Part shown: piece by piece, positions 1 through 64,000 of the stretch
How the letters are laid out: every line of letters starts with the position of its first letter
Numbering within the stretch: the first letter of the stretch is position 1
Origin: Amycolatopsis thermoflava N1165
Lineage (GTDB): Bacteria > Actinomycetota > Actinomycetes > Mycobacteriales > Pseudonocardiaceae
Length of the DNA stretch: 64,000 bases
NCBI RefSeq assembly: GCF_000473265.1
Contig: NZ_KI421511.1
Coordinates: forward strand, 555,980 to 619,979
Direction: 5' to 3'
Notes under the pieces: model-generated
What the model was told of the DNA's origin: nothing
The model's input: only the letters and a program-made list of their open reading frames with translations
Databases searched by the model: none
Translations under genes and position numbers: made by a program

Positions 1-37
1 CGCCGGTGCGCTAGCTCGTCAGGAAGGAGGCGCCATC

Positions 38-1183
38 GTGCGCCAGTCGATGCAGAAGATCGTCCCCGCGGACGAGCTGCTCTGCCACCAAACCCCCGAG
101 ACGTTCGCGACGATCAGCCAGGCCGACATCTCCTGGACCGAGAAGCTGTGGGCATCGCTGTTCGCCCGCGACGGCTCGCTCCAGGTGGACTGCGGCATCG
201 GCAAGTACCACAACCGCAACGTCATCGACATGTTCGCCGGCATCTCCCGCGGCACCGAGCAGCTGACCGTGCGGGCGAGCCGCCGCCTGGACTCCGACCC
301 GGATCGGGTCGGAGTTGGCCCGCTCGACTACGAGGTCGTCGAACCGCTCAAAGCGGTCCGGTTCGTGCTGCGGGAGAACCACCTGCTGCCCATCCGGTTC
401 GATCTCACCGTCACCGGGGTCCTGCCGCCGTTCCTGGAGGCCAAGGACGGACAACGCGAGCCCGACGGGTTCCGCATCTGCTCCGACCTGCTGCGCTACC
501 ACCAGGCCTCGACGGTATGCGGACGCATCTGGATCGACGGCGAACAGATCGAGGTGCGCGACGACGAGTGGTTCGGATTCCGCGACCACTCGTGGGGCGT
601 GCGGATGGACGTCGGCGAGCCACCGCCGGACGTGCACCGCAGGCAACGGCTCGACGGGAACTTCATCCTCACCTGGAGCCCGATGTGGATGCGAAACCCG
701 GACGGCACCAGCTACGAGGTGCACCACTACCACCAGTGGGTCGACGGGAAGACGACCTACTTCTCCGGGTTCGTCAACCACCCCGACGGCACGCAGACCC
801 CGTTGCACAACGTGCAGGACGAGCTGAAGTTCGACCCGGTCAACCGGCGCCTGCTCGGCGGCAAGATGACCTTCGACGCCGGATGGGGCCAGACCCGCAC
901 CGTCGAGATTGAACCCGCCAGTGACACCGGGTTCCACCTCGGCACCGGACTGTACTTCGGGTTCAAGGGCCACCGGCACGGCACCTGGCTCGGCGAGTCC
1001 CATCTGGACGGTGAGCGCTACGCCGACGTGTCCGATCCGGACACCGCCCGCGAGGTGCACCAGCTGCGGGACTGCGTGATCCGCTGCCGCGAAGGCGACG
1101 CCACTGGCTACGGCATCTTCGAGTCGATGGTCATCGGTGAGCACCCGCGCTACGGGCTGACCCGGGAATCGTCCTTCCTGTAA
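38..1183 (+). CDS. CrtC/lipocalin-like DUF7064-type protein
   Basis: This 381-residue protein starts at a GTG preceded by a good ribosome site (AGGAAGGAGG). It has no signal peptide and no membrane segment. Tryptophan- and histidine-rich strands such as WFGFRDHSWGVR (about residues 185-196) and HHYHQWVDG resemble the hydroxyneurosporene-synthase-like double-lipocalin proteins that actinobacteria carry beside lipid, terpenoid or steroid catabolic genes. The substrate is unknown. It converges on the LuxR gene and shares a bidirectional terminator with it. Its closeness to the carboxylase operon suggests, but does not prove, a role in handling the same hydrophobic substrate. The family assignment is from remembered motifs only. 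Confidence 0.6.
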   Translation: MRQSMQKIVPADELLCHQTPETFATISQADISWTEKLWASLFARDGSLQVDCGIGKYHNRNVIDMFAGISRGTEQLTVRASRRLDSDPDRVGVGPLDYEVVEPLKAVRFVLRENHLLPIRFDLTVTGVLPPFLEAKDGQREPDGFRICSDLLRYHQASTVCGRIWIDGEQIEVRDDEWFGFRDHSWGVRMDVGEPPPDVHRRQRLDGNFILTWSPMWMRNPDGTSYEVHHYHQWVDGKTTYFSGFVNHPDGTQTPLHNVQDELKFDPVNRRLLGGKMTFDAGWGQTRTVEIEPASDTGFHLGTGLYFGFKGHRHGTWLGESHLDGERYADVSDPDTAREVHQLRDCVIRCREGDATGYGIFESMVIGEHPRYGLTRESSFL

Positions 1184-1191
1184 CGCGAAAC

Positions 1192-1228
1192 GAGAAAGCG
1201 GGGCTGGATCCACCGGCACCGCTTTCTC
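1192..1228. terminator. Bidirectional hairpin terminator
   Basis: Arms GAGAAAGCGG (1192-1201) and CCGCTTTCTC (1219-1228) pair perfectly around a 17-nt loop. The hairpin lies between the convergent stop codons at 1183 and 1237. A short T run follows on the plus strand and an A-rich stretch precedes it, so it can serve both genes. Confidence 0.75.
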
Positions 1229-1236
1229 TTGTCGGG

Positions 1237-2070
1237 TCAGATCCGCGACGAGCGGGCCAGCAACGCCAGCTCCATCCGCGACTGGCACCCGGTCGCGGAC
1301 AAGATCCGGCTCACGTACTTCTTCACGCTGTCCTCAGCCAGCGACAGCGTGTCGGCGATCTGCGCGTTGGAGAACCCGTCCGCCACGAGCTGCACGACCT
1401 GCCGCTGCCGCTCGGACAACCGCCCCAGCGCGGCCTGCGGGCGCGACACCGGAAGGCCCCGACAGATCACCGACAACTGCCTGCTCAGCAACCGCAGCGT
1501 CGACAGCTCGGACACGCCCAGCTTGTCCTCCTGAGGGTCGAACATGCCCACCAGGGCGGTGTGCCCGCCGGGCAGTTCCAGGCGCAGCGCGGCCGCCGCC
1601 TCCATACCCCACGTCGAGATCAGGAAATGGCGTACGTAGGCCTCCGCCGACGCGGGCAGCGGCCCTTGCGAGGTCAGTTCGACCAGCGAGGACACTCCAC
1701 TGGACACCAGCTGGCGCATCGCCGCCGGCGTGCCGAACACGTCGTAGCGGGCCCAGCGGTCCTGGTACTCCGGCAGCATCTTCGCCGTCTTGCCCTCGGT
1801 GAGCGGCGTGACGTCACCGAAGACGTTGTGGAACGTGGCGCCGGCGAAGAACGACACGTGTTCGAGCGCGAAGTGTTCACGCAGCGCGTCGACGACGCTT
1901 TCCTTGAAATCCACCACGCACGCGGCGGTGTCGCAGCACTCGAGGACACCGAAAGCCCGTTCGTAGTCGCCGGTGCGCAGGCTGGTTCGTTTCGGGGAAC
2001 GAGCCCGGCGCTGCGGGGACGTGGCCGTCTTCGTCGATGCCGGACTGTCCACCAACGTGGACTGGGTCAC
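1237..2070 (-). CDS. LuxR-type transcriptional regulator
   Basis: The 277-residue protein ends in a clear LuxR/NarL helix-turn-helix (about residues 213-270, LSERQRQVVQLVADGFSNAQ onward). The N-terminal half is a GAF-like or otherwise unassigned sensor region rather than a receiver domain: no phosphorylation Asp pattern is evident. It is transcribed divergently from the swivel-protein gene at 2133, with about 60 bp between starts, and so is the obvious candidate regulator of the carboxylase operon. The start is a GTG; an internal start is possible. A decayed relative lies at 22065-22600, sharing the VKKYV motif and an identical 19-bp DNA stretch. Confidence 0.85.
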   Translation of the reverse strand: MTQSTLVDSPASTKTATSPQRRARSPKRTSLRTGDYERAFGVLECCDTAACVVDFKESVVDALREHFALEHVSFFAGATFHNVFGDVTPLTEGKTAKMLPEYQDRWARYDVFGTPAAMRQLVSSGVSSLVELTSQGPLPASAEAYVRHFLISTWGMEAAAALRLELPGGHTALVGMFDPQEDKLGVSELSTLRLLSRQLSVICRGLPVSRPQAALGRLSERQRQVVQLVADGFSNAQIADTLSLAEDSVKKYVSRILSATGCQSRMELALLARSSRI

Positions 2071-2132
2071 AGTCGGGATCGTACCTAGCTTTGGGGGCCA
2101 GCGAAAGGCAACGAACCTACAGCGAGGTGGCG

Positions 2133-2852
2133 ATGTCCGAATCGACGGTGAGTTCCCCCAAATGGGGATCGACGGAAATGCTGCCGTTACCGGGACGGTT
2201 CAACGGTGCCTTGCGTGCACTGGCCGCGCGGCGGTTCGCGGCGACCGGCGCGCGGTGGAAGGACGTGGTGTTCGAGCGGCAGTTCGACCTGTTCTCCCTC
2301 GCCGACGCGCGCGCGGTCGAGCAGGAAGCGCTCGACGAGGGCTACCGGTTCGACTTCTCCGCGACGGTGTCGCTGGAGTCCGAGCCGGACAAGTACAAGT
2401 GCCCTGAGCGCGAGACGCCCGCCTTCACCGACGGCGGCACCAACGCCGACGGCCGCAGGCAGGTCGGCGTCGGCGACAACGTCATCCGCAAGTCAGCGAC
2501 CGTCACCGGCCCGGTCGCGCGGATCTCCAGGATCGAACAGGTGATGGGCTACCTCGCCGACGGCATCCCCGAAGGCACCATCGCCGTGATCGACGATTCC
2601 GGCGGCACCCTGACCGCGCCGATCATCGAGGGCTTCGCCGGCGTCATCTGCCTTGGCGGCACCGTTCGGTCCCACCTGGGAATCCTGGCCCGCGAGTACG
2701 ACGTGCCGACCCTGATGAACTGCAAGATCGACACCCTCAGCGACGGCGATGTCGTCGAGCTGGAGGTGACCGCGGCACCCCCCGCGGCCGACGCGTACGA
2801 GACCGGCGACACCGGGCACGCCCGGATCTGGCTGGTCGGGAACGAGGGCTGA
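2133..2852 (+). CDS. Stand-alone PEP-utilising swivelling (phosphohistidine) domain protein
   Basis: The 239-residue protein starts at ATG 2133, which has GAGGTGG just upstream; an in-frame upstream start lacks such a site. The C-terminal half carries the phosphohistidine motif GGTVRSHLGILAREYDVP, with the candidate phospho-acceptor at His181. It has no ATP-grasp domain and no PEP-binding barrel, so it can only act as a phosphoryl carrier with partners. The N-terminal 100 residues are unassigned. It is the first gene of the operon, 3 bp before the 523-residue unknown protein. Split dikinases such as phenylphosphate synthase use comparable separate pieces; that parallel is inference. Confidence 0.75.
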   Translation: MSESTVSSPKWGSTEMLPLPGRFNGALRALAARRFAATGARWKDVVFERQFDLFSLADARAVEQEALDEGYRFDFSATVSLESEPDKYKCPERETPAFTDGGTNADGRRQVGVGDNVIRKSATVTGPVARISRIEQVMGYLADGIPEGTIAVIDDSGGTLTAPIIEGFAGVICLGGTVRSHLGILAREYDVPTLMNCKIDTLSDGDVVELEVTAAPPAADAYETGDTGHARIWLVGNEG

Positions 2853-2855
2853 ACC

Positions 2856-4427
2856 ATGGCGGAGCTGAACTACCGGTCCCTGCTGGAGACCAACAACTAC
2901 CTGCGCACCCTCTCCGACACCACGTACTGGCTGTGCATCACGCGCACCGTGCAGGAGTCGAAGTTGTTCCCGATGAACCCCTACATGCTGCTGAGCTACC
3001 TCAACTCGTTCTACCGGCTGCCCACGCTGCTGCGCGAGATCGACGCCGCGACCCCGGCCGAGGAGCTCGGCGACCGCGCCCGCGAGGTCAGCCTCAAGGT
3101 CGACACCGTCAACGCCGCGTGGGGCATGCCCGCGTTCTACCTCATCGGCCGCGAGATGCTGGTGAACTGGGGCCTGCTGCGGCCCGGCGACGCCGTGGAG
3201 GACGTCGTCGACGTGCTCGACTTCTCGCGCCGGTTCAACCTGGCCTACCACCGCACCGACGGGCACATCACCAACAAGGAGTTCGGCGACCGCAGCCAGT
3301 TCCTGCCCGAGCGCACCCTGCAGGTGTTCGAGGCCGACCTGCACGGCGTCACCCCTGGCGACCGCCTGCACACCGCCGCGACCAAGCTGGTGGCGCAGCT
3401 GTCGCAGTACGCGTTCCTCGCGCACTGCGAATGCCGCATCGGGCTGCACAACAGCGGGCCGTACAACTTCGGCGAGGGCCGCCAGCTGATCGTGCGGGAC
3501 TTCTTCGACCTCACCGAGGGCGACTACCCGTGGCTCGACGGCATCGCCACGCGCCTGCCGGTCAACAACCTCACGATCCCGATCGTGTTCAAGGACACGA
3601 ACTTCCACCTCATGGACGACTGGGCCTCGTTCGAAGCCGAGCCCAGCTACAACGCCGCCAACATCGCCGCGGTCGGGATGTACACATCGGATGCCCTGAC
3701 CGACGGTTACGTCCCGGTCGGGATGGACAACGCCGACACGCTGGCCGAAACCATGGAGCAGTACCGCGAAATCCTCAACGAGGCCACCGCGGACCTGTGG
3801 AAGCGCATCGCCACCTGGACGCGCGAGCAGATGATCGACGCCGGTGCGCTGGTGTATTCCTCGGTGGCCAAGGACTTCGCCCACCTCGCCGGCACCTACC
3901 GGCAGGAGGACTGGCTCTCCCTCGACGACCGCGTGCAGCGGTTCAAACCGCTGATGAACGACGAGTACGGGCGCGACAACCTCGGCGAAATGGTGGGGCT
4001 GCTGGGTTTCCCGCACCAGAAGACCAGCGAGTACAGCATGGCCCGCTACTCCGGGCTCAACCAGAACATGCTCACCGGCATCCCGTACTCGGTGCTCACC
4101 GACGACGACTACGCGCCGACCGCGGGCTCGACGCTGTCCGGATCGAGCAGCCTGCCCGCCAAGAACGGGTTGTGGACGACCAGCGCGGGCCGGATCGACC
4201 TGGACGAGTACAACCGCAGGGCGCGCGGGTTCACCCCCGCGGTGCTGCAGGGCGCGAACCGCTACCGCGACGAGGAATGGGTCAAGTGGCACCACGGCAG
4301 CGCCGAGGCCGACGAGCTCTACCGGCTGGCCCAGCGCGGCTCCCGCAACCTCGAGGGCCGCGGCTCGGGCCTGCGCCGCGCCGACCTGCCCGGCGCCGTC
4401 GAGGGGACCAGCGGTGCAGATCGGTGA
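2856..4427 (+). CDS. Conserved protein of unknown family, 523 aa, in carboxylase operon
   Basis: I do not recognise this soluble 523-residue protein. It has no signal peptide or membrane segment. It is rich in His, Asp, Asn and Tyr clusters (AYHRTDGHITNKEFGDR near residue 130, HCECRIGLHNSGPYNFGEGR near 190), which look like a buried polar or active site. It is squeezed between the swivel protein (3-bp gap) and the CoA ligase (14-bp overlap), so it is surely co-translated with them. The dikinase in this operon lacks the usual PEP/pyruvate barrel, so this protein could supply the acceptor-substrate-binding domain. That is inference from context. Confidence 0.6.
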   Translation: MAELNYRSLLETNNYLRTLSDTTYWLCITRTVQESKLFPMNPYMLLSYLNSFYRLPTLLREIDAATPAEELGDRAREVSLKVDTVNAAWGMPAFYLIGREMLVNWGLLRPGDAVEDVVDVLDFSRRFNLAYHRTDGHITNKEFGDRSQFLPERTLQVFEADLHGVTPGDRLHTAATKLVAQLSQYAFLAHCECRIGLHNSGPYNFGEGRQLIVRDFFDLTEGDYPWLDGIATRLPVNNLTIPIVFKDTNFHLMDDWASFEAEPSYNAANIAAVGMYTSDALTDGYVPVGMDNADTLAETMEQYREILNEATADLWKRIATWTREQMIDAGALVYSSVAKDFAHLAGTYRQEDWLSLDDRVQRFKPLMNDEYGRDNLGEMVGLLGFPHQKTSEYSMARYSGLNQNMLTGIPYSVLTDDDYAPTAGSTLSGSSSLPAKNGLWTTSAGRIDLDEYNRRARGFTPAVLQGANRYRDEEWVKWHHGSAEADELYRLAQRGSRNLEGRGSGLRRADLPGAVEGTSGADR

Positions 4428-5883
4428 CCTGATCCGCCGGGCCGGCCGCCAGTTCGGGACCGCGCCCGCCCTCATCGACGGCGACCGTGCGGTGAGCTTC
4501 GCCGAGTTCGACGAGCTCACCGACCGCCTCGGCAACGCACTGCTGGCCCGCGGCCTGGCGGCGGGGGACCGGGTCGCGGTCCTCATGCCCAACGGCATCG
4601 ACGGCGTGGTCGTCTACTACGCGCTCGCCAAGGCCGGGCTGGTGCGAGTGCCGCTCAACAGCCGGGAGACCGCGCACGAACTCGCCTACAAGATCGAGGA
4701 CTCCCAGGCCCGTGCGCTGGTCCACGCCGGGGAGGCGCCCGCGCCGGTGGAGGTGATGATCCCGGCGGACGGGCTGCCGGACCTGATCGCCGCCGCCCCG
4801 GCCGCCCCCTGCGACGTGCGCCGCGACCCGGACGCGCCGCTACGGCTGGCCTACACCGGCGGCACCACCGGCAAACCCAAGGCCGTCGTGCTGACCACCC
4901 GCAGCGAACTGGCCGAGGTGGCGAACTTCCTGGTCGACCTGCTGCCCAACCTGCACCCCGGCTCGGTGATGCTGCACGCCGCGCCGATCACGCACGGCAG
5001 CGGCGCGTTCTTCCTGCCGCACCTGGTCAAGGGCGCCCCGAACGTGATCCTGCCGAAGTTCTCGCCCGAGGCGTTCCTGGACGCGGCGAGCAAGTACCGC
5101 GCGACCTCCACGTTCATGGTGCCGACCATGATCGCGATGCTGCTGGAGGACCCGGCGACCGCTTCGGCGGACCTCGCGCTGGAGCGGCTGTGCTACGGCG
5201 GCGCGCCGATCGCGACCACCGTGCTGCAGCGCGGGATCGACACGCTCGGGCCGGTGTTCACCCAGCTCTACGGGCAGGCCGAGGCGCCGCTGGCGATCAC
5301 CTGCCTGCAGCCGTGGGAGCACACCCCGGACCGGCTCACCGCCGCAGGCAAGCCGTACACGTTCGTCGAGGTTCAGGTCCGCGACATCGACGGCAAGGTA
5401 CTCGCGCCGGGTGAGGTCGGCGAGGTCCTGACCCGCGGCCCGCACACCATGAGCCGCTACTGGCGGCGCCCCGAAGCCACCGCCGAGACCGTCGAAGACG
5501 ACGGCTGGCTGCACACCGGTGACATCGGCCGCTGGGACGACGAGGGCTACCTGCACCTGCTCGACCGGCGCCACGACGTGATCATCAGCGGCGGGTTCAA
5601 CGTCTACCCGCGCGAGGTCGAGGACGCGCTGCTCGGCCATCCCGCCGTCGTGTCCGCCGCGGTCGTCGGCCTGCCGGACGAGAAGTGGGGCGAACGGGTC
5701 GCCGCCGCAGTCGTCACCCGCGCCGCGGCCGAGCCCGGCGACCTCATCGCCTTCTGCGCCGAGCGCCTGGCCGGGTTCAAACGGCCCCGCACTGTGGAGA
5801 TCTGGCCGGACCTGCCCATCAGCCCGGTCGGCAAGTCACTGCGCCGCGAGGTGCGCGACCGCATGGTCGCCGCGCGCGGCTGA
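4414..5883 (+). CDS. AMP-forming acyl-CoA synthetase
   Basis: This 489-residue member of the class I adenylate-forming family ligates a carboxylic acid to CoA through an acyl-adenylate. The P-loop-like motif YTGGTTGKPK, the A5-type YGQAE, the GWLHTGDIG motif and the C-terminal PVGKSLRREV with the adenylation lysine are all present, so it should be active. The GTG start overlaps the preceding gene. In this operon a plausible job is activating the 3-oxo acid made by the carboxylase, ahead of the thiolase. Substrate identity cannot be read from sequence. Confidence 0.9.
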   Translation: MQIGDLIRRAGRQFGTAPALIDGDRAVSFAEFDELTDRLGNALLARGLAAGDRVAVLMPNGIDGVVVYYALAKAGLVRVPLNSRETAHELAYKIEDSQARALVHAGEAPAPVEVMIPADGLPDLIAAAPAAPCDVRRDPDAPLRLAYTGGTTGKPKAVVLTTRSELAEVANFLVDLLPNLHPGSVMLHAAPITHGSGAFFLPHLVKGAPNVILPKFSPEAFLDAASKYRATSTFMVPTMIAMLLEDPATASADLALERLCYGGAPIATTVLQRGIDTLGPVFTQLYGQAEAPLAITCLQPWEHTPDRLTAAGKPYTFVEVQVRDIDGKVLAPGEVGEVLTRGPHTMSRYWRRPEATAETVEDDGWLHTGDIGRWDDEGYLHLLDRRHDVIISGGFNVYPREVEDALLGHPAVVSAAVVGLPDEKWGERVAAAVVTRAAAEPGDLIAFCAERLAGFKRPRTVEIWPDLPISPVGKSLRREVRDRMVAARG

Positions 5884-5904
5884 CCCACACCGAAAGGACT
5901 TCCG

Positions 5905-6513
5905 ATGCTCGACCCCTACGAGCTCACCGTGCACTCCCTGACCCTGCGCCAGCTCGGCACCGCCGAGCAGCTGGCCGACATCACCGGCCAGGACGTCGCC
6001 GAGGTCGAAGCCGGCCTGGAGAAGGCGGTCGCCGCCGGCTTGGTGATGGCCGCGCGCGGCAGCTACCTGATCACCCCGGCGGGCCGCGAGCACCTCGACG
6101 GCATCTACCCGCGCGCGTTCGAAGGGCTGCGCGCCGACCCGCAGGTCGCTGCGGCGATGGAGGCGTTCGAGACCGGCGTCAACAAGCAGGTCCTCGCGCT
6201 GACCACCGACTGGCAGACCATAGAGGTCGACGGCGCGCGCGTCACCAACGACCACGGCGACGCCGACTACGACGCCACGATCATCGACAAGCTCGGCCGG
6301 GTGCAGGAGAAGACCGCGAAGGTCTTGCGGCCGCTGTCCGACGCCGACCCGCTCGTGGACCGGTTCCTCGACCGCATCGGCACGGCGCTGACTCGTGCCG
6401 AGGGCGGCGAGACCGACTACGTCAGCGGGGTGCGCGTCGATTCGGTGCACACGGTGTGGTTCCAGATGCACGAGCACATCCTGCGCCTGACCGGGCGGGA
6501 GCGTCCGGAATGA
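5905..6513 (+). CDS. Small winged-helix/helical protein linked to dikinase
   Basis: The first ~70 residues of this 202-residue protein read like a winged-helix (MarR-type) domain. The rest is helical with a conserved-looking end, VDSVHTVWFQMHEHILRL. The ATGA overlap with the dikinase gene at 6510 points to stoichiometric production. From memory, similar small proteins accompany barrel-less PPDK-like proteins in mycobacteria and streptomycetes. It may act as a helical lid or adaptor of the dikinase rather than as a DNA-binding regulator. No enzymatic motif is visible. Confidence 0.55.
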   Translation: MLDPYELTVHSLTLRQLGTAEQLADITGQDVAEVEAGLEKAVAAGLVMAARGSYLITPAGREHLDGIYPRAFEGLRADPQVAAAMEAFETGVNKQVLALTTDWQTIEVDGARVTNDHGDADYDATIIDKLGRVQEKTAKVLRPLSDADPLVDRFLDRIGTALTRAEGGETDYVSGVRVDSVHTVWFQMHEHILRLTGRERPE

Positions 6514-8240
6514 CCGCCACGACGGGGTTCCGCTGGCTGGTCGTCCCCGAGGCGGACATGCCCGAGCCGAGCCGGGAACTCGTCGGCGGCAAGGCGTGGA
6601 GCCTGTGGCGGATGCGTTCCCTCGGGCTGCGCGTGCCACCCGCGTTCGTCGTCACCACCAAGGCGTGCGCGGCCTACTTCGAAGACGACGACCTGCCCGA
6701 AGGCCTGTCCGATGAGCTGACCGCCGGCATCCGGCACATCGAGGACCAGCTGGGCCGTACCTTCGGCGGCACCGAGCGCCCGCTGCTGGTCTCGGTCCGC
6801 TCCGGCGCGGCGATCAGCATGCCCGGGATGATGGACACCATCCTCGACCTCGGCTGCAACGACAAGGTCGAGGGAGCGCTGGCGGCCGAATCCGGCGACC
6901 CGGAGTTCGCCGCCGAGGTGCACCGCCGCTTCACCGGGTTCTACGGGCGGCTGGTGCTCGGCTGCACCGAGGACCTGGAGGACCTGCCCGACACCGCCGC
7001 CGTGCGCGCCGCGATCGCCGAGGATGTCGGTGAAGCCGTGCCTGCCGACCCGTGGGAGCAGCTGCGGGCCGCGGTGGCCGCCGTGTTCCGCTCCAGCCGG
7101 TCTCGGCGGGCCATGGCCTACCGCAAGCACTACGGCATCCCGGAGGACCTCGGTACCGGGGTCACGATCCAGGCGATGGTGTTCGGCAACCTCGACGACG
7201 ACTCCGGCACCGGCGTGCTGTTCACCCGCAACCCCGTCGACGGCACGCGCGAACCCTACGGCGAGTACCTGCCGCGCGGGCAGGGCGAGGACGTCGTGTC
7301 CGGCCGCGTCACGCCGAAACCGCTGGCGCACCTGGCACAGCGCTGGCCGCGAGTGCACGCCGAGCTGCTCGCCGCCGCGGATTGCCTCGACCGCGAGGGT
7401 CGCGACGCGCAGGACATCGAGTTCACCGTGCAACGCGGTGAGCTGTTCCTGCTGCAGTCCCGGCCGGCCAAGCGGACGGCCCGCGCCGCGGTGCGAATCG
7501 CGGTCGACCTGGTCGACGAGGGGGTGCTCGACCCGGCCGAAGCGCTGACCAGGGTGACCGCGGAGCAGGTCCGCACCCTGTTGCGACCGGAGATCGCGCC
7601 CGGCGCCGCCGAGGGCGCGGAGCTGCTGGCCGAAGGGGTCAGCGCGAGCCCGGGCGTGGCCACCGGCGTCGTGGTGGACACGCCGGAGGCGGCGCAGGCC
7701 CACCCCGGCTGCGTGCTGGTGCGCAAGTCCACCAGCCCGGACGACGTGCACGGCATGATCGCCGCCGCGGCCGTGGTCACCGAGCAGGGCGGCGCGACCT
7801 CGCACGCCGCGGTGGTCAGCAGGGCGCTGGACACCCCGTGCGTGGTCGGGTGCGGCGCGGGCACCGTGGACACCCTGACCGGCCGCACCGTGACGGTCGA
7901 CGCGACCGCGGGCCGGGTCTACGCGGGCGAGCTGGCGACCTCGGCGGTCGACGAGCGCGAGGACGCCGACCTGCAGCGGCTCACCGAATGGGCGGAGGCC
8001 GCCTCGCCGGTCCGGGCGCGGGCCGACGGTGCCGTGGAGCCGGTCTTCGACGGCGACGCGGCTGACGTCGGCGAGGAGCTGCCTGCCATCCCGCTCGGCA
8101 CGAAGACCGTGCGCGGGGCGGTGTTCTGCACTCCGGATGGGGTGCGGGCCGCTCTCGACGCCGGCGTCGAAGTGATTCTCACGCCGCACCGGCTGCCGGT
8201 CCTGCTCGCCGCCATCGCTCACGACAGGAGGACGTCATGA
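6510..8240 (+). CDS. PPDK-type dikinase lacking the PEP/pyruvate barrel
   Basis: The 576-residue protein starts at ATG 6510, inside the stop of the previous gene. The PPDK ATP-grasp signature (VGGKAWSLWRM; SVRSGAAISMPGMMDTILDL) and the QSRPAKRT segment are followed by a swivelling domain with GGATSHAAVVSRA (His432). A full PPDK is about 880 residues; the C-terminal PEP-binding barrel is absent. The enzyme can therefore phosphorylate its own histidine from ATP but needs another protein to bind the acceptor. Actinobacterial short PpdK proteins share this layout. In this operon the acceptor may be an enolisable ketone or an alcohol (inference). Confidence 0.85.
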   Translation: MTATTGFRWLVVPEADMPEPSRELVGGKAWSLWRMRSLGLRVPPAFVVTTKACAAYFEDDDLPEGLSDELTAGIRHIEDQLGRTFGGTERPLLVSVRSGAAISMPGMMDTILDLGCNDKVEGALAAESGDPEFAAEVHRRFTGFYGRLVLGCTEDLEDLPDTAAVRAAIAEDVGEAVPADPWEQLRAAVAAVFRSSRSRRAMAYRKHYGIPEDLGTGVTIQAMVFGNLDDDSGTGVLFTRNPVDGTREPYGEYLPRGQGEDVVSGRVTPKPLAHLAQRWPRVHAELLAAADCLDREGRDAQDIEFTVQRGELFLLQSRPAKRTARAAVRIAVDLVDEGVLDPAEALTRVTAEQVRTLLRPEIAPGAAEGAELLAEGVSASPGVATGVVVDTPEAAQAHPGCVLVRKSTSPDDVHGMIAAAAVVTEQGGATSHAAVVSRALDTPCVVGCGAGTVDTLTGRTVTVDATAGRVYAGELATSAVDEREDADLQRLTEWAEAASPVRARADGAVEPVFDGDAADVGEELPAIPLGTKTVRGAVFCTPDGVRAALDAGVEVILTPHRLPVLLAAIAHDRRTS

Positions 8241-8761
8241 CTAAGCCCGAGCGGGTAACCCAGCGGGAGGTGCGGGAGATCCTGCGCACGTTCCAGGAGT
8301 CCGGCTGGTCCGCGATGACGCTGGAACTGGACCGTATGCGGATCACCGTCGGCAAGGACGGCCCGCCCGCGGCGGCTGCCCCGCGCCAGGCCGCCGCGGC
8401 CAATGTCGAGGCGGTCACGATGGTAGCCGAGCCGGCGGCCCCGGCACCACCGCCGGCCCCCGCCGCGGTGGCTCCGCGACCGCCGGCTTCATCGCCGGCC
8501 GTCGACACCACCGGGTGCGTCGAGGTGCGGTCGCCCGCGGTCGGGTCGTTCTGGGTGTCGCCGAGCCCGGGCGAGCCGCCGTTCGTGCAGGTCGGCCAGC
8601 AGGTGCAGGCGAACGACCAGCTCGCGATCGTCGAGGTCATGAAGCTGATGAACCCGGTCGTCGCGCCCCAGGCGGGGGAGATCGTGCAGGTGTGCGCCGC
8701 GAACGCCGAGCTCGTCGAGTTCGACCAGGTGCTGTTCCTGATCAGGCCGGGCGATGAGTAG
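8237..8761 (+). CDS. accB: Biotin carboxyl carrier protein
   Basis: The 174-residue protein has an N-terminal helical segment, an Ala/Pro-rich swinging linker (about residues 43-95) and a C-terminal biotinyl domain with the biotin lysine in EVMKLMN. It is typical of AccB-type carriers. The N-terminal overlap with the dikinase and the C-terminal overlap with the biotin carboxylase place it in the same translational unit. It carries carboxybiotin between the carboxylase at 8754 and the transferase at 10124. Confidence 0.93.
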   Translation: MTKPERVTQREVREILRTFQESGWSAMTLELDRMRITVGKDGPPAAAAPRQAAAANVEAVTMVAEPAAPAPPPAPAAVAPRPPASSPAVDTTGCVEVRSPAVGSFWVSPSPGEPPFVQVGQQVQANDQLAIVEVMKLMNPVVAPQAGEIVQVCAANAELVEFDQVLFLIRPGDE

Positions 8762-10127
8762 GCCGCTCCGCCGGGTGCTGGTGGCCAACCGCGGGGAGAT
8801 CGCCGTCCGCGTGATCCGGACCTGCCGCGACCTCGGCATCGAGACCGTCGTGATCACGTCCACAGTGGACCGCGACGGGCTCGCAGCCCGGATGGCCGAT
8901 CGGGCCGTGTGCATCGGCCCGGCCCCGGCCACTGCGAGCTACCTCGCGATCCCGTCGGTGCTCAGCGCCGCGCTGGGCGCCGGCTGCGACGCCGTCCACC
9001 CCGGCTACGGCTTCCTGTCGGAGAACCCCGACTTCGCCGCCGCGTGCGTCGCCGAGGGGCTCACCTTCGTCGGTCCCCGGCCGGAAGCGGTGGCGGGCGC
9101 GGGGGACAAGGCCCGTGCCCGCGAGCTGGCCCGCTCGGCCGGAATCCCCGTCCTGTCCGGCTCACCGGTGCTCGGCACGGCCGGGGACGCCACGCGCGCC
9201 GCCGCCGAACTCGGGTACCCGGTGCTGGTCAAAGCGGCGTCCGGCGGCGGCGGGCGCGGGATGTCGGTCGTGGAGGACGAGACCGAACTGCGCCGCCGCT
9301 GGCCCTCGGCCGCGGCGGAGGCCCAGTCGGCCTTCGGCGACGGACGGCTGTACGTGGAACGGTTCATCCGCCGCGCCCGGCACATCGAGGTGCAGGTGCT
9401 GGGCGACAAGCACGGCGCCGTCATCCACCTCGGCGAACGCGACGGCACGCTGCAGCGGCGCCACCAGAAGGTGGTGGAGGAGTCCCCGGCACCGAACCTG
9501 CCCGAGACCGTGCGCGCGGACATCCGGCGCAGCGGGGTGCGCTTCGCCGAAGCCCTCGGGCTGGACAGCGCTGGCACGGTCGAGTTCATCTACGACGCCG
9601 ACACCGGCGACTACGCCTTCCTCGAATTCAACGCCCGCATCCAGGTCGAGCACCCGGTCACCGAGATGGTGACCGGCGTGGACCTCGTCGCCGAGCAGTT
9701 GCGCTCGGCGACGGGCGAGCCGCTGCGGCTGGCCCAGGACGACATCCGGCTCGGCGGCCACGCGATCGAGGTGCGGCTGACCACCGAGGACCCGGCGCGC
9801 GGGTTCATCCCCAGCCCGGGCACGGTGCGGACCTGGGCACCGCCCGCGGGGGAGGGGATCCGGGTCGACACCCACTGCGAGCCCGGCTACGTGGTGACGC
9901 CGTACTACGACTCGCTGCTGGCCAAGGTGATCGCCCACGGCCCGGACCGGGACACCGCCGCCGACCGGATGGTCGCCGCCCTCGGCGAGCTGCGGGTGTC
10001 CGGGGTGCCCACCACCGCCGGGTTCGCCCGGGCCACCCTCGACCACCCCGACTTCCGCGCCGGCGACGTCACCACCGACTGGATCGGCAGGCGCGGCCTG
10101 CCCGACTACCTGGAGAAGAGCGCATGA
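8754..10127 (+). CDS. accC: Biotin carboxylase
   Basis: This 457-residue biotin carboxylase is of normal length for the stand-alone family. It has the glycine-rich ATP-grasp loop KAASGGGGRGM, the catalytic segment ERDGTLQRRHQKVVEE and the NARIQVEHPVTE motif. It makes carboxyphosphate from bicarbonate and ATP and loads CO2 on the biotin of the adjacent carrier protein. The gene overlaps its neighbours by a few bases on both sides. It is presumably dedicated to this operon rather than to fatty-acid synthesis, because no acyl-CoA-type transferase subunits are linked. Confidence 0.93.
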   Translation: MSRPLRRVLVANRGEIAVRVIRTCRDLGIETVVITSTVDRDGLAARMADRAVCIGPAPATASYLAIPSVLSAALGAGCDAVHPGYGFLSENPDFAAACVAEGLTFVGPRPEAVAGAGDKARARELARSAGIPVLSGSPVLGTAGDATRAAAELGYPVLVKAASGGGGRGMSVVEDETELRRRWPSAAAEAQSAFGDGRLYVERFIRRARHIEVQVLGDKHGAVIHLGERDGTLQRRHQKVVEESPAPNLPETVRADIRRSGVRFAEALGLDSAGTVEFIYDADTGDYAFLEFNARIQVEHPVTEMVTGVDLVAEQLRSATGEPLRLAQDDIRLGGHAIEVRLTTEDPARGFIPSPGTVRTWAPPAGEGIRVDTHCEPGYVVTPYYDSLLAKVIAHGPDRDTAADRMVAALGELRVSGVPTTAGFARATLDHPDFRAGDVTTDWIGRRGLPDYLEKSA

Positions 10128-11620
10128 GCTACCTGGACCGCGCCCCGCGCAACCCCGACGGCAGCCGCCGCCGGATCGAGATCGTCGACCAGACGCTGCG
10201 CGACGGACCGCAGAGCTGGTGGGGCATGCGGCTGCGCAAGGACATGGGCCTGCCGATGGCCGCGGAACTGGACCGCACCGGGTTCCACACCATCGACCTC
10301 GTCGGCAGCTCGATCTTCGAGGTCCTCGTGCGGCATTGCAAAGAGGACCCGTGGGAGCAGCTGATCTCACTGTCGCGGGCCATGCCGGAGACCACCGTGC
10401 GCGCGGGCACCCGCAGCAACGGCATCGTCACCTTCGGGCTGACCGCGGACAGCGTGATGGACCTGTGGGTGCAGCGCCTGTGCGCGCACGGCATCGGCAG
10501 CTTCTGGATCTACGACGGGCTGTTCAACACCGACAAGATCGGTCGCCTGGTCAAGACCGTGCAGGCCGAAGGCGCGCAGGCGCTACCGTGCATCCTCTTC
10601 GCCGACAGCCCGTACCACACCGACGAGTACTACGCGGCCCGCACGCGGGAGCTGGTCGCCCTCGGCGCCGACGGCATCGAGCTGGAGGACGCGGCCGGTC
10701 TGCTCACGCCGGGGCGCACCTGCACGCTCGTCGCGGCCATCAAGCAGGCGGCCGGGGACCTGCCGGTGGAGATCCACTTCCACAGCAACAACGCGCTCGC
10801 CCCGCTGAACTACCTGGAAGGGCTGCTCGCCGGGGCCGACCGGGTGCACACCGTGAGCCGCCCGCTGGCCGCCGGGGTTTCGCTGCCCTCGACCGAGAAC
10901 ACCGTCGCGAACCTGCGGTACGCGGGGTTCGACGTGGACCTCGACGAGTCCCGGTTCGGCCCCGTCGAGGAGCACCTGCTGCGCGTGGCCGAGTACGAGG
11001 ACCTGCCGGTGGGGCAGCCGGCCGAGTACTCGCTGTTCCAGTACCGGCACCAGCTGCCGGGCGGGATGGCGGGGACGTTCAAGGCGCAGCTGCGCGACCG
11101 GGGCATGGAAGAGCGCTTCGAGGAGGTGCTTGACGAGATGTCCCGGGTGCGCGAGGAGCTCGGGTATCCGGTCATGGCCACGCCGTTCTCGCAGCTGGTC
11201 GGCACCCAGGCGGTGCTCAACGTGGTGACCGGCTCGCGCTACTCGGTGGTGCCGGACGAGGTGCTGATTTACGCGCACGGCTTCTACGGCAATCCAGTCG
11301 CGCCGATCGACGAGGACGTGCTCGACAAGATCATGACTTCGCCGAAGGCGAAGAGCTACGACAGCTGGGAGCCGCCGCAGCCGAGCCTGGCCGAGCTGCG
11401 CGCGCGGTTCGGCCAGGTCAGCGACGACGAGCTGATCCTGCGATTGCTGGTGCCGGAGAACGACATCGACGTCATGCGCGCCACGCCGCAGCGCCACCGC
11501 GACTTCGCCCCGACGAGCAAGCAGGTGCGGTTCATCCGCGAGCTGGTGGAAACCTCGGTGGGCGCCTACCTGCACATCGAGGCGGGCGACTTCGCGCTCA
11601 CCCTTGAAGGGGGCCACTGA
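10124..11620 (+). CDS. Biotin-dependent carboxyltransferase, pyruvate carboxylase/oxaloacetate decarboxylase type
   Basis: The 498-residue protein starts at ATG 10124, overlapping accC. An HMGL-like TIM barrel (DQTLRDGPQSWWGMRLR near residue 22, metal-type HFHSNN at 218-223) is followed by the PYC/OADA conserved region (roughly 300-470). Several positions differ from true pyruvate carboxylase: usually DTTLRDAHQS, and HTHD where this protein has HFHSN. This suggests a different carbonyl acceptor. Acyl-CoA carboxylases use an unrelated carboxyltransferase fold, so the acceptor is likely a free keto compound or its enol form. The specific acceptor is not deducible. Confidence 0.85.
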   Translation: MSYLDRAPRNPDGSRRRIEIVDQTLRDGPQSWWGMRLRKDMGLPMAAELDRTGFHTIDLVGSSIFEVLVRHCKEDPWEQLISLSRAMPETTVRAGTRSNGIVTFGLTADSVMDLWVQRLCAHGIGSFWIYDGLFNTDKIGRLVKTVQAEGAQALPCILFADSPYHTDEYYAARTRELVALGADGIELEDAAGLLTPGRTCTLVAAIKQAAGDLPVEIHFHSNNALAPLNYLEGLLAGADRVHTVSRPLAAGVSLPSTENTVANLRYAGFDVDLDESRFGPVEEHLLRVAEYEDLPVGQPAEYSLFQYRHQLPGGMAGTFKAQLRDRGMEERFEEVLDEMSRVREELGYPVMATPFSQLVGTQAVLNVVTGSRYSVVPDEVLIYAHGFYGNPVAPIDEDVLDKIMTSPKAKSYDSWEPPQPSLAELRARFGQVSDDELILRLLVPENDIDVMRATPQRHRDFAPTSKQVRFIRELVETSVGAYLHIEAGDFALTLEGGH

Positions 11621-12033
11621 TGTCCGGGCTGGGCGTGGACCGTCCCATCAAACGCCGGGCCGGATCGGCGGTCGGCGGCCTGCCGGTCGCCGACTCCCGC
11701 CCGGTCCTCGCCGGGGACGCGGTGCTGGGCTCGCGCTGTACCGCATGCCGGTACCCGTCGGCGCAGCGGGAGCTGCCGTGGTGCCCGGTCTGCTACGCTC
11801 CGGCGGCGGAGGAGCGGTTCGCGGTGACGGGTGCGGTGTGGTCGTCGACGGTCGTGGAAATCCCGGTCGGCACCCGGAAACCGCCGTTCGGGCTGGCCTA
11901 TGTGGACCTCGACGACGGCCCGCGCGTGCTGGTCCACCTCGCCGAGCCGGCCGTGCTCGGCCCCGGCGCGCGGCTGCGGATCACCGGAACCGACGACGGT
12001 GACCTGGTCGCGGCCATGGAGGTGCGGGCGTGA
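11620..12033 (+). CDS. DUF35-type Zn-ribbon/OB-fold protein
   Basis: The 137-residue protein contains a rubredoxin-like zinc ribbon (CTAC...CPVC, about residues 40-56) followed by an OB-fold (about 65-135). Such proteins form complexes with thiolase-like enzymes in archaeal and actinobacterial pathways. The gene overlaps the carboxyltransferase stop by one base and the thiolase start by four, as expected for a partner of the thiolase. Confidence 0.88.
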   Translation: MSGLGVDRPIKRRAGSAVGGLPVADSRPVLAGDAVLGSRCTACRYPSAQRELPWCPVCYAPAAEERFAVTGAVWSSTVVEIPVGTRKPPFGLAYVDLDDGPRVLVHLAEPAVLGPGARLRITGTDDGDLVAAMEVRA

Positions 12034-13169
12034 CCGAGCCGATGCTGTGGGGCGTGGGCACGTCGGCCTACGGCAGGTTCCCGGACCGCCGGGTCGAAGC
12101 GCTCGCCTGGGAAGCCGTGGCCGAAGCGGTGCGGGACGCGGGTGTGTCGCCGGGGGAGATCGACGCGATCGTGGTCGGTTCTGTGTTCGGCCCGCCGGGC
12201 GTGGCCACCCGGGTCCAGCGGGGTCTTGGCATCCCCGGCGTTCCGATGTGGACCGTTGAGAACGCCTGCGCCAGCGGGACGAGCGCCTACCACGAGGCTG
12301 CGGAGGCGGTTCGCCTCGGCCGGTTCGGATGCGTGCTGGTGCTGGGCGTCGAGCAGATGTCGACGCTGTTCTCCGGGGCGATCGTGCCGGAGGCGACCGA
12401 CCCGGAGGGCGCGTCGTCGCTGCCGCTGCCCGGGTTGTACGCGCTGCAGGCGCAGCGATACGTCGCCGAGTTCGGGGTGACGCCGGAGCAGCTCGCGGCG
12501 GTCGCGGTGAAGAACAAGCGCAACGGGCTGGACAACCCGCGCGCCCAGCTGCGCTCGGCCGCGCCGACGGTGGCGGAGGTGCTGGCCTCGCGGATGATCG
12601 CGCGGCCGCTGACGTTCCTGCAGTGCTGCCCCACCAGCGATGGCGCCGGGGCGGCGATCGTCGGCGGCGACCGCGGTAACCGTCGCGACCTGCGGATCGA
12701 GGCCTCGGCGATGGTGTCCGGCGCGCTGTGGGACCACCGCAGCGCGGACGTGTGGGGCTTCGCCAGCGTCGCCCGGGCCGCCGAGGCGGCGTTCGCGCAG
12801 GCCGGCCGCACCCCCGCCGAGATCGACCTGCTCGAGGTGCACGACGCGTTCACCATCGGCGAGATCATCACCCTGGAAGCAGTCGGGATCGCGCCGCGAG
12901 GCGAGGGCGCGGACCTGGCTCCCTCGGGACACACCGCTCGTGACGGCGCCCAGCCGGTCAACCCCAGCGGTGGTCTGCTGTCGCGCGGACACCCCCTGGG
13001 CGCGACCGGCATGGCGCAGCTGGCCGAGATCGCCTGGCAGCTGCGCGGCGAGGCCGGGTCCCGCCAGGTCGCGCGGCGCCGCGTCGGCCTGGTAGAGACG
13101 ATGGGCGGGGGAGCGGCGGGCATGGACGGCAACGCCTGCGTCGTCACGATCCTCGCGCCGCAGACGTGA
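12030..13169 (+). CDS. Thiolase-family protein
   Basis: The 379-residue thiolase starts at a GTG overlapping the DUF35 gene. The nucleophile Cys80 (ENACASGTS), His271 (EVHDAFTIGE) and His321 (SGGLLSRGHPLGATG) are all present, so it should be catalytically competent. It would cleave a 3-oxoacyl-CoA to acetyl-CoA plus a shortened acyl-CoA. Together with the CoA ligase and the carboxylase this fits a chain ketone, 3-oxo acid, 3-oxoacyl-CoA, acyl-CoA. It resembles the SCP2/lipid-transfer thiolase subfamily that pairs with DUF35 proteins. Confidence 0.9.
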   Translation: MTEPMLWGVGTSAYGRFPDRRVEALAWEAVAEAVRDAGVSPGEIDAIVVGSVFGPPGVATRVQRGLGIPGVPMWTVENACASGTSAYHEAAEAVRLGRFGCVLVLGVEQMSTLFSGAIVPEATDPEGASSLPLPGLYALQAQRYVAEFGVTPEQLAAVAVKNKRNGLDNPRAQLRSAAPTVAEVLASRMIARPLTFLQCCPTSDGAGAAIVGGDRGNRRDLRIEASAMVSGALWDHRSADVWGFASVARAAEAAFAQAGRTPAEIDLLEVHDAFTIGEIITLEAVGIAPRGEGADLAPSGHTARDGAQPVNPSGGLLSRGHPLGATGMAQLAEIAWQLRGEAGSRQVARRRVGLVETMGGGAAGMDGNACVVTILAPQT

Positions 13170-13900
13170 GCCTGTATCCGGGGCTGCTGGGGTTTCGCGA
13201 CCTCGGTGGCCTGCGTTTGAGTGACGGCGGCCGGGTGCGGCACGGTGTGCTGTTCCGCAGCGGCACGCCGCAGTTCTTCGACGCGGACACCGCGCGGGCC
13301 CCGGTGTCCGACACCGGGACCCGCTCCACGGTGGACCTGCGGCTGCGGCAGGAGATCGCCCGGGAGGGGCGGGGCCCGCTCGACGAGCTGGGTGTTCGCC
13401 ACATCCCGGCGTCCTTCCGGATCGGTGTGGTTGCCGAGGAGGCCACGGTGGCGCCGATGGACCGCGACGCCCCCCTCGTCACCCGCTACCTCGGGAACCT
13501 GGAGGAAGACGCCGCCACGGTCGTGTCCCTCGTGCCGCGGCTGCTGGAGCCGGGTGTGCTGCCTGCGCTCGTGCACTGCACGGTCGGCAAGGACTCCACG
13601 GGCGTCGCGGTGGCACTCGCCCTGGACGCGGTGGGGGATCGCCGCGAGGACATCGCGGCGGACTACGCACGCGATCCGGAGGACGTGGCGGCCGGGATGG
13701 ACCGGTTGCGGAACGTGGCCTCCTACGTGCGGCCGTGGCGATCTACACACCCGAGGGCTGGACCGCGCCGCCCGAGGTCGTGCTCCGGTTCCTGGGCCAG
13801 GTCGATGCCCGGCACGGCGGGTCGCTGGCGCTGATGCGCGAGCACGGGGTCACCCGATGGCGACATCACCAAGCTGCGCGAGGTGCTCGCGGGCACCACC
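13166..13900 (+). pseudogene. Tyrosine/serine phosphatase-like gene, frameshifted
   Basis: The first ~190 residues match the short protein-tyrosine-phosphatase family (GFRDLGG..., then HCTVGKDSTGV). The CX5R loop has Ser in place of the invariant Arg. The frame breaks near 13740, after SYVRP: the sensible continuation (AIYTPEGWTAPPEVVLRFLG) is in another frame. It breaks again near 13858, where VTDGDITKLREVLAG is recovered after removing one base. The gene overlaps the thiolase stop by four bases, so it was once the last gene of the operon. It is probably inactive now, or the assembly carries indels. Confidence 0.7.
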
Positions 13901-13991
13901 CGGGCGGGACTACGTGGTCACCCGGTCCCGCCCGACCGCCGCGGCGGGCAGGCTCGGAGCAAGTCCGCCAACGTCGACGGGAGTCCGAACA

Positions 13992-14341
13992 ATGGGAAGT
14001 CTTGACGGAAAGGTCGCTCTGGTCACCGGCGTCGCCCGCGGCCAGGGGAGGCCGTACGCCATCCGGCTCGCAGAACAAGGCGCCGACCTGATCATCGTGG
14101 ACATCTGCGGCCCGGCGCCCACGGTCGAGTACCAGGGCGCCACCCCGGCGGATCCCGCCGAGACCGCCAAGCACATCGAGAAGGCCGGCCGCAAGGGGGG
14201 TGGCGCACGAGGCCGACGTGCGCGACCTGGCCGGGCTGCAGGCGGCCGTCGCCGACGGTGCGAAGCGACTGGGACGGCTGGACATCGTGGTTGCCAACGT
14301 CGCCCTCCCGATCGATGCGGGCGCGATCGTCAAGATGCGAG
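13992..14341 (+). pseudogene. Truncated SDR-family dehydrogenase fragment
   Basis: A short-chain dehydrogenase N-terminus is clear: GSLDGKVALVTGVARGQG, then the DICGP turn. The frame shifts near 14200 (VAHEADVRDLAGLQAAV continues in another frame to LDIVVANVALPIDAGAI). The sequence then ends after about 115 residues, so the catalytic Tyr-x-x-x-Lys half is missing. The plus-strand remnant runs into the terminator of the convergent flavin reductase gene. It is almost certainly non-functional. Confidence 0.75.
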
Positions 14342-14349
14342 GCACGGCG

Positions 14350-14382
14350 AACGGCCGGGCCCCTGCGAGGGACCCGGCCGTT
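14350..14382. terminator. Hairpin terminator between SDR remnant and flavin reductase
   Basis: AACGGCCGGG (14350-14359) pairs perfectly with CCCGGCCGTT (14373-14382) across a 13-nt loop. It sits just downstream of the minus-strand flavin reductase stop at 14394. Confidence 0.7.
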
Positions 14383-14393
14383 GCTCGTTGCGC

Positions 14394-14873
14394 TCAGACC
14401 GAAGCGGTAAGGGCGGCGCCGTTGTGGAAGCGGCTATGGTGGAACACCAACGGCGCGGTGCCGTCGCCGGTGGCCAGCGCGACCACCCGGCCCACGACGA
14501 TGGTGTGGTCGCCGGCCGGGTGCTCGTCGGTGATCTCGCACTCCAGGTGCGCGTGCACCCCGTCGAGCACCGGGCTGCCGAGCACGCCCGGCCGGTGCGG
14601 CACCCCGGCGAACCGGTCGCCGGGGCCGCTGAATCGCCGGGCGATGTCCTCCTGCCCGGCCGCCAGGACGTTCGCGCAGAACCGTCCCGCCGCGTGGATG
14701 CGCGGCCACGTCGTGGACGTGTTGCCCGCGCAGAACAACACCAGCGGCGGCGCGAGCGACACCGAGGTGAACGAGCTGACCACCATCCCGGCCCCGCCGG
14801 CCGCGGTCACCACGACCACCCCGGTGGTGAACCGGCTCAGGGTGGCGCGGTAGGTGGCGCTGTCGAAATTCAT
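14394..14873 (-). CDS. Flavin reductase (HpaC-like domain protein)
   Basis: This 159-residue protein of the flavin-reductase-like split-barrel family would supply reduced FMN or FAD to a partner monooxygenase. Visible motifs are FTTGVVVVTA near the start, SFTSVSLAPPLVLFCAG and GRVVAL. The start at 14873 overlaps the stop of the RibB-like gene by four bases. The nearest flavoprotein partner candidate in the window is the acyl-CoA-dehydrogenase-like protein at 18744, since HsaA/DszC-type oxygenases need such a reductase. The link is inferred. Confidence 0.85.
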   Translation of the reverse strand: MNFDSATYRATLSRFTTGVVVVTAAGGAGMVVSSFTSVSLAPPLVLFCAGNTSTTWPRIHAAGRFCANVLAAGQEDIARRFSGPGDRFAGVPHRPGVLGSPVLDGVHAHLECEITDEHPAGDHTIVVGRVVALATGDGTAPLVFHHSRFHNGAALTASV

Positions 14874-15442
14874 CCGGCCCTCCTCCAGTTCTCCGCGACA
14901 CCGGTGATCTCCAGCCGGTGCCGCCGCGCGAACAGCGCCGCCTCCCCGGGGCCCGCCATCCGGCGCGGATCCCGTTCGGAAACCAATCCGCACAGGACAG
15001 CCGCGGCGGACAGGCCCGCCTCCAGGGCCAGCTCTACCGAGGCCTCGACGACGCCCGGGTTGCCACCGGCCCACGCCCGCAGCGGCACGGTGTGCCCCGG
15101 CCGCTGGAAGTCGTCGGGCACGGTTGCCGGAGCGGCGAGCAGGCGGGCGGCCCGGCAGCGGTCGGCCGCCGAGATCCCGGTGCTCACCCCCTCGGCGGCG
15201 TCCACGGCCACGGCCTGGGCACACCGGTGCGGGCCGAGTGCCGTCACCGGTGGCAGCGCCAGCCGGTCGCACGCCTGACCGGTGATCGCCACCCGCACGA
15301 ACCCGGATCCGTGGCGGATCAGGAACGCCATCGTGCTGGTGGTCACCGCCTGAGCCGCGACCACCAGCTCCGCGGTGCCGTGTTCGTCGAGCACCACCAC
15401 TGGCCGTCCGGCCGCCAGCGCGGTGGTCACCCGGGCGCCCAT
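14870..15442 (-). CDS. Divergent RibB-like (DHBP synthase) protein
   Basis: The 190-residue protein starts at ATG 15442, only 10 bp after the preceding SnoaL-like gene. It aligns by eye with 3,4-dihydroxy-2-butanone-4-phosphate synthase (GRPVVVLDEHG..., GVSTGISAADR, RPGHTVPLRA, EASVELALEAGL). The acidic loop DDEDRENEGDL of active RibB is reduced to DEHGTAEL, and the later GHTEA is PGVVEA, so key catalytic residues are missing. It is unlikely to make the riboflavin precursor; a flavin- or phosphosugar-binding accessory role is possible but unproven. Confidence 0.65.
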   Translation of the reverse strand: MGARVTTALAAGRPVVVLDEHGTAELVVAAQAVTTSTMAFLIRHGSGFVRVAITGQACDRLALPPVTALGPHRCAQAVAVDAAEGVSTGISAADRCRAARLLAAPATVPDDFQRPGHTVPLRAWAGGNPGVVEASVELALEAGLSAAAVLCGLVSERDPRRMAGPGEAALFARRHRLEITGVAENWRRAG

Positions 15443-15452
15443 GGCTCGCCCC

Positions 15453-15830
15453 TCAGCCGTAGTCGTGGTACTCGACGACCAGGCCGTCGCGCACCGTGTA
15501 GCGGCTGCACAGGTCGATCCGGGCGACCTCACCCGCGGTGGCGAACCCGGGCACGTCGGCCTGCGCGGTCCCCACCCAGGTGTGTTCGATGATCACCGAG
15601 TCGCCGTCGGTGTGGCGGGCCCGGCGGTTCTCGAAATGCTTGTCCGGGAACGCGGCCTCGAAGCCCTTGACGATGTCGCCGAACGCGTTCTTGTCGCTGA
15701 GGTCGACGCCCCGGTTGTGGTGCACCACCCGGATGTCCTCCGCGCACAGGGCGAGCAGCCGGTCGCGATCGCCCGAGTTGTACGCCTCGACGAAGCGCTC
15801 GGCGACCTCCACCGGTTCCTGACTGGTCAT
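15453..15830 (-). CDS. SnoaL-like/NTF2-fold protein
   Basis: The 125-residue protein belongs to the nuclear-transport-factor-2 / SnoaL-like fold (FVEAYNSGDRDRLLALCAED near the start, TWVGTAQADVPG, VEYHDYG at the end). ATG 15830 is preferred because AGGAGT lies about seven bases upstream; an upstream GTG lacks this. It leads a three-gene minus-strand operon with the RibB-like and flavin reductase genes. NTF2-fold proteins bind hydrophobic ring or polyketide-like ligands; the ligand here is unknown. Confidence 0.8.
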   Translation of the reverse strand: MTSQEPVEVAERFVEAYNSGDRDRLLALCAEDIRVVHHNRGVDLSDKNAFGDIVKGFEAAFPDKHFENRRARHTDGDSVIIEHTWVGTAQADVPGFATAGEVARIDLCSRYTVRDGLVVEYHDYG

Positions 15831-16039
15831 CGTGACTCCTTTCGACACCGTCGTCGGTTTCCGCCGGTGACACTGCCCGCCCGCGGCCGCCCGCGGGACC
15901 GGGATGACCCGTGATCCGCCACCCGTCGCGCCGAGCTGCGCCGATTCCCCATCGGGGGGTCAACCGCCGCCGTCCTTGACACGTAGTTCACCGGGCCCCA
16001 TAGTTGACCCCCACCCGAGCCTCGACGAGGAGGCACCCG

Positions 16040-18634
16040 ATGAACCCGCAGGACTGGCGGGAGATCCGCCAATTGCACGCCGACGGCATGCCGATCAAGG
16101 CGATCGCGCGGCACCGCGGCATCTCCCGCAACACCGTGCGCCGCGCGCTGACCCTCGACGAACCACCGGGCCCGGTCCGTGGCCGCGCCTCGGTCGCCGA
16201 TGCCAGCGAACCCCAGATCCGCGCGCTGCTCGCCGCGGACCCCGCCATCACCGTCGCCGCGATCGCGGAACGGATCGGCTGGCAGCGGTCGATGACCGTG
16301 CTCAAGGACCGGGTGCGCGCGCTGCGGGCCGAAACCGGGGCGGCCACCGAGCCCGGTCCCGCGGCCACCGGGACGGAGCTGCCCGCGCAGCTGACCGAGT
16401 TCGTCGGCCGGGAGGACGAGCTGGCGGCCATCCGGCAGGCCCTCGGCGGGTCCCGGCTCGTGACACTCATGGGCGCGGGCGGGGTCGGCAAGACGCGCCT
16501 GGCGATCCAGGCGGCCGGCAAGGTCCGTCGCGCGTTCGCCGACGGGGTGCGCTGGGTCGAGCTCGGCGCGCTGCGGGACCCCGCGCTCCTGCCGCAGACC
16601 GTGGTCGACGCGCTGGGCATCCGCGACCGCGCGGCGGGTCAGCCGCCCCAGCACCTGCTCGCCGACCACCTGCGCAACAAACAACTGCTGCTCGTCCTCG
16701 ACAACTGTGAGCATCTCCTGGAGGCCTGCGCCGACCTGGCCAGCGTGCTGCTGCACGCCGCACGCGAGCTGCGGATCATCGCCACCAGCCGGGAGGCACT
16801 GGCAATCCCCGGCGAGCACGTCGTGCCGGTCATGCCATTCCCGGTGCCCGGCCACGACGAGATCAGGCACGACGACAGCGCGGTGACGTTGTTCGCCGCC
16901 CGCGCCCGCGACATCCTGCCGGGCTTCACAGTGGACGAGGGCAACACCGCCCTCGTCCGGCGGGTGTGCGCGCAGCTCGACGGCCTGCCGCTCGCGATCG
17001 AGCTCGCCTGCGCCCGCCTGCGGGTGCTGTCGGTCAGCGAACTGGCGGACCGTCTCGGGCACCGCCTGCGTCTGCTGACCGGTGGGAACCGCGCCGCGCC
17101 CGAACGGCACCGCAGCCTGCAGGCCACGGTGGACTGGAGTTTCGAGCTGTGCGACACCGTCGAACGGCGGTTGTGGACCCGCACCTCGGTCTTCGCCGGT
17201 AGCTTCACCCTGGCCGCGGCCGAGGAGGTGTGCGGGGACGCCCGCCTCGAGGCCGACGACATCGTGGATGGCATCGACGGTCTGGTCAGCAAGTCTTTGC
17301 TGTTGCGGGAAGAACACCATGGCCAGGTGCGGTTCCGCATGCTGGAGACCCTGCGCGAGTACGGGCAGGCGAAATTGGACGCGGCGGCGGCCGCGGAGCT
17401 GCGCGAGCGCCACCACGCCTACTACGCGCGCATGATCGCCGACGTCACCACCGAGTGGTTCGGGCCGCGGCAGCAGCAGTGGTGCGTCGACCTGCGCCTG
17501 GAGCACACGAACCTGCGGGCGGCGTTCGAGACGGGCCTGGACCGGGGCGGCGCCACGCAGCTCATCGGGGCGCCGTGGTTCCTGTGGGCGGCGGGCTTCT
17601 CGTTCGCCGAGCACCGGTACTGGCTGGAACGGGCCCTCGCCGTGGACCCAGAGCCCTCCGCCGACCGGGCCCGCGCACTGGCGACACTCGGCCTGGTCGC
17701 GGCGCTGCAGGGCGACCGCGAAGCGGCCCGCCGCGCCCTCGACGAGGGGTTCGCCGCCGCCGAGGCGGTGGGCGACGTGTTCGGGCAGGCCTACAACCGG
17801 CACGAACAGGGGCTGGTGGCCTTCTTCGGCGGCGAGTTCGAGGCGTCCGAGGCGATCCTGCTGGAGGCGCTCGATCGCTACCAGGGCACCGGGGCGCCGC
17901 TGGACCTGATCGGTTCGTTGCGCGTGCACCTCGGACTGCTCTACATCTTCGCCGGGGACACCCGAGAGGCGCTGCGGCACTTCGAGCAGCTGCGGCCCGA
18001 GTGCGAGGCGCACGGCGAACGGTGGATGCTGTCTTACGCGGTGTACGGGCTCGGCCTGACCGCGCTCATGTGCGGCGACCACGACCAGGCCGCCCGGCAC
18101 GCCGTGGAGAGCCTGCGGATGAAGGAGCCGTTCGACGACACCATCGGGCTGTCTCTGACCACGGAGCTGCTGGCGTGGACCGAGGCCGGACGCGAGGAGC
18201 CCGAGCGCGCCGCCGTCCTGCTCGGTGCGGCCGAGACCTTGTGGAACTCGGTGGGCATGCAGCTCTACGGCTCACCGCACTGGCTCGAGCAGCGCACCCG
18301 CTTCGAGCACCGCGCGCAACGGGCACTCGGGGACACCGCCTATCAGGCCGCGTTCCGCCGGGGCCAGCGGATGGGCCGTGACCAGGTCATCGCCTTCGCA
18401 CTGGGCGAGACCCGCGGCACCGCGCGCGAGGCGCCGGGCAAGCCGGCACTGTCCCGCCGCGAGGCCGAGGTCGCCGCTCTCGTCGCCGAGGGGCTGACCA
18501 ACCGGGAGATCGCTCAGAAGCTCGTCATTTCCCACCGCACGGTCGAGGGGCACGTCGAGCACATCCTCGACAAACTCGGCCTGACCCGCCGAGCCCAGGT
18601 TGCCCAGTGGCAGGCGAAGGCCGGGGTGTCGTAG
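16040..18634 (+). CDS. STAND-NTPase LuxR regulator with transposase-type N-terminal HTH
   Basis: The 864-residue regulator starts at ATG 16040 behind GAGGAGG. Domains in order: an IS21/Tc-type helix-turn-helix (about 1-45, LHADGMPIKAIARHRGISRN), a spacer, an NB-ARC-like ATPase with an intact P-loop (GAGGVGKTRLAIQ, near 155), an arrestor region, TPR-like repeats (about 480-760), and a C-terminal LuxR HTH (about 805-862). Actinobacterial LuxR regulators with an extra N-terminal transposase-like HTH are known. With DNA-binding modules at both ends it could bridge two sites. It lies between the flavin reductase operon and the ACAD/CoA-ligase genes, which it may control. Confidence 0.88.
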   Translation: MNPQDWREIRQLHADGMPIKAIARHRGISRNTVRRALTLDEPPGPVRGRASVADASEPQIRALLAADPAITVAAIAERIGWQRSMTVLKDRVRALRAETGAATEPGPAATGTELPAQLTEFVGREDELAAIRQALGGSRLVTLMGAGGVGKTRLAIQAAGKVRRAFADGVRWVELGALRDPALLPQTVVDALGIRDRAAGQPPQHLLADHLRNKQLLLVLDNCEHLLEACADLASVLLHAARELRIIATSREALAIPGEHVVPVMPFPVPGHDEIRHDDSAVTLFAARARDILPGFTVDEGNTALVRRVCAQLDGLPLAIELACARLRVLSVSELADRLGHRLRLLTGGNRAAPERHRSLQATVDWSFELCDTVERRLWTRTSVFAGSFTLAAAEEVCGDARLEADDIVDGIDGLVSKSLLLREEHHGQVRFRMLETLREYGQAKLDAAAAAELRERHHAYYARMIADVTTEWFGPRQQQWCVDLRLEHTNLRAAFETGLDRGGATQLIGAPWFLWAAGFSFAEHRYWLERALAVDPEPSADRARALATLGLVAALQGDREAARRALDEGFAAAEAVGDVFGQAYNRHEQGLVAFFGGEFEASEAILLEALDRYQGTGAPLDLIGSLRVHLGLLYIFAGDTREALRHFEQLRPECEAHGERWMLSYAVYGLGLTALMCGDHDQAARHAVESLRMKEPFDDTIGLSLTTELLAWTEAGREEPERAAVLLGAAETLWNSVGMQLYGSPHWLEQRTRFEHRAQRALGDTAYQAAFRRGQRMGRDQVIAFALGETRGTAREAPGKPALSRREAEVAALVAEGLTNREIAQKLVISHRTVEGHVEHILDKLGLTRRAQVAQWQAKAGVS

Positions 18635-18743
18635 GGGCCGTGCGAAAAGCGGGTGGCTGACCACGTGGTCGCCCCGGTGTGGACCCCGTCCTCCCGGCGG
18701 CACTGTGGCTCCAGCCAGCAGTGCAGTCAGAGAGGACAAGCAC

Positions 18744-19925
18744 ATGACCGGGACCCTCGCCCGCCCCACCATGGACGCCCTCGCCGCGGCGAAGGCGATC
18801 GCTCCGCTCATCGAGAGCGAGGCCGACGCGATCGAGCGCGACACCACGATCACGAAGACCGTCGTCGACGCGATCGCCCGCGAGCGGCTGTTCTGGCTCC
18901 TGGTGCCCGAGGAGTACGGCGGCTGGGGACTGGGCATCGTCGACTCGCTCAAGGTCATTGAGGAGATCTCCCGCGCCGACGGCTCGACCGGCTGGGCCCT
19001 GATGGCGAACGCGTTCTCGACCGGCATCGCCGTCGGCTTCCTCGACCCCAAGGGCGCCCGCGAGATCTTCGACCAGCCCACCCCGGGCATCACCGCCGGG
19101 ATGATCCTGCCCACCGGTAAGGCCGTGCGGGTCGACGGCGGCTACCGCGTCACCGGCCGCTACCAGTTCGCCAGTGGGTCGGCGCACGCCAGCTGGATCG
19201 GCGCCGGGTTCGTGGTGCACGACGCGGAGGGCAACCCGCTGCTGACCGACACCGGGGACCCGGTGTGCCGGGTGGCGTTCCTGCCGCGCGAGAAGGTGGA
19301 GTTCCTGGGCAACTGGAACGTGATGGGCATGGTCGGCACCGGCAGCTACGACTACGCCGTCACCGATGTGTTCGTGCCGGAGAAGCACACCATGGACACC
19401 TTCTCCACGACTCCGGTGCGGCCCGAGCCGGTCTACAAGCTGGGGTTGCTCGGCATCGGCGTCGGCGGGCACGGCCCGGTCGCGCTGGGCCTGGCCACCC
19501 GGGCGTTGCAGGAGATCGCGAGCATCGCATCCGTCAAGGCACGGCCCGGGTACGAGGGCGTGGTCGGCGACTCGGTGATGTTCCGTCGGGAGTTCGCCAA
19601 GTACGAGGCGCTCGTGCAGTCTGCCCGCCGCTACGTCTACGACATCCACGGCGAGGCCGAGGCCACCGCTGCGGCGGGGGAGGAAGTCACCCTCGAACAG
19701 CGGGCCCGCCTGCGCCAGGTCACCACCTGGGTCCAGGAGGTCGCGAGCGAGGTCGTCGGCTTCGCCCACCGCTGGGGTGGCAGCCAGTCCATCCGCAACC
19801 CCAGCGCGCTGGGTCGCTGCACCCGTGACGCCGCGGTCGCCACTCAGCACCTCCTGGTGGACCCGATGACGCTGGTGGACGCCGCGCAGGAGATCCTGCC
19901 CGGTTACGTGCGCGCCACCGCTTGA
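18744..19925 (+). CDS. Acyl-CoA dehydrogenase-like flavoprotein (possible flavin-dependent monooxygenase)
   Basis: The 393-residue protein starts at ATG 18744. It has the ACAD architecture: helical N-domain with PEEYGGWG, beta domain with YRVTGRYQFASGSAHASWIG, and a C-terminal helical bundle with FAHRWGGSQSIRN. The FASGS segment and overall length match the HsaA/DszC/hydroxylase branch, whose members use reduced flavin and oxygen, rather than classical dehydrogenases. The flavin reductase at 14394 could be its partner. A strong terminator follows, so it is transcribed separately from the CoA ligase. Confidence 0.8.
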   Translation: MTGTLARPTMDALAAAKAIAPLIESEADAIERDTTITKTVVDAIARERLFWLLVPEEYGGWGLGIVDSLKVIEEISRADGSTGWALMANAFSTGIAVGFLDPKGAREIFDQPTPGITAGMILPTGKAVRVDGGYRVTGRYQFASGSAHASWIGAGFVVHDAEGNPLLTDTGDPVCRVAFLPREKVEFLGNWNVMGMVGTGSYDYAVTDVFVPEKHTMDTFSTTPVRPEPVYKLGLLGIGVGGHGPVALGLATRALQEIASIASVKARPGYEGVVGDSVMFRREFAKYEALVQSARRYVYDIHGEAEATAAAGEEVTLEQRARLRQVTTWVQEVASEVVGFAHRWGGSQSIRNPSALGRCTRDAAVATQHLLVDPMTLVDAAQEILPGYVRATA

Positions 19926-19929
19926 TCCC

Positions 19930-19964
19930 GCGTGGGTGGTCCCGCCCTGAGGGACCACCCACGC
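19930..19964 (+). terminator. Hairpin terminator after ACAD-like gene
   Basis: GCGTGGGTGGTCCC (19930-19943) and GGGACCACCCACGC (19951-19964) pair perfectly with a 7-nt loop, immediately downstream of the stop at 19925. There is no T-tract, as usual for high-GC actinobacteria. Confidence 0.75.
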
Positions 19965-19986
19965 CCCGACCCCAGGAGCACACCCT

Positions 19987-21558
19987 GTGACCACCCCCGT
20001 CGACCGGGCCCGCACGCACACGCTTGCCGACATCCCGCGGCGCTCCGCCGCCCGCTTCCCGGACAAGACCGCCGTGGTGCACCGCGACGTCCGGCTCACG
20101 TTCGCCGAGTTCGACGCCGTCGTGGACCGGGTCGCGGCCGCCCTGCACGCCGCCGGACTGCGGACGGGGGACCGGATGGCCGTGCTGTCGCACAACTGCT
20201 GGCAGTTCCCGGTGCTCAGCTTCGCCACGGCCCGGCTGGGCGTGGTCTTCGTGCCGGTCAACTTCATGCTCACCGGTGCCGAGGTCGGCTACATCCTGCG
20301 CGACTGCGACACTGACGCGTTCGTGGCCGAGGACGCCCTCGTGCCGGTCGCCGAGCAGGCCCTGGCTGGGCACGACGTTCGGGTGCGCGCCGTCATCCGG
20401 CTCGGCGACCACCCCGTCCGTCCCGGCTGGACGGATTTCGCCGAGTGGGTGGCGCACCCGGGGCTGGCGCCCGAGGTGGCAATCCGCGACGACGACGTGG
20501 TGCGCGTCATGTACACCTCCGGCACCGAGTCCCGCCCCAAGGGCGCGATGCTCACCAGCCGGTCGCTGATGTGGCAGTACATCAGCTGCATCGTCACCGG
20601 CGGGATGGAAACCAGCGACGTCGAGGTCCATGCCCTGCCGCTCTACCACTGCGCGCAGCTGGACAACTTCCTGTCCACCGACCTCTACCTCGGCGCCACC
20701 AGCATCATCCTCGACCGGCCCGACCCCGCCGCGATCCTGACGGCGATCGAATCGGAACGGGCGACCAACCTGTTCGCCCCGCCCACGGTGTGGCTGTCGC
20801 TCTTGCACCATCCCGCGTTCGGCAACGCCGACCTCGGCTCGCTGCGCAAGGGCTACTACGGTGCGTCGGCCCTTCCCACCGAAGTGCTGCGGGAAATGGA
20901 ACGCCGGATGCCGGACATGCAGTTCTGGAACTTCTACGGGCAGACCGAAATGGCGTCGCTGGCCACCGCACTCGGCCCGCAGGACCAGCGACGACGACCC
21001 GGTTCCGCGGGCCGCGCGGCGCTCAACGTCGAAACCCGGATCGTCGACGACCACGACCGGCCGCTGCCCGCGGGGGAGATCGGCGAGATCGTGCACCGCA
21101 GCCCGCATGCCACCGTCGGCTACCTGGGCGCCCCGGACAAGACCGCCGAGGCGTTCCGCGGCGGCTGGTTCCATTCCGGCGACCTCGGCTACGTCGACGA
21201 CGACGGCTACCTGTGGGTCGTGGACCGCAAGAAGGACATGATCAAGACCGGCGGCGAGAACGTTGCCACCCGCGAGGTCGAAGAAGCGCTCTACACAGTG
21301 GACGGTGTCGCCGAGGCCGCGGTCATCGGTGTCCCGCACCCGCGGTGGATCGAGGCGGTCACCGCGATCGTGGTGCCCCGCGACGGCGCAGTGCTCAGTG
21401 AACAGGACGTGATCGCGGGCTGCCGCCGAGTCCTCGCCGGGTTCAAGGTCCCCAAGTACGTCGTGTTCACCGACGCGCTGCCGAAGAACCCGAGCGGCAA
21501 GATCCTCAAACGCGCATTGCGCGAGCGCTACGGTGAAATCGCGCGACTGTCACCCTGA
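19987..21558 (+). CDS. Fatty-acid/aryl-CoA ligase family protein
   Basis: The 523-residue class I adenylate-forming enzyme has a GTG start. The ATP-binding loop YTSGTESRPKGAM, FYGQTEMAS, GGWFHSGDLGYVD and the C-terminal NPSGKILKRALRERYG with the catalytic lysine are all present, so activity is expected. It is most like actinobacterial medium/long-chain or cyclic-acid CoA ligases (FadD type). It is followed by the SRPBCC gene and preceded by the ACAD-like flavoprotein, suggesting a shared lipid or aromatic substrate. Confidence 0.9.
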   Translation: MTTPVDRARTHTLADIPRRSAARFPDKTAVVHRDVRLTFAEFDAVVDRVAAALHAAGLRTGDRMAVLSHNCWQFPVLSFATARLGVVFVPVNFMLTGAEVGYILRDCDTDAFVAEDALVPVAEQALAGHDVRVRAVIRLGDHPVRPGWTDFAEWVAHPGLAPEVAIRDDDVVRVMYTSGTESRPKGAMLTSRSLMWQYISCIVTGGMETSDVEVHALPLYHCAQLDNFLSTDLYLGATSIILDRPDPAAILTAIESERATNLFAPPTVWLSLLHHPAFGNADLGSLRKGYYGASALPTEVLREMERRMPDMQFWNFYGQTEMASLATALGPQDQRRRPGSAGRAALNVETRIVDDHDRPLPAGEIGEIVHRSPHATVGYLGAPDKTAEAFRGGWFHSGDLGYVDDDGYLWVVDRKKDMIKTGGENVATREVEEALYTVDGVAEAAVIGVPHPRWIEAVTAIVVPRDGAVLSEQDVIAGCRRVLAGFKVPKYVVFTDALPKNPSGKILKRALRERYGEIARLSP

Positions 21559-21630
21559 GCGGACTGGGCACGCCCCGCGCGCGTTCGTAGTGTCCGCTCC
21601 AAACGCACGTGCGGACAGAAAGGGCGCGAC

Positions 21631-22035
21631 ATGCGGATGAGTGAATCACTGGTCATCGGGGCGGACCCGGCGGCCGTGTGGAAGATCGGCGGAGACACCG
21701 CGAACATCGCGGACTGGGTGCCCGCGATCGAGAAATCCCACCAGGTCGGCGATCTGCGGTATGCGACGTTCGCCGGCGGCGGTGACGCGACGGAACGGAT
21801 CATCGAGCACGACGACGCGGCCCGCCGCTACGTCTACGAATACGTGTCCGGGCCGCTGGCGCTGCGGGTCTACCGGTCCCGCTTCACGGTCGCCGAGCAC
21901 GCCGAGGGCTCGGAAGTGCTGTGGGAAGCCGAGTTCGAAGCCGAGACGGCGGAGGAAGAACCGGCGCTCGCTGACGCGATCCGCGACATCTACCGATGCG
22001 CGCTGGAATCCCTCGCGGAGCGGGCGCGCGCGTAA
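21631..22035 (+). CDS. SRPBCC-fold (polyketide cyclase/START-like) protein
   Basis: This 134-residue SRPBCC-family protein has the typical N-terminal MSESLVIGADPAAVWKI and a C-terminal amphipathic helix (DIYRCALESLAERA). Such proteins bind hydrophobic ligands in a deep pocket. The AAAGG ribosome site is within a small stem (TGTCCGC at 21591-21597 with GCGGACA at 21611-21617), which could tune translation. It probably serves the same pathway as the CoA ligase upstream. Confidence 0.8.
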   Translation: MRMSESLVIGADPAAVWKIGGDTANIADWVPAIEKSHQVGDLRYATFAGGGDATERIIEHDDAARRYVYEYVSGPLALRVYRSRFTVAEHAEGSEVLWEAEFEAETAEEEPALADAIRDIYRCALESLAERARA

Positions 22036-22055
22036 ATCCGAGCGATCGCGCTGTC

Positions 22056-22074
22056 ACGGTCCGTTCAGGACCGT
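22056..22074. terminator. Small hairpin at the end of the LuxR remnant
   Basis: ACGGTCC and GGACCGT form a 7-bp stem with a 5-nt loop just past the SRPBCC stop (22035), overlapping the stop of the minus-strand LuxR remnant. It is a weak terminator candidate for the convergent ends. Confidence 0.4.
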
Positions 22075-22600
22075 CGCGGCTCGATCGCCGGCTCCGTGCG
22101 GTTGCGCAGGCCCGTGATTGCCAGGATCGGGTCACGTACTTCTTCACGCTCGTCGGGTATAGGTTCGGCAAAGCGCCATTGGCGGCGTTGAACAGGCCCC
22201 TCCGACCAGCCGCGACCTCCGACTGTCGCGGCGACAGCTTGGCCACCGGCGCGTCGTCGCCGCTCGCGTGCTCACGTAGACCGCGCGCGGTCTACGTGAG
22301 CGGCCCCGCCAGCGGTCGCAGCGGCGCAATCTCCGGTGCGCCGACCTGGGCCGGAATCCCGGTCGATCGACCCGACCAGCGTCTTGTGGCTGCGGCACAC
22401 CTCCTGGTGCAGCACGGTGGCCGAATTCGGTGCCATGCCGTCGCAGGCGATCGGTGATGTAGAGCCTGTCGTGCCCAGATTCGACACTCGCGTGTCGATC
22501 ATCGACCGCAGGCCGCTCGTCGTGGAGAAGATGCTGCGCCGCAACCACGGTCCTGGTACTCCGGCAGCGTGTGCCTCGTGATGCCGACGAGCACCGGGCT
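22065..22600 (-). pseudogene. Decayed LuxR regulator
   Basis: In three shifting frames on the minus strand one can read pieces that parallel the intact LuxR at 1237: LPEYQDR near 22560; CRSHKTLVGSIDRDS near 22390; LSPRQSEVA near 22240; LYPTSVKKYVTR near 22150; ILAITGLRNRTEPAIEP then a stop at 22065. The DNA TCACGTACTTCTTCACGCT is identical in both genes. The N-terminal ~100 residues are not recognisable. A 32-bp perfect palindrome interrupts the linker region. It is a broken paralogue or an old horizontally acquired relative. Confidence 0.65.
22270..22301. repeat. Perfect 32-bp palindrome
   Basis: GCTCACGTAGACCGCG (22270-22285) is followed with no spacer by its exact reverse complement (22286-22301). 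It lies in the degenerate linker of the decayed LuxR gene. It could be a protein-binding site, a cruciform or an insertion scar. Confidence 0.8.
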
Positions 22601-22997
22601 CCCGTCGGTGACCTGGATAGGGATGCTGACCGGCACGGTGCCCGGCCCGGCAGGGTCGGCGTGCGACGCCCGCCCGATAGGCCTACTCGATACGGACCTT
22701 GACCTCAGCTTCCTGGTCTGCGCCTCGCGCTGACGGCCGCAGACCGCCTCGGCCGAACAGGCCCCAGCGGATCCTCGATGTAACTCCCTCCGCCCAGGTC
22801 TGGCGAAGTTCAGGCCGAAAGAAGTTCCACCGTGACGAGGTCGGACAAGGACCTGGTATGTCCTCAGCGACATCCTTGAACCGCTCCTCTGCACCGGCTC
22901 TTCATTCACGTCAGGAGTACTCGCGCGCGAGCGCGATAGGCGCGCTGGATCTCTTCCTGGACAGCGATACGCGGCAACCCCAATTGCCTCACCGAAG

Positions 22998-23644
22998 TCA
23001 AGCCCCTGGCCTCACCCCTTGGTCGTCGTCCCCACGATCATCGGGGGTAGCCGCAACCAGCATCGCTCTCGGGAGCAACTGCCGCTCGTCCTGGCCGATC
23101 CCGTACACAGCACCTTCAGCGGTGTGCCCGGCACGCTGGTCGTCTATGTGGGCCCAGACCGCCTCGCGCTGGACCACGACGAACCCCCCGGCTGTCACGG
23201 CGGAAATTGCCCAGCCGGCCAGGACAGCCAGGATTGGTCGCGAGCGCGCGGATGCTCTGCACGATGGCCGAGGGCCGGCCTCGCCGTGCGCCAAGGCGAA
23301 GCCGAGGGTTGTCCACGAGTGGCAACATGCCGCCGTCCGCCCGTGGCCGGTCGGTGTCACGGGCCAGCCGCTTACGCAGGCTGTCCAACTCCGCCTGCGC
23401 GCCGCCGTCGGCCCTCCAGCTCCGCCTCGCGAGCCGTAGGGCGGCAGTCGCTCCCGGGTATGCTGAATTGCCGGTCAGTCGGTTCTAAACTGGAGGGCTC
23501 GGCACGTTCACGCAGGAATCGCTGCTCGACCTGCTCGGCGGTTCGGTCCGCGCCGACATAGGTGTGCTTACCGGTGCCGCAACGTCGTCGCTGTGCTGCA
23601 CCGCTGTAGTGGAGCGGCTGTACCGGCACGCGACGAGCAAGCAC
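22998..23644 (-). pseudogene. Frameshifted unknown gene, possible coiled-coil/membrane protein
   Basis: Three consecutive minus-strand frames join into a plausible protein. First AREAELEGRRR continues as AQAELDSLRKRLARDTD across a shift near 23395 (coiled-coil-like). Then SAIVQSIRALATNP shifts near 23225 to ILAVLAGWAISAVTAGGFVV (a membrane-segment-like stretch), followed by an acidic tail to a stop at 22998. I cannot name the family. Codon usage is coding-like only after splicing the frames, so decay or assembly indels are likely. Confidence 0.4.
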
Positions 23645-24020
23645 CAGGGCCTGGCCCCCGCCAGCGTCACATCGAAACCGGCATCAGCCGAGCCGGGAAA
23701 GCGGTGAATGAGAGTCCGGCGCAGGCGGCTATTGGTGCGCGTTCTACAGCTAATGGAATCCACTGTGCCGCTCGTCCGGTTGTGCGACCGTTCCCGCCGT
23801 CGGCACCCACAACATCGACGGCACCCTCCTTTCACCCGGCGCCCGGGCCTATCTCGTTCAGTGATGTCCCGCACTCGCTCCAGCAGGCCACCAGCCGAGG
23901 CAGGAAAGTTGAGTGACTTCGGCGCAACTTGGAACACGGACCAGGCGTCTCGCGTTTAACCGGACACAGGCGCCAACGCGCCACAGCACGTACACGTGGT
24001 TGCATAGGAGGTGAAGGATC
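23645..24020. other. Intergenic stretch upstream of Hsp20
   Basis: No convincing gene is visible in this stretch. It ends in the strong ribosome site AGGAGGTGAAGG before the Hsp20 start, and presumably holds that gene's promoter. I see no clear HAIR or CIRCE element. Confidence 0.4.
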
Positions 24021-24476
24021 ATGGCGCTGCCGGCAGTGCGCGCCACCAGCTCGCTGGGCAGGTGGGACCCGTTCCGTGAGTTGGAGGACCTCTACACCCA
24101 GATGGGTCGCTGGATGGAGAACGCCTTCAACCGGGTCGACCAGGGCATGCCCGTCTGGGCGCCGCTCGCCGACGTGTCCGAGACCGAGGACGCTTACGTC
24201 GTCGAGGTCGACCTGCCCGGGGTCAAGCGCGACGACATGGCCATCGAGCTCGTCGGAAGCGAGTTGGCGGTCACCGGGGAGATCAAGGAGAAGGAGCGGC
24301 AGGGTCTTCTGCGGCACCGCACCCGCCGCACCGGTCAGTTCTCCTACCGGGTCACCCTGCCCGACCGCGTGGACGCCGAGAAGATCGAGGCGGCCCTGGA
24401 CGAGGGTGTCCTGACCATCCGCGTGCCCAAGAGCGAAACGATCAAGCCGCGTCGCATCGCGATCAAGGGCAAGTGA
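24021..24476 (+). CDS. Hsp20/alpha-crystallin small heat-shock protein
   Basis: This 151-residue small heat-shock chaperone has an alpha-crystallin domain (about 45-140, VDLPGVKRDDMAIEL through GVLTIRVPKSE) flanked by a short N-arm with WDPFRELEDL and a Lys-rich tail. It holds unfolding proteins in soluble oligomers. A decayed second copy lies at 26523-26892, and fragments of DnaK, ClpB and HtrA lie further on, so this region looks like a stress-protein island. Confidence 0.93.
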   Translation: MALPAVRATSSLGRWDPFRELEDLYTQMGRWMENAFNRVDQGMPVWAPLADVSETEDAYVVEVDLPGVKRDDMAIELVGSELAVTGEIKEKERQGLLRHRTRRTGQFSYRVTLPDRVDAEKIEAALDEGVLTIRVPKSETIKPRRIAIKGK

Positions 24477-24775
24477 CCTGCGAGGATGTACGGGCAACCC
24501 GGACCTGACGGCGGGGCTGCCCGTGCATCCGTCCACGTAGCCGGCCGACTGCCTGTTCCAGTCCGCGGCACCGCCCAGGCGAGGTGGCCGCGGGTTGCCG
24601 CCGTGCCGGTCAAGGCCACCCGCTGGAGCCGGCGGCCCGGCGTGCGGCCGTCGGCGGCTGGATGCGCCGAGTCCGGAACGCAGTACCCCGGGAACCCGAC
24701 CGGCTGCGCGCCCGACCTGAAGCCGGTGTCGGCGTGCCGGACGCCGGTCGCGGTGTAATGACAACGGGAGGACTG

Positions 24776-25543
24776 ATGAACGTTGCCGACCTGACGCTGG
24801 CGCAGGAGCTGGCCGAGATGTCCCGGTTAGTGGACGACGACGTTCCTTTCGCGGTTCGCCGTTTCGTCGCACGCCTCGTGCGCCGGGTGCCCGGTTGTGA
24901 CCAGGCCGGGATCGCGGTGCGAACCGAGGACGGTGTCGAACTGGTCGCGATGGAGGGATGTCACGCGGCGGAACTGGCGGCGGTGAACTGGTCCACCGGC
25001 CCGGCCGCTGAGGCGCTGACCTTCCGGGAGCCCAGACAGATCGCCGACACTCTTACCGATCCGCGCTGGCCGGAGATGAGTCGCCGGCTCGCCGGTCTGG
25101 GGTGCTGCAGTTGTCTGGTGCTGCCCCTGCCCAAGACCCGGGCTCCGGACGGCGTGCTGGTGCTGGGCTCGGGGAAACCCCAGCGGTTCGCCAACACGGT
25201 TCAGGACGTGGTGCTGCTCCTGGCGCTGCACGCCGGCGTCCTGTTCGACAAGGCGCAGCTCTATCACGACAGCCGTCGGCTGGTGGAGCAGCTCAACCAG
25301 GCGCTGCACACCCGGCAGACCATCGGACAGGCTCAGGGGCTGCTGATGCACCGCTTCGATTGCGACAGCCGACAGGGGTTCGCACTGCTGAAGGGGGCCT
25401 CGCAGAACACCAACGCCAAGCTGCGCGACGTCGCTTCAGCACTGGTCATCGCTCACCAGCAGGGAGAGCTGACTCCGGCGCTGGCGAAGTTTGGCGTCGA
25501 CGCCCGGCCACATCAGCCGCTCAGGAGAAAAGGCAGTGACTGA
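24776..25543 (+). CDS. GAF-ANTAR RNA-binding antiterminator-type regulator
   Basis: The 255-residue protein starts at ATG 24776 behind GGGAGGAC. A GAF sensor domain (about 25-165) is followed by an ANTAR domain (about 175-230, TIGQAQGLLMHRFDCDSRQG) that would bind paired RNA hairpins and prevent transcription termination. Such stand-alone GAF-ANTAR proteins are abundant in actinobacteria and respond to stress or metabolites. The last ~35 codons overlap the 3' end of the convergent DUF6292-like gene. Confidence 0.88.
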   Translation: MNVADLTLAQELAEMSRLVDDDVPFAVRRFVARLVRRVPGCDQAGIAVRTEDGVELVAMEGCHAAELAAVNWSTGPAAEALTFREPRQIADTLTDPRWPEMSRRLAGLGCCSCLVLPLPKTRAPDGVLVLGSGKPQRFANTVQDVVLLLALHAGVLFDKAQLYHDSRRLVEQLNQALHTRQTIGQAQGLLMHRFDCDSRQGFALLKGASQNTNAKLRDVASALVIAHQQGELTPALAKFGVDARPHQPLRRKGSD

Positions 25544-25966
25544 ATCCCTCGGCAGTCGGTGGGGCGGAATACTCGGCCAGCCGCGCGTGGAGTTGCTCGG
25601 CCCGGAAGCCATGGGGTGACGGCGCCATCGTGCTCGCGATGACTCCTTGAGCGGCTGACGTGCGAACGCCGCCACCTCCGCAGGCGGCGGCAACGGTTCA
25701 GATCCGAGGAACCTGATGGCGACGAGGTCTTCCCCGCACTCGGTTTCCACACCCAAAGCCCAGCCCTCCTGCTCGTCCCAGGTCAGGCCGAGTTCCCGGT
25801 CGACCCGATCCGGCAGGTGCCGGTCCAGCGCCAAGTAGGCCGACAACGGCGGCTCTACCTGCACGCAGTAGGGGTTGCCGCGCAAGCCCAGTTCATGCGC
25901 GACCAGCCGCACATAACGATGCAGCCCACGAGCGACCACGGTCTCGAAGGCGAAATCGAAGGTCAT
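25436..25966 (-). CDS. DUF6292-like protein, possibly with frameshifted tail
   Basis: Residues 1-105 (FDFAFETVVARGLHRYVRLV, GNPYCVQVEPPLSAYLALD, WALGVETECGEDLVAIRFLG) match the short actinobacterial DUF6292 family of unknown function. The remaining ~70 residues are low in family-like character and run antisense into the ANTAR gene for about 100 bp. A frameshift near 25650 has probably replaced the natural end. No catalytic motif is visible. Confidence 0.6.
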   Translation of the reverse strand: MTFDFAFETVVARGLHRYVRLVAHELGLRGNPYCVQVEPPLSAYLALDRHLPDRVDRELGLTWDEQEGWALGVETECGEDLVAIRFLGSEPLPPPAEVAAFARQPLKESSRARWRRHPMASGPSNSTRGWPSIPPHRLPRDSVTAFSPERLMWPGVDAKLRQRRSQLSLLVSDDQC

Positions 25967-26522
25967 TCATGGATCCTGTCAGTACATGGAACTCCGCCGT
26001 TCCGATCACGACAGATGCTTGCTCGGAACGTCATGTCGCCACGATCGGGACAGCCCTGCGCGGCCATAGGCCCAACTCCCACAGATCTCGGCAGCGGGAG
26101 CGTCCATCTGGGACAGGGGTGCCCGCCGCTGGCGTCCAGCAGTGAATGCGCGGCTGCGGGCAGAACCGACACCACCACAATAGATGGGAACCGAGCACGA
26201 AGTGAAGAGTCGGCGCGAAAATTCCGAGGTACCAGTGAACACATGCACCCGAACCCGCTCGAGCGGTGCTGTTCATTCAGCATCCTCGACAACGCGGCAT
26301 GACTCAGTGCGGGCCGCTGCCCACGGGTGAGGCATGACCGGCCGCTCAGGTGATCGCGGAATCACGAGCGGCTGAACCTCGATCACTGCCTTCCTCGGGC
26401 GGATGCCGGTGGACGCCCGTCGCAGGCGCTCACGGCCAGGCGTGAGCGGGCCCCGAGGGGTGCCCGTCGCGAACAGGCCGCTCCTCGGCGGCCCCGGCTT
26501 CCCGGACCGTGACTTGCCTCTG
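25967..26522. other. Gene-free stretch
   Basis: No credible gene is visible between the DUF6292-like start and the end of the Hsp20 remnant. The open frames here are short, Arg/Pro-rich and without motifs. Confidence 0.4.
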
Positions 26523-26892
26523 TCAGGCGTTGATCTGCTTGGTTTCGCCGCCTCCGGCGATGGTGATCTTCCGTGGCTTGGACCTGCTCGGCCACCGGAA
26601 TCCGCAGCGTCAGCACCCCGGCGTCGTAGTGGGCTTTGATGTCGTCGACTCGGCGCCGTCAGCATAGTTCGGGTGACGTTCGGCCTTGACGGTGAGCACG
26701 TTGCGCTCCACCTTCAGGTCGATCGAATCCCGCGTGACACCGGGCAATCGGACTGCGCCAGGTACTCGTGGTCGGAGCGGTAGGCGTCCATGGGCATCGC
26801 CGTCGGCCGCGCCGTGGCGCCGGTGTCGCCGAAGAACTCCTGGTCAAGCGGTCCAGCTCCCGGAAGGGCTCAGTTCGCATCAACAAGACCAT
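26523..26892 (-). pseudogene. Decayed Hsp20
   Basis: On the minus strand MRTEPFRELDRLT begins like a small heat-shock protein. NVLTVKAERHP follows after shifts, then GVLTLRIPVAEQ, and finally RKITIAGGGETKQINA with a stop at 26523. These pieces lie in different frames, so at least three indels have broken the gene. It is distinct in sequence from the intact Hsp20 at 24021 and probably belonged to a separate heat-shock operon. Confidence 0.7.
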
Positions 26893-27402
26893 GCACCTCC
26901 CCCTTCTCCTGAATTCTTTCGTGACCGCCCCGGCTCAGCCGGGACGACTAGTTCATTTCTTCCAACATCCGATGTGGATTTTCTCTTCCGGAAGATCAAG
27001 ATGTTCTATGTCGCCGAGCACAGAAGACGCCGGAGGGGATTGCCGCCGTCGCTCCGCCTGCTGTCGGGCAAGCAGGAGGCCGGCGCCCGCCCGGGCGAGT
27101 GTCCCGCGTGCTGCCGAAGTGCGGTCGCGACGTCGGAAGGCGCACGCGGTGAACAGGGACACAGGCAGGCCAGGTCGAGGTTGATGATCACGATCGAGCC
27201 AAACTTGGTGTGCGCCAATCTGGAGTGGCGCACACCGGGTCGGCGAATCCGTTAGTCACCGCCGCGTCGGACGTGGTAGATCACTCAGGGCAACCTCGTC
27301 GCTGTCACGCCATGTCATCAGCGTTATATAAAGTATGTGATACAGATTACGTTCAGTCGGGAGCATAGTTATCCGTCAATGAGGGACGGGAGGAGGTGCG
27401 TA
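26893..27402. other. Intergenic region with AT-rich promoter-like segment
   Basis: No gene is visible. The last ~100 bp (about 27310-27370, including TTATATAAAGTATGTGATAC) is strikingly AT-rich for this genome. It lies just before the MerR-like start, which has GGGAGGAGG upstream, so a regulated promoter is likely. Confidence 0.45.
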
Positions 27403-28056
27403 GTGGCCGATCTCGACAAGCTCGACGCCCAGGACTACCCGGCGTTCACCACCGGCCGGGCAGCGAAGCTGCCCGGCGTGCAGGAAGTGTTCCTGTGCAA
27501 CCCCGGCACCGCCGGCCTGGTCCACCCCGAACGCTCTCAAGGCGGTCATCGCCGTTACTCCCGTGGGCAGCTCGCGCAAGCGGCCCGCCTCCGGGAACAA
27601 CGCGACCAGGGCCACACCCTGGCCCATCCTCCGGCTGCAAGACCCGCTGGCCGGCGCCGAGGGCGGCTGAGGCCGCGGACAGTCGGACCAGCCGTTCGGC
27701 TGATGCCGGCAGCCATGACCGGCCCCGCATCCGAGGCGATGGTGCGCGAAGTCGAACACGTCGTGCAGGCCCTGCATCGCGCGCGCAATGAGGCCCTGGC
27801 TCAGTTGCGCGTGGCGCATGACCTGCTCACCGAAACCCTGCCGCTCGTGCACGGCATGCGCGCACCCGGCGCAGTGAGCGACGTGTCCGCGCATGTGCCG
27901 CGCGAGTTGAGTGAACCGGAAAACATTCCAGCCCAAACCGGAATACGCTCCAGCCGCTGCATGAGCCGGCCACACCGCTCCAACAGGCACAAACAACTCG
28001 ATATACGACGGAAAGTCCTCAATGACGAACCCGATGATCACAGAAGATCGGAGTAG
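27403..28056 (+). pseudogene. MerR/HspR-like regulator, frameshifted
   Basis: From GTG 27403 the frame encodes a MerR-type winged helix (DYPAFTTGRAAKLPGV, then HPERSQGGHRRYSRGQLAQAA). Near 27625 the frame is lost: the natural continuation ILRLQDPLAGAEGG followed by a stop lies in another frame. The downstream in-frame part (VREVEHVVQALHRARNEA) may be part of a second small gene. MerR-type regulators of the HspR kind control dnaK/clpB/hsp20 operons, which fits the surrounding heat-shock remnants. Confidence 0.6.
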
Positions 28057-28470
28057 GGCAACTCGGGTGGCCTGGTTCGTCGGTGTCGTCAAGCTCCCGA
28101 CGAGAATGAAGACGGCCAGGGTCATTCCTCCGGTGAGCCCGTACTCCTGCCTGACGGCGCATTTGTACCAGCGCTGTTCGACATCAGAGGGTCAAGTGTC
28201 CCCACTCGCCGACTACAGAAGGTGTCCAATTCGCGCGATAGGAACCCCTTGCGGCAAGGTAGCCTTCGCGCGTTTTCCGACTTGCGCTTCCACTGCTCTT
28301 CGCTGCTGGTGGAACGTGCGTTCCCGTTCTGACTGAGCGCATCTGACATGGGATGCGGATCTCCCATATGATGGTGGTGCGTCAGGCAGTCGGCGCGCAG
28401 CCAGAGGCGGGGACCGCGTACGGGAGAGTCGATACCCGCGTCGCTGTTCTCATGACGATGGACGCTGGAA
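28057..28470. other. Gene-free stretch
   Basis: I see no recognisable gene. Short overlapping open frames on both strands lack motifs and ribosome sites. Confidence 0.4.
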
Positions 28471-28899
28471 GTGGTGAACGCAAGCGAACTGCCGCACAAC
28501 GAATGTGTCAAGGTGCTGCGCGCCCCCGAGCGCAGCCACTACTGCTGGATGTCGATCGACGGACGTCACCCCGTCCGGCTGGCGTGCCTCGTCAGAGACG
28601 ACGGCGATCTGCTCATTCCGGCTACGATCCCGCGCCCCTTGATCGCAGAGCTCACGTGGCGTCCCGTCACGGTGGAATTCCATTCTCGCGCCGCCCACGG
28701 CCCCTCCTGGTGGACAGTTACTGGAAAAGGGTTGGCGCGACCACTTTCAATGAACGATCTTCCCAAACCACTTCCACACACCACGATCCTCAGCTCCGAC
28801 CCCGAGTCATTCCGCCACGGGCTGCGCGTGCTCGTCGCCCGCTACACCGGACAACGAGCCATCGGGTCACGGGAGGAGACACACGGCCCCGGGGTTTGA
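28471..28899 (+). CDS. Small PNPOx-like hypothetical protein
   Basis: The 142-residue protein has a GTG start. The pattern RLACLVRDDGDLLIPAT followed by VEFHSRA and WWTVTGKGLARPL suggests the pyridoxamine-phosphate-oxidase/flavin-binding split-barrel fold found in many small actinobacterial proteins. No partner is adjacent. Function is unknown and the fold call is tentative. Confidence 0.5.
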   Translation: MVNASELPHNECVKVLRAPERSHYCWMSIDGRHPVRLACLVRDDGDLLIPATIPRPLIAELTWRPVTVEFHSRAAHGPSWWTVTGKGLARPLSMNDLPKPLPHTTILSSDPESFRHGLRVLVARYTGQRAIGSREETHGPGV

Positions 28900-29135
28900 C
28901 CGGGCCGCGGGTGCTTCCCCCGAATGCTGGCGAGCCGGTGCGTCGGTTCGGCTCTGCCTACCAGTCGCGATACGGCGAGCCCCGCCATCACACACGCTGT
29001 GGTGCGGGAACGGCCCACTGGTTTCGTGCTCGGTTTGCTGCGACCCGCTCTCAGTGAACACGGGGAAGCCTGCGCCGGTATCGAAGGTCAGATGACCGGG
29101 GACCGACGACGCGGTCGCAGTACCCAGTCGTGGTA

Positions 29136-29708
29136 TCAGTGAATGCGGTCGCCAGTGCGGGTGCTGAAGCGGAATTCGACCGTGGTGGGCAGGTTCTCAA
29201 CGTCGAGGGCCTGGCGAAGCCGGGGCAGCCCTTCTGCCGCCAGCCGATGCCGGATCTCAGTGGGATCACCGTCCTGTTCAACGGTGATGATCAAGGTCAG
29301 CGTGGGGTCCTGCTGGCGACCGGCGAGAGAGCCCCGCGCCGCCGCCACGCCCGGATAGGTCTCGAGCTCCGCGAGTAGCGGTTCGATGGCCGTCGCGGAC
29401 GCCAGGTCCGTCCGCCCGGTGTCCGGGTGTTGCTCGACGCGCCAGGTGGTGCTCGTGGGTTTCACGGTGAGCTGGGCGAACAGCCAGCGCAGGGCGAGCA
29501 GCGCGACGACGATGCCGGAGATGGCGGCGACGTACAGTGCCCACGTGGGCGGGGGGTCGGTGCCCGGCACGAGAGCGACGTCCGGTTCGAGCACGGTGAG
29601 CCACCGAAAGTGGGTGGCGAGCGCGAATCCGCCCGCGGTGAGCAGCACGAGCCCGAACAGGGCGAGCAGGCCGCGGTTGAGGCGGGCGGGACGGTTGAGG
29701 CTGGACAT
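29136..29708 (-). CDS. amaP: AmaP-type alkaline-shock membrane anchor protein
   Basis: The 190-residue protein starts at ATG 29708, overlapping the DUF6286-like gene by ATGA. Two membrane segments (about 12-32 and 50-75) are followed by a soluble domain that ends EFRFSTRTGDRIH. This matches AmaP, which anchors Asp23-family proteins at the membrane in firmicutes and actinobacteria. It is the last gene of the six-gene minus-strand envelope-stress operon. Confidence 0.75.
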   Translation of the reverse strand: MSSLNRPARLNRGLLALFGLVLLTAGGFALATHFRWLTVLEPDVALVPGTDPPPTWALYVAAISGIVVALLALRWLFAQLTVKPTSTTWRVEQHPDTGRTDLASATAIEPLLAELETYPGVAAARGSLAGRQQDPTLTLIITVEQDGDPTEIRHRLAAEGLPRLRQALDVENLPTTVEFRFSTRTGDRIH

Positions 29709-30238
29709 CACTGACTCCTCGCGGCCTTGACCCTGGTGTTGACGGCGGGCCGCGGGGCGGGCGCGATCTGGTCCAGCCGGTGTGCCACGGCCTGCTCGAC
29801 GGTCTCCGCCAGCCCTGCGGTGTTGGTCCGCTCGGTGTGCACCAGCGCCTTTACCGACCGGTCGCGCAGTTTCAGCTTGACCTGTTTGACGCCGTCCACT
29901 TCGGCGGCGGCGCGCAAGGTGCTGCGGTAGCTGCGGCGGGAAGCACCGGAGTCGATGTTTGTGTCGTCGGCGGCCAGGGATAGCACGGTCCTGGGCCCGG
30001 GCACGAACGCGCACAGCACCAGGAGCACACCCATAGCGGCGACGATGAGGCCGGCGAGCAACACGGTGGTATCAGCCCAGCGCAGATCGTGCAGGGCATG
30101 GGCGGCCCAGCCGTAGTCGATCCAGGCGTGCGCATGCAGCAGCATCTGCAGGGCGGTGATCGTGACCAGGACGCTCGCGGCGAGTAAGACCAGCGCGACG
30201 AGCGTGGCGGGGACGCAGCGACGCGGGCGACGTTTCAC
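29708..30238 (-). CDS. DUF6286-like membrane protein
   Basis: The 176-residue protein has two predicted membrane helices (about 10-35 and 58-85). Its cytoplasmic C-terminal domain (VKQVKLKLRDRSVKALVHTE) resembles Asp23-associated DUF6286 proteins. It overlaps its neighbours by four bases on each side. It probably forms part of the membrane platform for the Asp23 proteins encoded upstream. Confidence 0.75.
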   Translation of the reverse strand: MKRRPRRCVPATLVALVLLAASVLVTITALQMLLHAHAWIDYGWAAHALHDLRWADTTVLLAGLIVAAMGVLLVLCAFVPGPRTVLSLAADDTNIDSGASRRSYRSTLRAAAEVDGVKQVKLKLRDRSVKALVHTERTNTAGLAETVEQAVAHRLDQIAPAPRPAVNTRVKAARSQ

Positions 30239-30609
30239 TGCACCCTCCTGCGGGAACCGGTGTCGGAGTGCAGCGCTGTGACCGTGATGTCCACTCGCGA
30301 CACGGCCAGGCCGGTCAGTTCGCCCAGTCGGTGCACCAGATGTCTGCGGGCGGCTTCGGTGGTGGCCCGCACCGAAGCGGGGTAGGTCACGGACAGACGG
30401 ACGTCCAGTCTGGCCGCTTCACCCCGTATCTGTGCGCTGACGTGAGGGGGCCGGCCAAGGTCCTCTCCGGTGACCGCGACGCCGAGCACGCGGCGGGCAG
30501 AGCCGCCGACACCGCCCACTTCGGTCAGTGCCGTCGCGGCGATGCGTTCGACGGTACGCTCACTGATCGTCGTCTGCCCGCGTTCCTCGACGAACGTGGT
30601 GGTGGTCAT
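30235..30609 (-). CDS. Asp23/Gls24-family protein
   Basis: The 124-residue protein starts at ATG 30609, with GAGG five bases upstream; a GTG at 30630 is an alternative. The TISERTVERIAATALTEVGG segment and the alternating beta pattern to VDITVTAL are typical of the Asp23 (DUF322) fold. It is one of three Asp23-type proteins in the operon. Confidence 0.82.
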   Translation of the reverse strand: MTTTTFVEERGQTTISERTVERIAATALTEVGGVGGSARRVLGVAVTGEDLGRPPHVSAQIRGEAARLDVRLSVTYPASVRATTEAARRHLVHRLGELTGLAVSRVDITVTALHSDTGSRRRVQ

Positions 30610-30616
30610 GAGCGCC

Positions 30617-30793
30617 TCAGCCCCGGTCACGTCCGATTATCTGGGACAGGTCGAGCTTGCCGTCCAGGTAGCGGCCGCCGAGCAGGCCCAGTGCGCCGAG
30701 CACAAGAACGACCACGAACGCACCGAACCCGCCGAACGCACCCGCGAGGCCGAGCACGAGCCCGGTCAGCAATCCGATGTGGGTGGTACTCAT
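30617..30793 (-). CDS. DUF2273-like small membrane protein
   Basis: The 58-residue protein is almost entirely two hydrophobic, glycine-rich helices followed by GGRYLDGKLDLSQIIGRD, the typical end of DUF2273 proteins found in Asp23 operons. It overlaps the upstream Asp23-like gene stop by ATGA. Confidence 0.75.
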   Translation of the reverse strand: MSTTHIGLLTGLVLGLAGAFGGFGAFVVVLVLGALGLLGGRYLDGKLDLSQIIGRDRG

Positions 30794-31110
30794 GGCTTGA
30801 TCCCTTCCGCTGAACCGTGGGTGTGGATGATGAGGTCGGCGACGTGGACGTGCACCGCCCGGCCTCCCACACCGGGCAGGGCGGCCACGACAGTGCGCAC
30901 GTCGTCGCTGATCTCTCTCACAGTCGCCGGGTAGCGGCCAACCACTCCAACCGTGATCTCGTCGAACCGGATCCGGACGCCGTGGACGCGGCGCCCGGGC
31001 AGGTAGGTGGCGATCTCGCCGAACCGGCCGCCGTGCAGGCCCGTCACGTGCGGCCGGGCCAGCACGGCGGCGGCGATACGGTCGACGTCGATTTCGACGC
31101 CGCCAGTCAC
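30790..31110 (-). CDS. Short Asp23-like protein
   Basis: The 106-residue protein starts at GTG 31110, within the stop of the preceding gene (GTGA). The sequence IDVDRIAAAVLARPHVTGLHGG followed by alternating strands to GRAVHVHVADL is a compact Asp23-type domain. It differs from its neighbours in lacking the N-terminal extension. Co-translation with the main Asp23 gene suggests a hetero-oligomer. Confidence 0.72.
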   Translation of the reverse strand: MTGGVEIDVDRIAAAVLARPHVTGLHGGRFGEIATYLPGRRVHGVRIRFDEITVGVVGRYPATVREISDDVRTVVAALPGVGGRAVHVHVADLIIHTHGSAEGIKP

Positions 31111-31583
31111 TGGATGCGGCCGGTATCGGTTTGGTCGTCGCCCCCGTCGTCGGTTGGCAGGTGCACGTCGCTGACATGGATGTTGACCTCGACCACCTCC
31201 AGCCCTGTCATGCGCTCCACTGCGTTGATCACGTTGCGGCGCACCGCCCGGGACAGATCGGCGATCGAGACGCCGTACTCCACCAGGATCTGCAGGTCGA
31301 CCGCGGCCTGCTTCTCGCCGACTTCGACGGACACGCCTTGCCCGGCCGACGCCGAGGCGCCCGGGATCCGCTCTCGGAGGGCATTGAACGCCCGCGCCGC
31401 ACCGCCGCCGATGTCGTAGACCCCGGCGACCTCGCGGGTGGCCAGGCCGGCGATCTTCTGCACCACGGTGTCGCCGACGGTGGTGGTGCCCTGCTGGGTC
31501 ACCAGAGCGCTCTTGCCGGATTTCTCCACGTCGTTGCCCGAGGTCTGCGCGGTCGTCTTGGTGGCGGCGGTAGCGTTTGTCAT
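31107..31583 (-). CDS. Asp23/Gls24-family envelope-stress protein
   Basis: The 158-residue protein starts at ATG 31583 with AAGGAGG upstream and leads the operon. After a low-complexity Thr/Ala/Lys N-terminus comes the Asp23 domain (VGDTVVQKIAGLATREVAG, VDLQILVEYGVSIADLS, GLEVVEVNIHVSDVH). In related operons these proteins form membrane-associated networks induced by alkaline or cell-wall stress. Confidence 0.88.
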   Translation of the reverse strand: MTNATAATKTTAQTSGNDVEKSGKSALVTQQGTTTVGDTVVQKIAGLATREVAGVYDIGGGAARAFNALRERIPGASASAGQGVSVEVGEKQAAVDLQILVEYGVSIADLSRAVRRNVINAVERMTGLEVVEVNIHVSDVHLPTDDGGDDQTDTGRIQ

Positions 31584-32480
31584 GTCGTCCTCCTTGGTCG
31601 GGATCTTCACACATGAAGACCCCAGAAAAGGAAAAACGTCACCACCTAAACGAGTGGTTTGTTCTTCTCGCGGGCGAATCCGGCCTGACCCTCCTGGCAC
31701 TGGGATCGGCGTTGAGGGTTCCGACACCGCGTCGACCCTTACTTCGGTGGCGAGGGCGGTGGCAGCTTGGTGCGCTGCACCAAGCTGCCACCGCCGCCAG
31801 ATCCGAGCCGGAGACCGCAAGCCGATCTCGACTTCCACCCGCTCGGAGGTGATGATGATCCGGACGTTTCCGTGGGGTCCGAGCGGCGACGGCCGCGAGC
31901 ACGAGGGAGGTGCGGGCGTCGTCGAGATTCACCAGGCTGTGCCGTGCGCACCTCCTCGACGGTGCCGGCCGAGAACCGCAGACTCACCGCCGCGGCCAGG
32001 ACGCTGATGTGCATCCTGTCCGGCCCGGTCGTGGGCAGCTGGACAAGCCCGTGGCGACGGGAGCCAGTGCGCACGGCGACCATGATACGGGAGGCGAGCC
32101 CCGTGGGCGTCAGATGTCCTCCGGCGCGAATCCTTCGGTGACCTCGCGAGGCACCAGCAGGCTACGTCGGGCCGCGCGACAGTGCGACCGCCCCGATTCG
32201 TGTGTGTCCGGAGTGTCGAGGTGCTCCCACACCTCGTCCGCGTCGCGACGGCACGATTGCTGATGTGTCCGCCTGGCCGAGTTCAACACGATGCCGCCAT
32301 CGGCGACATCCCCGGCGGCCTTTCCTGGGGCTCCATCAAGTTCGGGCAGGGGACCGGAAGGTTCCGCCACGTCACGTTGAAAGTGATGCGCGTCACAGGG
32401 AAAGTAGCATGACGAACGCGCCTGCTCACTGTCCCTGACTGCGACGGCGCGAACAACGCTGTCGGAGGAAGGGAGTGACC
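31584..32480. other. Long intergenic region with possible anti-sigma remnant
   Basis: No intact gene is visible. On the minus strand MHISVLAAAVSLRFSAGTVE (about 32010) shifts into SLVNLDDARTSLVLAAVAA (about 31930), which faintly resembles the N-terminus of an RsbW-type ATP-binding protein. This is weak. A perfect hairpin lies at 31755-31795. The Asp23 promoter must lie just above 31583. Confidence 0.35.
31755..31795. repeat. 19-bp perfect inverted repeat with 3-nt loop
   Basis: GGCGGTGGCAGCTTGGTGC (31755-31773) and its exact complement (31777-31795) are separated by GCT. It lies about 170 bp upstream of the Asp23 operon with no gene ending nearby, so a simple terminator role is not obvious. 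It could be a regulatory site, a terminator of a lost gene or a mobile-element end. Confidence 0.8.
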
Positions 32481-32690
32481 ATGTCGACGAGCGACAAGTT
32501 CGAAGCCAAGGCCGAAGGCCTCGGCGGGAAGGCCAAGGAGGCCGTGGGCAGGCTCGGTGGGGACGAGCGGCTGCGGGCCGAGGGCGAGGCCGACCAGGCC
32601 AAGGCCACGGTGAAGGACGCCGTGGAGAACGCCAAGGATGCCGTGGGCGACGCCGTCGGCAAGATCCGCGGGGCGTTCGGCAAGGAGTAA
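32481..32690 (+). CDS. CsbD-family stress protein
   Basis: The 69-residue, highly charged Lys/Glu/Ala-rich protein starts at ATG 32481 behind GGAAGGGAG. The sequence KFEAKAEGLGGKAKEAVGRL is a textbook CsbD start. Family members are general-stress (SigB-type) proteins of unknown mechanism. It fits the stress-gene theme of this region. Confidence 0.9.
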   Translation: MSTSDKFEAKAEGLGGKAKEAVGRLGGDERLRAEGEADQAKATVKDAVENAKDAVGDAVGKIRGAFGKE

Positions 32691-32772
32691 GGCTCCGGAG
32701 CCGGGGGGCTCCGGAAGCGGGCCGGTGGCGCGTCAAGGGGGGCACCGGCCCGCACCCCCCCGGCCCGGATGC

Positions 32773-33015
32773 TCACACCACGCGAGGGCGCCGACGCCGA
32801 CGACGCCGCGCGGCGAACGCGGACACCAGGCGCGGCAGCCCGCGTTTGCGGGCCACGAACACGATCGCGGCGTTGTCGTGACGTTGGTGGAAGCGGCGCA
32901 ACCCGACGACGAAGCCCTCGGGGTCTCCGCCCACATCAGGGTGGTGAGTACGCACGAACTGCCGGTATTCCGCCAGCTCGGCCGCTGACCATTCGGCGCG
33001 CTCGTCGGCACCCAT
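32773..33015 (-). CDS. Small DnaJ-like hypothetical protein
   Basis: The 80-residue protein contains EYRQFVRTHHPDVGGDPEGF, which resembles the HPD region of a J-domain, followed by an Arg-rich tail. It is too short for a complete J-domain plus effector part. It may be a stand-alone adaptor; the assignment is tentative. Confidence 0.45.
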   Translation of the reverse strand: MGADERAEWSAAELAEYRQFVRTHHPDVGGDPEGFVVGLRRFHQRHDNAAIVFVARKRGLPRLVSAFAARRRRRRRPRVV

Positions 33016-33348
33016 CGCTGTCCTTTCCGCCGCGACCTTTCCCGTGCTCTGCCGATGCTACTGTCCTCCCACACGGTAATCAGCCACGGTGAACGCTGGC
33101 TTTCGTGGAGGATGGGCGCTGCCAAGGGAGACGTGTCTGGACCTGCAGGTGGACGTCCTGGGCAGGGGCGCGAGGACCACGGCATCCGGCGCCTTGAACC
33201 GTCCGCGCCGTCTCAGGCCCGGCCGAGCGCGCTCCACTTTTCCTCAGCGATAGCTGTGCGTCAAAGCGATAGCTGGGTGTCAATTGGTGTGACGAAGGCG
33301 ACCGGCAACTCGCCCCCGTGCTCGCCCGGCGGGGCGACGTCCGCGACC
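33016..33348. other. Gene-free stretch before IS remnant
   Basis: No gene is supported. It includes two near-identical short direct repeats around 33248-33280 (GCGATAGCTG beside TGCGTCA and GGTGTCA), possibly element-derived. Confidence 0.35.
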
Positions 33349-33540
33349 TCAAGCACCGCTTGCCACTCGGCCAGCATCTACTCCACCTCGGCCCACGTCG
33401 GTCTCGGCCTGGGCGATCCAGTTGCGCAAGCATGACTCGCTGATGCCCAACTCTTTGGCCAGCTCAGAGACCGGTTTGGAGCCCTGACGGGCCAACCCGA
33501 CGGCACGACGACGAAACTCAGGCGGGTGTGGTGCAGGCAC
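33349..33540 (-). mobile_element. IS3-family OrfA fragment
   Basis: PPEFRRRAVGLARQGSKPVS followed by ELAKELGISESCLRNWIAQA is the helix-turn-helix transposase N-terminus of IS3-type OrfA. The frame breaks within a few codons after this. No OrfB with a DDE core is nearby. It is a remnant only. Confidence 0.75.
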
Positions 33541-33605
33541 CCCAACATCCTTCCTGGTGACCCAAGGGCCACCTCAGGACCGGTGTCCGAGCCACGGGGA
33601 CAAGC

Positions 33606-33775
33606 TCACAATTCCTTTGTCCAGGCGATGGTGTCGTGGATGAGGATGGCTGTGCGGTACGGTAGACGGTGGCGGGTTTGTTGTAGCGGGTGGCGATTCC
33701 GCGCCATTGTTTGAGCTGGTTGAAGCTGCGTTCGATGACGTTGCGGCCCCGCGCAACAGGCCACTCAGATCGCGG
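33606..33775 (-). mobile_element. IS5-type transposase C-terminal fragment
   Basis: Minus-strand RNVIERSFNQLKQWRGIATR and then NKPATVYR shift near 33660 into ILIHDTIAWTKEL with a stop at 33606. This is the characteristic end of IS5-group transposases containing the last catalytic Glu (in IERSF). The remainder of the element is absent. Confidence 0.7.
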
Positions 33776-33983
33776 GACCCGAGAGCGCCCCGCAGGAGCC
33801 GTCACCCGTCGAGCGCGCCACTGTCCCGGCGCGGCGTGGCCAGGCTGGGAGGAATGGAGCGGCCGCATCAGGCGCTCGGGACGTCCGCTCCGCACGGTGC
33901 TCGCCTGACGTGCCCGTGTCTCGCGAGGTCTTCCGCCCGGCCATCCCTGCAGGACGAAGGGATGGCCGGCCACGGCGCGTTCG

Positions 33984-34571
33984 CTATTGTCCTCCGGTGG
34001 GGTGGCGTGCGGGCGTCAGCGAGTACTTCGCCTTGATAAATTGCCCGGTCTTATGAACTTCGACGAGCCGGAGCCGAGATGAGTTGAGGGCAGCCGGGAG
34101 GAGTGGAGCCCCCGCAGTGAGAGTGACCGGCGCGATGCTCAGATGAATCTCGTCGAGCTTCCCGATCGCCGCGAACGCGGCCGCCAGCGCGCCGCCACCG
34201 ACCACCCAGACGTCACCTCCACCAGCGGCGGCGAGGATGTGGTCGATGTGATCGGACACCGGGCCGCTGACGAACTCGACATCGGCACCGGGCACAACAG
34301 GAAGGTCGTCGCGAGTGGTGAACACGAACGTCTTCCGGTCGCCGTAGAACGTCTGCCACTTGTCCGGGTGCGCCAGTAGATCTTCGTGCTCGACCAGCCA
34401 CCGGTAGGTGGTGGAGCCTTCGACCAGCACGGTGACGCCCGACACGAACGCGTCCCCCTCCGCGATCGCCTCCGCGCCACCTTCGACCGCGAACAGCCAG
34501 TCGAGGGAGTTCTCCGCGTCGGCGAGATAACCGTCCAGCGAAGTCGAGGTGTAGTAGACGATCCGGGTCAT
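33984..34571 (-). CDS. Dihydrofolate-reductase-family (RibD C-terminal-like) reductase
   Basis: The 195-residue protein starts at ATG 34571, overlapping the TetR stop by ATGA. The sequence RIVYYTSTSLDGYLADAENS, then GDVWVVGGGALAAAFAAIG, matches the RibD_C/YyaP-like NADPH-dependent reductase family. The physiological substrate is unknown. It is co-transcribed with the TetR regulator, which probably controls it. Confidence 0.85.
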   Translation of the reverse strand: MTRIVYYTSTSLDGYLADAENSLDWLFAVEGGAEAIAEGDAFVSGVTVLVEGSTTYRWLVEHEDLLAHPDKWQTFYGDRKTFVFTTRDDLPVVPGADVEFVSGPVSDHIDHILAAAGGGDVWVVGGGALAAAFAAIGKLDEIHLSIAPVTLTAGAPLLPAALNSSRLRLVEVHKTGQFIKAKYSLTPARHPTGGQ

Positions 34572-35167
34572 GCGCACACCCCCTCCGAGTGTGCGCCCCT
34601 CCGGCGCGAGCGGGATGCCGGCCCGAACATCTGCAGTGCGGCCGCGCGGGTCAGCTCGATCGGGTCGTCACTCCCGAGAGCTCCGTTGAGCGCGAGCGAC
34701 GCGAGACCGTGAACCAGGCCCCAGGCCGCTTGCCGTGCCCAGTCGAGAGGAATGCGGATTCGCTCTTCGGGCAGGGTCGCCATTCCGTCGCGCAACGCGG
34801 CCCCCGCGCGGTCGCGCTGCCGCCGGAGATCGTGGGTCTCCTGCAGGAGATCCACCCGGAACATCACAGCGTAATGCCCCGGTCTCCGGAGAGCGAATCG
34901 CACGTACTCTGCCGCCGTATCCGCAAAGTCTCCGCGTCGGACCGATGGCTCGAGAGCGTCGGCGAGTGAGGTGAACCCTTGCACGGCGAGCGCCGTGAAG
35001 ACACCCTGCCGGGAACCGAAGTGGTGCGCCGGAGCGCCGTGCGTGACGCCCGCGCGCCGAGCGAGCTCTCGGAGGGACAACATGTCTGGCCCGTTCCGGG
35101 CGATCTCCTCCGCGGCGCTCTCAAGCACCTGTCGACGTAGGTCGCCGTGGTGATAGGTATCCGCCAT
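34568..35167 (-). CDS. TetR-family transcriptional regulator
   Basis: The 199-residue protein starts at ATG 35167. The N-terminal TetR HTH is clear (LRELARRAGVTHGAPAHHFG, about residues 28-47), with a ligand domain of the WHG/TetR_C type after it. It is transcribed divergently from the DoxX gene. A palindrome at 35185-35207 between them is a probable operator for both directions. Confidence 0.88.
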   Translation of the reverse strand: MADTYHHGDLRRQVLESAAEEIARNGPDMLSLRELARRAGVTHGAPAHHFGSRQGVFTALAVQGFTSLADALEPSVRRGDFADTAAEYVRFALRRPGHYAVMFRVDLLQETHDLRRQRDRAGAALRDGMATLPEERIRIPLDWARQAAWGLVHGLASLALNGALGSDDPIELTRAAALQMFGPASRSRRRGAHSEGVCA

Positions 35168-35184
35168 GAGGACACCATACACAC

Positions 35185-35207
35185 CGATCTAGACGTTGAC
35201 TAGATCG
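35185..35207. promoter_or_regulatory. Probable TetR operator
   Basis: CGATCTAG (35185-35192) and CTAGATCG (35200-35207) form a perfect inverted repeat with a 7-nt spacer. It is located in the TetR-DoxX divergent intergenic region. Size and symmetry suit a TetR dimer pair. Confidence 0.7.
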
Positions 35208-35254
35208 AGAACGACGCGCATGATGTGGCCAGTGACTAGATATGAGGTGAGACT

Positions 35255-35713
35255 GTGGTCCCATTGATCGTCCTGGCGATTACCACCCTGGCAGCGCGCG
35301 TACTCGGTGCGCTCGGGGTCGATTACGTCGACTCGTGGTCGGCCGCTGTCGCCGCGGGCCTGGCCGTGATGTTCACCGTGACCGCGGTCTCGCACTGGAT
35401 CCGGCCAAAACGGGATGGGCTTGTCGCGATCGTGCCGACCTGGGTGCCGACGCCGGGCCTGATCGTCACGATCACGGGCATCCTGGAACTTCTGGGGGCG
35501 GCTGGGCTGCTCGTGCCAGGAACGCGCGTGGCTTCCGCGATCTGCCTGGCCGTGATGCTGGTCGGGATGTTTCCCGCCAACGTCCGCGCCGCGCACGGAG
35601 TCGACCATCCTGCCGCACCGCGCACCCCTCTTCCTTTGCGCACCACTTTGCAGGTCGTCTTCGTGGCAGCCGCGGTGTTCGTCGCGATCACGTCCGCACA
35701 ACCTGCGCCATGA
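35255..35713 (+). CDS. DoxX-like membrane protein
   Basis: The 152-residue integral membrane protein has a GTG start and four hydrophobic helices, and has the DoxX-type FTVTAVSHWIRPKRDGLVAI and GILELLGAAGLLVPGTR motifs. Function in this family is poorly known (redox/thiol stress or quinone-linked roles have been proposed). It overlaps the GNAT gene by four bases and is likely under the adjacent TetR. Confidence 0.85.
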   Translation: MVPLIVLAITTLAARVLGALGVDYVDSWSAAVAAGLAVMFTVTAVSHWIRPKRDGLVAIVPTWVPTPGLIVTITGILELLGAAGLLVPGTRVASAICLAVMLVGMFPANVRAAHGVDHPAAPRTPLPLRTTLQVVFVAAAVFVAITSAQPAP

Positions 35714-36222
35714 CGTTCCTCTTGCGAGCGATGACCTGCGGCGACGTTCCAACCGTCGCCGCGGTGTGGGCGGCGAGTTGGCGCGACGGCCATGTCGGGC
35801 ACGTCAATCAGGCTCTGGAGAGGATTCGGACCCCGGCGTCCTTCGTCGCGCGCGCCGCACGGCGGGTGCCAGGCACCGTCGTCGCGGAATCGGGGAGCAC
35901 CGTGGTCGGGTTCGCGACCGTCGTCGGCGACGAGTTGGAGGAACTGTTCGTGGCGAGCCGCGCACGCGGTACCGGCATCGCGACGGCGCTGCTCCGGGAC
36001 GCCGAGACACGTATCGCACACAACGGCGCAGCCAAAGCTTGGCTCGCCGTCGTCGCCGGCAATACGCGCGCACGACGATTCTACGAACGCGAAGGATGGA
36101 TCGACGCGGGGTCGCTCGACTACGCGGCGGAAGGTGAGAACGGACCGATGGTGGTTCCCTGTCGCCGCTATGAGAAGGGCCTGGGCAACGGTGCCCAGGC
36201 CCATCCCCCGCCCAGACGGTGA
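35710..36222 (+). CDS. GNAT-family N-acetyltransferase
   Basis: The 170-residue acetyltransferase starts at ATG 35710. It has the acetyl-CoA-binding motif (ELFVASRARGTGIATALLRD) and the C-terminal GNTRARRFYEREGW segment typical of GNATs. The last ~15 residues lie in a perfect 11-bp hairpin (36177-36202), so the natural stop may once have been slightly earlier. The substrate is unknown. Confidence 0.87.
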   Translation: MTFLLRAMTCGDVPTVAAVWAASWRDGHVGHVNQALERIRTPASFVARAARRVPGTVVAESGSTVVGFATVVGDELEELFVASRARGTGIATALLRDAETRIAHNGAAKAWLAVVAGNTRARRFYEREGWIDAGSLDYAAEGENGPMVVPCRRYEKGLGNGAQAHPPPRR

Positions 36223-36227
36223 ACTCG

Positions 36228-36271
36228 CCTTTGCCGCGCACGCCGACCCCTGCCGGCGTGCGCGGCAAAGG
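36228..36271 (+). terminator. Strong hairpin after GNAT gene
   Basis: CCTTTGCCGCGCACGCCG (36228-36245) pairs perfectly with 36254-36271 over an 8-nt loop, six bases after the GNAT stop. A second perfect 11-bp hairpin (36177-36202) lies just upstream inside the reading frame. Confidence 0.75.
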
Positions 36272-36439
36272 CGGCGTCGGAATGCCATGTGCCGGAGCTG
36301 GAGGATGCGCCGAGTCGGCAAGGCGTCCGGCAGTACTTCGGCGAGGGCGGCGAGCATGGCGTCAACCGATGCCACCACCTCGACCACGCGATCGAGCCAC
36401 CACCTCACCGTCTCACTGCACCGGGCATCAGCCTGCTCG

Positions 36440-36870
36440 TGCTGGATCAGCGGCGCAGCGCTCGGACCCGGTCAGCACAGGGGAGCAGCTCCTGGTCTTT
36501 AATGATGGTGATGAGGACGAGGGAGACCAGGTCAGTAAAGGGCGTGGCGGCGACTTCTGTGCCGGCGGCAACCGGCCGCTGGGGTGTTCATTGAGGCGGT
36601 CGTGGTAAAGGCCTGCGGATCGCCGGGGTAGCGACTGCCGCAGTTCCGGCGGTGGCGTCGTCGGCCCACAGGGCGACCGGAACTTGACGAATCTGCCGCC
36701 GAAGCCGGGGGGACGGGAAGTCGACTTCGGTCAGGCAGTCCCGCCACAGTTCGCGTAGCCCTCGCGTTCTGAGTCGTCAATTCGTCGGCAGTAGGCAGCG
36801 AGGGAGTCGAGGAACTGGTCGGCGGCGCGGGTCCAGAGGTAGGACCTGGGTCGGTGCTCCATTGCTGGAG
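36440..36870 (-). pseudogene. Degraded unknown gene
   Basis: On the minus strand several coding-like runs occur in different frames. Examples are VKLLRRSWLQQWSTDPG near 36860 and TPFTDLVSLVLITIIKDQEL near 36510, ending at a stop near 36448. They look like pieces of one disrupted protein, which I cannot identify. It lies next to the DnaK remnant on the other strand. Confidence 0.35.
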
Positions 36871-36929
36871 CCAGCTGCGGCGGAGCAGTTTGACGCGGCG
36901 GAACGGTGTCCTCAGAGGTGGTGTCCGGC

Positions 36930-37160
36930 CGCAGAGGACGGCGCGGTTCGCGGTTCGCGGCAAGCGTTACGCACCGGAAGAGATTTCCGTGGCTGCGCTG
37001 CGCAAACTGGTCAACGATGCCTCGAAGTGCGTGGGCGAGAACGCCGCCGAAGCGATCAGTACAGTGCCTGCCTACTGCGCCGACGCACAGCGGCGCACGG
37101 CGAGGACGCTGTGAAGATCGTCGGGCTGAACGTGGTGCGGCTCACCATGCGGTGTTCGTC
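36930..37160 (+). pseudogene. DnaK (Hsp70) fragment
   Basis: RGKRYAPEEISVAALRKLVN, then NAAEAISTVPAYCADAQRRT, then after a shift near 37110 VKIVGLNVVRL, is unmistakably the N-terminal nucleotide-binding region of DnaK (normally ...EAVITVPAYFNDAQRQAT..., GLNVLRIINEPT). Only about 75 residues remain out of ~620. It is a dead remnant of a second dnaK copy. Confidence 0.8.
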
Positions 37161-37256
37161 GCGATCCAGCATCAGGCGGTCTGGACCCCCGCGCCTCCAG
37201 CAGCGCGCCGGGCACACTGCTGGAGGTGCGGCAGAGCCGTTGTCTCGGCGGCCGGG

Positions 37257-38279
37257 TCATCCGGTCCGCGATCCGACCGTGATCTGAACCTGTCGACGTT
37301 GGTCACCGCGCACCAGCGCGAGCGGGACGGTCTGCCCTGGAGTCGTCCGGCGCAGCGCAGCCAGCACATCCTCCACTGCGCCCACCTCCGCTCCAGCCAA
37401 GGCCACCACCACGTCGCTGGGCCGGACGCCAGCCTCGGCGGCAGGCCCGGAGGGATCCACACCGAGAACCAGGGCGCCATGGTCGGCGGCGACACCGAGT
37501 TGCTGCTGGATGACCGGGGTGAGCCGGCCCATCGATAGCCCTAGATACGGGTGCCGGGCTACCCCGGTCGAGAGTAACTGCTCGGCCACATCGAGCACCG
37601 TGGCCGTGGGGATCGCGAACCCCAGCGACACCGCTCCCGCAGACGGCGGAATATAGGCCTCGTTGATCCCCACTACCCGGCCCTGGACGTCGAGCAGCGC
37701 ACCCCCGGAGTTGCCAGGCGAGATCGAGGCATCGGTCTGAATCAGATCCACCAGCGACTGGGTTTGCGCTGCCGAACCGGGAATTTCCCGGTGCAATCCG
37801 GAAATGACGCCCGCCGTCACCGAGTTCTCGAATCCCAGCGGACTCCCGATCGCCAACACTCGCTCACCCGGGCGCGGCAGATCGGACCGGTACTGCGGCA
37901 CCGGCAGGTTCGTGCGCTCGGTATGCACCACCGCCACGTCAGTGACCACGTCGACGGCCAACACCGTCCCCGGCGAACTGACGCCATCGGCGAAGCTGAT
38001 CGACACCTGCCGCTGCCGTCCCACCACGTGCTGGTTGGTGACCACCACGTCCGGGCGCAACACCACCCCGCTACCCAGCCCGTCCGTGGTATGCACCGTA
38101 ACCACGCTCGGCCCGATCCGCTCCACCACATCCGCGTAACCAGTGTCCACGCCAGAAGACATGGGCGCGGCCGTGACAGTTGGCCCCGGTAGCGGCGCCG
38201 GTTGATCCTTCGCGGTGCACGCGGGCACGGTCAGGACAGCGGCCAGTACCACGGCCGTTCGGACTCGCATCTTCACCAT
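37257..38279 (-). CDS. HtrA/DegP-like serine protease lipoprotein with PDZ domain
   Basis: The 340-residue protein starts at ATG 38279. An N-terminal lipoprotein signal ends in the lipobox VPAC (Cys about 20). The trypsin-like domain has His in NQHVV, Asp in VVTDVAVV and Ser in ISPGNSGGALL, all intact. A C-terminal PDZ domain (about 245-335) follows. It should act outside the membrane in protein quality control. A broken homologue lies at 43440-43700, sharing EDVLAALRR. Confidence 0.92.
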   Translation of the reverse strand: MVKMRVRTAVVLAAVLTVPACTAKDQPAPLPGPTVTAAPMSSGVDTGYADVVERIGPSVVTVHTTDGLGSGVVLRPDVVVTNQHVVGRQRQVSISFADGVSSPGTVLAVDVVTDVAVVHTERTNLPVPQYRSDLPRPGERVLAIGSPLGFENSVTAGVISGLHREIPGSAAQTQSLVDLIQTDASISPGNSGGALLDVQGRVVGINEAYIPPSAGAVSLGFAIPTATVLDVAEQLLSTGVARHPYLGLSMGRLTPVIQQQLGVAADHGALVLGVDPSGPAAEAGVRPSDVVVALAGAEVGAVEDVLAALRRTTPGQTVPLALVRGDQRRQVQITVGSRTG

Positions 38280-38822
38280 GAGACAGTGATACTCGGGAAT
38301 GGGCCGCCAGACGACCGCTGAGGTCGCGGAAAGCGAGTGACATCGCATCAGGGCAGGACGGCCAGGTGATGGACCTGGCTGCGCCCACTCGTCCTGCTGG
38401 ACCCCATCCCGCTGAACCCGCGAGCGTCAAGCGGCGACCGCCGGCTCCCGCGGGCCGGCAGGCCGGCCCCCTGCCCCTGTGCCTGCACCTGAAGGATCAC
38501 CGGGCATCCAGTGAACGAACGAGCTAACGTTGGCGATCTAGGAATCCGGGAGCGTCCACATCGCACCGCCCGGTCCGTACCGCGAGGTCGGCGCCAGTCT
38601 CCATCGACTCACCCGAACCGTACGGCTGGCGATCGGCTCCCGGTCGATCGCGCCACTCCGCGGAAAGATCGTCACTGGCGGTGAGGACCGTCGCCTGGCG
38701 GCGGAAGGTGTGCCGTGCGCGCTTCCCAGCTGTTGATCAGTAGACGGTTCATCACCAACGGGGTGCGCGTTGATCGTCTTTTTCGGTAGGGTTTCGAGGC
38801 GGTGCCGAATGGGGAGGGCCGG
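38280..38822. other. Intergenic region between HtrA and STAND genes
   Basis: Promoters for the divergent HtrA and STAND genes must lie here. I see no gene, RNA or large repeat. Confidence 0.4.
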
Positions 38823-40757
38823 ATGACCGTGATGCAGCAGTTGCCGCTGCCGCCTGCGGAGTTCGTGGACCGTGATCCGTTGTTGGTGTGGATGACCGAG
38901 CGGGTCGAGGCAGCGAGGGCGGCGGGCCGCCCGGCGTATCTGGCCCTATACGGGCCGGCCGGAGTGGGTGTGCGGAGCCTGGTCTACGAATGGTATGCGC
39001 GGCAGTCGGCGCAGTTCCCCGACGGCGCGGTGCGCGTGCCCCTGAGCGATGTCGTGTCGGGTGGGGACGCGATGGCTTTCGAGGCGCTCGGAGACGTGAT
39101 CGCCGACCTCGGCGTGGCACGGGACGAACTGCCCTCGTCTGCCGAGGCGCGCAAAAATCTGCTGCTGACGAGAACCTACGCGAAGCGCCTGATGATGGTG
39201 CTCGAGGAAGCCGGCAACGGGGCACAGGTCGAGCATTTCCTGCTGAACTCACCGGCATCCGCGGTGGTGGTGGTCTCGCGGTCGCGGCTTCGGAAGCTGG
39301 ATCTGCTGGGGTTCGAGGCGCGCGCAGTCGATCCGCTCGACGAACGATTTGGCGTCGAGTTGTTCGACCGGATGCTCGGTGCGGGGTGGTCTACTGGGGC
39401 GGGTGTGTCACCGGCGGCCGTGACGAGGGTGTGCGGTGGGTACCCGTTGGCGATCCGGGCCACCGTCGCGCAGATCGCCACGACGCCCGAGTGGGAGGTC
39501 CCGGACCTCCTGCGAGACCTCGCCGGCAGGGGGCTCGGGGCGCTGGACCCGGAGTCGCAGGAATTCGTTCGCGACAGTTTCGACCGGGCCTACCAGCGGT
39601 TGTCGCCGGAGCAGGCGCGGGCTTACCGTCTGGTCGTCGGGCTGTACCCCGGATCCGTCGTTTTCGTGGACGCCGCCTCAGTGCTGCTGGACGAGCCCGA
39701 GGACGTGACCCGCAAACGGCTGGCCGCCCTGGTCGCCGCCCACCTGCTCACGCGTGTGGGACCCGACCGTTTCGAATTCCACGACGTGGCGCACTGGCAT
39801 GCCCGTGACCGGGCGGAAGCCGAGGAGCCGTTCCCCGAGCAGCGGGCCGCCGTCGAACGGGTGGCACGCTGGTACCTGCGGCAGACGGTCAGCCGGGATC
39901 GGATGTTGTCCGACCGGCCTCGATACGGGCCCTGCTACCAGGAACCCGCGGGCGGTGGCGTGTCACGCGAGGCGGCGTTGCACTGGCTGGAGGAGCGGCG
40001 GGCGAATCTGCGCACCGTGGTGGCGTTCGCCCAGCGCTTCCAACTCCTCGACCTGGTGTGGCAGATGTGCGAGGCGTTATGGGGCGTCTACCACCTGCAC
40101 GGGCACTACGAAGAGTGGATCACCACGCACCGGATGGGCGTCGAAGCCGCCGTCCAGCTCGGCGATCCCCGCGTGCGGATGCGGATGACATCCCAGCTCG
40201 CGGCGGCCCTGCTCGGCACCGGCGACCACGACGAGGCTTGGCAGGTGTTCACCGACTCGCACCAGTGCGCGATCCAGGCCGGTGATCCCGTCGGTGCGGA
40301 GAGCGCGCTGGAGTGGCTGGGCAAGGTCGCCACCAGGAAGGGCGAGTTCGACACTGCGCTAAGGCTGTACCAGCAGGCATGGAACATCGCCGCGTCTGAC
40401 GTGCCCGAGCACCTGCGGCCGCGGATGTTCGCCCTGCTGTGGTTGCAGCGCGCCAGGACGATGGTGCTCGCCGGACGGAACGCTGAGGCGCGCGACGCGG
40501 CCAATCACGCCGTCGAGTACTTCTCCGGCACCGCCGAGTCGGACAACCTGGCCAAATCCCTGCTCGTCCTGGCCCAAGCCGGCGGTGGGGCGGCAACGGC
40601 GGTGGAGGCGGCTCGCCGGGCAGCGGTTCTCTTCCGACAGGACGAGTCGCTGCGGGCTGAAGCGGAGGCGCTGGAGACCGTCGTGCGCGTCGCTCCGAAT
40701 CCCGAGGACGAAGCACGGCTACAGCACGTGCGGCAGCAACTCGAGGGGCGTGGCTGA
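38823..40757 (+). CDS. STAND-like NTPase/TPR protein with degenerate P-loop
   Basis: The 644-residue protein starts at ATG 38823 behind GGGGAGGG. An NB-ARC-like region (about 12-290) is followed by a winged-helix-like part and TPR-type helical repeats (about 380-640). The Walker A position reads GPAGVGVRS, so the invariant Lys-Ser/Thr is replaced by Val-Arg, and the Walker B acid is Glu (LMMVLEE). ATP hydrolysis is doubtful. It has no effector domain and no C-terminal HTH. It ends one base before the convergent transferase gene and may function with it; the biological role is unknown. Confidence 0.75.
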   Translation: MTVMQQLPLPPAEFVDRDPLLVWMTERVEAARAAGRPAYLALYGPAGVGVRSLVYEWYARQSAQFPDGAVRVPLSDVVSGGDAMAFEALGDVIADLGVARDELPSSAEARKNLLLTRTYAKRLMMVLEEAGNGAQVEHFLLNSPASAVVVVSRSRLRKLDLLGFEARAVDPLDERFGVELFDRMLGAGWSTGAGVSPAAVTRVCGGYPLAIRATVAQIATTPEWEVPDLLRDLAGRGLGALDPESQEFVRDSFDRAYQRLSPEQARAYRLVVGLYPGSVVFVDAASVLLDEPEDVTRKRLAALVAAHLLTRVGPDRFEFHDVAHWHARDRAEAEEPFPEQRAAVERVARWYLRQTVSRDRMLSDRPRYGPCYQEPAGGGVSREAALHWLEERRANLRTVVAFAQRFQLLDLVWQMCEALWGVYHLHGHYEEWITTHRMGVEAAVQLGDPRVRMRMTSQLAAALLGTGDHDEAWQVFTDSHQCAIQAGDPVGAESALEWLGKVATRKGEFDTALRLYQQAWNIAASDVPEHLRPRMFALLWLQRARTMVLAGRNAEARDAANHAVEYFSGTAESDNLAKSLLVLAQAGGGAATAVEAARRAAVLFRQDESLRAEAEALETVVRVAPNPEDEARLQHVRQQLEGRG

Positions 40758-42502
<1,745 letters not shown>

Positions 42503-42506
<4 letters not shown>

Positions 42507-43027
42507 GTCGCCGCGCTGGTTGCCGGGAATGGAGGGTGCACCGGTGTCCGGACGTTGAGGTCGACCCTCGCCGCCTTGGTGAAATCGTTCAACCGGGCGG
42601 ACAACGTCGAGCGGGCCTCGTCGTACCGCGCGCGATGACGCTCATCCATTACCCCTCGGTAGCCGGGTTTGCTCGTGCGGCGGATCTCGTCGATCATGGC
42701 CGCCAGGGTTTCCGACGCCGCGGTGGCGTTCGCCAGTTCTCGCCCGACGTTTCGGTGGGCAATCAACGCCGCATGCATGGCGGCGGCGCGCACGTTCTTG
42801 AGCAGTGGCGCGGTCTCGGCGCCGGGCTCCGAGGTCGGTGTCCACACCGTCGCGTCGCGGAGCTCGACGCAGGCGAGAAGGAACTCGACGTAAATCGCGC
42901 GCTTGTCGTCCCCGAACCGGGAGCGAGCGTCGCGGCGACCTGTGGTCACCAGAGTCAGCACGACTCCGGTGATCGATCCGACCAACGCGATCAGCGGCGA
43001 TGCCCACCAGGGCCCTGACGGCGACAT
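42503..43027 (-). CDS. Small membrane-anchored protein of unknown function
   Basis: The 174-residue protein starts at ATG 43027; an upstream in-frame start is possible but has less coding-like sequence. One N-terminal membrane helix (WWASPLIALVGSITGVVLTL) is followed by a basic stop-transfer and a helical cytoplasmic domain rich in Ala/Arg/Glu. It is coupled by ATGA to the transferase. I recognise no family. Confidence 0.65.
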
Positions 43028-43191
43028 GATTGCACCGTACATATTCACCCTGATCACCTGTGATGTGGTGTCCATTTGGTCCGGCCGGCCCTCGGGCTCG
43101 GGGTGCCTGGCAGGTGGACGTTGACGAGCTTCGCCACCGTCGGTCGCCCCCCGAAAGGTGCCTGCCGGTCTGCTCAGCCCGAATTTCATCG

Positions 43192-43370
43192 CCCAGCAGG
43201 ATTCGACCCGGTCTATGGCGCCCGGCGGCTACGGCGGTTCATCGCCCGAGATATCGAAACCCGCATCGGCCGAGCCCTGCTCGGCGGCGATGCGCACGCC
43301 GGCGCCATCATCCAGCTCGGCCTGACCGCCAGCGGGCTCACCGTCACCTACGACACCCACCAGACGAAGC
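43192..43370 (+). pseudogene. ClpB C-terminal fragment
   Basis: FDPVYGARRLRRFIARDIET, then RIGRALLGGDAHAG and GLTVTYD, is the conserved end of ClpB/Hsp104 (usually GFDPVYGARPLRRFIQ...). Only the last ~55 residues survive; nothing upstream resembles ClpB. It is another piece of the dismantled heat-shock cluster. Confidence 0.8.
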
Positions 43371-43439
43371 CTGGGCCGCACTCCCCGACACAGCGGCGAG
43401 CAGGGAGTCCGGCCTGTCTCATCCGGTACGCGACCTGGT

Positions 43440-43700
43440 CGTTACCTCGGCCCGCCAGGGGCAGCGGCTCCTTCTGACCGGGGTCAATCCGTCGCAGTGC
43501 CGCGAGCACGTCCTCGACCCGCGCCGATCGCGGTTCCGGCGAACGCGACCAGCACGCAGCCCGGGATGGGGATTCGGCGCGGGTACCGGTGCGCTCGGAC
43601 GACGGGACGTTCACCGCGTGCGTACCGGGGTTCGACCGCGCCTTGGCGCAGGCCCGTAGTCAGTTCGAGCCCAGGTTCTTCCGGGTGCATCGCACGCGAC
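43440..43700 (-). pseudogene. HtrA PDZ-domain fragment
   Basis: Minus-strand CVLVAFAGTAIGA shifts into VEDVLAALRRIDPGQKEPLP and onward, closely paralleling the PDZ end of the intact HtrA at 37257 (VVVALAGAEVGAVEDVLAAL). Frameshifts and the missing protease domain show that it is dead. Confidence 0.72.
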
Positions 43701-43739
43701 TGCGCGATCAGCTCCCCGGCACCGGCACATATGCCTCGC

Positions 43740-44065
43740 CGGCCGCGAGGCGTCGTCAACGGTGAGGTAGAGGGGCAGGACCTCGTCGAGACCAGTGACC
43801 TCGATGGGCCGGACAAGCGGGCGGCTGGTCTCGACGACGATGCGCAGCGTGTCCTTCGTCGCGCAGAGTGGCTTCCAGCAACACGGTGAGACTGGCGGAG
43901 TCGAGAAAAGATGACCGAGGTCCGGTCCAGTACGCAGGGTCCGGCACCGGATTGCTCAATGCAGTCGAAGGATCGATGCGCCCAGCAATGACGCGGTATC
44001 AATGTCGATCTCACCGGCCGCAACTACAACGGTGCCGTCCATCGTAGGCTGGGTGATGTCCCGCA
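43740..44065 (-). pseudogene. Decayed STAS-domain anti-anti-sigma factor
   Basis: Pieces in three frames on the minus strand spell a STAS protein: VVVAAGEIDIDTASLLG near 44020, then SSFLDSASLTVLLEA near 43900 (normally DLSGVSFLDSSGLxxL), then RIVVETSRPLVRPIEVTGLD near 43810. It lies beside an anti-sigma kinase gene on the plus strand, as expected for a former partner-switching pair. Confidence 0.65.
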
Positions 44066-44484
44066 CTCCGCATGACGGCGAGAGACGAAGTGCTGTTCAG
44101 GTTGCGCGGCGCTCTTCGCTGGGAAGGAGTGTTGTCCTGCGACGGTGAGTGTGACAACGAAGTGGTCGCCGAATTGCTCGGCGGACTCGTTGGGTTGCTG
44201 TGCGTGATGGCCACGTCGTCCGGGCCGCCAGGCCGTGGTCACGATCGCCCCCTGCGGCCTCACGTTGATCAGTTCGGAGACGGCAAACTGTCGATCTCGG
44301 CCTGCCACGCAGCGAGCATCCGCGGGAAAGGGTCGGGGCGCCACCGGGCATAGTGGCCCCACTCAGGTTGTGCCAACGAGATGGTCGTTGCGGACATGGG
44401 CGGCCTTACCAGTGGTTTAGCCAGTTCGTGTCGCGGGGTAATACGGGTCCCAGCCATGCAGCAGCGAGCGAGAGGTCCCTTAAC
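44066..44484. other. Intergenic stretch with no clear gene
   Basis: Small overlapping frames on both strands have no motifs. The region lies between the STAS remnant and the anti-sigma gene. Confidence 0.35.
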
Positions 44485-44910
44485 GTGACGGCGTTCGATG
44501 CGGTCGAGGAACCGTCACACGTAGCCGGGGAAGTCTTGATATGTGAAGTCGCGGCCACCGCGGCACAAGCGGCCGTCCTCCGCGACGTGCTCACCGACTG
44601 GGCCCGGGCCCGTGAGCTGCCGCCTGACCTAGTCACGGATGTAAAGCTGGCCGCCTACGAAGCGCTGGCCAACGTCGTCGAGTACGCCTACTCGACCGCC
44701 GATGAGGGCACCATGACGCTCACCGTCACCCTCCACCAGGCCCTGACCGTGTCGGTCGGTGACCGCGGTCGCTGGCGCGAGAACGACAGCAAGCCCAGAG
44801 GTGGGCGCGGTCTGCCGCTGATCCGGGCACTCGCTCCCGACACCCGCCTCACCTGCGGGGACATCGGCACGACCATCGTCATGGTGTGGCCCGCGCGCGC
44901 CCTGAAGTGA
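44485..44910 (+). CDS. RsbW-type ATP-binding anti-sigma factor
   Basis: The 141-residue HATPase_c protein starts at GTG 44485 with GAGAGG upstream. The N-box (VKLAAYEALANVVEYAY), the G1-type VGDRGRW and the G2-type GRGLPLI are visible. Such proteins bind a sigma factor or phosphorylate STAS antagonists. The neighbouring STAS gene is broken, so the switch may be incomplete or depend on a distant partner. Confidence 0.8.
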   Translation: MTAFDAVEEPSHVAGEVLICEVAATAAQAAVLRDVLTDWARARELPPDLVTDVKLAAYEALANVVEYAYSTADEGTMTLTVTLHQALTVSVGDRGRWRENDSKPRGGRGLPLIRALAPDTRLTCGDIGTTIVMVWPARALK

Positions 44911-45357
44911 GTGGGTGAGGAACAGTGCAAGATGCATCTGGTCGGCGACAGTTTGCGATTGGGTGGCGATGCCTACTGAGTCACCCTCGAACCGTCCCTC
45001 GGGCCGACCGGCCCGGTAGCACCGCCGGCTCAGCACGGTGACGCGACGTAGCACGCAGGCTCGTCGCGATCCGCTGCGACAGCATGTCCAGTGCCCTGCG
45101 CCCAGCTCACCTGCGGCCAGGTGGCTGTCGTTGTCCGGCCCAGTCCGGTCGTGTGATCGGGAATTGGCCACCGAACAGTTCCCTGCCCTGCTGGCCTGGG
45201 GCGGCCGTGGACGTTCCTGCGCGCCTACGGCACCGAGCCGTCCGTCAACGGCGGGCGCTCGAAGTCCGCGCGCCACGGGTTGATCGTGGGCACGGTGGCG
45301 ATCACGACCAGACCGGCATCCCGGTGACGGCTTTTCATCTGTCTGCGTCAGCACATC
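44911..45357. other. Gene-free stretch
   Basis: No gene is supported. Low-complexity reading frames on both strands have no ribosome sites or motifs. Confidence 0.4.
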
Positions 45358-45921
45358 TCATCGGCTCGGCTTACCGGTCCGGCTTTGAAATCCGCGGAGA
45401 GCGATCTCCAGCAGGCGGTCCGCCTGCTCGGGCGAGACCTGTTCCCGCGTCCAGGCGGCCGCGCCGGTCACCGCGAGGACGTCAGTCGCGGTGACATCCT
45501 GGTCGATCACCCCTGCGGCGTGCGCTCCGCGCACCAGACGCTCGGTGATCCGCTCCATCCGCGCGCAGTCGTCGTGCAGTTCCGACGCCTCGGTGGCGAA
45601 CCCGGCGACCAGGAACGCGGCCAGCCCGCGGTAGGTGGCCGCGTGCGCGGTGACCGCGCGCGCCCATGTGGCGATCTGCTCGCCGGGCAGCGAATCCCCG
45701 AGCGCGAACAGGTCGTCGTGGCGGGCGCGCAGGAGGGCGGCGGCCAACGCGGCGCGGCTGGGGAAGTGCGCGTACAGGGTGCCGATCGACACACCCGCTC
45801 GCCGGGCGATCCCTTCCAGGGACGCCTCCACGCCCCGCTCGCGGAAACCCTCCTCTGCGGCGTCGAGGAGCCGGTCCCGGTTGCGCCGGGCGTCGGCGCG
45901 CAGCGGGCGAGTGGTGGTCAT
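45358..45921 (-). CDS. TetR-family regulator
   Basis: The 187-residue TetR protein has an N-terminal HTH (EGIARRAGVSIGTLYAHFPS, about 37-56) and an alpha-helical ligand domain. It diverges from the NAD(P)-binding oxidoreductase at 46000 and probably represses it and itself through the palindrome at 45939-45953. Confidence 0.9.
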   Translation of the reverse strand: MTTTRPLRADARRNRDRLLDAAEEGFRERGVEASLEGIARRAGVSIGTLYAHFPSRAALAAALLRARHDDLFALGDSLPGEQIATWARAVTAHAATYRGLAAFLVAGFATEASELHDDCARMERITERLVRGAHAAGVIDQDVTATDVLAVTGAAAWTREQVSPEQADRLLEIALRGFQSRTGKPSR

Positions 45922-45938
45922 CGTGCCTCCTTGTCAAG

Positions 45939-45953
45939 TCGAGGGAGCCTCGA
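45939..45953. promoter_or_regulatory. Probable TetR operator
   Basis: TCGAGG-GAG-CCTCGA is a perfect 6-bp inverted repeat with a 3-nt centre. A related, less perfect site (CGAGGGACCTTCG) follows about 13 bp away, as in tandem TetR operators. It sits in the divergent intergenic region of TetR and its likely target. Confidence 0.65.
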
Positions 45954-45999
45954 TATATTAAGCCGAGGGACCTTCGAATTCTACGTGAGGACACGACTG

Positions 46000-46869
46000 A
46001 TGATTCTCATCACCGGAGCGACCGGCTCGATCGGCCGCCACCTCGTCCGGCGGCTGACCGCCGAGGCGATCCCCTTCCGTGCTCTCGTGCGGCGAGCAGA
46101 ACAGGGCGACGAACTCGGCTGCCCCTACGTCGTCGGGGACTTCGACGACCCCTCCTCCTTGGACAGCGCTTTCGCCGGCGTCGCGAAGCTCTTCCTCAAC
46201 AGCGCGGGCGCGGTGCCGGCCGCGGGCGAGCAGCCGATGGTCCGCCAGCAGCTCGCCGCCATCGAGGCCGCCCGCCGGGCGGGTGTGAGGCGCATCGTGA
46301 AGGTGTCGGTGTGGCGCGCCCGCGAAGGCGGCAAGCTCGCCGAGGGCGCCCACTGGCACATCGAGCAGGCGCTGGCGAAGTCGGGCATCGACTGGGCGGT
46401 GCTCCAGCCGAGCGGCTTCATGCAGAACTTCCTGACGGGCGCGGGCTCGTTCACCGAGGATGGCGATCTCATCGGCGCCTACGGCGACGCACGCGTGTCC
46501 TACGTGGACTGTCAGGACATCGCCGCCTGCGCCGCCGTGCTGCTGACCGGTTCCCACGGCACCGGCCGCGCGCACGTGGTGACCGGTCCGGAGGCACTCA
46601 CGCACACCGAGATCGCGGCCAAGCTGTCCGCCGCGTTCGGCAGGCCGGTGCGCTACGTCGACCTCCCGCCGCGGCAGTTCGCCGACAGACTCATCGCCCA
46701 AGGCGTGCCCGCCGGGTTCGCCGCGGACGTCGCCGCGCTCTACGCCGAGGTCGCCGCCGGCGCGCTCGCTGCCACGACCACCACCGTTGCCGACTTCACT
46801 GGCCGGCCGGCCCGCACCTTCGACGAGTTCCTGGCGGACCTGCCCGCATCGGCGACGCGGACCGCCTGA
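46000..46869 (+). CDS. NmrA-like NAD(P)H-binding oxidoreductase
   Basis: The 289-residue protein starts at ATG 46000. It has the nucleotide-binding motif ITGATGSIGRHLV at the extreme N-terminus and an overall NmrA/NAD(P)H-azoreductase-like sequence (AVLQPSGFMQNFL, YVDCQDIAACAAVLL). It is typical of TetR-controlled detoxification or redox-sensor genes. The substrate is unknown. Confidence 0.88.
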   Translation: MILITGATGSIGRHLVRRLTAEAIPFRALVRRAEQGDELGCPYVVGDFDDPSSLDSAFAGVAKLFLNSAGAVPAAGEQPMVRQQLAAIEAARRAGVRRIVKVSVWRAREGGKLAEGAHWHIEQALAKSGIDWAVLQPSGFMQNFLTGAGSFTEDGDLIGAYGDARVSYVDCQDIAACAAVLLTGSHGTGRAHVVTGPEALTHTEIAAKLSAAFGRPVRYVDLPPRQFADRLIAQGVPAGFAADVAALYAEVAAGALAATTTTVADFTGRPARTFDEFLADLPASATRTA

Positions 46870-46917
46870 CGCATCAGGGCAGCGGTAGCGCGCCCGGTCC
46901 GCGGCGGCTCGCCCAGC

Positions 46918-47200
46918 TCACGTGTAGAGGGTGAACCCCGGGTGGGTGCCGTTGAGGAGAAGGTCGCCGACCTCGCGGCGTTTATAGGCCGCCGGATCGT
47001 GCAGGATGTGCGTGCGCACGTTGCGCCCGAACCGGTCGTGGCCGAGGTCGCGCTGACGAGTGCCCCACGGGCGGCTCGTCGTACGGCTGTACTCCGCGGC
47101 CGTGGCCAGCGCGCCCTCCGCGATGCCCAGGTAGAAGCGCCCGGAAACCCCCTGGATCGCCGGGGTGATCAGCGATCCGCGGGGTGGCCTTCTCCGGCGG
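46918..47200 (-). pseudogene. Acyl-CoA dehydrogenase-like fragment
   Basis: ITPAIQGVSGRFYLGIAEGA, then EYSRTTSRPWGTRQRDLGHD, matches the middle of DszC/ACAD-type flavoproteins. About 80 residues remain with neither the N-terminal nor the C-terminal domain. It ends at a stop after GFTLYT. Confidence 0.6.
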
Positions 47201-47493
47201 GGCCGAAAACCGGGCCGAGCCCGGTCCAGCGAGCCCCGCACCGGCTACAAACGAATCGAAGTTCGCCCGCTGCGGGACCGAGCATGGCTCCGGTCTCGGC
47301 GTCTACCGCTGGATGGTCGAGCAAACCACGCGGTGCTGCATCGGTTCCGCCTCCCGCGCGTGACCGACGTGATTTCGGGGGCGCACGGAGGCTTCACACT
47401 GTTGCCCCTGGGGCAAAACTGGGGCACGGGGGCGGTCGCAAGGACGATGAACAGCATCGAACGGCACCGGACTGCCCCAGACTGCCCCAGTCG

Positions 47494-47521
47494 ACCAGCG
47501 GATTCTCGAAAGCCGCTGGTC
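47494..47521. repeat. Hairpin preceding tRNA-like fragment
   Basis: ACCAGCGG (47494-47501) pairs with CCGCTGGT (47513-47520), extendable by one pair. It is preceded by a 10-bp direct repeat (ACTGCCCCAG twice, 47471-47490). Such repeats are common beside integrase attachment cores. Confidence 0.6.
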
Positions 47522-47536
47522 AGACCGGGTGGCGCA

Positions 47537-47585
47537 CCACACTGGCAGTGTGGGGGGCAGGGGTTCGAGTCCCCTTAGTTCCGCA
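47537..47585 (+). other. 3' half of a tRNA-Ala(GGC)-like gene, probable attachment-site remnant
   Basis: CCACA-CTGGCAG-TGTGG forms a perfect anticodon arm with anticodon GGC. A 5-nt variable loop, a perfect T-arm (AGGGG-TTCGAGT-CCCCT) and a 7-nt acceptor strand (TAGTTCC) plus discriminator G and CA follow with correct spacing. No matching 5' acceptor (GGAACTA) or D-arm exists upstream, so it is not a whole tRNA. Elements that integrate in tRNA genes leave exactly such a 3' half at their far end. Confidence 0.6.
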
Positions 47586-47880
47586 AGCTTTTGGACATGC
47601 GATACCAAATTGAGCCAGTTTCGTTACGTAGCGCGATTCGGTCGACCCCTGATCAGGGTCGTTGTCGGCGACGAGGTTCAGCTGGCTGGTCTGCGCGGCG
47701 GACGCCAGGCGCGGCTGTCGAGCTTCGCATCTTCCATCCTTCAGTGCCGATCACGCACTGTTACTGGATTCGGATCAGGGGCTGGTTACGTACTATTCTG
47801 TTGGGGCCGTGGAGGTCCGGTTGATCTTGAGTGCTCACACGCACGTGCCGATGAGCGCATGGTTTGCTTGGTCGCGAACC
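47586..47880. other. Lower-GC intergenic stretch
   Basis: No gene recognised. Base composition falls here relative to the flanking catabolic region, consistent with foreign origin of the following island. Confidence 0.35.
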
Positions 47881-48626
47881 CTATGGGGCCTCGGAACTGC
47901 GATACGGGAGTTCCAGGGAGTGCTCCTCCAGGCTGCGGAGGATCACTTGTCCGTCTCGTACTTGGTTGAGTAGGAACAGTTCCCGCGTCCGGCAGTCCGG
48001 GCAGATGCTGGCCATTGCCAGCGGCCAGAGATCGACTGGGCTTGATGGACCGCTGTCGACGTAGATGCGGTCTGGGCGTAGGGGGTAGGTGGTTGATCGT
48101 CGAATGGTTCCCAGCTTGGATGGCTGCCGCGTAGCAGCAGACCGACTATGCGGTAGGAGGAGTCGTCGAGGTATTCGCAGCGCTCTACCCAGTACCACTC
48201 GATACCCGACAGCCAGTTGACCGAGCTGATGGCCGAGACCACGCGTGGTTCGAGTTTCTCGACGTCTTCGTCGACCTCGTGGCTCGTGCGGACGCCGTGG
48301 GCGTGGTGGGAGCTGTTGCGGAAGTCCTTGATCTCTTCCAGGAGCGCTCGTGTCGAGCCACGCTCCTGCAGAATTTCCAATTCCGATAGGACCGGGGTCT
48401 CAACCTCTTCCAGGAAGCGTTCGATCAGCCAGAGCCAGGTGCCGAAGGTTGCCCCGCTGCGGAACTGTTGGCGAAGGGAGCGGGTGAAACCGTTGTGGTG
48501 TGCGATGAGTTCGCTGAGAGCAAGGATGCCTAGCGTCCGTGCGGTGCCTTCTCCGAGCTTGAGCAGGCCGTCCTTGCGCTCCGCTGGGTGTGTGCCGACA
48601 CGGTAACGGCGGGCGAGGGCAGCCAT
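47881..48626 (-). pseudogene. HEPN-motif protein paired with methylase, frameshifted near C-terminus
   Basis: From ATG 48626 the protein is helical, with FRNSSHHAHG near residue 103, matching the HEPN RNase motif R-x4-6-H. The frame breaks in a CCCCC run near 48088. The sensible continuation (YPLRPDRIYVDSG, then a CPDC knuckle, LFLLNQVRDGQVILRSLEEH) lies in another frame and ends at 47881; the literal frame ends at 47943. The gene follows the methylase by 15 bp, so they form an operon. One-base slippage or a sequencing error may explain the break. A stand-alone HEPN toxin controlled by methylation is inferred. Confidence 0.6.
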
Positions 48627-48641
48627 GTGGAAGGGATAGCT

Positions 48642-51149
48642 TTATTCTGCGCGCCAAATGGGATCGTCGAAGGGGCGAACCAGTTGACCTGCGAGCCGGG
48701 CCTCATGGGAGGCGAACCTGATGGTGGTTCGGATCTCCTCACTGAGGGTCTCGCTGCCGGAGAAGATGTTCGGCAGGATGCCCTCAGTCGCGGTCCGCAG
48801 GGCACGGCGCGCTTCCTGTACATCCTCAAGTAGATCGTCAACCGTGGCGTCGGTGACTAGCTCCACAGGTACAGGCGTGTCTAGCAGGTCACGCACGCGC
48901 GGGAATGCGCCGTGGTCCCTACGGGAGTTGAGCCACTCGCATAGTACTCTGCCGCGGCCCTGCAGCGGATGCAGCACGAATAAGGGGGTAACTGCTTCGC
49001 CGAACCCTGCGGGGAGAAGCCTCCAGTTGCCGGAGCGTCCCACGAGGTCGCCGCCCGAGCATTGCGTCAACTCGGAATCGTCCATTTCCGCGTCGGGAAG
49101 TTCAACGGCTGAGTCCACCGTGTGCAGATGCGGTGAAGTGAGGTGCTTCGGCGGGGCTGGCGCATCCTCGTCCGGCGCTGGGCGGCGCAGTTTGACCTTG
49201 TCCGTTTCCAGTCGGGCGAAATTTTGAAGCGCTTCGAAGGGGCCGTTGAAATCCGCCACGTAGAAGAGCGTGGATGGAATCTCGCATCCCAGTCGCGTCC
49301 GGTCGGGGTCGATCCAGGCATCAGGGGTGCGGGGTCGGACCTTGGTTCGGAGGTACTTCTCAGGCTCTTCATGCAACGGGAGGAAGACTGTGTTGCGCAA
49401 CTCCACGTCGGGCTCCGGCGCCCCACGGCGCTGCTGGAGTTCACCGTCGGGGTCGCGTACGCCAAGCGCGTTGCGGACGGTCTTGTCGAACGCGGTTCCG
49501 CCGGGCCAGGCTTGGCCGGCGGCCTTGGCGGCACGGCGCAGCGCTGCACGGGCCTCGGAGATCGTGTCCCACGTCGTACCGACGAGTCCTCGGAGCGCCG
49601 TCAGCAGCGCCTTGGGGTCGTCCGTCCGTTGGATAGGCCGCAGAGCAGCGAGCCTGTCGAGGGCCTCCTCAGAGAGTTCGAAGCGCAGTCGTAGCGGATG
49701 CTCGATAACGATCTGGCGATAGAGCAGGTCCTGGTTCCGCACTACTCGCACGTGGTCGCGCGGGGACCTAGTTGGAGACTGGGCGGAGGACGTGGCTTCG
49801 CTGTAGAGCTGGACGATCTCGGTCAACTGATCAGGGCCAAGGTACTTGCGCTTATTACCGATCGACTGGCGCATCTTCTGCCAGTGTTCCTGGGCCTTTA
49901 CAAGAATCACATGCCCCTGGTGATTGGCGGGCTTACGGTTGCTGAGCACCCACACGTATGTGCTGATGCCGGTGTTGGAGAAGAGTTGGTCAGGCAGGGC
50001 GACGATGCCTTCGAGCCAATCGTTCTCGATAATCCACCGTCGGATGCCAGACTCTCCTGACCCAGGAGAACCAGCGAACATGGGAGAGCCGTTGAAGGCG
50101 ATCGCGATACGGCTCCCACCTCGTCCGGAGTCGTCCACGGGCTTCATCTTTGCCAGCATATGCTGGAGGAACAGCAGGGACCCATCGTTGATACGAGGAA
50201 GCCCGGCGCCGAAACGGCCTTGGTAACCGTGGCGTTCATGCTCCGTCCGGACGTATTGCTCGACGTTCCTCCAATCGACACCGAACGGGGGGTGGGCCAG
50301 TAGATAGTCGAATCGTTCTGCAGCGAACAGATCCTCGCGAAGAACGTCTCCGAAGGCAACCAGGTCCGGGTCTCGCCCGCTCATCAGCATGTTGGAGCGG
50401 GCGATCGCCCAACTCTCAGCGTTCAGTTCCTGGCCGGACAGGCGGACTTGGGCCTCGGGATTCATGCCGGTGATGCGGTCGGCCGCCTCACTGAGTAAAC
50501 CGCCAGCGCCACAGACAGGATCGTGGACGGTTCTAACCAAGCCGGGAGCAGTGAGTTGTCCCGGATCGGGCTCGATGACGAGCGCGGCCATGAGCTGGCT
50601 GACGTCGCGAGGCGTGTCGTGCTCGCCGCTAATCTCACTGGGCTGTTCAGCGAAGCGCCGTACCAGGTCCTCGAAAATGAAGCTCATCTCGTGGACGGAG
50701 AGAGCCGGTCCCATGTCCAAGTGATGGAATCGGCCAACGACGTGGTAGAGCAGATCAGAATCGGTTAGACGCTTTACCGTGGCGTCGAATCCGAAGCGCT
50801 CGAACACCTGCTGGATATTTTGGGAGAAGCTGCGCACATAGTCGAGCAGAAGCCGCTCGGCCATCTGCGGACCATTGGTGACGGTGTCCCCCAGAGTGAA
50901 GCGGCTGGTGTTGTAGAAAGGGTGGCCGGAGGCATCCCGCAGCACAGCGTCCGAATCTGCGGAGCCGTGATCCAGGCTCTCTACGGCGTCGAGAACGCTG
51001 CGCCGGGTTGGCATAAGAAGACAGTCGAGGCGGCGAAGCACAGTGAACGGCAATAACACCCTGCCGTAGTCTGACCTCTTAAAGTCGCCGCGCAGTAGGT
51101 CAGCAACTGACCATATGAGTCTCGATAGCTGCGTCACCGAATCACTCAT
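48642..51149 (-). CDS. Type I-like N6-adenine DNA methyltransferase (HsdM-type)
   Basis: The 835-residue protein starts at ATG 51149 (GGGGG upstream; an ATG at 51161 lacks a spaced site). The N-terminal HsdM-like helical region, SAM motif I (DPVCGAGGLLSEA, near 220) and catalytic motif IV (LLAHPPFGVDW, near 285) are visible. Motif IV has His where Asp, Asn or Ser is expected ([DNS]PPF), which may abolish or alter methylation. A C-terminal ~300 residues may serve as target recognition domain. No HsdR or HsdS is linked; the HEPN protein downstream is the only partner seen. Confidence 0.82.
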   Translation of the reverse strand: MSDSVTQLSRLIWSVADLLRGDFKRSDYGRVLLPFTVLRRLDCLLMPTRRSVLDAVESLDHGSADSDAVLRDASGHPFYNTSRFTLGDTVTNGPQMAERLLLDYVRSFSQNIQQVFERFGFDATVKRLTDSDLLYHVVGRFHHLDMGPALSVHEMSFIFEDLVRRFAEQPSEISGEHDTPRDVSQLMAALVIEPDPGQLTAPGLVRTVHDPVCGAGGLLSEAADRITGMNPEAQVRLSGQELNAESWAIARSNMLMSGRDPDLVAFGDVLREDLFAAERFDYLLAHPPFGVDWRNVEQYVRTEHERHGYQGRFGAGLPRINDGSLLFLQHMLAKMKPVDDSGRGGSRIAIAFNGSPMFAGSPGSGESGIRRWIIENDWLEGIVALPDQLFSNTGISTYVWVLSNRKPANHQGHVILVKAQEHWQKMRQSIGNKRKYLGPDQLTEIVQLYSEATSSAQSPTRSPRDHVRVVRNQDLLYRQIVIEHPLRLRFELSEEALDRLAALRPIQRTDDPKALLTALRGLVGTTWDTISEARAALRRAAKAAGQAWPGGTAFDKTVRNALGVRDPDGELQQRRGAPEPDVELRNTVFLPLHEEPEKYLRTKVRPRTPDAWIDPDRTRLGCEIPSTLFYVADFNGPFEALQNFARLETDKVKLRRPAPDEDAPAPPKHLTSPHLHTVDSAVELPDAEMDDSELTQCSGGDLVGRSGNWRLLPAGFGEAVTPLFVLHPLQGRGRVLCEWLNSRRDHGAFPRVRDLLDTPVPVELVTDATVDDLLEDVQEARRALRTATEGILPNIFSGSETLSEEIRTTIRFASHEARLAGQLVRPFDDPIWRAE

Positions 51150-51359
51150 GCGTTCCCCCATCCTTGACGCGCGGTTCTTCCGCCCTCACCTGCTGTCTCC
51201 CACGGTTGGTCTTGAGGAGCCTACGTGGACGGGCACCACCGAGGTGAGCAACAGGCCCGTCGACGGGCGGTGATCAGGAGACGCCGACACCGGCGTGACC
51301 GAATAGAGTGGCACCGCTCTGCTGGCTCGATCACGTCGCGAGCATCGGCCCCCGAACGG

Positions 51360-52451
51360 ATGGTTGTGGTGACAGGTTCAGAACGGCCGGGTTTGCCCCG
51401 GCTGACGGTGGTCGGCTCTGCCGACACCTCCGGCGGCTCGCAAGGAGGGTGGGCACTCGTCACCGACGGCACGGCACCGCTCACGGTGGGTGGGATGGTC
51501 GCGGGCGGGTTTGGAGTTGAGGCCGCGAAGTCGTTCCTGGCGGACGAGCCCTCTGGGCGATGGTGGTTCGTCCTGGCCTTCGTCGCAGGGCTTGCGCTCG
51601 TTGCTCTGGGGCTGTGGCTGAGGAGCCGAGCACGCCGCCAGGTGCGGGTCGGCATCGTGGTCACCGCGACGGATGCTCGTCGCGGGCTGGCATGGGCCCA
51701 GCAGCTGGACCAGCAGGCGGAGACGTTCAGCCGGAGCACGTGCACGGTAACCCTGAAGACCAGCATCGAGTTGCCCGGTGGCGGCGTCTGGGACCGGCAA
51801 CTGGTCGACGCCCTGGCCGATGAGACGTTGTCGGCGACGACGATGGCGGAGCGCCTGACACCCGACGCCGTCCGGATCAATCTGATCCCGACCATGCCGC
51901 TGCATGTCGCGTTCTGGTTCGGCGCCCGGTTGGGGTACACCCACGCTCGCGAGGTCATGGTGCACGCCATCCGCCAAGCGGACGGGGCACCGGCATACTT
52001 TCCGGCGACCTCGCTGCGCGCGATCGACTCCAGCATGGAGCCGCTGACCGTCGACCGGCTGGAGGCCATCGACGAGGGCGACCCGAACAGGGCTGCCCTC
52101 GCGCTGGATCTGCAGGGCCGCGGAGACCAGTTCTTCGACCAGGTGGTGGCGGCGTGCCGCCAGCACGGCATCGGCTACCTACTCCGGCTCCGGAATGCCT
52201 CCTCGCGGTTGGCCGAGGACAGCTCGACCTTCACCGGTGTGGTGGAGCAGACCTGTCGGGCCTGGCGCGAGGCGCCGCTGCCAGCTGGCGCTCGAACCGG
52301 CCGGCACGCGATCTTCCTCAGCGGACCCGTCGCGATCGCGGTAGCGCTCGGTGCTCGGCTCGCGTCGCCGGAGCACGGCCGGTGGACCGCTTTCACGTTC
52401 GACGCGGCCAGTAACACCTATGAGCCCTTCCCGGCCCCGGCTTCCGTCTAA
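51360..52451 (+). CDS. CBASS effector: membrane-SAVED protein (Cap14-like)
   Basis: The 363-residue protein is tentatively started at ATG 51360. Near residues 60-85 is a strong membrane helix (WWFVLAFVAGLALVALGLWL), perhaps preceded by a second weaker one. A SAVED-type domain covers about 95-360 (TPDAVRINLIPTMPLHVAFW, then the end IFLSGPVAIAVALGARL). SAVED domains sense cyclic oligonucleotides. Here ligand binding would trigger the membrane module and disrupt the inner membrane. It is immediately followed by a CD-NTase gene. Confidence 0.75.
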   Translation: MVVVTGSERPGLPRLTVVGSADTSGGSQGGWALVTDGTAPLTVGGMVAGGFGVEAAKSFLADEPSGRWWFVLAFVAGLALVALGLWLRSRARRQVRVGIVVTATDARRGLAWAQQLDQQAETFSRSTCTVTLKTSIELPGGGVWDRQLVDALADETLSATTMAERLTPDAVRINLIPTMPLHVAFWFGARLGYTHAREVMVHAIRQADGAPAYFPATSLRAIDSSMEPLTVDRLEAIDEGDPNRAALALDLQGRGDQFFDQVVAACRQHGIGYLLRLRNASSRLAEDSSTFTGVVEQTCRAWREAPLPAGARTGRHAIFLSGPVAIAVALGARLASPEHGRWTAFTFDAASNTYEPFPAPASV

Positions 52452-52638
52452 GTCCGAGCCAGGACGGAGGCCACCGGCACGGTGCCAGCGCGAGCCTGGC
52501 CGGAGTTGTCGGTGGGGACGGTTACGCTTCTCACGAAGACGCCGCTGGACGGTTGCGACGCTGGTCATGGCCCATCCATGACTCTGGTTGACCTGGACGA
52601 GGCGTTCCATGGGTATCCGCAGAGAAAGGGAATCCCCG

Positions 52639-53613
52639 ATGAGCCTCGGCGCGGCGTTCGACGCCTTCCAGAAGCAGGTGGACGCGGATTCGACGCAGGT
52701 TAAGGAGGCCCGCGAGCGGCGCGAGACGTTCAAGAGCGCGTTGGGCGCGGAGTCCGACGTCGTCGAGGTCTGGGGCTCGGGCTCCTTGCGGCGCAGCACG
52801 CACATCGGCCCGAAGATCCACGACCTGGACCTGGTTGTCGTGTTCGACCTGGACGAACATCCAGGGTGGGGTGAGCCCGGCGACTCGGCCGCTGACGCCC
52901 TCGACGTGCTGGGCGGCAAGGTCAACAAGCTGCTCGGCGCCACCAACGGCACCGTGGAGAAGCTGGTCCGCATTGCCAGCCCGCGCAACCACGCGGTCAA
53001 GTGCTTCATCGACCTGCCGGACGACGACGATGGGTTCACCGTGGACGCGATGCCCGCGCTCAAGTACAACGGTGCCCTGCTCATCCCGGAGAAGAACTCC
53101 TCCAACTGGATTTCGGCTAACCCGCAGTACCTGGTCGAGGAGGTCAAGAAGCGCAACGCGGACTGGGACTACTTCCTGCGCATGGTCCGGGTGCTCAAGG
53201 CGTGGCGGAAGCGCGCCGAGGTGGAGGGCAAGGTCAAGTCCTTGGTGATGGAGGTCCTCGCCCTGCACTACCTGCCGGGTGGGTTTTCGCGCCCGGAGGC
53301 CCTCAAGCGGTTCTTCACGGCGGCGGCGACCGCGGTCGGGAACGGGCCGGTCATGGATCCCGCGGGATTGTGCGGCGAGATCCAGCCCAAACTGGACCGG
53401 ATCGGCCTGTGCGAATCGCTGCTGAACGCCGCCGACCTCGCCGATCAGGCGTGCGACGCGGCCGACGAAGGCCACACCGACGACGCCAGGAAGCTGTGGC
53501 GGGAGGTGTTCGGCGCCGACTTCCCAGCGCCGCAGGGGAAGCCCAAGACCAGTCCCGCCCTGATCGTTCCGGCGGTGGCGCCGCGCCCGATCAAGGACGC
53601 CCCGCAGGGCTGA
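52639..53613 (+). CDS. CD-NTase (CBASS cyclic-oligonucleotide synthase)
   Basis: The 324-residue SMODS-type nucleotidyltransferase starts at ATG 52639 (AGAAAGGGAA upstream). The signature WGSGSLRRSTHIGPKIHDLD, with GS and the DLD metal-binding pair, and a third Asp in FTVDAMPAL are present, so it should be active. It would be triggered by phage infection to make a cyclic di- or trinucleotide sensed by the SAVED effector. The E2, E1 and JAB genes that follow are expected to modify or prime it. Confidence 0.88.
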   Translation: MSLGAAFDAFQKQVDADSTQVKEARERRETFKSALGAESDVVEVWGSGSLRRSTHIGPKIHDLDLVVVFDLDEHPGWGEPGDSAADALDVLGGKVNKLLGATNGTVEKLVRIASPRNHAVKCFIDLPDDDDGFTVDAMPALKYNGALLIPEKNSSNWISANPQYLVEEVKKRNADWDYFLRMVRVLKAWRKRAEVEGKVKSLVMEVLALHYLPGGFSRPEALKRFFTAAATAVGNGPVMDPAGLCGEIQPKLDRIGLCESLLNAADLADQACDAADEGHTDDARKLWREVFGADFPAPQGKPKTSPALIVPAVAPRPIKDAPQG

Positions 53614-53621
53614 CCCAGACC

Positions 53622-54194
53622 ATGACTGCGCTGCGCGACATCGCGCCGATCAACTGGTGGGACGCAGAACCGGCCCGCTTTGCGCGAGATCGGGAGGAGG
53701 TCACCGCTCGGTTCCCGGACCTCACCTGGACGCCGGACGGCGCGGGCGGCTGGGTAGGGCGGCTCCCCATGTGGCCCCTGGAGCGGCCGGAGCCACCTGG
53801 CCTGTCACGCCTTCTCGGCGGCGCGGGCCTGGAAGTGGTCATCGCCTACCGGCAGGCGTACCCGATGGTGCCGCCCCGGATCTACCCCGTCGTCCCGCGG
53901 CCGGAACCGGTCGAGTGCACCCAGCACCGGTGGCACGTCAACGGTGACGGCAGCCTGTGCCAGTTCCAGACCGACACCGCTTGGGATCCCCGTGACTCGA
54001 TCTGCGATCTCCTCCTGAAGGCCGCGGCCTGGCGAGTCGAATACGCCCTGATGAAGGCCGGAGTACTGGAGCAGATGACGTTGCACGGGATCGTGAGCGA
54101 CCCGGCCCTCGACGACGTCATCACTACCGCCAGCGAGAAACCCGAGGACGACGACGGCGCCGTGGTGCCGGAGCCCACCGGGACCGCCGAATGA
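53622..54194 (+). CDS. Stand-alone E2-like (UBC-fold) protein of CBASS
   Basis: The 190-residue UBC-fold protein has a central PPRIYPVV strand and HRWHVNGDGSLCQF, where the Cys is in the position of the E2 catalytic cysteine, then a C-terminal helical region. It starts eight bases after the CD-NTase and overlaps the E1 gene by ATGA. In most type II CBASS the E2 is fused to the E1 as Cap2; here it is a separate polypeptide. Confidence 0.82.
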   Translation: MTALRDIAPINWWDAEPARFARDREEVTARFPDLTWTPDGAGGWVGRLPMWPLERPEPPGLSRLLGGAGLEVVIAYRQAYPMVPPRIYPVVPRPEPVECTQHRWHVNGDGSLCQFQTDTAWDPRDSICDLLLKAAAWRVEYALMKAGVLEQMTLHGIVSDPALDDVITTASEKPEDDDGAVVPEPTGTAE

Positions 54195-55486
54195 CCAGCA
54201 CTCTGCTCTTGCTACCCCGCGACGGACTCCGCTACCTCACCACGGCCAACGCCGGCACGTCGGGGAGCATCAGGTTCAAACGCTCCGAGACCGACGACCT
54301 GCTCCTGATCAGCTTCATCCGCACCGCAACCGCCGGGTACCAGCTGATGCTGGAGCCCAAAGCCCACCCCATGAACTCCGGGCTCACCGGCGGGGAGGGA
54401 TTCTGGTTCCGGGTACCGGTGGAGCTGCACGAGTGGTGGTACGGGATCACCCGACGGGGTGACTACGTCGGGGTGCCGTTCGACGAGTTCGCCAAGCGGC
54501 TCCCCAAGCCACTCGCCGACCCTGGCGCCATTGGGTACGTCGTGCTGACCTACGCACCGGACGCAGACGAGCCGCCCTGGGACGAGACACCTATCTCCCG
54601 ACTCGCGGCGTGGTGGGTGACGCGAACGGGAGTGTTCGGAGCCTCGGTAGCCGTCGAGCCGGAGACCACCGGCATCATGCAACTGCACCCTCACTGGCCG
54701 GTAGCCGACTTGTCGGCCGTCACGGTCATGGTGGTCGGTGTTGGCAGCATCGGGGGAGCAGCAGCTACCGCGCTCGCCGGCTACGGCATCGGCCGGCTCC
54801 TGCTCGTCGACCCCGACCGGCTGATGTGGCACAACCTCGTCCGCCACGTACTTCCTCGCCGCTACGTCGGGCAGTACAAGGTTGATGCCCTCCGCGAGCA
54901 CCTCGCCGACCACCGCGGCGACACCGAGATCACCGCCTTGCGGTACGACGTCGTCGACGACGCCGACCGCATCCGCGGCCTCTTCGACGAGACCAGCATC
55001 ATCCTCTGTTGCGCCGACGGCGTGGCACCACGACGCACCACCAGCCACCTGGCCCGCCGCGCCAACAGGCCCGCGATCCTGGCCTGCGTCCTCGCTGACG
55101 GTGGAATCGGCGAGGTCATCCGACTGCGCCCCTGGCCTGACCAGGGCTGCCTCCTCTGCCGGCGGCAGGCACTCGCCGAGCACGGCGTCCTCGACCCCGA
55201 ACCGGCGCTCGAAGCTGGCTACGGCACGGGAACACTGCACCGGCCCATGACCGCCGTCGGCTCCGACCTCTTCCTCGTCGGGGACCTCGCCGCCAAAGTC
55301 ACCGTCTCGACCGCCCTAGAAACCGCGGGCAACTTTGCCCACCGTCTCCCTGGCGAACACCTCACGATCGGGCTGCAAGCCCGTCGGGGATGGACCGGTC
55401 CGTTCGACCTCGGCTACACCGGCAACATGCGATGGACGCCAGCAGTCCCACCCCGAGCCGACTGCCCAACCTGTGGCCAGCCGTGA
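54191..55486 (+). CDS. E1/ThiF-like adenylating protein of CBASS
   Basis: The 431-residue protein has an N-terminal ~175-residue beta-rich domain of unclear type and then a ThiF/E1 Rossmann domain with VMVVGVGSIGGAAATAL. Conserved residues follow for ATP (DPDRLMWHNLVRHVLPR) and a zinc-binding pair (CLLC near 320, CPTC near the C-terminus). It should adenylate the C-terminus of the CD-NTase or another target and pass it to the E2. Start ATG 54191 overlaps the E2 stop. Confidence 0.82.
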   Translation: MTSTLLLLPRDGLRYLTTANAGTSGSIRFKRSETDDLLLISFIRTATAGYQLMLEPKAHPMNSGLTGGEGFWFRVPVELHEWWYGITRRGDYVGVPFDEFAKRLPKPLADPGAIGYVVLTYAPDADEPPWDETPISRLAAWWVTRTGVFGASVAVEPETTGIMQLHPHWPVADLSAVTVMVVGVGSIGGAAATALAGYGIGRLLLVDPDRLMWHNLVRHVLPRRYVGQYKVDALREHLADHRGDTEITALRYDVVDDADRIRGLFDETSIILCCADGVAPRRTTSHLARRANRPAILACVLADGGIGEVIRLRPWPDQGCLLCRRQALAEHGVLDPEPALEAGYGTGTLHRPMTAVGSDLFLVGDLAAKVTVSTALETAGNFAHRLPGEHLTIGLQARRGWTGPFDLGYTGNMRWTPAVPPRADCPTCGQP

Positions 55487-55980
55487 CCACGCCCATCCCC
55501 AAGAACATCATCCTCACCGCGTCAGCCATGTCCGTCATCGGGGAGGAAGCTCGTGCCTCAACCGACGGCCTGGGGACCGGCGGCATCCTGCTCGGCGCGG
55601 CGGAACCCGACGCTATCGTCGTCCGCCACGCCGGACGTCCCGGCCCGGACGCCATCCGAGGGCCTGACTTCTTCCAACGCGACCTTCAGCACGCGCAATC
55701 CTTCGCCAACCAAGCCTTCGCACTCGATCACAGCATCTGGATCGGGGAATGGCACACCCACCTCCACACACCACCGCGACCGAGCACCAGGGACCTCGCG
55801 ACCTACCAGACTCTCCTCAGCGACCCGGAACTCGCATTCGACTACATTGTCGCGATCATCCTTGCTGACGACACGAAGGACTGGCATACGCCTCAGCTCA
55901 CTGCATGGATCGTCACACCCACCCATGCGTGCGCCGCTCCCGTAGAGAGGGTGGTGAACAGCGAGACGAAAGATAGCTGA
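55483..55980 (+). CDS. JAB/JAMM metallopeptidase of CBASS (Cap3-like)
   Basis: The 165-residue protein starts at GTG 55483, overlapping the E1 stop. The JAMM signature GEWHTHLHTPPRPSTRD (E...H-x-H...S..D) is intact. By analogy to Cap3 it would cleave the conjugates made by the E1/E2 pair and keep the defence off in healthy cells. It ends the five-gene operon. Confidence 0.85.
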   Translation: MTTPIPKNIILTASAMSVIGEEARASTDGLGTGGILLGAAEPDAIVVRHAGRPGPDAIRGPDFFQRDLQHAQSFANQAFALDHSIWIGEWHTHLHTPPRPSTRDLATYQTLLSDPELAFDYIVAIILADDTKDWHTPQLTAWIVTPTHACAAPVERVVNSETKDS

Positions 55981-56034
55981 GGGCTGGAACACCGGAACTC
56001 CCGAACGCGACACGGACCGCGAAGCGCCCCGAAG

Positions 56035-56163
56035 ATGCAGGTGATCGTCTGCGATCACGCCAACCTCGTCGATGACTGGTTCCAAGACTCCGTGAAGCAC
56101 AACTGGCGAGGCGGCGAGAAACTCGTCCCTCTCGAATGGATCAATGGAACGATCTTCTCGTAA
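56035..56163 (+). pseudogene. C-terminal fragment of a DUF3732-like protein
   Basis: A 42-codon frame from ATG 56035 reads [19 protein letters not shown] followed by [15 protein letters not shown]. This resembles the extreme end of DUF3732 proteins, ATPase partners in three-component ABC-type defence systems. The rest of the gene is gone, probably replaced by the CBASS operon. It is too short to function. Confidence 0.55.
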
Positions 56164-56210
56164 TCGATCCGGCTCAAGTTCGTGGCCAGCGCGGCTAGAT
56201 TGAGTCAACG

Positions 56211-56366
56211 ATGATTGAGGAAATCCTCGTTGTCAACGGCCCGCGCTTTGGTATGCGCTCGTCAGACCTCGATCAACACGGCGACCACTATGTGCCCGAG
56301 CTTGTGCATCATGCGGCCATGGCGCTGACTCGCTCGGCGTCTCGTGGGACGCTGCCCAATTTCTGA
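56211..56366 (+). CDS. Small hypothetical protein
   Basis: A 51-residue frame (MIEEILVVNGPRFGMRSSDL...) lies between the DUF3732-like remnant and the DUF2637-like gene. There is no strong ribosome site and no recognised family. It might be a fragment or spurious. Confidence 0.25.
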   Translation: MIEEILVVNGPRFGMRSSDLDQHGDHYVPELVHHAAMALTRSASRGTLPNF

Positions 56367-56495
56367 TCGCCGTGGGTCCGCGCCTGAAACTCAGAGCGCA
56401 CGGCCTTGACCAGGTGCCGCGCCTGAGTCGCGCCTATGCGCAACAGAACACGAAGCGTGTCCGCCGAAATCGGCTTCTGGTGAGCGGCACGATGC

Positions 56496-57125
56496 TCAGT
56501 GTCCGGCTTCTCGTGCCAACTCCAAGAGCTCCTCTGGCGAACGCTTCTGCCGCGTCAAGCGGGGCCTATCATGGCCGGCCGTCTCTTCCCGCTTGGTCTC
56601 GCGGCCGACAAGACCGGCTTCCGGCTGTTCCCGCGCGAGCATCTCCGGCTGCCCTTCGGCAACCGCGCGACCCGTAGCCGTCGAGGAACTGCATTCACCG
56701 ATCGCCCGCAGGAAGCCGGGGCCTACTTCAGCCCAACCGATCAAGAGAAGCGGGCCCACCGCGTCGAAGGCCGCCTTTCCGAACTCACCTGCGGCGACCG
56801 GGTCGGCCACGTTCAACGCCAACGTGACCACACTCGCGAAAATCATGAGCCGACGAGCCGGCCGCAATACCTCCACGGAAGCGCCCGCCAGCGCCAGGTG
56901 CCGAGCACCCAGCAGCAGGCCAAGGATCGACAGGTCGACCGCAGGTGCGACGAGCGGCGCGACCCAGACCGGGACTCCCAGCCGGAGGGCGAGGCTGAGT
57001 ACGTTGCCGAAGCCGAACAGGAAGGTGAGGCCGACGACGACGCCCATGATCATGGTGACGGCCTTCACGACGACGGTGGCTATGTCCGAACCTGATCGCA
57101 GTGAAATAGCTACGGGCCGAGTCAT
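56496..57125 (-). CDS. DUF2637-like membrane protein (conjugative-element associated)
   Basis: This 209-residue protein has four hydrophobic helices (about 20-45, 50-75, 88-108, 118-140) and a charged tail. It matches DUF2637/SpdA-type proteins found on actinobacterial integrative plasmids, where they accompany replication and transfer genes. No replication initiator, FtsK-type transfer protein or integrase is linked. It ATGA-overlaps the HTH gene upstream. Confidence 0.72.
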
Positions 57126-57581
57126 CGAAGATCACCTACTTCGACGCGCGGACGCCCGTGGGTGTCTCGCGTGGGGATGCCGCGTTCGCGGAGCTTGTTG
57201 AGCACTGTGGTGTGGTTGACGCCGAGGTGGTCGCCGACTCGGGCGAGGGACCAGCCGAGGTTGTAGAGGTGGATGGCGTCGTCGATCTGCTCGGGCGTGA
57301 GGCCGCTTCGGCGCATCGGCACGCCGTGCCGGTGGAGGATGTTGCTGACGGCTCGCCGTTCGATGCCGAACCGGTCACCGAGTTCGTACACTGTCGCACC
57401 CGGACCGGTAGTCGGCGATCAGTTGTTCGACTTGCTCGGCACGGAGTTGCCGGGCCCGGCGAGGTCGGTCCCGCTTGATCAAGCTCGGCTCTGGGGTCTC
57501 GGGGCTGGGGAGCTTCACACGGAGCTCTTCCAGGGCCCTGACCTGGTCTTTTATCTTCGAGTAAGGTCCCCTAACATCCAC
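57122..57581 (-). pseudogene. HTH/recombinase-type protein with one-base frameshift
   Basis: From GTG 57581 the frame reads GPYSKIKDQVRALEELRVKL to [13 protein letters not shown], then breaks near 57395. Removing one G restores [20 protein letters not shown] and the rest to the stop at 57122. The restored protein has two helix-turn-helix repeats like the C-terminus of serine recombinases or element-borne regulators. The downstream half alone (57122-57391) can still be translated. Confidence 0.6.
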
Positions 57582-57592
57582 GCCTCCGAAGC

Positions 57593-57651
57593 ATCGGTAG
57601 CCCCTTCGGGTCGCTTGAACTGCCGTGTTGTGGTTCGAAGGGGCTACCGAT
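57593..57651. repeat. 16-bp perfect inverted repeat with 27-nt loop
   Basis: ATCGGTAGCCCCTTCG (57593-57608) is exactly complemented by 57636-57651. It lies immediately upstream of the HTH/recombinase gene start. It may be that protein's binding site or a recombination site. Confidence 0.75.
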
Positions 57652-58033
57652 AGGACCTCTCGAACTGTGGCACGGCCCGAACTCCGGCCGGCCACACGAC
57701 CGGTTGCGCCGGCTCGGCCGCCACATCGTGAAGGGGCAGCGACCGCAGCCGACCTCGTTCCTGCGGCGCGAGACGCAATCAGGTCGGCAGAACGTCGTTG
57801 AGATCGTTCATGGGTGTGCGAACGAATGTTCAGTGCCGAGCAGCCGCGCATCCACAGTTTCCATGGGCGCGGGTCGTTGGCCGTGAGCTGGGTCCACAGT
57901 GCGGCGTTCATCGCGGAGAGGGTGTCAAGCTCTTGCGGTGTCGCGGTGGTCCACATGAACTTGGTGGCTGCCCGGTTTTCGGCGGTGGCTGGGTTGAGTC
58001 CGTCGGCGATAAGCGGTGGTGCTCGGGACTTTG
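57652..58033. other. Intergenic region, possible degraded gene
   Basis: A minus-strand frame (MWTTATPQELDTLSAMNAAL, then LTANDPRPWKLWMRG) looks coding-like near 57850-57956 but degrades into Arg/Ser-rich sequence. I cannot identify it; it may be a truncated gene at the edge of the element. Confidence 0.3.
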
Positions 58034-58501
58034 TCAGCCGAGGATTGCGACGGGAGTTCTGGTGGAAGTCCAGCCGAGGATGGCGAAGGTCTGTCCGGTG
58101 AGGAAAGCGTGAATCCCGGCGGCTGGGTAGTCAATGAGGTCGGTGGGCAGGTTGTCGAGGGGGAGCCAGTTGATTGCGGAGCACTTGTCGGGTTCGCGGT
58201 TGACCGGTTCGCCGGTCCAGCGGGTGGTGAGGACGAACAGTCCGAGGCGGGGCTCGACGCCTGAGCCGTTGACGTGCAGGGTGTGGACGTGCTGGAGGTC
58301 GTCGGGGTCGATGGCGACGCCGATTTCTTCGTGGGCTTCTCGTGCTGCGGCGTGGAGGACGGATTCGCCGGCGTCGAGTTTGCCGGAGGGGAGGTGCCAG
58401 CGGCCGTTGAAGGTGGGGTTGGGGTCGCGGCGGCGGGTGAGCAGGAGGTTGCCGTTGTCGACGAGGAGGACGTGTACGTCGATGAGGTGTCGGTCGGCCA
58501 C
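58034..58501 (-). CDS. Nudix hydrolase
   Basis: The 155-residue protein carries the Nudix box GKLDAGESVLHAAAREAHEEIGV in the expected spacing (G-x5-E-x7-R-E-x2-E-E-x-G). It should hydrolyse a nucleoside-diphosphate-linked compound with a divalent metal. It is the last gene of a minus-strand operon that also encodes a nucleotide kinase and a glycosylase, suggesting nucleotide sanitation or modified-nucleoside metabolism. Confidence 0.9.
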   Translation of the reverse strand: MADRHLIDVHVLLVDNGNLLLTRRRDPNPTFNGRWHLPSGKLDAGESVLHAAAREAHEEIGVAIDPDDLQHVHTLHVNGSGVEPRLGLFVLTTRWTGEPVNREPDKCSAINWLPLDNLPTDLIDYPAAGIHAFLTGQTFAILGWTSTRTPVAILG

Positions 58502-58510
58502 GCGGTGAGG

Positions 58511-59152
58511 CTACGCGGTGGCTTGTTCCGGTCGTGGGAGGCGGGCCAGTGGGGTCAGCTTTCGGGTGATGACCTCGACGAGCTGGTCCGTCGATGTGTG
58601 GGTGGTGTCGAGCTGGAGCAGGTTCTGGCCCTGTGTCTTGAGGTTCGTGGTGGCGTCGCGGTAGAGGGTTGCTTCGGTTCGGCTTGAGGTGAGGTCGGTG
58701 TGGAAGCGGCTGTGCGCGCCGCGGCGGCGGACGCGTGCTGCGGCGACGGTGGGGTCGGCGGTCAGGAAGATTGTGAGGTCGGGTCGGTCGGCTGCCGCGT
58801 TGAGGGTGTGGATGAAGGCGGGTGGCGCGTTGTCCATGGTTTGCAGTACGTAGGAGGAGGGGACGTAGCGGTCGCAGAGCACGATGCGTCCGGCGGCGCG
58901 GTGGGGCTGGATTTCGGTGCGGAGTTGGTGGTAGCGGTCGGCGGCGACGAGGCAGGCGAGGTCGTAGCCGCGGTAGGTGTCGGTTCCGTGCCGGGCGATT
59001 TCGCCGAGCTGGTTGCGGGAGGGTTGGGTGGTGGGGTGTACGGCGTAGCCGTCATGGTTGAGGCGCTCGGCGAGGGCGTGGGTGAGGGTGGTTTTGCCGG
59101 TTCCGGCGGGTCCGTCGACGGTGACGAACAGGCCCCGGTGGTGGTGAGTCAT
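58511..59152 (-). CDS. dTMP-kinase-like nucleotide kinase
   Basis: The 213-residue P-loop kinase starts at ATG 59152, overlapping the radical-SAM stop. Walker A is DGPAGTGKTTL, and the DR(Y) motif ILCDRYVPSSYVLQ is present, as in thymidylate kinases. A longer in-frame extension is Arg/Pro-rich and is a shadow. Another nucleotide monophosphate may be the true substrate; cellular dTMP kinase is normally encoded elsewhere. Confidence 0.87.
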   Translation of the reverse strand: MTHHHRGLFVTVDGPAGTGKTTLTHALAERLNHDGYAVHPTTQPSRNQLGEIARHGTDTYRGYDLACLVAADRYHQLRTEIQPHRAAGRIVLCDRYVPSSYVLQTMDNAPPAFIHTLNAAADRPDLTIFLTADPTVAAARVRRRGAHSRFHTDLTSSRTEATLYRDATTNLKTQGQNLLQLDTTHTSTDQLVEVITRKLTPLARLPRPEQATA

Positions 59153-60615
59153 GCGGCTTTCCGGGCGTGTTGTTCGCGGGCGAGCGCGACGAGGTGGGTG
59201 CGGATGTAGTCGATGGGGGCGTCGGCGAGGGGAAGGTTGACGGAGAAGTTGAACTCGTCGCGCTCGCGGAGGGTGTCGTCCAGGCCGGCGTCGGTGAGGT
59301 CGACGTGGCTGTAGTTGAGCAGTTGATCTGGGGTGTAGCGGCCGGTGGCGAGCAGCTGGTGCCAGTTCGGGGTGCCGGGATACGGGCGGTATTCGAAGGT
59401 GGAGGCGCGGAAGGTGCCGGGCAGGTGCTCGGTGAGGTCCCACAGGTCGTGGACGAGGCGGACGGTGGTGTCGATGTCGTCGCGGGTTTCGGTGGGGAAG
59501 CCGAGGATGAAGTAGCCCTTGACGTTGATGCCGCGTTCGGCGAGCCGGCGGGTCACGGTGCGGGCCATGGCGGGGTCGATGCGTTTGTCGATGCGGTCGA
59601 GCATGCGCTGGCTGCCGGATTCGATACCCAAAGCGACTTCGCGTAAGCCGTTGCGCGCCAGCAGGTCGAGGGTGGTGTCGCTGGCGCGGTGCAGGACGTT
59701 GATCCGGCCGGTGGCATCCCAGACGGCCCAGTCGCCGACCCGGTCGTCGTGGAAGACGGCCATCATCTGGTCGATGACGCGGCGGGCGCCGAGGAAGAGG
59801 TCGTCGACGAACCGGAACGCGGTCACGCCGTCGTCGCGGAGGTGGTGCATTTCGGCGAGGATGTTGTGCGGGTGTCGGGTGCGGATGGTGACGTCGGGGT
59901 TGGCGGAGACGGCGGCGCCGCAGAAGGAGCGGTTGTAGGGGCAGCCGCGCGCGCCGACCATGTTCGCCTCCAGGCGTCCGTGGTCGTGGTGGGGGTCTTG
60001 GGTGAGGTAGCGGCGGTCGACGAAGGGCAACGCGTTGATGTCCGGCGCCAGGTGATGACCGCTGTCCTGGCCGGATCCCCGCGCGACGGTGCCGGTAGCC
60101 GGGTCGAGCCAGAGGACGTCGGGGAGGTGAGCGCGGCGGTGGTGGTTGTCGAGGAGTTCGGCGACGCGGGTTTCGGCTTCGCCGAGAACCAGGGCGGTGC
60201 AGCGGGCCATGCGGGGGTCGGTGAGAATCTCGGCAGGCATGGCTTTGGCGTGGTGGCCGCCGAGCAGGATTTTGATGTCGGGGTGCAGGCCGGCGGCGAT
60301 GCGGGCGCTGAGCTGGTAGGTGGGGGCGAGCAGGTTGAACCCGGCCCAGCGGGGCGCGAGGTCGTTGAGGAGCCGGATGGTGGTGTCGATGCCGAGGCCG
60401 TGGGCTTCGGCGTCGAGCAGGCCGACGTTGAAGCCGCGGGAGGCGGCGTAGGTGGCGAGATAGCCCATGCCCAGCACGGGCAGGGTGAAGTCGTTGACCC
60501 GGGGTCGTTCCGTGTAGTCGCGCAGGGGCGCGTTGACGAACACCGCGTCCAGGGTGCGGGTGAGGTCGGCGCCGGCGATCAGGTCAGAAAGCGGCGGCTC
60601 CGGTGGTGTTGGCAT
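59149..60615 (-). CDS. B12-binding-type radical SAM protein missing one cluster Cys
   Basis: The 488-residue protein starts at ATG 60615. An N-terminal cobalamin-binding-like domain (LPVLGMGYLATYAASRGFNV; LLGGHHAKAMP) is followed by a radical SAM core and an HDD-like C-terminus (VKGYFILGFPTETRDDIDTT). The [4Fe-4S] motif reads GCPYNRSFCGAA: the expected Cys-x3-Cys-x2-Cys has Arg (CGC) in the middle position. Cluster binding is doubtful unless this is a sequence error. It overlaps the glycosylase gene by ~30 bp. Confidence 0.8.
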   Translation of the reverse strand: MPTPPEPPLSDLIAGADLTRTLDAVFVNAPLRDYTERPRVNDFTLPVLGMGYLATYAASRGFNVGLLDAEAHGLGIDTTIRLLNDLAPRWAGFNLLAPTYQLSARIAAGLHPDIKILLGGHHAKAMPAEILTDPRMARCTALVLGEAETRVAELLDNHHRRAHLPDVLWLDPATGTVARGSGQDSGHHLAPDINALPFVDRRYLTQDPHHDHGRLEANMVGARGCPYNRSFCGAAVSANPDVTIRTRHPHNILAEMHHLRDDGVTAFRFVDDLFLGARRVIDQMMAVFHDDRVGDWAVWDATGRINVLHRASDTTLDLLARNGLREVALGIESGSQRMLDRIDKRIDPAMARTVTRRLAERGINVKGYFILGFPTETRDDIDTTVRLVHDLWDLTEHLPGTFRASTFEYRPYPGTPNWHQLLATGRYTPDQLLNYSHVDLTDAGLDDTLRERDEFNFSVNLPLADAPIDYIRTHLVALAREQHARKAA

Positions 60616-61402
60616 GGCGAACTCCCCAGGCAAGTGTGAGTAGCGTCCAGCTGGACAGCTGGTCGCCCGCCAGCTCGCGCCACACGGCGGCGAACTCCGG
60701 TTCGGAGCTGGGCCAGGCCCGTTCGGGGGCGAGCCGGCGGGCCCAGGTGCGGACGGCGAGGTCGGCGAAGGGATAAAGGGCGTAGTCGTTGGTGAGGTCG
60801 GCGACGGTGGCGCCGGCCGTCCACGGCCCGATCCGCGGCACGGTCTGAACCTCATCCCGGAGGAGCAAGGGATCAAGGTCGGCCCATTTGTCGCCGTGCT
60901 CAAGGTAGGCCGCAGCGGCCATCTGCAGTGGGCGGCGTTTGAACGCCATCCCCAGCCGCGCGAACTCGGCCTCCGGCAGCTCCAGCACGGTCTCGGCGGT
61001 CGGGAACAGCCACAGCAGGCCGTACGCGGTGTCGACGAGCTGGCCGTGGGTCTGGCTGAACAGGCGGTAGAGCTTGCGTGCCTGCCCGGCCCGGATCACC
61101 TGCCGCACGATCGAGGTGGCCAGCGCGTCCCACAGATCCGGGTTGCGCCAGCGCCCGACCCGCCCCGCATCGCGCAGCGGCGCGACCAGGTCGTCGGGCC
61201 CGGTAAGCGTGCTCGGATCGAGGACGTCCAGGACCGGACGTTCTCCGGACCCGATCAGCGGCTGCGCGTCCGTGGTGCACCCGCTCGAGCCCTGTCGGCA
61301 GGACAGCAGCCACACCGTGTCGCGCCGTCGCACCACGCGCAGGAGACCCTCGGCGGCTGGCATCCAGGCGGGGTGATCGATCATGACCGCATCGACGAGC
61401 AC
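60584..61402 (-). CDS. HhH-GPD DNA glycosylase-like protein
   Basis: The 272-residue protein starts at GTG 61402 (AAGGGGAC upstream). The helix-hairpin-helix with VPRIGPWTAGATVADL and a later Asp (ALYPFADLAVRTWARR) is the AlkA/MutY-type HhH-GPD core. It would remove modified bases. Members of this family in similar operons may process hypermodified nucleobases rather than general damage; that is speculation. Confidence 0.82.
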   Translation of the reverse strand: MLVDAVMIDHPAWMPAAEGLLRVVRRRDTVWLLSCRQGSSGCTTDAQPLIGSGERPVLDVLDPSTLTGPDDLVAPLRDAGRVGRWRNPDLWDALATSIVRQVIRAGQARKLYRLFSQTHGQLVDTAYGLLWLFPTAETVLELPEAEFARLGMAFKRRPLQMAAAAYLEHGDKWADLDPLLLRDEVQTVPRIGPWTAGATVADLTNDYALYPFADLAVRTWARRLAPERAWPSSEPEFAAVWRELAGDQLSSWTLLTLAWGVRHANTTGAAAF

Positions 61403-61442
61403 GGCGGCGTCCCCTTCTGTAGGGCGTTGTCGGGCGAAACTT

Positions 61443-61667
61443 CTACAGCCGGCGGAGCTCGCTGAGGACCCGGCTGGCCGTACACGCGCGGCACCACGGA
61501 CGGGTCGAGGCCACGGTCACCGGGACGCACGCGACACCACACTCGGCGAGCCCGAACGAGCGTCTGCGCGCGGTGAGCCTGGTGGTGTTGCCCGCCAGCA
61601 CGACGTGACGGTAGCGGTTCCACACCCCCAGCCATGCCACCGCCTCGCGGCCTGGGCTGCTCATCAC
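61443..61667 (-). CDS. Small Cys-containing hypothetical protein
   Basis: The 74-residue protein has two Cys pairs (ECGVAC and WCRAC) that could form a zinc knuckle. ATGA overlap with the upstream gene and 40 bp to the glycosylase make it part of the operon. No family is recognised. Confidence 0.55.
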   Translation of the reverse strand: MMSSPGREAVAWLGVWNRYRHVVLAGNTTRLTARRRSFGLAECGVACVPVTVASTRPWCRACTASRVLSELRRL

Positions 61668-61997
61668 CGGTCGCGGTCATCGTCGCTCCAGTCGATGACC
61701 CGACGCAGGAGCCGATCGGCGCTACCGACGTCGGAGCGCCACGCCGTGCCACCGTCCGAGCCCGGCGGAGGCGTGAAGTCGGCGCGGAAGCGGGCCGCAC
61801 ACGACCACGGCACCTGCGCAGGACCGAGGTGAACGTAATCGACGAACACCCCGACCCGGCGCCGCGCCAGCAACATCCCCGTCACGTGACTCGGCGAAAA
61901 CCGGAACCCGGCCGCCGCGGCGAGCTCACGCACCGCGGGAGACAGGAACTCGTCGATCACGGGACACTCGCTGGTTACGGTCTGTGCTCGGGACATG
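61664..61997 (-). CDS. Hypothetical protein, first gene of the nucleotide operon
   Basis: About 110 residues from ATG 61997 (an upstream start would overlap the divergent promoter region). SPAVRELAAAAGFRFSPSHV, then GVFVDYVHLGPAQVPWSC and an acidic end are visible. It is not assigned to a family. It is divergent from the XRE/TPR regulator gene. Confidence 0.55.
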
Positions 61998-62116
61998 TCA
62001 CCAGCGTGGCGCCCAGGTGCTGCCGTGATAAGGGCATTCTGCGGGGCATCCCGGGGCAAACCGGGGCATCCTCGCTGGTCCGCGAGCTACAGTGGGATGC
62101 CGATCGGGAGGGGATC

Positions 62117-63424
62117 ATGGACGAGCCGAACGACAAGCTCCGCGCCGCACGCCGCGCAACCCCCTCCCGGCGCGCGCCCGGCGAACCCATCAGCCCGGGC
62201 GAGCTGGCCGACGAGGTGAACCGCTACCTCTGGGACACCACCGGCCAGCGCTACCAGCTCGACGGGCACGCCATCGCCCGCTACGAACGCGGAAAGGTCC
62301 GCTGGCCCAGCGCCCCCTACCGAGCCGGACTCCGCGCGGTCCTCGGCGCCGGCAGCGACGCCGACCTCGGCTTCCGCCCCACCAGACGCGGCAACACCAG
62401 CGACACCGCACTGGCTCACTCCAAACCAGGTGAGCTCCGCGCAGTCACCCTCGGACGTTCCCCCGCCGAGTTTCTGGCGGACACGACGGTGGAGACCCCG
62501 GTCCCGGCCAGCGTCGGCTGGAGCGACGTCGACCAGGTCCGCACCACCACGCGCGCGGTCGCGCTCGCCGAGAACCTCTTCGGCGGCGGCCTGTCCGCCG
62601 AAGCCGCCCTCGGCCAGCTGCGCTGGGCGGGCAACCTCCTCGACGCCCGCGCCACCACCGGGGTGCGACGCGACCTGCACGAAGCCGTCGGCAACCTGGC
62701 CGGCGTCGTCGCGTTCGCGGCATTCGACATCGCTGACTACCGGGCCGCCGACCGCTGCTTCGACTTCGCGCTCTGGGCGGCCGAGCAGGCCAGCTCCTGG
62801 GCGCTTCGCGCGAACACGCTGGCCGAGATGTCCCGCAAAGCCGCCTACCTCAACGACCTCGACGACGCGCTGTCCTTGATCGAATTCGCCCAGGTCCGCG
62901 CCGACCGGCTCACCGCCACCGCCCGCGCCATGCTGTGGACACTGCACGCCCGCATCCTCGCACTCACCGGACGGCACCGCGAAGCCGAAGACGACATCCG
63001 CCGCGCCGACGAACACTTCGCCCACCGCGACCCCGCCGCCGACCCGCCCTGGCTGGTCTACTACGACGACGCCGAACACCAAGGCAGCACCGGCAAAGCC
63101 CTCATCCCCCTCGCCCGCCACCGCAAGCAGCCCGAACTCGCCGCCGGCCGCCTGCAAGCCGCCATCGACCGGCAAGGCGACACCTACCCCCGCTCCCGCG
63201 CGTTCTCCCGCACCCGACTGGCCGCGTTGATGATGGCCGTCGGCGACATCGACGAAGCCGTCCCCATCGGCCGCCAGGCCGTCGACGCCGCGGCCACCCT
63301 GCGATCGCGACGCGTCGCCGACGAACTCCGCGGCCTCGCGCTCGCGTCCCGGAAACATGCGCAGGTCAGCGACGTCCGAGAGCTGCAGCGCGGGATCGCG
63401 GCCGTGACCAACACCTTCGCCTGA
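62117..63424 (+). CDS. XRE-type regulator with TPR-like repeats
   Basis: The 435-residue protein starts at ATG 62117. The N-terminal ~75 residues form an XRE-like HTH (ISPGELADEVNRYLWDTTGQ ... AIARYERGKVRWP). The rest is TPR-like helical repeats (about 130-430), as in actinobacterial NsdA/Rgg-like regulators. It diverges from the nucleotide operon and probably controls it, perhaps in response to a small ligand. Confidence 0.85.
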   Translation: MDEPNDKLRAARRATPSRRAPGEPISPGELADEVNRYLWDTTGQRYQLDGHAIARYERGKVRWPSAPYRAGLRAVLGAGSDADLGFRPTRRGNTSDTALAHSKPGELRAVTLGRSPAEFLADTTVETPVPASVGWSDVDQVRTTTRAVALAENLFGGGLSAEAALGQLRWAGNLLDARATTGVRRDLHEAVGNLAGVVAFAAFDIADYRAADRCFDFALWAAEQASSWALRANTLAEMSRKAAYLNDLDDALSLIEFAQVRADRLTATARAMLWTLHARILALTGRHREAEDDIRRADEHFAHRDPAADPPWLVYYDDAEHQGSTGKALIPLARHRKQPELAAGRLQAAIDRQGDTYPRSRAFSRTRLAALMMAVGDIDEAVPIGRQAVDAAATLRSRRVADELRGLALASRKHAQVSDVRELQRGIAAVTNTFA

Positions 63425-63428
63425 GAGC

Positions 63429-64000
63429 ATGCACGGCGTGACGACCGACTCGAAACCCGCCTGGGACGTACTCGGAGCCGCGGCTACCGAAGCCGGGATC
63501 GAGAGCGAGGGCGCGCAACTCATGCGCGACGGCTCCAACGTGATGTACCGCCTCCCTGGGGGCATAGTCGCCAGGATCGGCCGCCGCGGCACCGCAGACA
63601 CTGCGCGCCGAGAAGTCGAGACAGCCACTTGGCTGGCCGACCAAGGCATCCCCACAGTCAAGGTCGTCGAGGGCGTGCGGCAGCTCGTTGTCGTCGCCGA
63701 GCGACCCGTCACCTGGTGGCACCTACTCCCGCCGCACCGCCCGGCCACCCCCGCAGAACTCGCCACCGTACTCAAAGCCGTCCACAGCCTGAACGTCCCA
63801 GCCCGCCCAGAACTCCCGCTACACAACCCGTTCGCCGACATCGCACCTCGCATCCACACAGCGACCAGCATCAACGCCGACGACCGCGACTGGCTCCTGC
63901 ACCGGCTCGACCAACTCCAAGCCGACTACCGCCAACTCGAAACGGCCCAAGGCCAGTTCGTCCTGCACGGAGACGCCTGGCAAGGCAACGTCGCCGTCCC
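63429..64000 (+). CDS. Aminoglycoside-phosphotransferase-family kinase (partial)
   Basis: At least 190 residues are visible from ATG 63429, and the gene runs off the window. The N-lobe (SNVMYRLPGGIVARIGR) and the catalytic FVLHGDAWQGN (Brenner HGD-x4-N) are present. Family members phosphorylate small molecules or nucleosides; aminoglycoside resistance is not implied. It is four bases after the regulator stop and presumably co-transcribed with it. Confidence 0.85.
   Translation, partial: MHGVTTDSKPAWDVLGAAATEAGIESEGAQLMRDGSNVMYRLPGGIVARIGRRGTADTARREVETATWLADQGIPTVKVVEGVRQLVVVAERPVTWWHLLPPHRPATPAELATVLKAVHSLNVPARPELPLHNPFADIAPRIHTATSINADDRDWLLHRLDQLQADYRQLETAQGQFVLHGDAWQGNVAV

What the first reader, a model, noticed from the sequence alone, without database searches (positions are those of the whole stretch)
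2133..13169. Possible undescribed biotin-dependent ketone carboxylation system coupled to a split dikinase
Seen: one continuous, overlapping operon with a phosphohistidine swivel protein, a 523-residue unknown, CoA ligase, a small helical protein, a barrel-less PPDK, BCCP, biotin carboxylase, PYC/OADA-type transferase, DUF35 and thiolase. Known: acetone and acetophenone carboxylases pay ATP to activate a ketone before carboxylation, then use a CoA ligase and thiolase; phenylphosphate synthase is a split PEP-synthase-like kinase; PYC-type transferases act on keto/enol substrates. Inference: the split dikinase makes an enol phosphate, or otherwise activates the ketone, and the biotin system carboxylates it to a 3-oxo acid, which is ligated to CoA and cleaved. 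I know of no described system with this exact combination.
Basis: partly seen in the sequence, partly recalled or inferred. Interest (0 to 1): 0.8.

Follow-up and report, generated by a model that had tools for sequence, protein, structure and literature searches.

The report
Kinase-plus-biotin-carboxylase ketone degradation operon
A soil bacterium carries a gene set that probably spends ATP to phosphorylate a ketone, adds carbon dioxide to it with a biotin enzyme and then cuts it for food; the general idea is already known from lignin-ketone degradation, but the kinase here is built from different and largely undescribed parts.

Summary
The unit is larger: a tyrosine-phosphatase-family gene (damaged in this genome) overlaps the thiolase, and two more swivel/acceptor sets lie upstream, on three genes just outside the window.

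The logic is not undescribed. The Hpe pathway of Rhodococcus rhodochrous GD02 (PNAS 2022; JBC 2025) phosphorylates 4-hydroxyacetophenones with a split dikinase, carboxylates them with a homologous biotin enzyme, dephosphorylates, CoA-ligates and cleaves. The carboxyltransferase here groups with Hpe-type ones, apart from the pyruvate/oxaloacetate enzymes tested.

It is still not an Hpe operon. Its dikinase has a truncated PPDK (architecture of tuberculosis VadK), a small partner, a separate swivel and a substrate-side protein with no detected relative; phosphatase, ligase and cleaving enzyme are of other kinds. The carboxyltransferase has Glu for the metal-bridging Lys and Val for the proton-shuttle Thr in 26 of 26 window-type copies.

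Best reading: a parallel [quoted passage not shown] ketone pathway driven by a modular dikinase. Substrate and site of phosphorylation are unproven. New variant of a known kind.

The parts
50..1183 (+). DUF7065-like protein (377 aa), last gene of the upstream acceptor block
   Evidence: PF23213 only at E 0.014, below cut-off; matched in 27 of 28 window-type loci (not in the short contig L040) and in 0 of 10 second-type loci
1237..2070 (-). LuxR-type regulator between the two gene blocks
   Evidence: PF00196 GerE; matched in 27 of 28 window-type loci
2133..2852 (+). swC: stand-alone phosphohistidine swivel protein; His181 in GGTVRSH
   Evidence: PF00391; His invariant in 15 aligned copies; motif in 37 of 37 called copies
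2856..4427 (+). helC: 523-aa presumed substrate-side (acceptor) protein of the dikinase
   Evidence: no Pfam/NCBIfam family over cut-off; no PDB sequence relative; no Foldseek match at E<=0.001, model pLDDT 72.7
4414..5883 (+). AMP-forming acyl-CoA ligase
   Evidence: PF00501/PF13193
5905..6513 (+). small partner of the truncated PPDK (C-terminal region around SxHTVWFExHEDLLRxLGRER)
   Evidence: family alignment of 18; co-occurrence with the acceptor family
6510..8240 (+). truncated (barrel-less) PPDK: ATP-grasp plus its own swivel (TEQGGATSH)
   Evidence: PF01326, PF00391; NF004531 761.5 bits, cut-off 456; aligned to 9PZL/1KBL up to just beyond the swivel
8237..8761 (+). biotin carboxyl carrier protein
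   Evidence: PF00364, TIGR00531, EVMKL
8754..10127 (+). biotin carboxylase
   Evidence: PF02786, PF00289, PF02785; 50.6% identical over 439 columns to the Hpe-type homologue of L063
10124..11620 (+). carboxyltransferase of the ketone-type clade; E188 and V252 at the Lys and Thr positions of PYC/OADA
   Evidence: PF00682, PF02436; tree of 47 rows; site counts
11620..12033 (+). OB-fold (DUF35/ChsH2-like) thiolase partner
   Evidence: PF01796
12030..13169 (+). SCP2/BbsB-type thiolase
   Evidence: PF22691; nearest solved relatives SCP2-thiolase 6hsj, E 1.6e-61, and benzoylsuccinyl-CoA thiolase 7pxp, E 1e-57; NACASG and HDAF motifs
13166..13834 (+). tyrosine-phosphatase-family gene, damaged here (P-loop Arg is Ser; frame broken near the C-terminus)
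   Evidence: PF13350; P-loops of the other copies; frames set beside the relative in L065

Best explanation
A catabolic operon for a ketone that works like the Hpe pathway but with a different kinase. (1) The truncated PPDK, with the small partner, takes phosphate from ATP on its swivel histidine. (2) The phosphate passes, directly or through the separate swivel protein swC (His181), to a substrate held by the 523-aa protein; most likely it goes to a hydroxyl, probably phenolic, of a hydroxy-ketone. (3) BCCP, BC and CT carboxylate the carbon next to the ketone, giving a 3-oxo acid. (4) A phosphatase removes the phosphate. (5) The CoA ligase makes the 3-oxoacyl-CoA. (6) Thiolase with its OB-fold partner cuts it to acetyl-CoA (or a homologue) and an acyl-CoA. 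Shown here: families, motifs, gene linkage, co-occurrence and the place of the CT in a tree. Inferred by analogy with Hpe: order of steps, carboxylation of a phosphorylated ketone, role of the phosphatase. Unknown: the substrate and the function of the two further acceptor sets.
Against: No activity, substrate or phosphorylated intermediate is known. The acceptor proteins show no relation to HpeH (hhalign probability 0.2; no blastp hit) or to any solved structure, so 'substrate-binding' is inferred from linkage to the swivel alone. The CT lacks two catalytic features that the Hpe/Acv rows keep: Lys to Glu and Thr to Val, 26 of 26. Three related CTs with no kinase gene recognised in their stretches (L060 and two more of this genome, some 40-55 kb upstream) share the Glu and have Pro for Thr, so carboxylation need not depend on the kinase. 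No tyrosine-type phosphatase follows the thiolase in 9 of 25 window-type loci, none was recognised in L108 (where only some ORFs were scanned), and the window's own copy looks damaged. BC was not found in the stretches held for L048, L049 and L066. The one studied truncated PPDK, VadK, is reported as a regulatory kinase (PMC13400623).
Confidence: 0.62

Rival explanations
1. Enol-phosphate route: the dikinase phosphorylates the enol oxygen of a plain ketone, as PPDK does with pyruvate, and the carboxyltransferase uses the enol phosphate directly, losing phosphate during carboxylation.
For: The donor is a PPDK by family, and PPDK makes an enol phosphate. The CT keeps Arg97, at the position that binds the pyruvate carboxylate (recalled), which 4 of 4 Hpe/Acv rows have lost, and lacks the Thr that shuttles the proton in pyruvate carboxylase (recalled role), as if no deprotonation were needed.
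Against: The pyruvate-binding barrel is missing. Phosphatase genes accompany many clusters. The nearest biochemical precedent, Hpe, phosphorylates a phenol, carboxylates only the phosphorylated ketone and removes the phosphate afterwards (PMC9618137). CTs without a nearby kinase gene keep the same Arg and also lack the Thr.
Confidence: 0.18
2. The kinase and carboxylase act on different compounds: the dikinase phosphorylates an alcohol, phenol or CoA intermediate elsewhere in the pathway, and the carboxylase acts on an unphosphorylated ketone. (This overlaps with the other rivals, so the odds need not sum to one.)
For: The acceptor/small/PPDK set also occurs with no carboxylase recognised in the stretch: L067, L068, L109-L111, and L057 beside a thiolase and P450. 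Ketone-type CTs occur without kinase, in Cnuibacter beside 3-oxoacid CoA-transferase and thiolase. HsaA/HsaB-like monooxygenase genes and APH-type phosphotransferase/acyl-CoA-dehydrogenase genes lie nearby in several loci.
Against: Linkage of the 523-type acceptor to the CT persists in shuffled orders in two subtypes and in an alphaproteobacterium (L054).
Confidence: 0.25
3. The swivel/PPDK part is regulatory, a protein histidine kinase like VadK of the tuberculosis bacterium, and not a metabolic kinase.
For: VadK is a truncated PPDK that autophosphorylates on His422 and is described as regulating methylcitrate-cycle enzymes; co-expression with its operon partner Rv1126c improves its solubility (PMC13400623, first of 12 parts and found passages read).
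Against: Here the PPDK is co-operonic with swivel and acceptor proteins and with catabolic enzymes, in most window-type loci also a phosphatase. Three acceptor sets in one cluster fit substrate handling better (inference).
Confidence: 0.1
4. Ordinary anaplerosis: a split pyruvate carboxylase next to a pyruvate dikinase.
For: Automatic annotation calls related CTs 'carboxyltransferase' or 'pyruvate carboxylase subunit B'.
Against: The CT groups apart from the OadA/PYC rows and lacks their Lys and Thr; the dikinase has no pyruvate barrel; CoA ligase, thiolase and phosphatase have no place in anaplerosis.
Confidence: 0.03

Closest known systems
Hpe pathway (hpeHICBADEF) of Rhodococcus rhodochrous GD02 and its relative Acv of Sphingobium lignivorans SYK-6
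   Same: Split ATP-dependent dikinase with phosphohistidine swivel; homologous BCCP/BC/CT (27.7%, 50.6% and 37.4% identity to the Hpe-like set of L063); phosphatase, CoA ligase and C-C cleaving enzyme in one operon.
   Different: Donor is a truncated PPDK with its own swivel, not a bare ATP-grasp protein; swivel is separate or N-terminal, not C-terminal; acceptor protein shows no homology to HpeH; tyrosine-type phosphatase instead of HAD; ligase only distantly similar; thiolase plus OB-fold partner instead of a hydrolase; CT active site changed at two positions.
VadK (Rv1127c) with Rv1126c of Mycobacterium tuberculosis
   Different: There it is reported as a regulatory kinase, with no separate acceptor known; here swivel and acceptor genes, three sets of them, sit in the same cluster. 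Rv1126c itself was not compared with the small family.
Rifampin phosphotransferase, phenylphosphate synthase (PpsAB), CreHI
   Different: No RPH-type substrate domain was recognised (inconclusive), and the functions are spread over four proteins.
Kinase-less CT-accB-accC operons (Cnuibacter, Arthrobacter, Caballeronia)
   Same: CT of the same large clade; Cnuibacter's lies beside 3-oxoacid CoA-transferase and thiolase.
   Different: No kinase gene and no phosphatase among the annotated features of the stretches seen (these gene tables are incomplete); they keep the Lys (3 of 3).
Acetone and acetophenone carboxylases
   Same: Same overall chemistry proposed: ATP-paid carboxylation of a ketone to a 3-oxo acid.
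   Different: Those are not biotin enzymes and are of another protein family (recalled; only listings with starts of abstracts seen). No such family was found among the ten proteins.

Membership tests
Hpe pathway operon | biotin-dependent BCCP/BC/CT of the HpeCBA kind | tested here: met
   Homology to the L063 set and CT tree position; only four Hpe/Acv-type CTs were in the tree, none of them from GD02 itself.
Hpe pathway operon | kinase of HpeH (substrate domain with C-terminal swivel) plus HpeI (ATP-grasp alone, PEP-synthase-like) | tested here: not met
   Donor is PPDK-type with its own swivel; swivel separate (2133-2852) or N-terminal in the fused paralogue; the substrate part of an HpeH-type protein gives no hit with the 523-aa protein.
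Hpe pathway operon | HAD phosphatase HpeD | tested here: not met
   PF13350 tyrosine-phosphatase family instead; no HAD among the operon's proteins.
Hpe pathway operon | HpeE acetoacetyl-CoA-synthetase-type ligase and HpeF beta-ketoacyl-CoA hydrolase | tested here: not met
   Ligase matches the HpeE-like protein of L063 only at E 0.023 in a very small database; OB-fold plus thiolase, and no hydrolase, among the ten proteins.
Hpe pathway operon | phosphorylates and carboxylates hydroxyphenylethanones | not testable with these tools
   needs enzyme assay
Truncated PPDK (VadK/PRK05878) | PPDK ATP-grasp and swivel without PEP/pyruvate barrel | tested here: met
Truncated PPDK (VadK/PRK05878) | phosphorylatable swivel histidine | tested here: met
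   TEQGGATSH, aligned with the PPDK swivel motif; presence of the residue only, phosphorylation not tested
Truncated PPDK (VadK/PRK05878) | adjacent Rv1126c-like partner | tested here: inconclusive
   A small-family gene lies beside truncated PPDKs in the same order, but the Rv1126c sequence itself was not compared.
Pyruvate carboxylase / oxaloacetate decarboxylase CT | metal-bridging (carbamylated) Lys and proton-shuttle Thr | tested here: not met
   Glu and Val in 26 of 26 window-type CTs; Lys in 4 of 4 and Thr in 3 of 4 OadA/PYC rows. The roles of these residues are recalled.
Rifampin phosphotransferase-type small-molecule dikinase | PPDK/RPH-type swivel with catalytic His | tested here: met
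Rifampin phosphotransferase-type small-molecule dikinase | RPH-like substrate-binding domain | tested here: inconclusive
   No match for the 523-aa model (pLDDT 72.7); only residues 1-114 of the fused model were spanned.
Acetone/acetophenone carboxylase (Acx/Apc) | hydantoinase-type subunits | tested here: not met
   no such Pfam family among the ten proteins

The most novel reading that the evidence does not exclude
The cluster encodes a PTS-like catabolic phosphorelay: one ATP-driven histidine phosphocarrier (truncated PPDK plus its small partner) feeds several interchangeable swivel/acceptor modules of a possibly new protein fold, each phosphorylating a different substrate, and one of them prepares a ketone for a biotin carboxylase with a rebuilt active site (Glu in place of the carbamyl-lysine, no proton-shuttle Thr). 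Truncated PPDKs elsewhere, VadK included, would then be the general donors of such relays.
Probability: 0.3. Interest if true: 0.85.

Novelty: new variant of a known kind. Interest (0 to 1): 0.6.

Why it matters
It would show that 'phosphorylate, then carboxylate with biotin' is a more general bacterial way to open ketones, assembled with at least two different kinds of kinase, and not only the lignin-ketone route now known. It gives truncated PPDKs a testable metabolic role and defines two unnamed protein families (the acceptor and the PPDK partner). It also exposes carboxyltransferases that have lost residues thought essential in pyruvate carboxylase.

Tried and rejected
Rejected: ordinary pyruvate carboxylase (tree and active-site residues); plain Hpe operon; Acx-type acetone carboxylase. 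Considered and left open: a link to the acetone carboxylase activity reported in 1999 for Rhodococcus B276 (recalled only; nothing on it was seen in the listings).

Alignment A4 was made with a wrong second row and was not used.

Dropped rows: L032 and L037 were left out of the 523-aa alignment A2, and L023 was replaced by L024 in the swivel alignment A1, because the ranges I gave contained stop codons. The CT tree and site counts (47 rows) took the called CT proteins over 400 aa except the near-identical relative L065, plus one joined and six hand-picked rows. The CTs of L042 (gene calling failed) and L108 (fetched later) and the cut copies of L043, L046 and L107 are not in them.

Gene calls come from a simple script of mine, not an annotation pipeline; it failed on AT-richer L042, for which tblastn was used. 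L107 has the same length and gene content as L046 and is not counted as a separate locus, though it is among the copies. 'Hpe' labels on L062/L063 rest on gene families and order, not on assays. Phosphatase scans were partial: in L108 only two otherwise unassigned ORFs and the thiolase were scanned. The roles of the CT residues (Lys, Thr, Arg) and of the phosphatase P-loop Arg are recalled.

Full report
Observation. The window is G000:C1:555980-619979 of an 8.7 Mb genome. Its closest named matches are Amycolatopsis species (93-94% identity in the 523-aa protein), so I take it as Amycolatopsis by inference. Neighbouring genes overlap or lie at most 21 bases apart. An eleventh gene, a tyrosine-phosphatase-family protein (PF13350), overlaps the thiolase. 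In this genome it looks damaged: its P-loop reads HCTVGKDSTG, whereas the 26 other copies with an HC motif (L107, a duplicate of L046, among them) all read GKDRTG; one further listed row has no HC motif. Its C-terminal part continues in other frames when set beside the relative in L065.

The unit is wider than reported. Upstream, beyond a LuxR-type gene on the other strand, lie a DUF7065-like gene (50-1183) and, just outside the window, a 125-aa swivel gene, a 400-aa acceptor gene and a 535-aa fused swivel-acceptor gene. The two further acceptors are paralogues of the 523-aa protein at 33% and 36% identity over their matches. So one truncated PPDK is accompanied by three swivel/acceptor sets.

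Recurrence. In 18 other genomes of the genus a copy of the 523-aa protein over 90% identical occurs in 3, so the cluster is patchy. A genome scan with the 523-aa protein gave 32 loci; a plasmid search gave two Rhodococcus plasmids with the same operon (pRB98 of R. oxybenzonivorans and pA of R. pyridinivorans P23) and Novosphingobium pSA1. I sort what I looked at into 28 window-type loci (window, L018-L041, L047, L052, L053) and 10 second-type loci (L042-L046, L048, L049, L054, L066, L108; 50-55% identity in the 523-aa protein). In one search, BCCP, BC and CT are present in 26 of 28 window-type loci; the upstream swivel, the 400-aa acceptor and DUF7065 in 27 of 28 (L040 is a short contig); the fused gene at 54% identity or more in 25 of 28 (L036, L038 and L040 give only weak cross-matches). 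In second-type loci CT passes the coverage limit in 9 of 10 and is cut at the contig edge in L046; BC was found in 5 of 10, two of the others (L043, L046) being cut; the upstream DUF7065 is absent (0 of 10); gene order is shuffled. The collections were searched by similarity to this protein, so the counts describe its relatives, not all bacteria.

The kinase. The donor matches full-length PPDKs (E 1.9e-109) far better than PEP synthases (E 1.5e-31) and stops shortly after the swivel. The small 202-aa protein has no family over cut-off but is conserved as a partner across 18 aligned copies, with its most conserved stretch at the C-terminus. In 200 genomes of the order the acceptor family occurs in 7 and small in 37; in all 7, small and a PPDK-family match lie within about 10 kb of an acceptor gene. 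In 396 genomes of the phylum the acceptor occurs in 6, and all 6 have small, which occurs in 32; in three of those six the two lie on different contigs. Small occurs without the acceptor in 30 of the 37, so small plus truncated PPDK looks like the general part and the acceptor like the specific part. A truncated PPDK with a small partner gene is known: VadK and Rv1126c of the tuberculosis bacterium, described as an autophosphorylating regulatory kinase (PMC13400623: first of 12 parts and found passages read).

The carboxylase. In a tree of 47 CT rows the window CT sits with the other ketone-type CTs, divided by a 100/100 branch from three OadA rows and one PYC row; the Hpe/Acv rows and a Cnuibacter-Arthrobacter-Caballeronia clade fall on its side (the root is for drawing only, and some long branches are flagged, the PYC and L062 rows above all). 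At the position of the metal-bridging Lys, 4 of 4 OadA/PYC, 4 of 4 Hpe/Acv and 3 of 3 Cnuibacter-clade rows have Lys; 26 of 26 window-type rows have Glu; the 7 second-type rows have Tyr (4), Glu (2) or Gly (1). At the proton-shuttle Thr, OadA/PYC have Thr in 3 of 4, Hpe/Acv Thr or Ser in 4 of 4, Cnuibacter-clade rows Asn or Ala, window-type Val in 26 of 26, second-type Pro in 7 of 7. The Arg that binds the pyruvate carboxylate is kept in all groups but Hpe/Acv, which have Thr in 4 of 4. These residue roles are recalled. Three CTs with no kinase gene recognised beside them (two of this genome, one of R. opacus G13) share Glu and Pro, so the changes do not track the kinase.

Why a phosphatase matters. 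In Hpe the carboxylated product still bears phosphate and HpeD, a HAD enzyme, removes it (PMC9618137). Here a phosphatase gene lies in 9 of 10 second-type loci but from different families: tyrosine type (L042-L046, L066), His_Phos_1 (L048, L049), SurE on the other strand (L054); none was recognised in L108, where only some ORFs were scanned. L066 also has a HAD-type gene. In window-type loci the tyrosine type follows the thiolase in 16 of 25 with at least 900 bases to look at and not in 9. The three annotated kinase-less CT stretches list no phosphatase, though those gene tables are incomplete. This suggests, without proving, that a phosphate ester outlives the carboxylation, which speaks against an enol phosphate.

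Substrate. Unknown. Genes in this window nearest to the HsaA and HsaB monooxygenase models, below their cut-offs (18744-19925, 14394-14873), and one nearest to HpaB, below its cut-off, in L053 hint at a phenolic ring; APH-type phosphotransferase and acyl-CoA dehydrogenase genes near several clusters hint at a hydroxyacyl-CoA step. Neither is decisive.

Verdict. The system works like the Hpe pathway and shares its carboxylase family, but fails four of the five Hpe features tested (kinase, phosphatase, ligase, cleaving enzyme), so I do not file it as Hpe. It is a new variant of the known phosphorylate-then-carboxylate strategy with a kinase of new composition. Papers: PMC9618137 parts 1-4 of 6 read; PMC12167813 parts 1-4 of 6 read; PMC13101465 passages only; PMC13400623 part 1 of 12 and passages; PMC3182942 passages; all others seen only as search listings.

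Noticed in passing
window 13166-13834: Tyrosine-phosphatase-family gene with Ser at the P-loop Arg position and a frame that breaks near the C-terminus; the relative in L065 (98% identical in the 523-aa protein) has the Arg and an unbroken C-terminus. Decay or assembly error.
   Followed up: partly
L064:375-1838 and L064:15346 into L051:824 (G000:C1:500375 and 515346): Two more carboxyltransferases of the same clade about 40-55 kb upstream of the window, beside enoyl-CoA hydratase, acyl-CoA dehydrogenase and P450 genes, with no kinase gene recognised beside them; one neighbour is nearest to pimeloyl-CoA dehydrogenase (below cut-off), so cyclic ketones are conceivable substrates.
   Followed up: partly
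L067, L068, L109, L110, L111: Swivel, acceptor, small and a PPDK of about 830-850 aa in a row with no carboxylase recognised; the PPDK has a long C-terminal stretch after the swivel with no Pfam match (L109).
   Followed up: partly
L058:9890-12779: Acceptor, swivel and small-like genes on the Methylibium petroleiphilum PM1 plasmid, about 3.5 kb from genes for a cobalamin-dependent CoA mutase with its ligase and MeaB.
   Followed up: no
L074:5947-12631: Cnuibacter plasmid operon of carboxyltransferase, BCCP, BC, biotin transporter, 3-oxoacid CoA-transferase and thiolase: looks like a kinase-free ketone carboxylation pathway.
   Followed up: no
window 14870-15442, L052:10876, L053:36914: A RibB-like DHBP synthase gene lies with flavin reductase and SnoaL/NTF2-type genes near the operon in these three genomes.
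   Followed up: no
G000:C1:7333679-7335944 (L106): A second small plus truncated-PPDK pair in this genome with no acceptor gene recognised nearby.
   Followed up: partly
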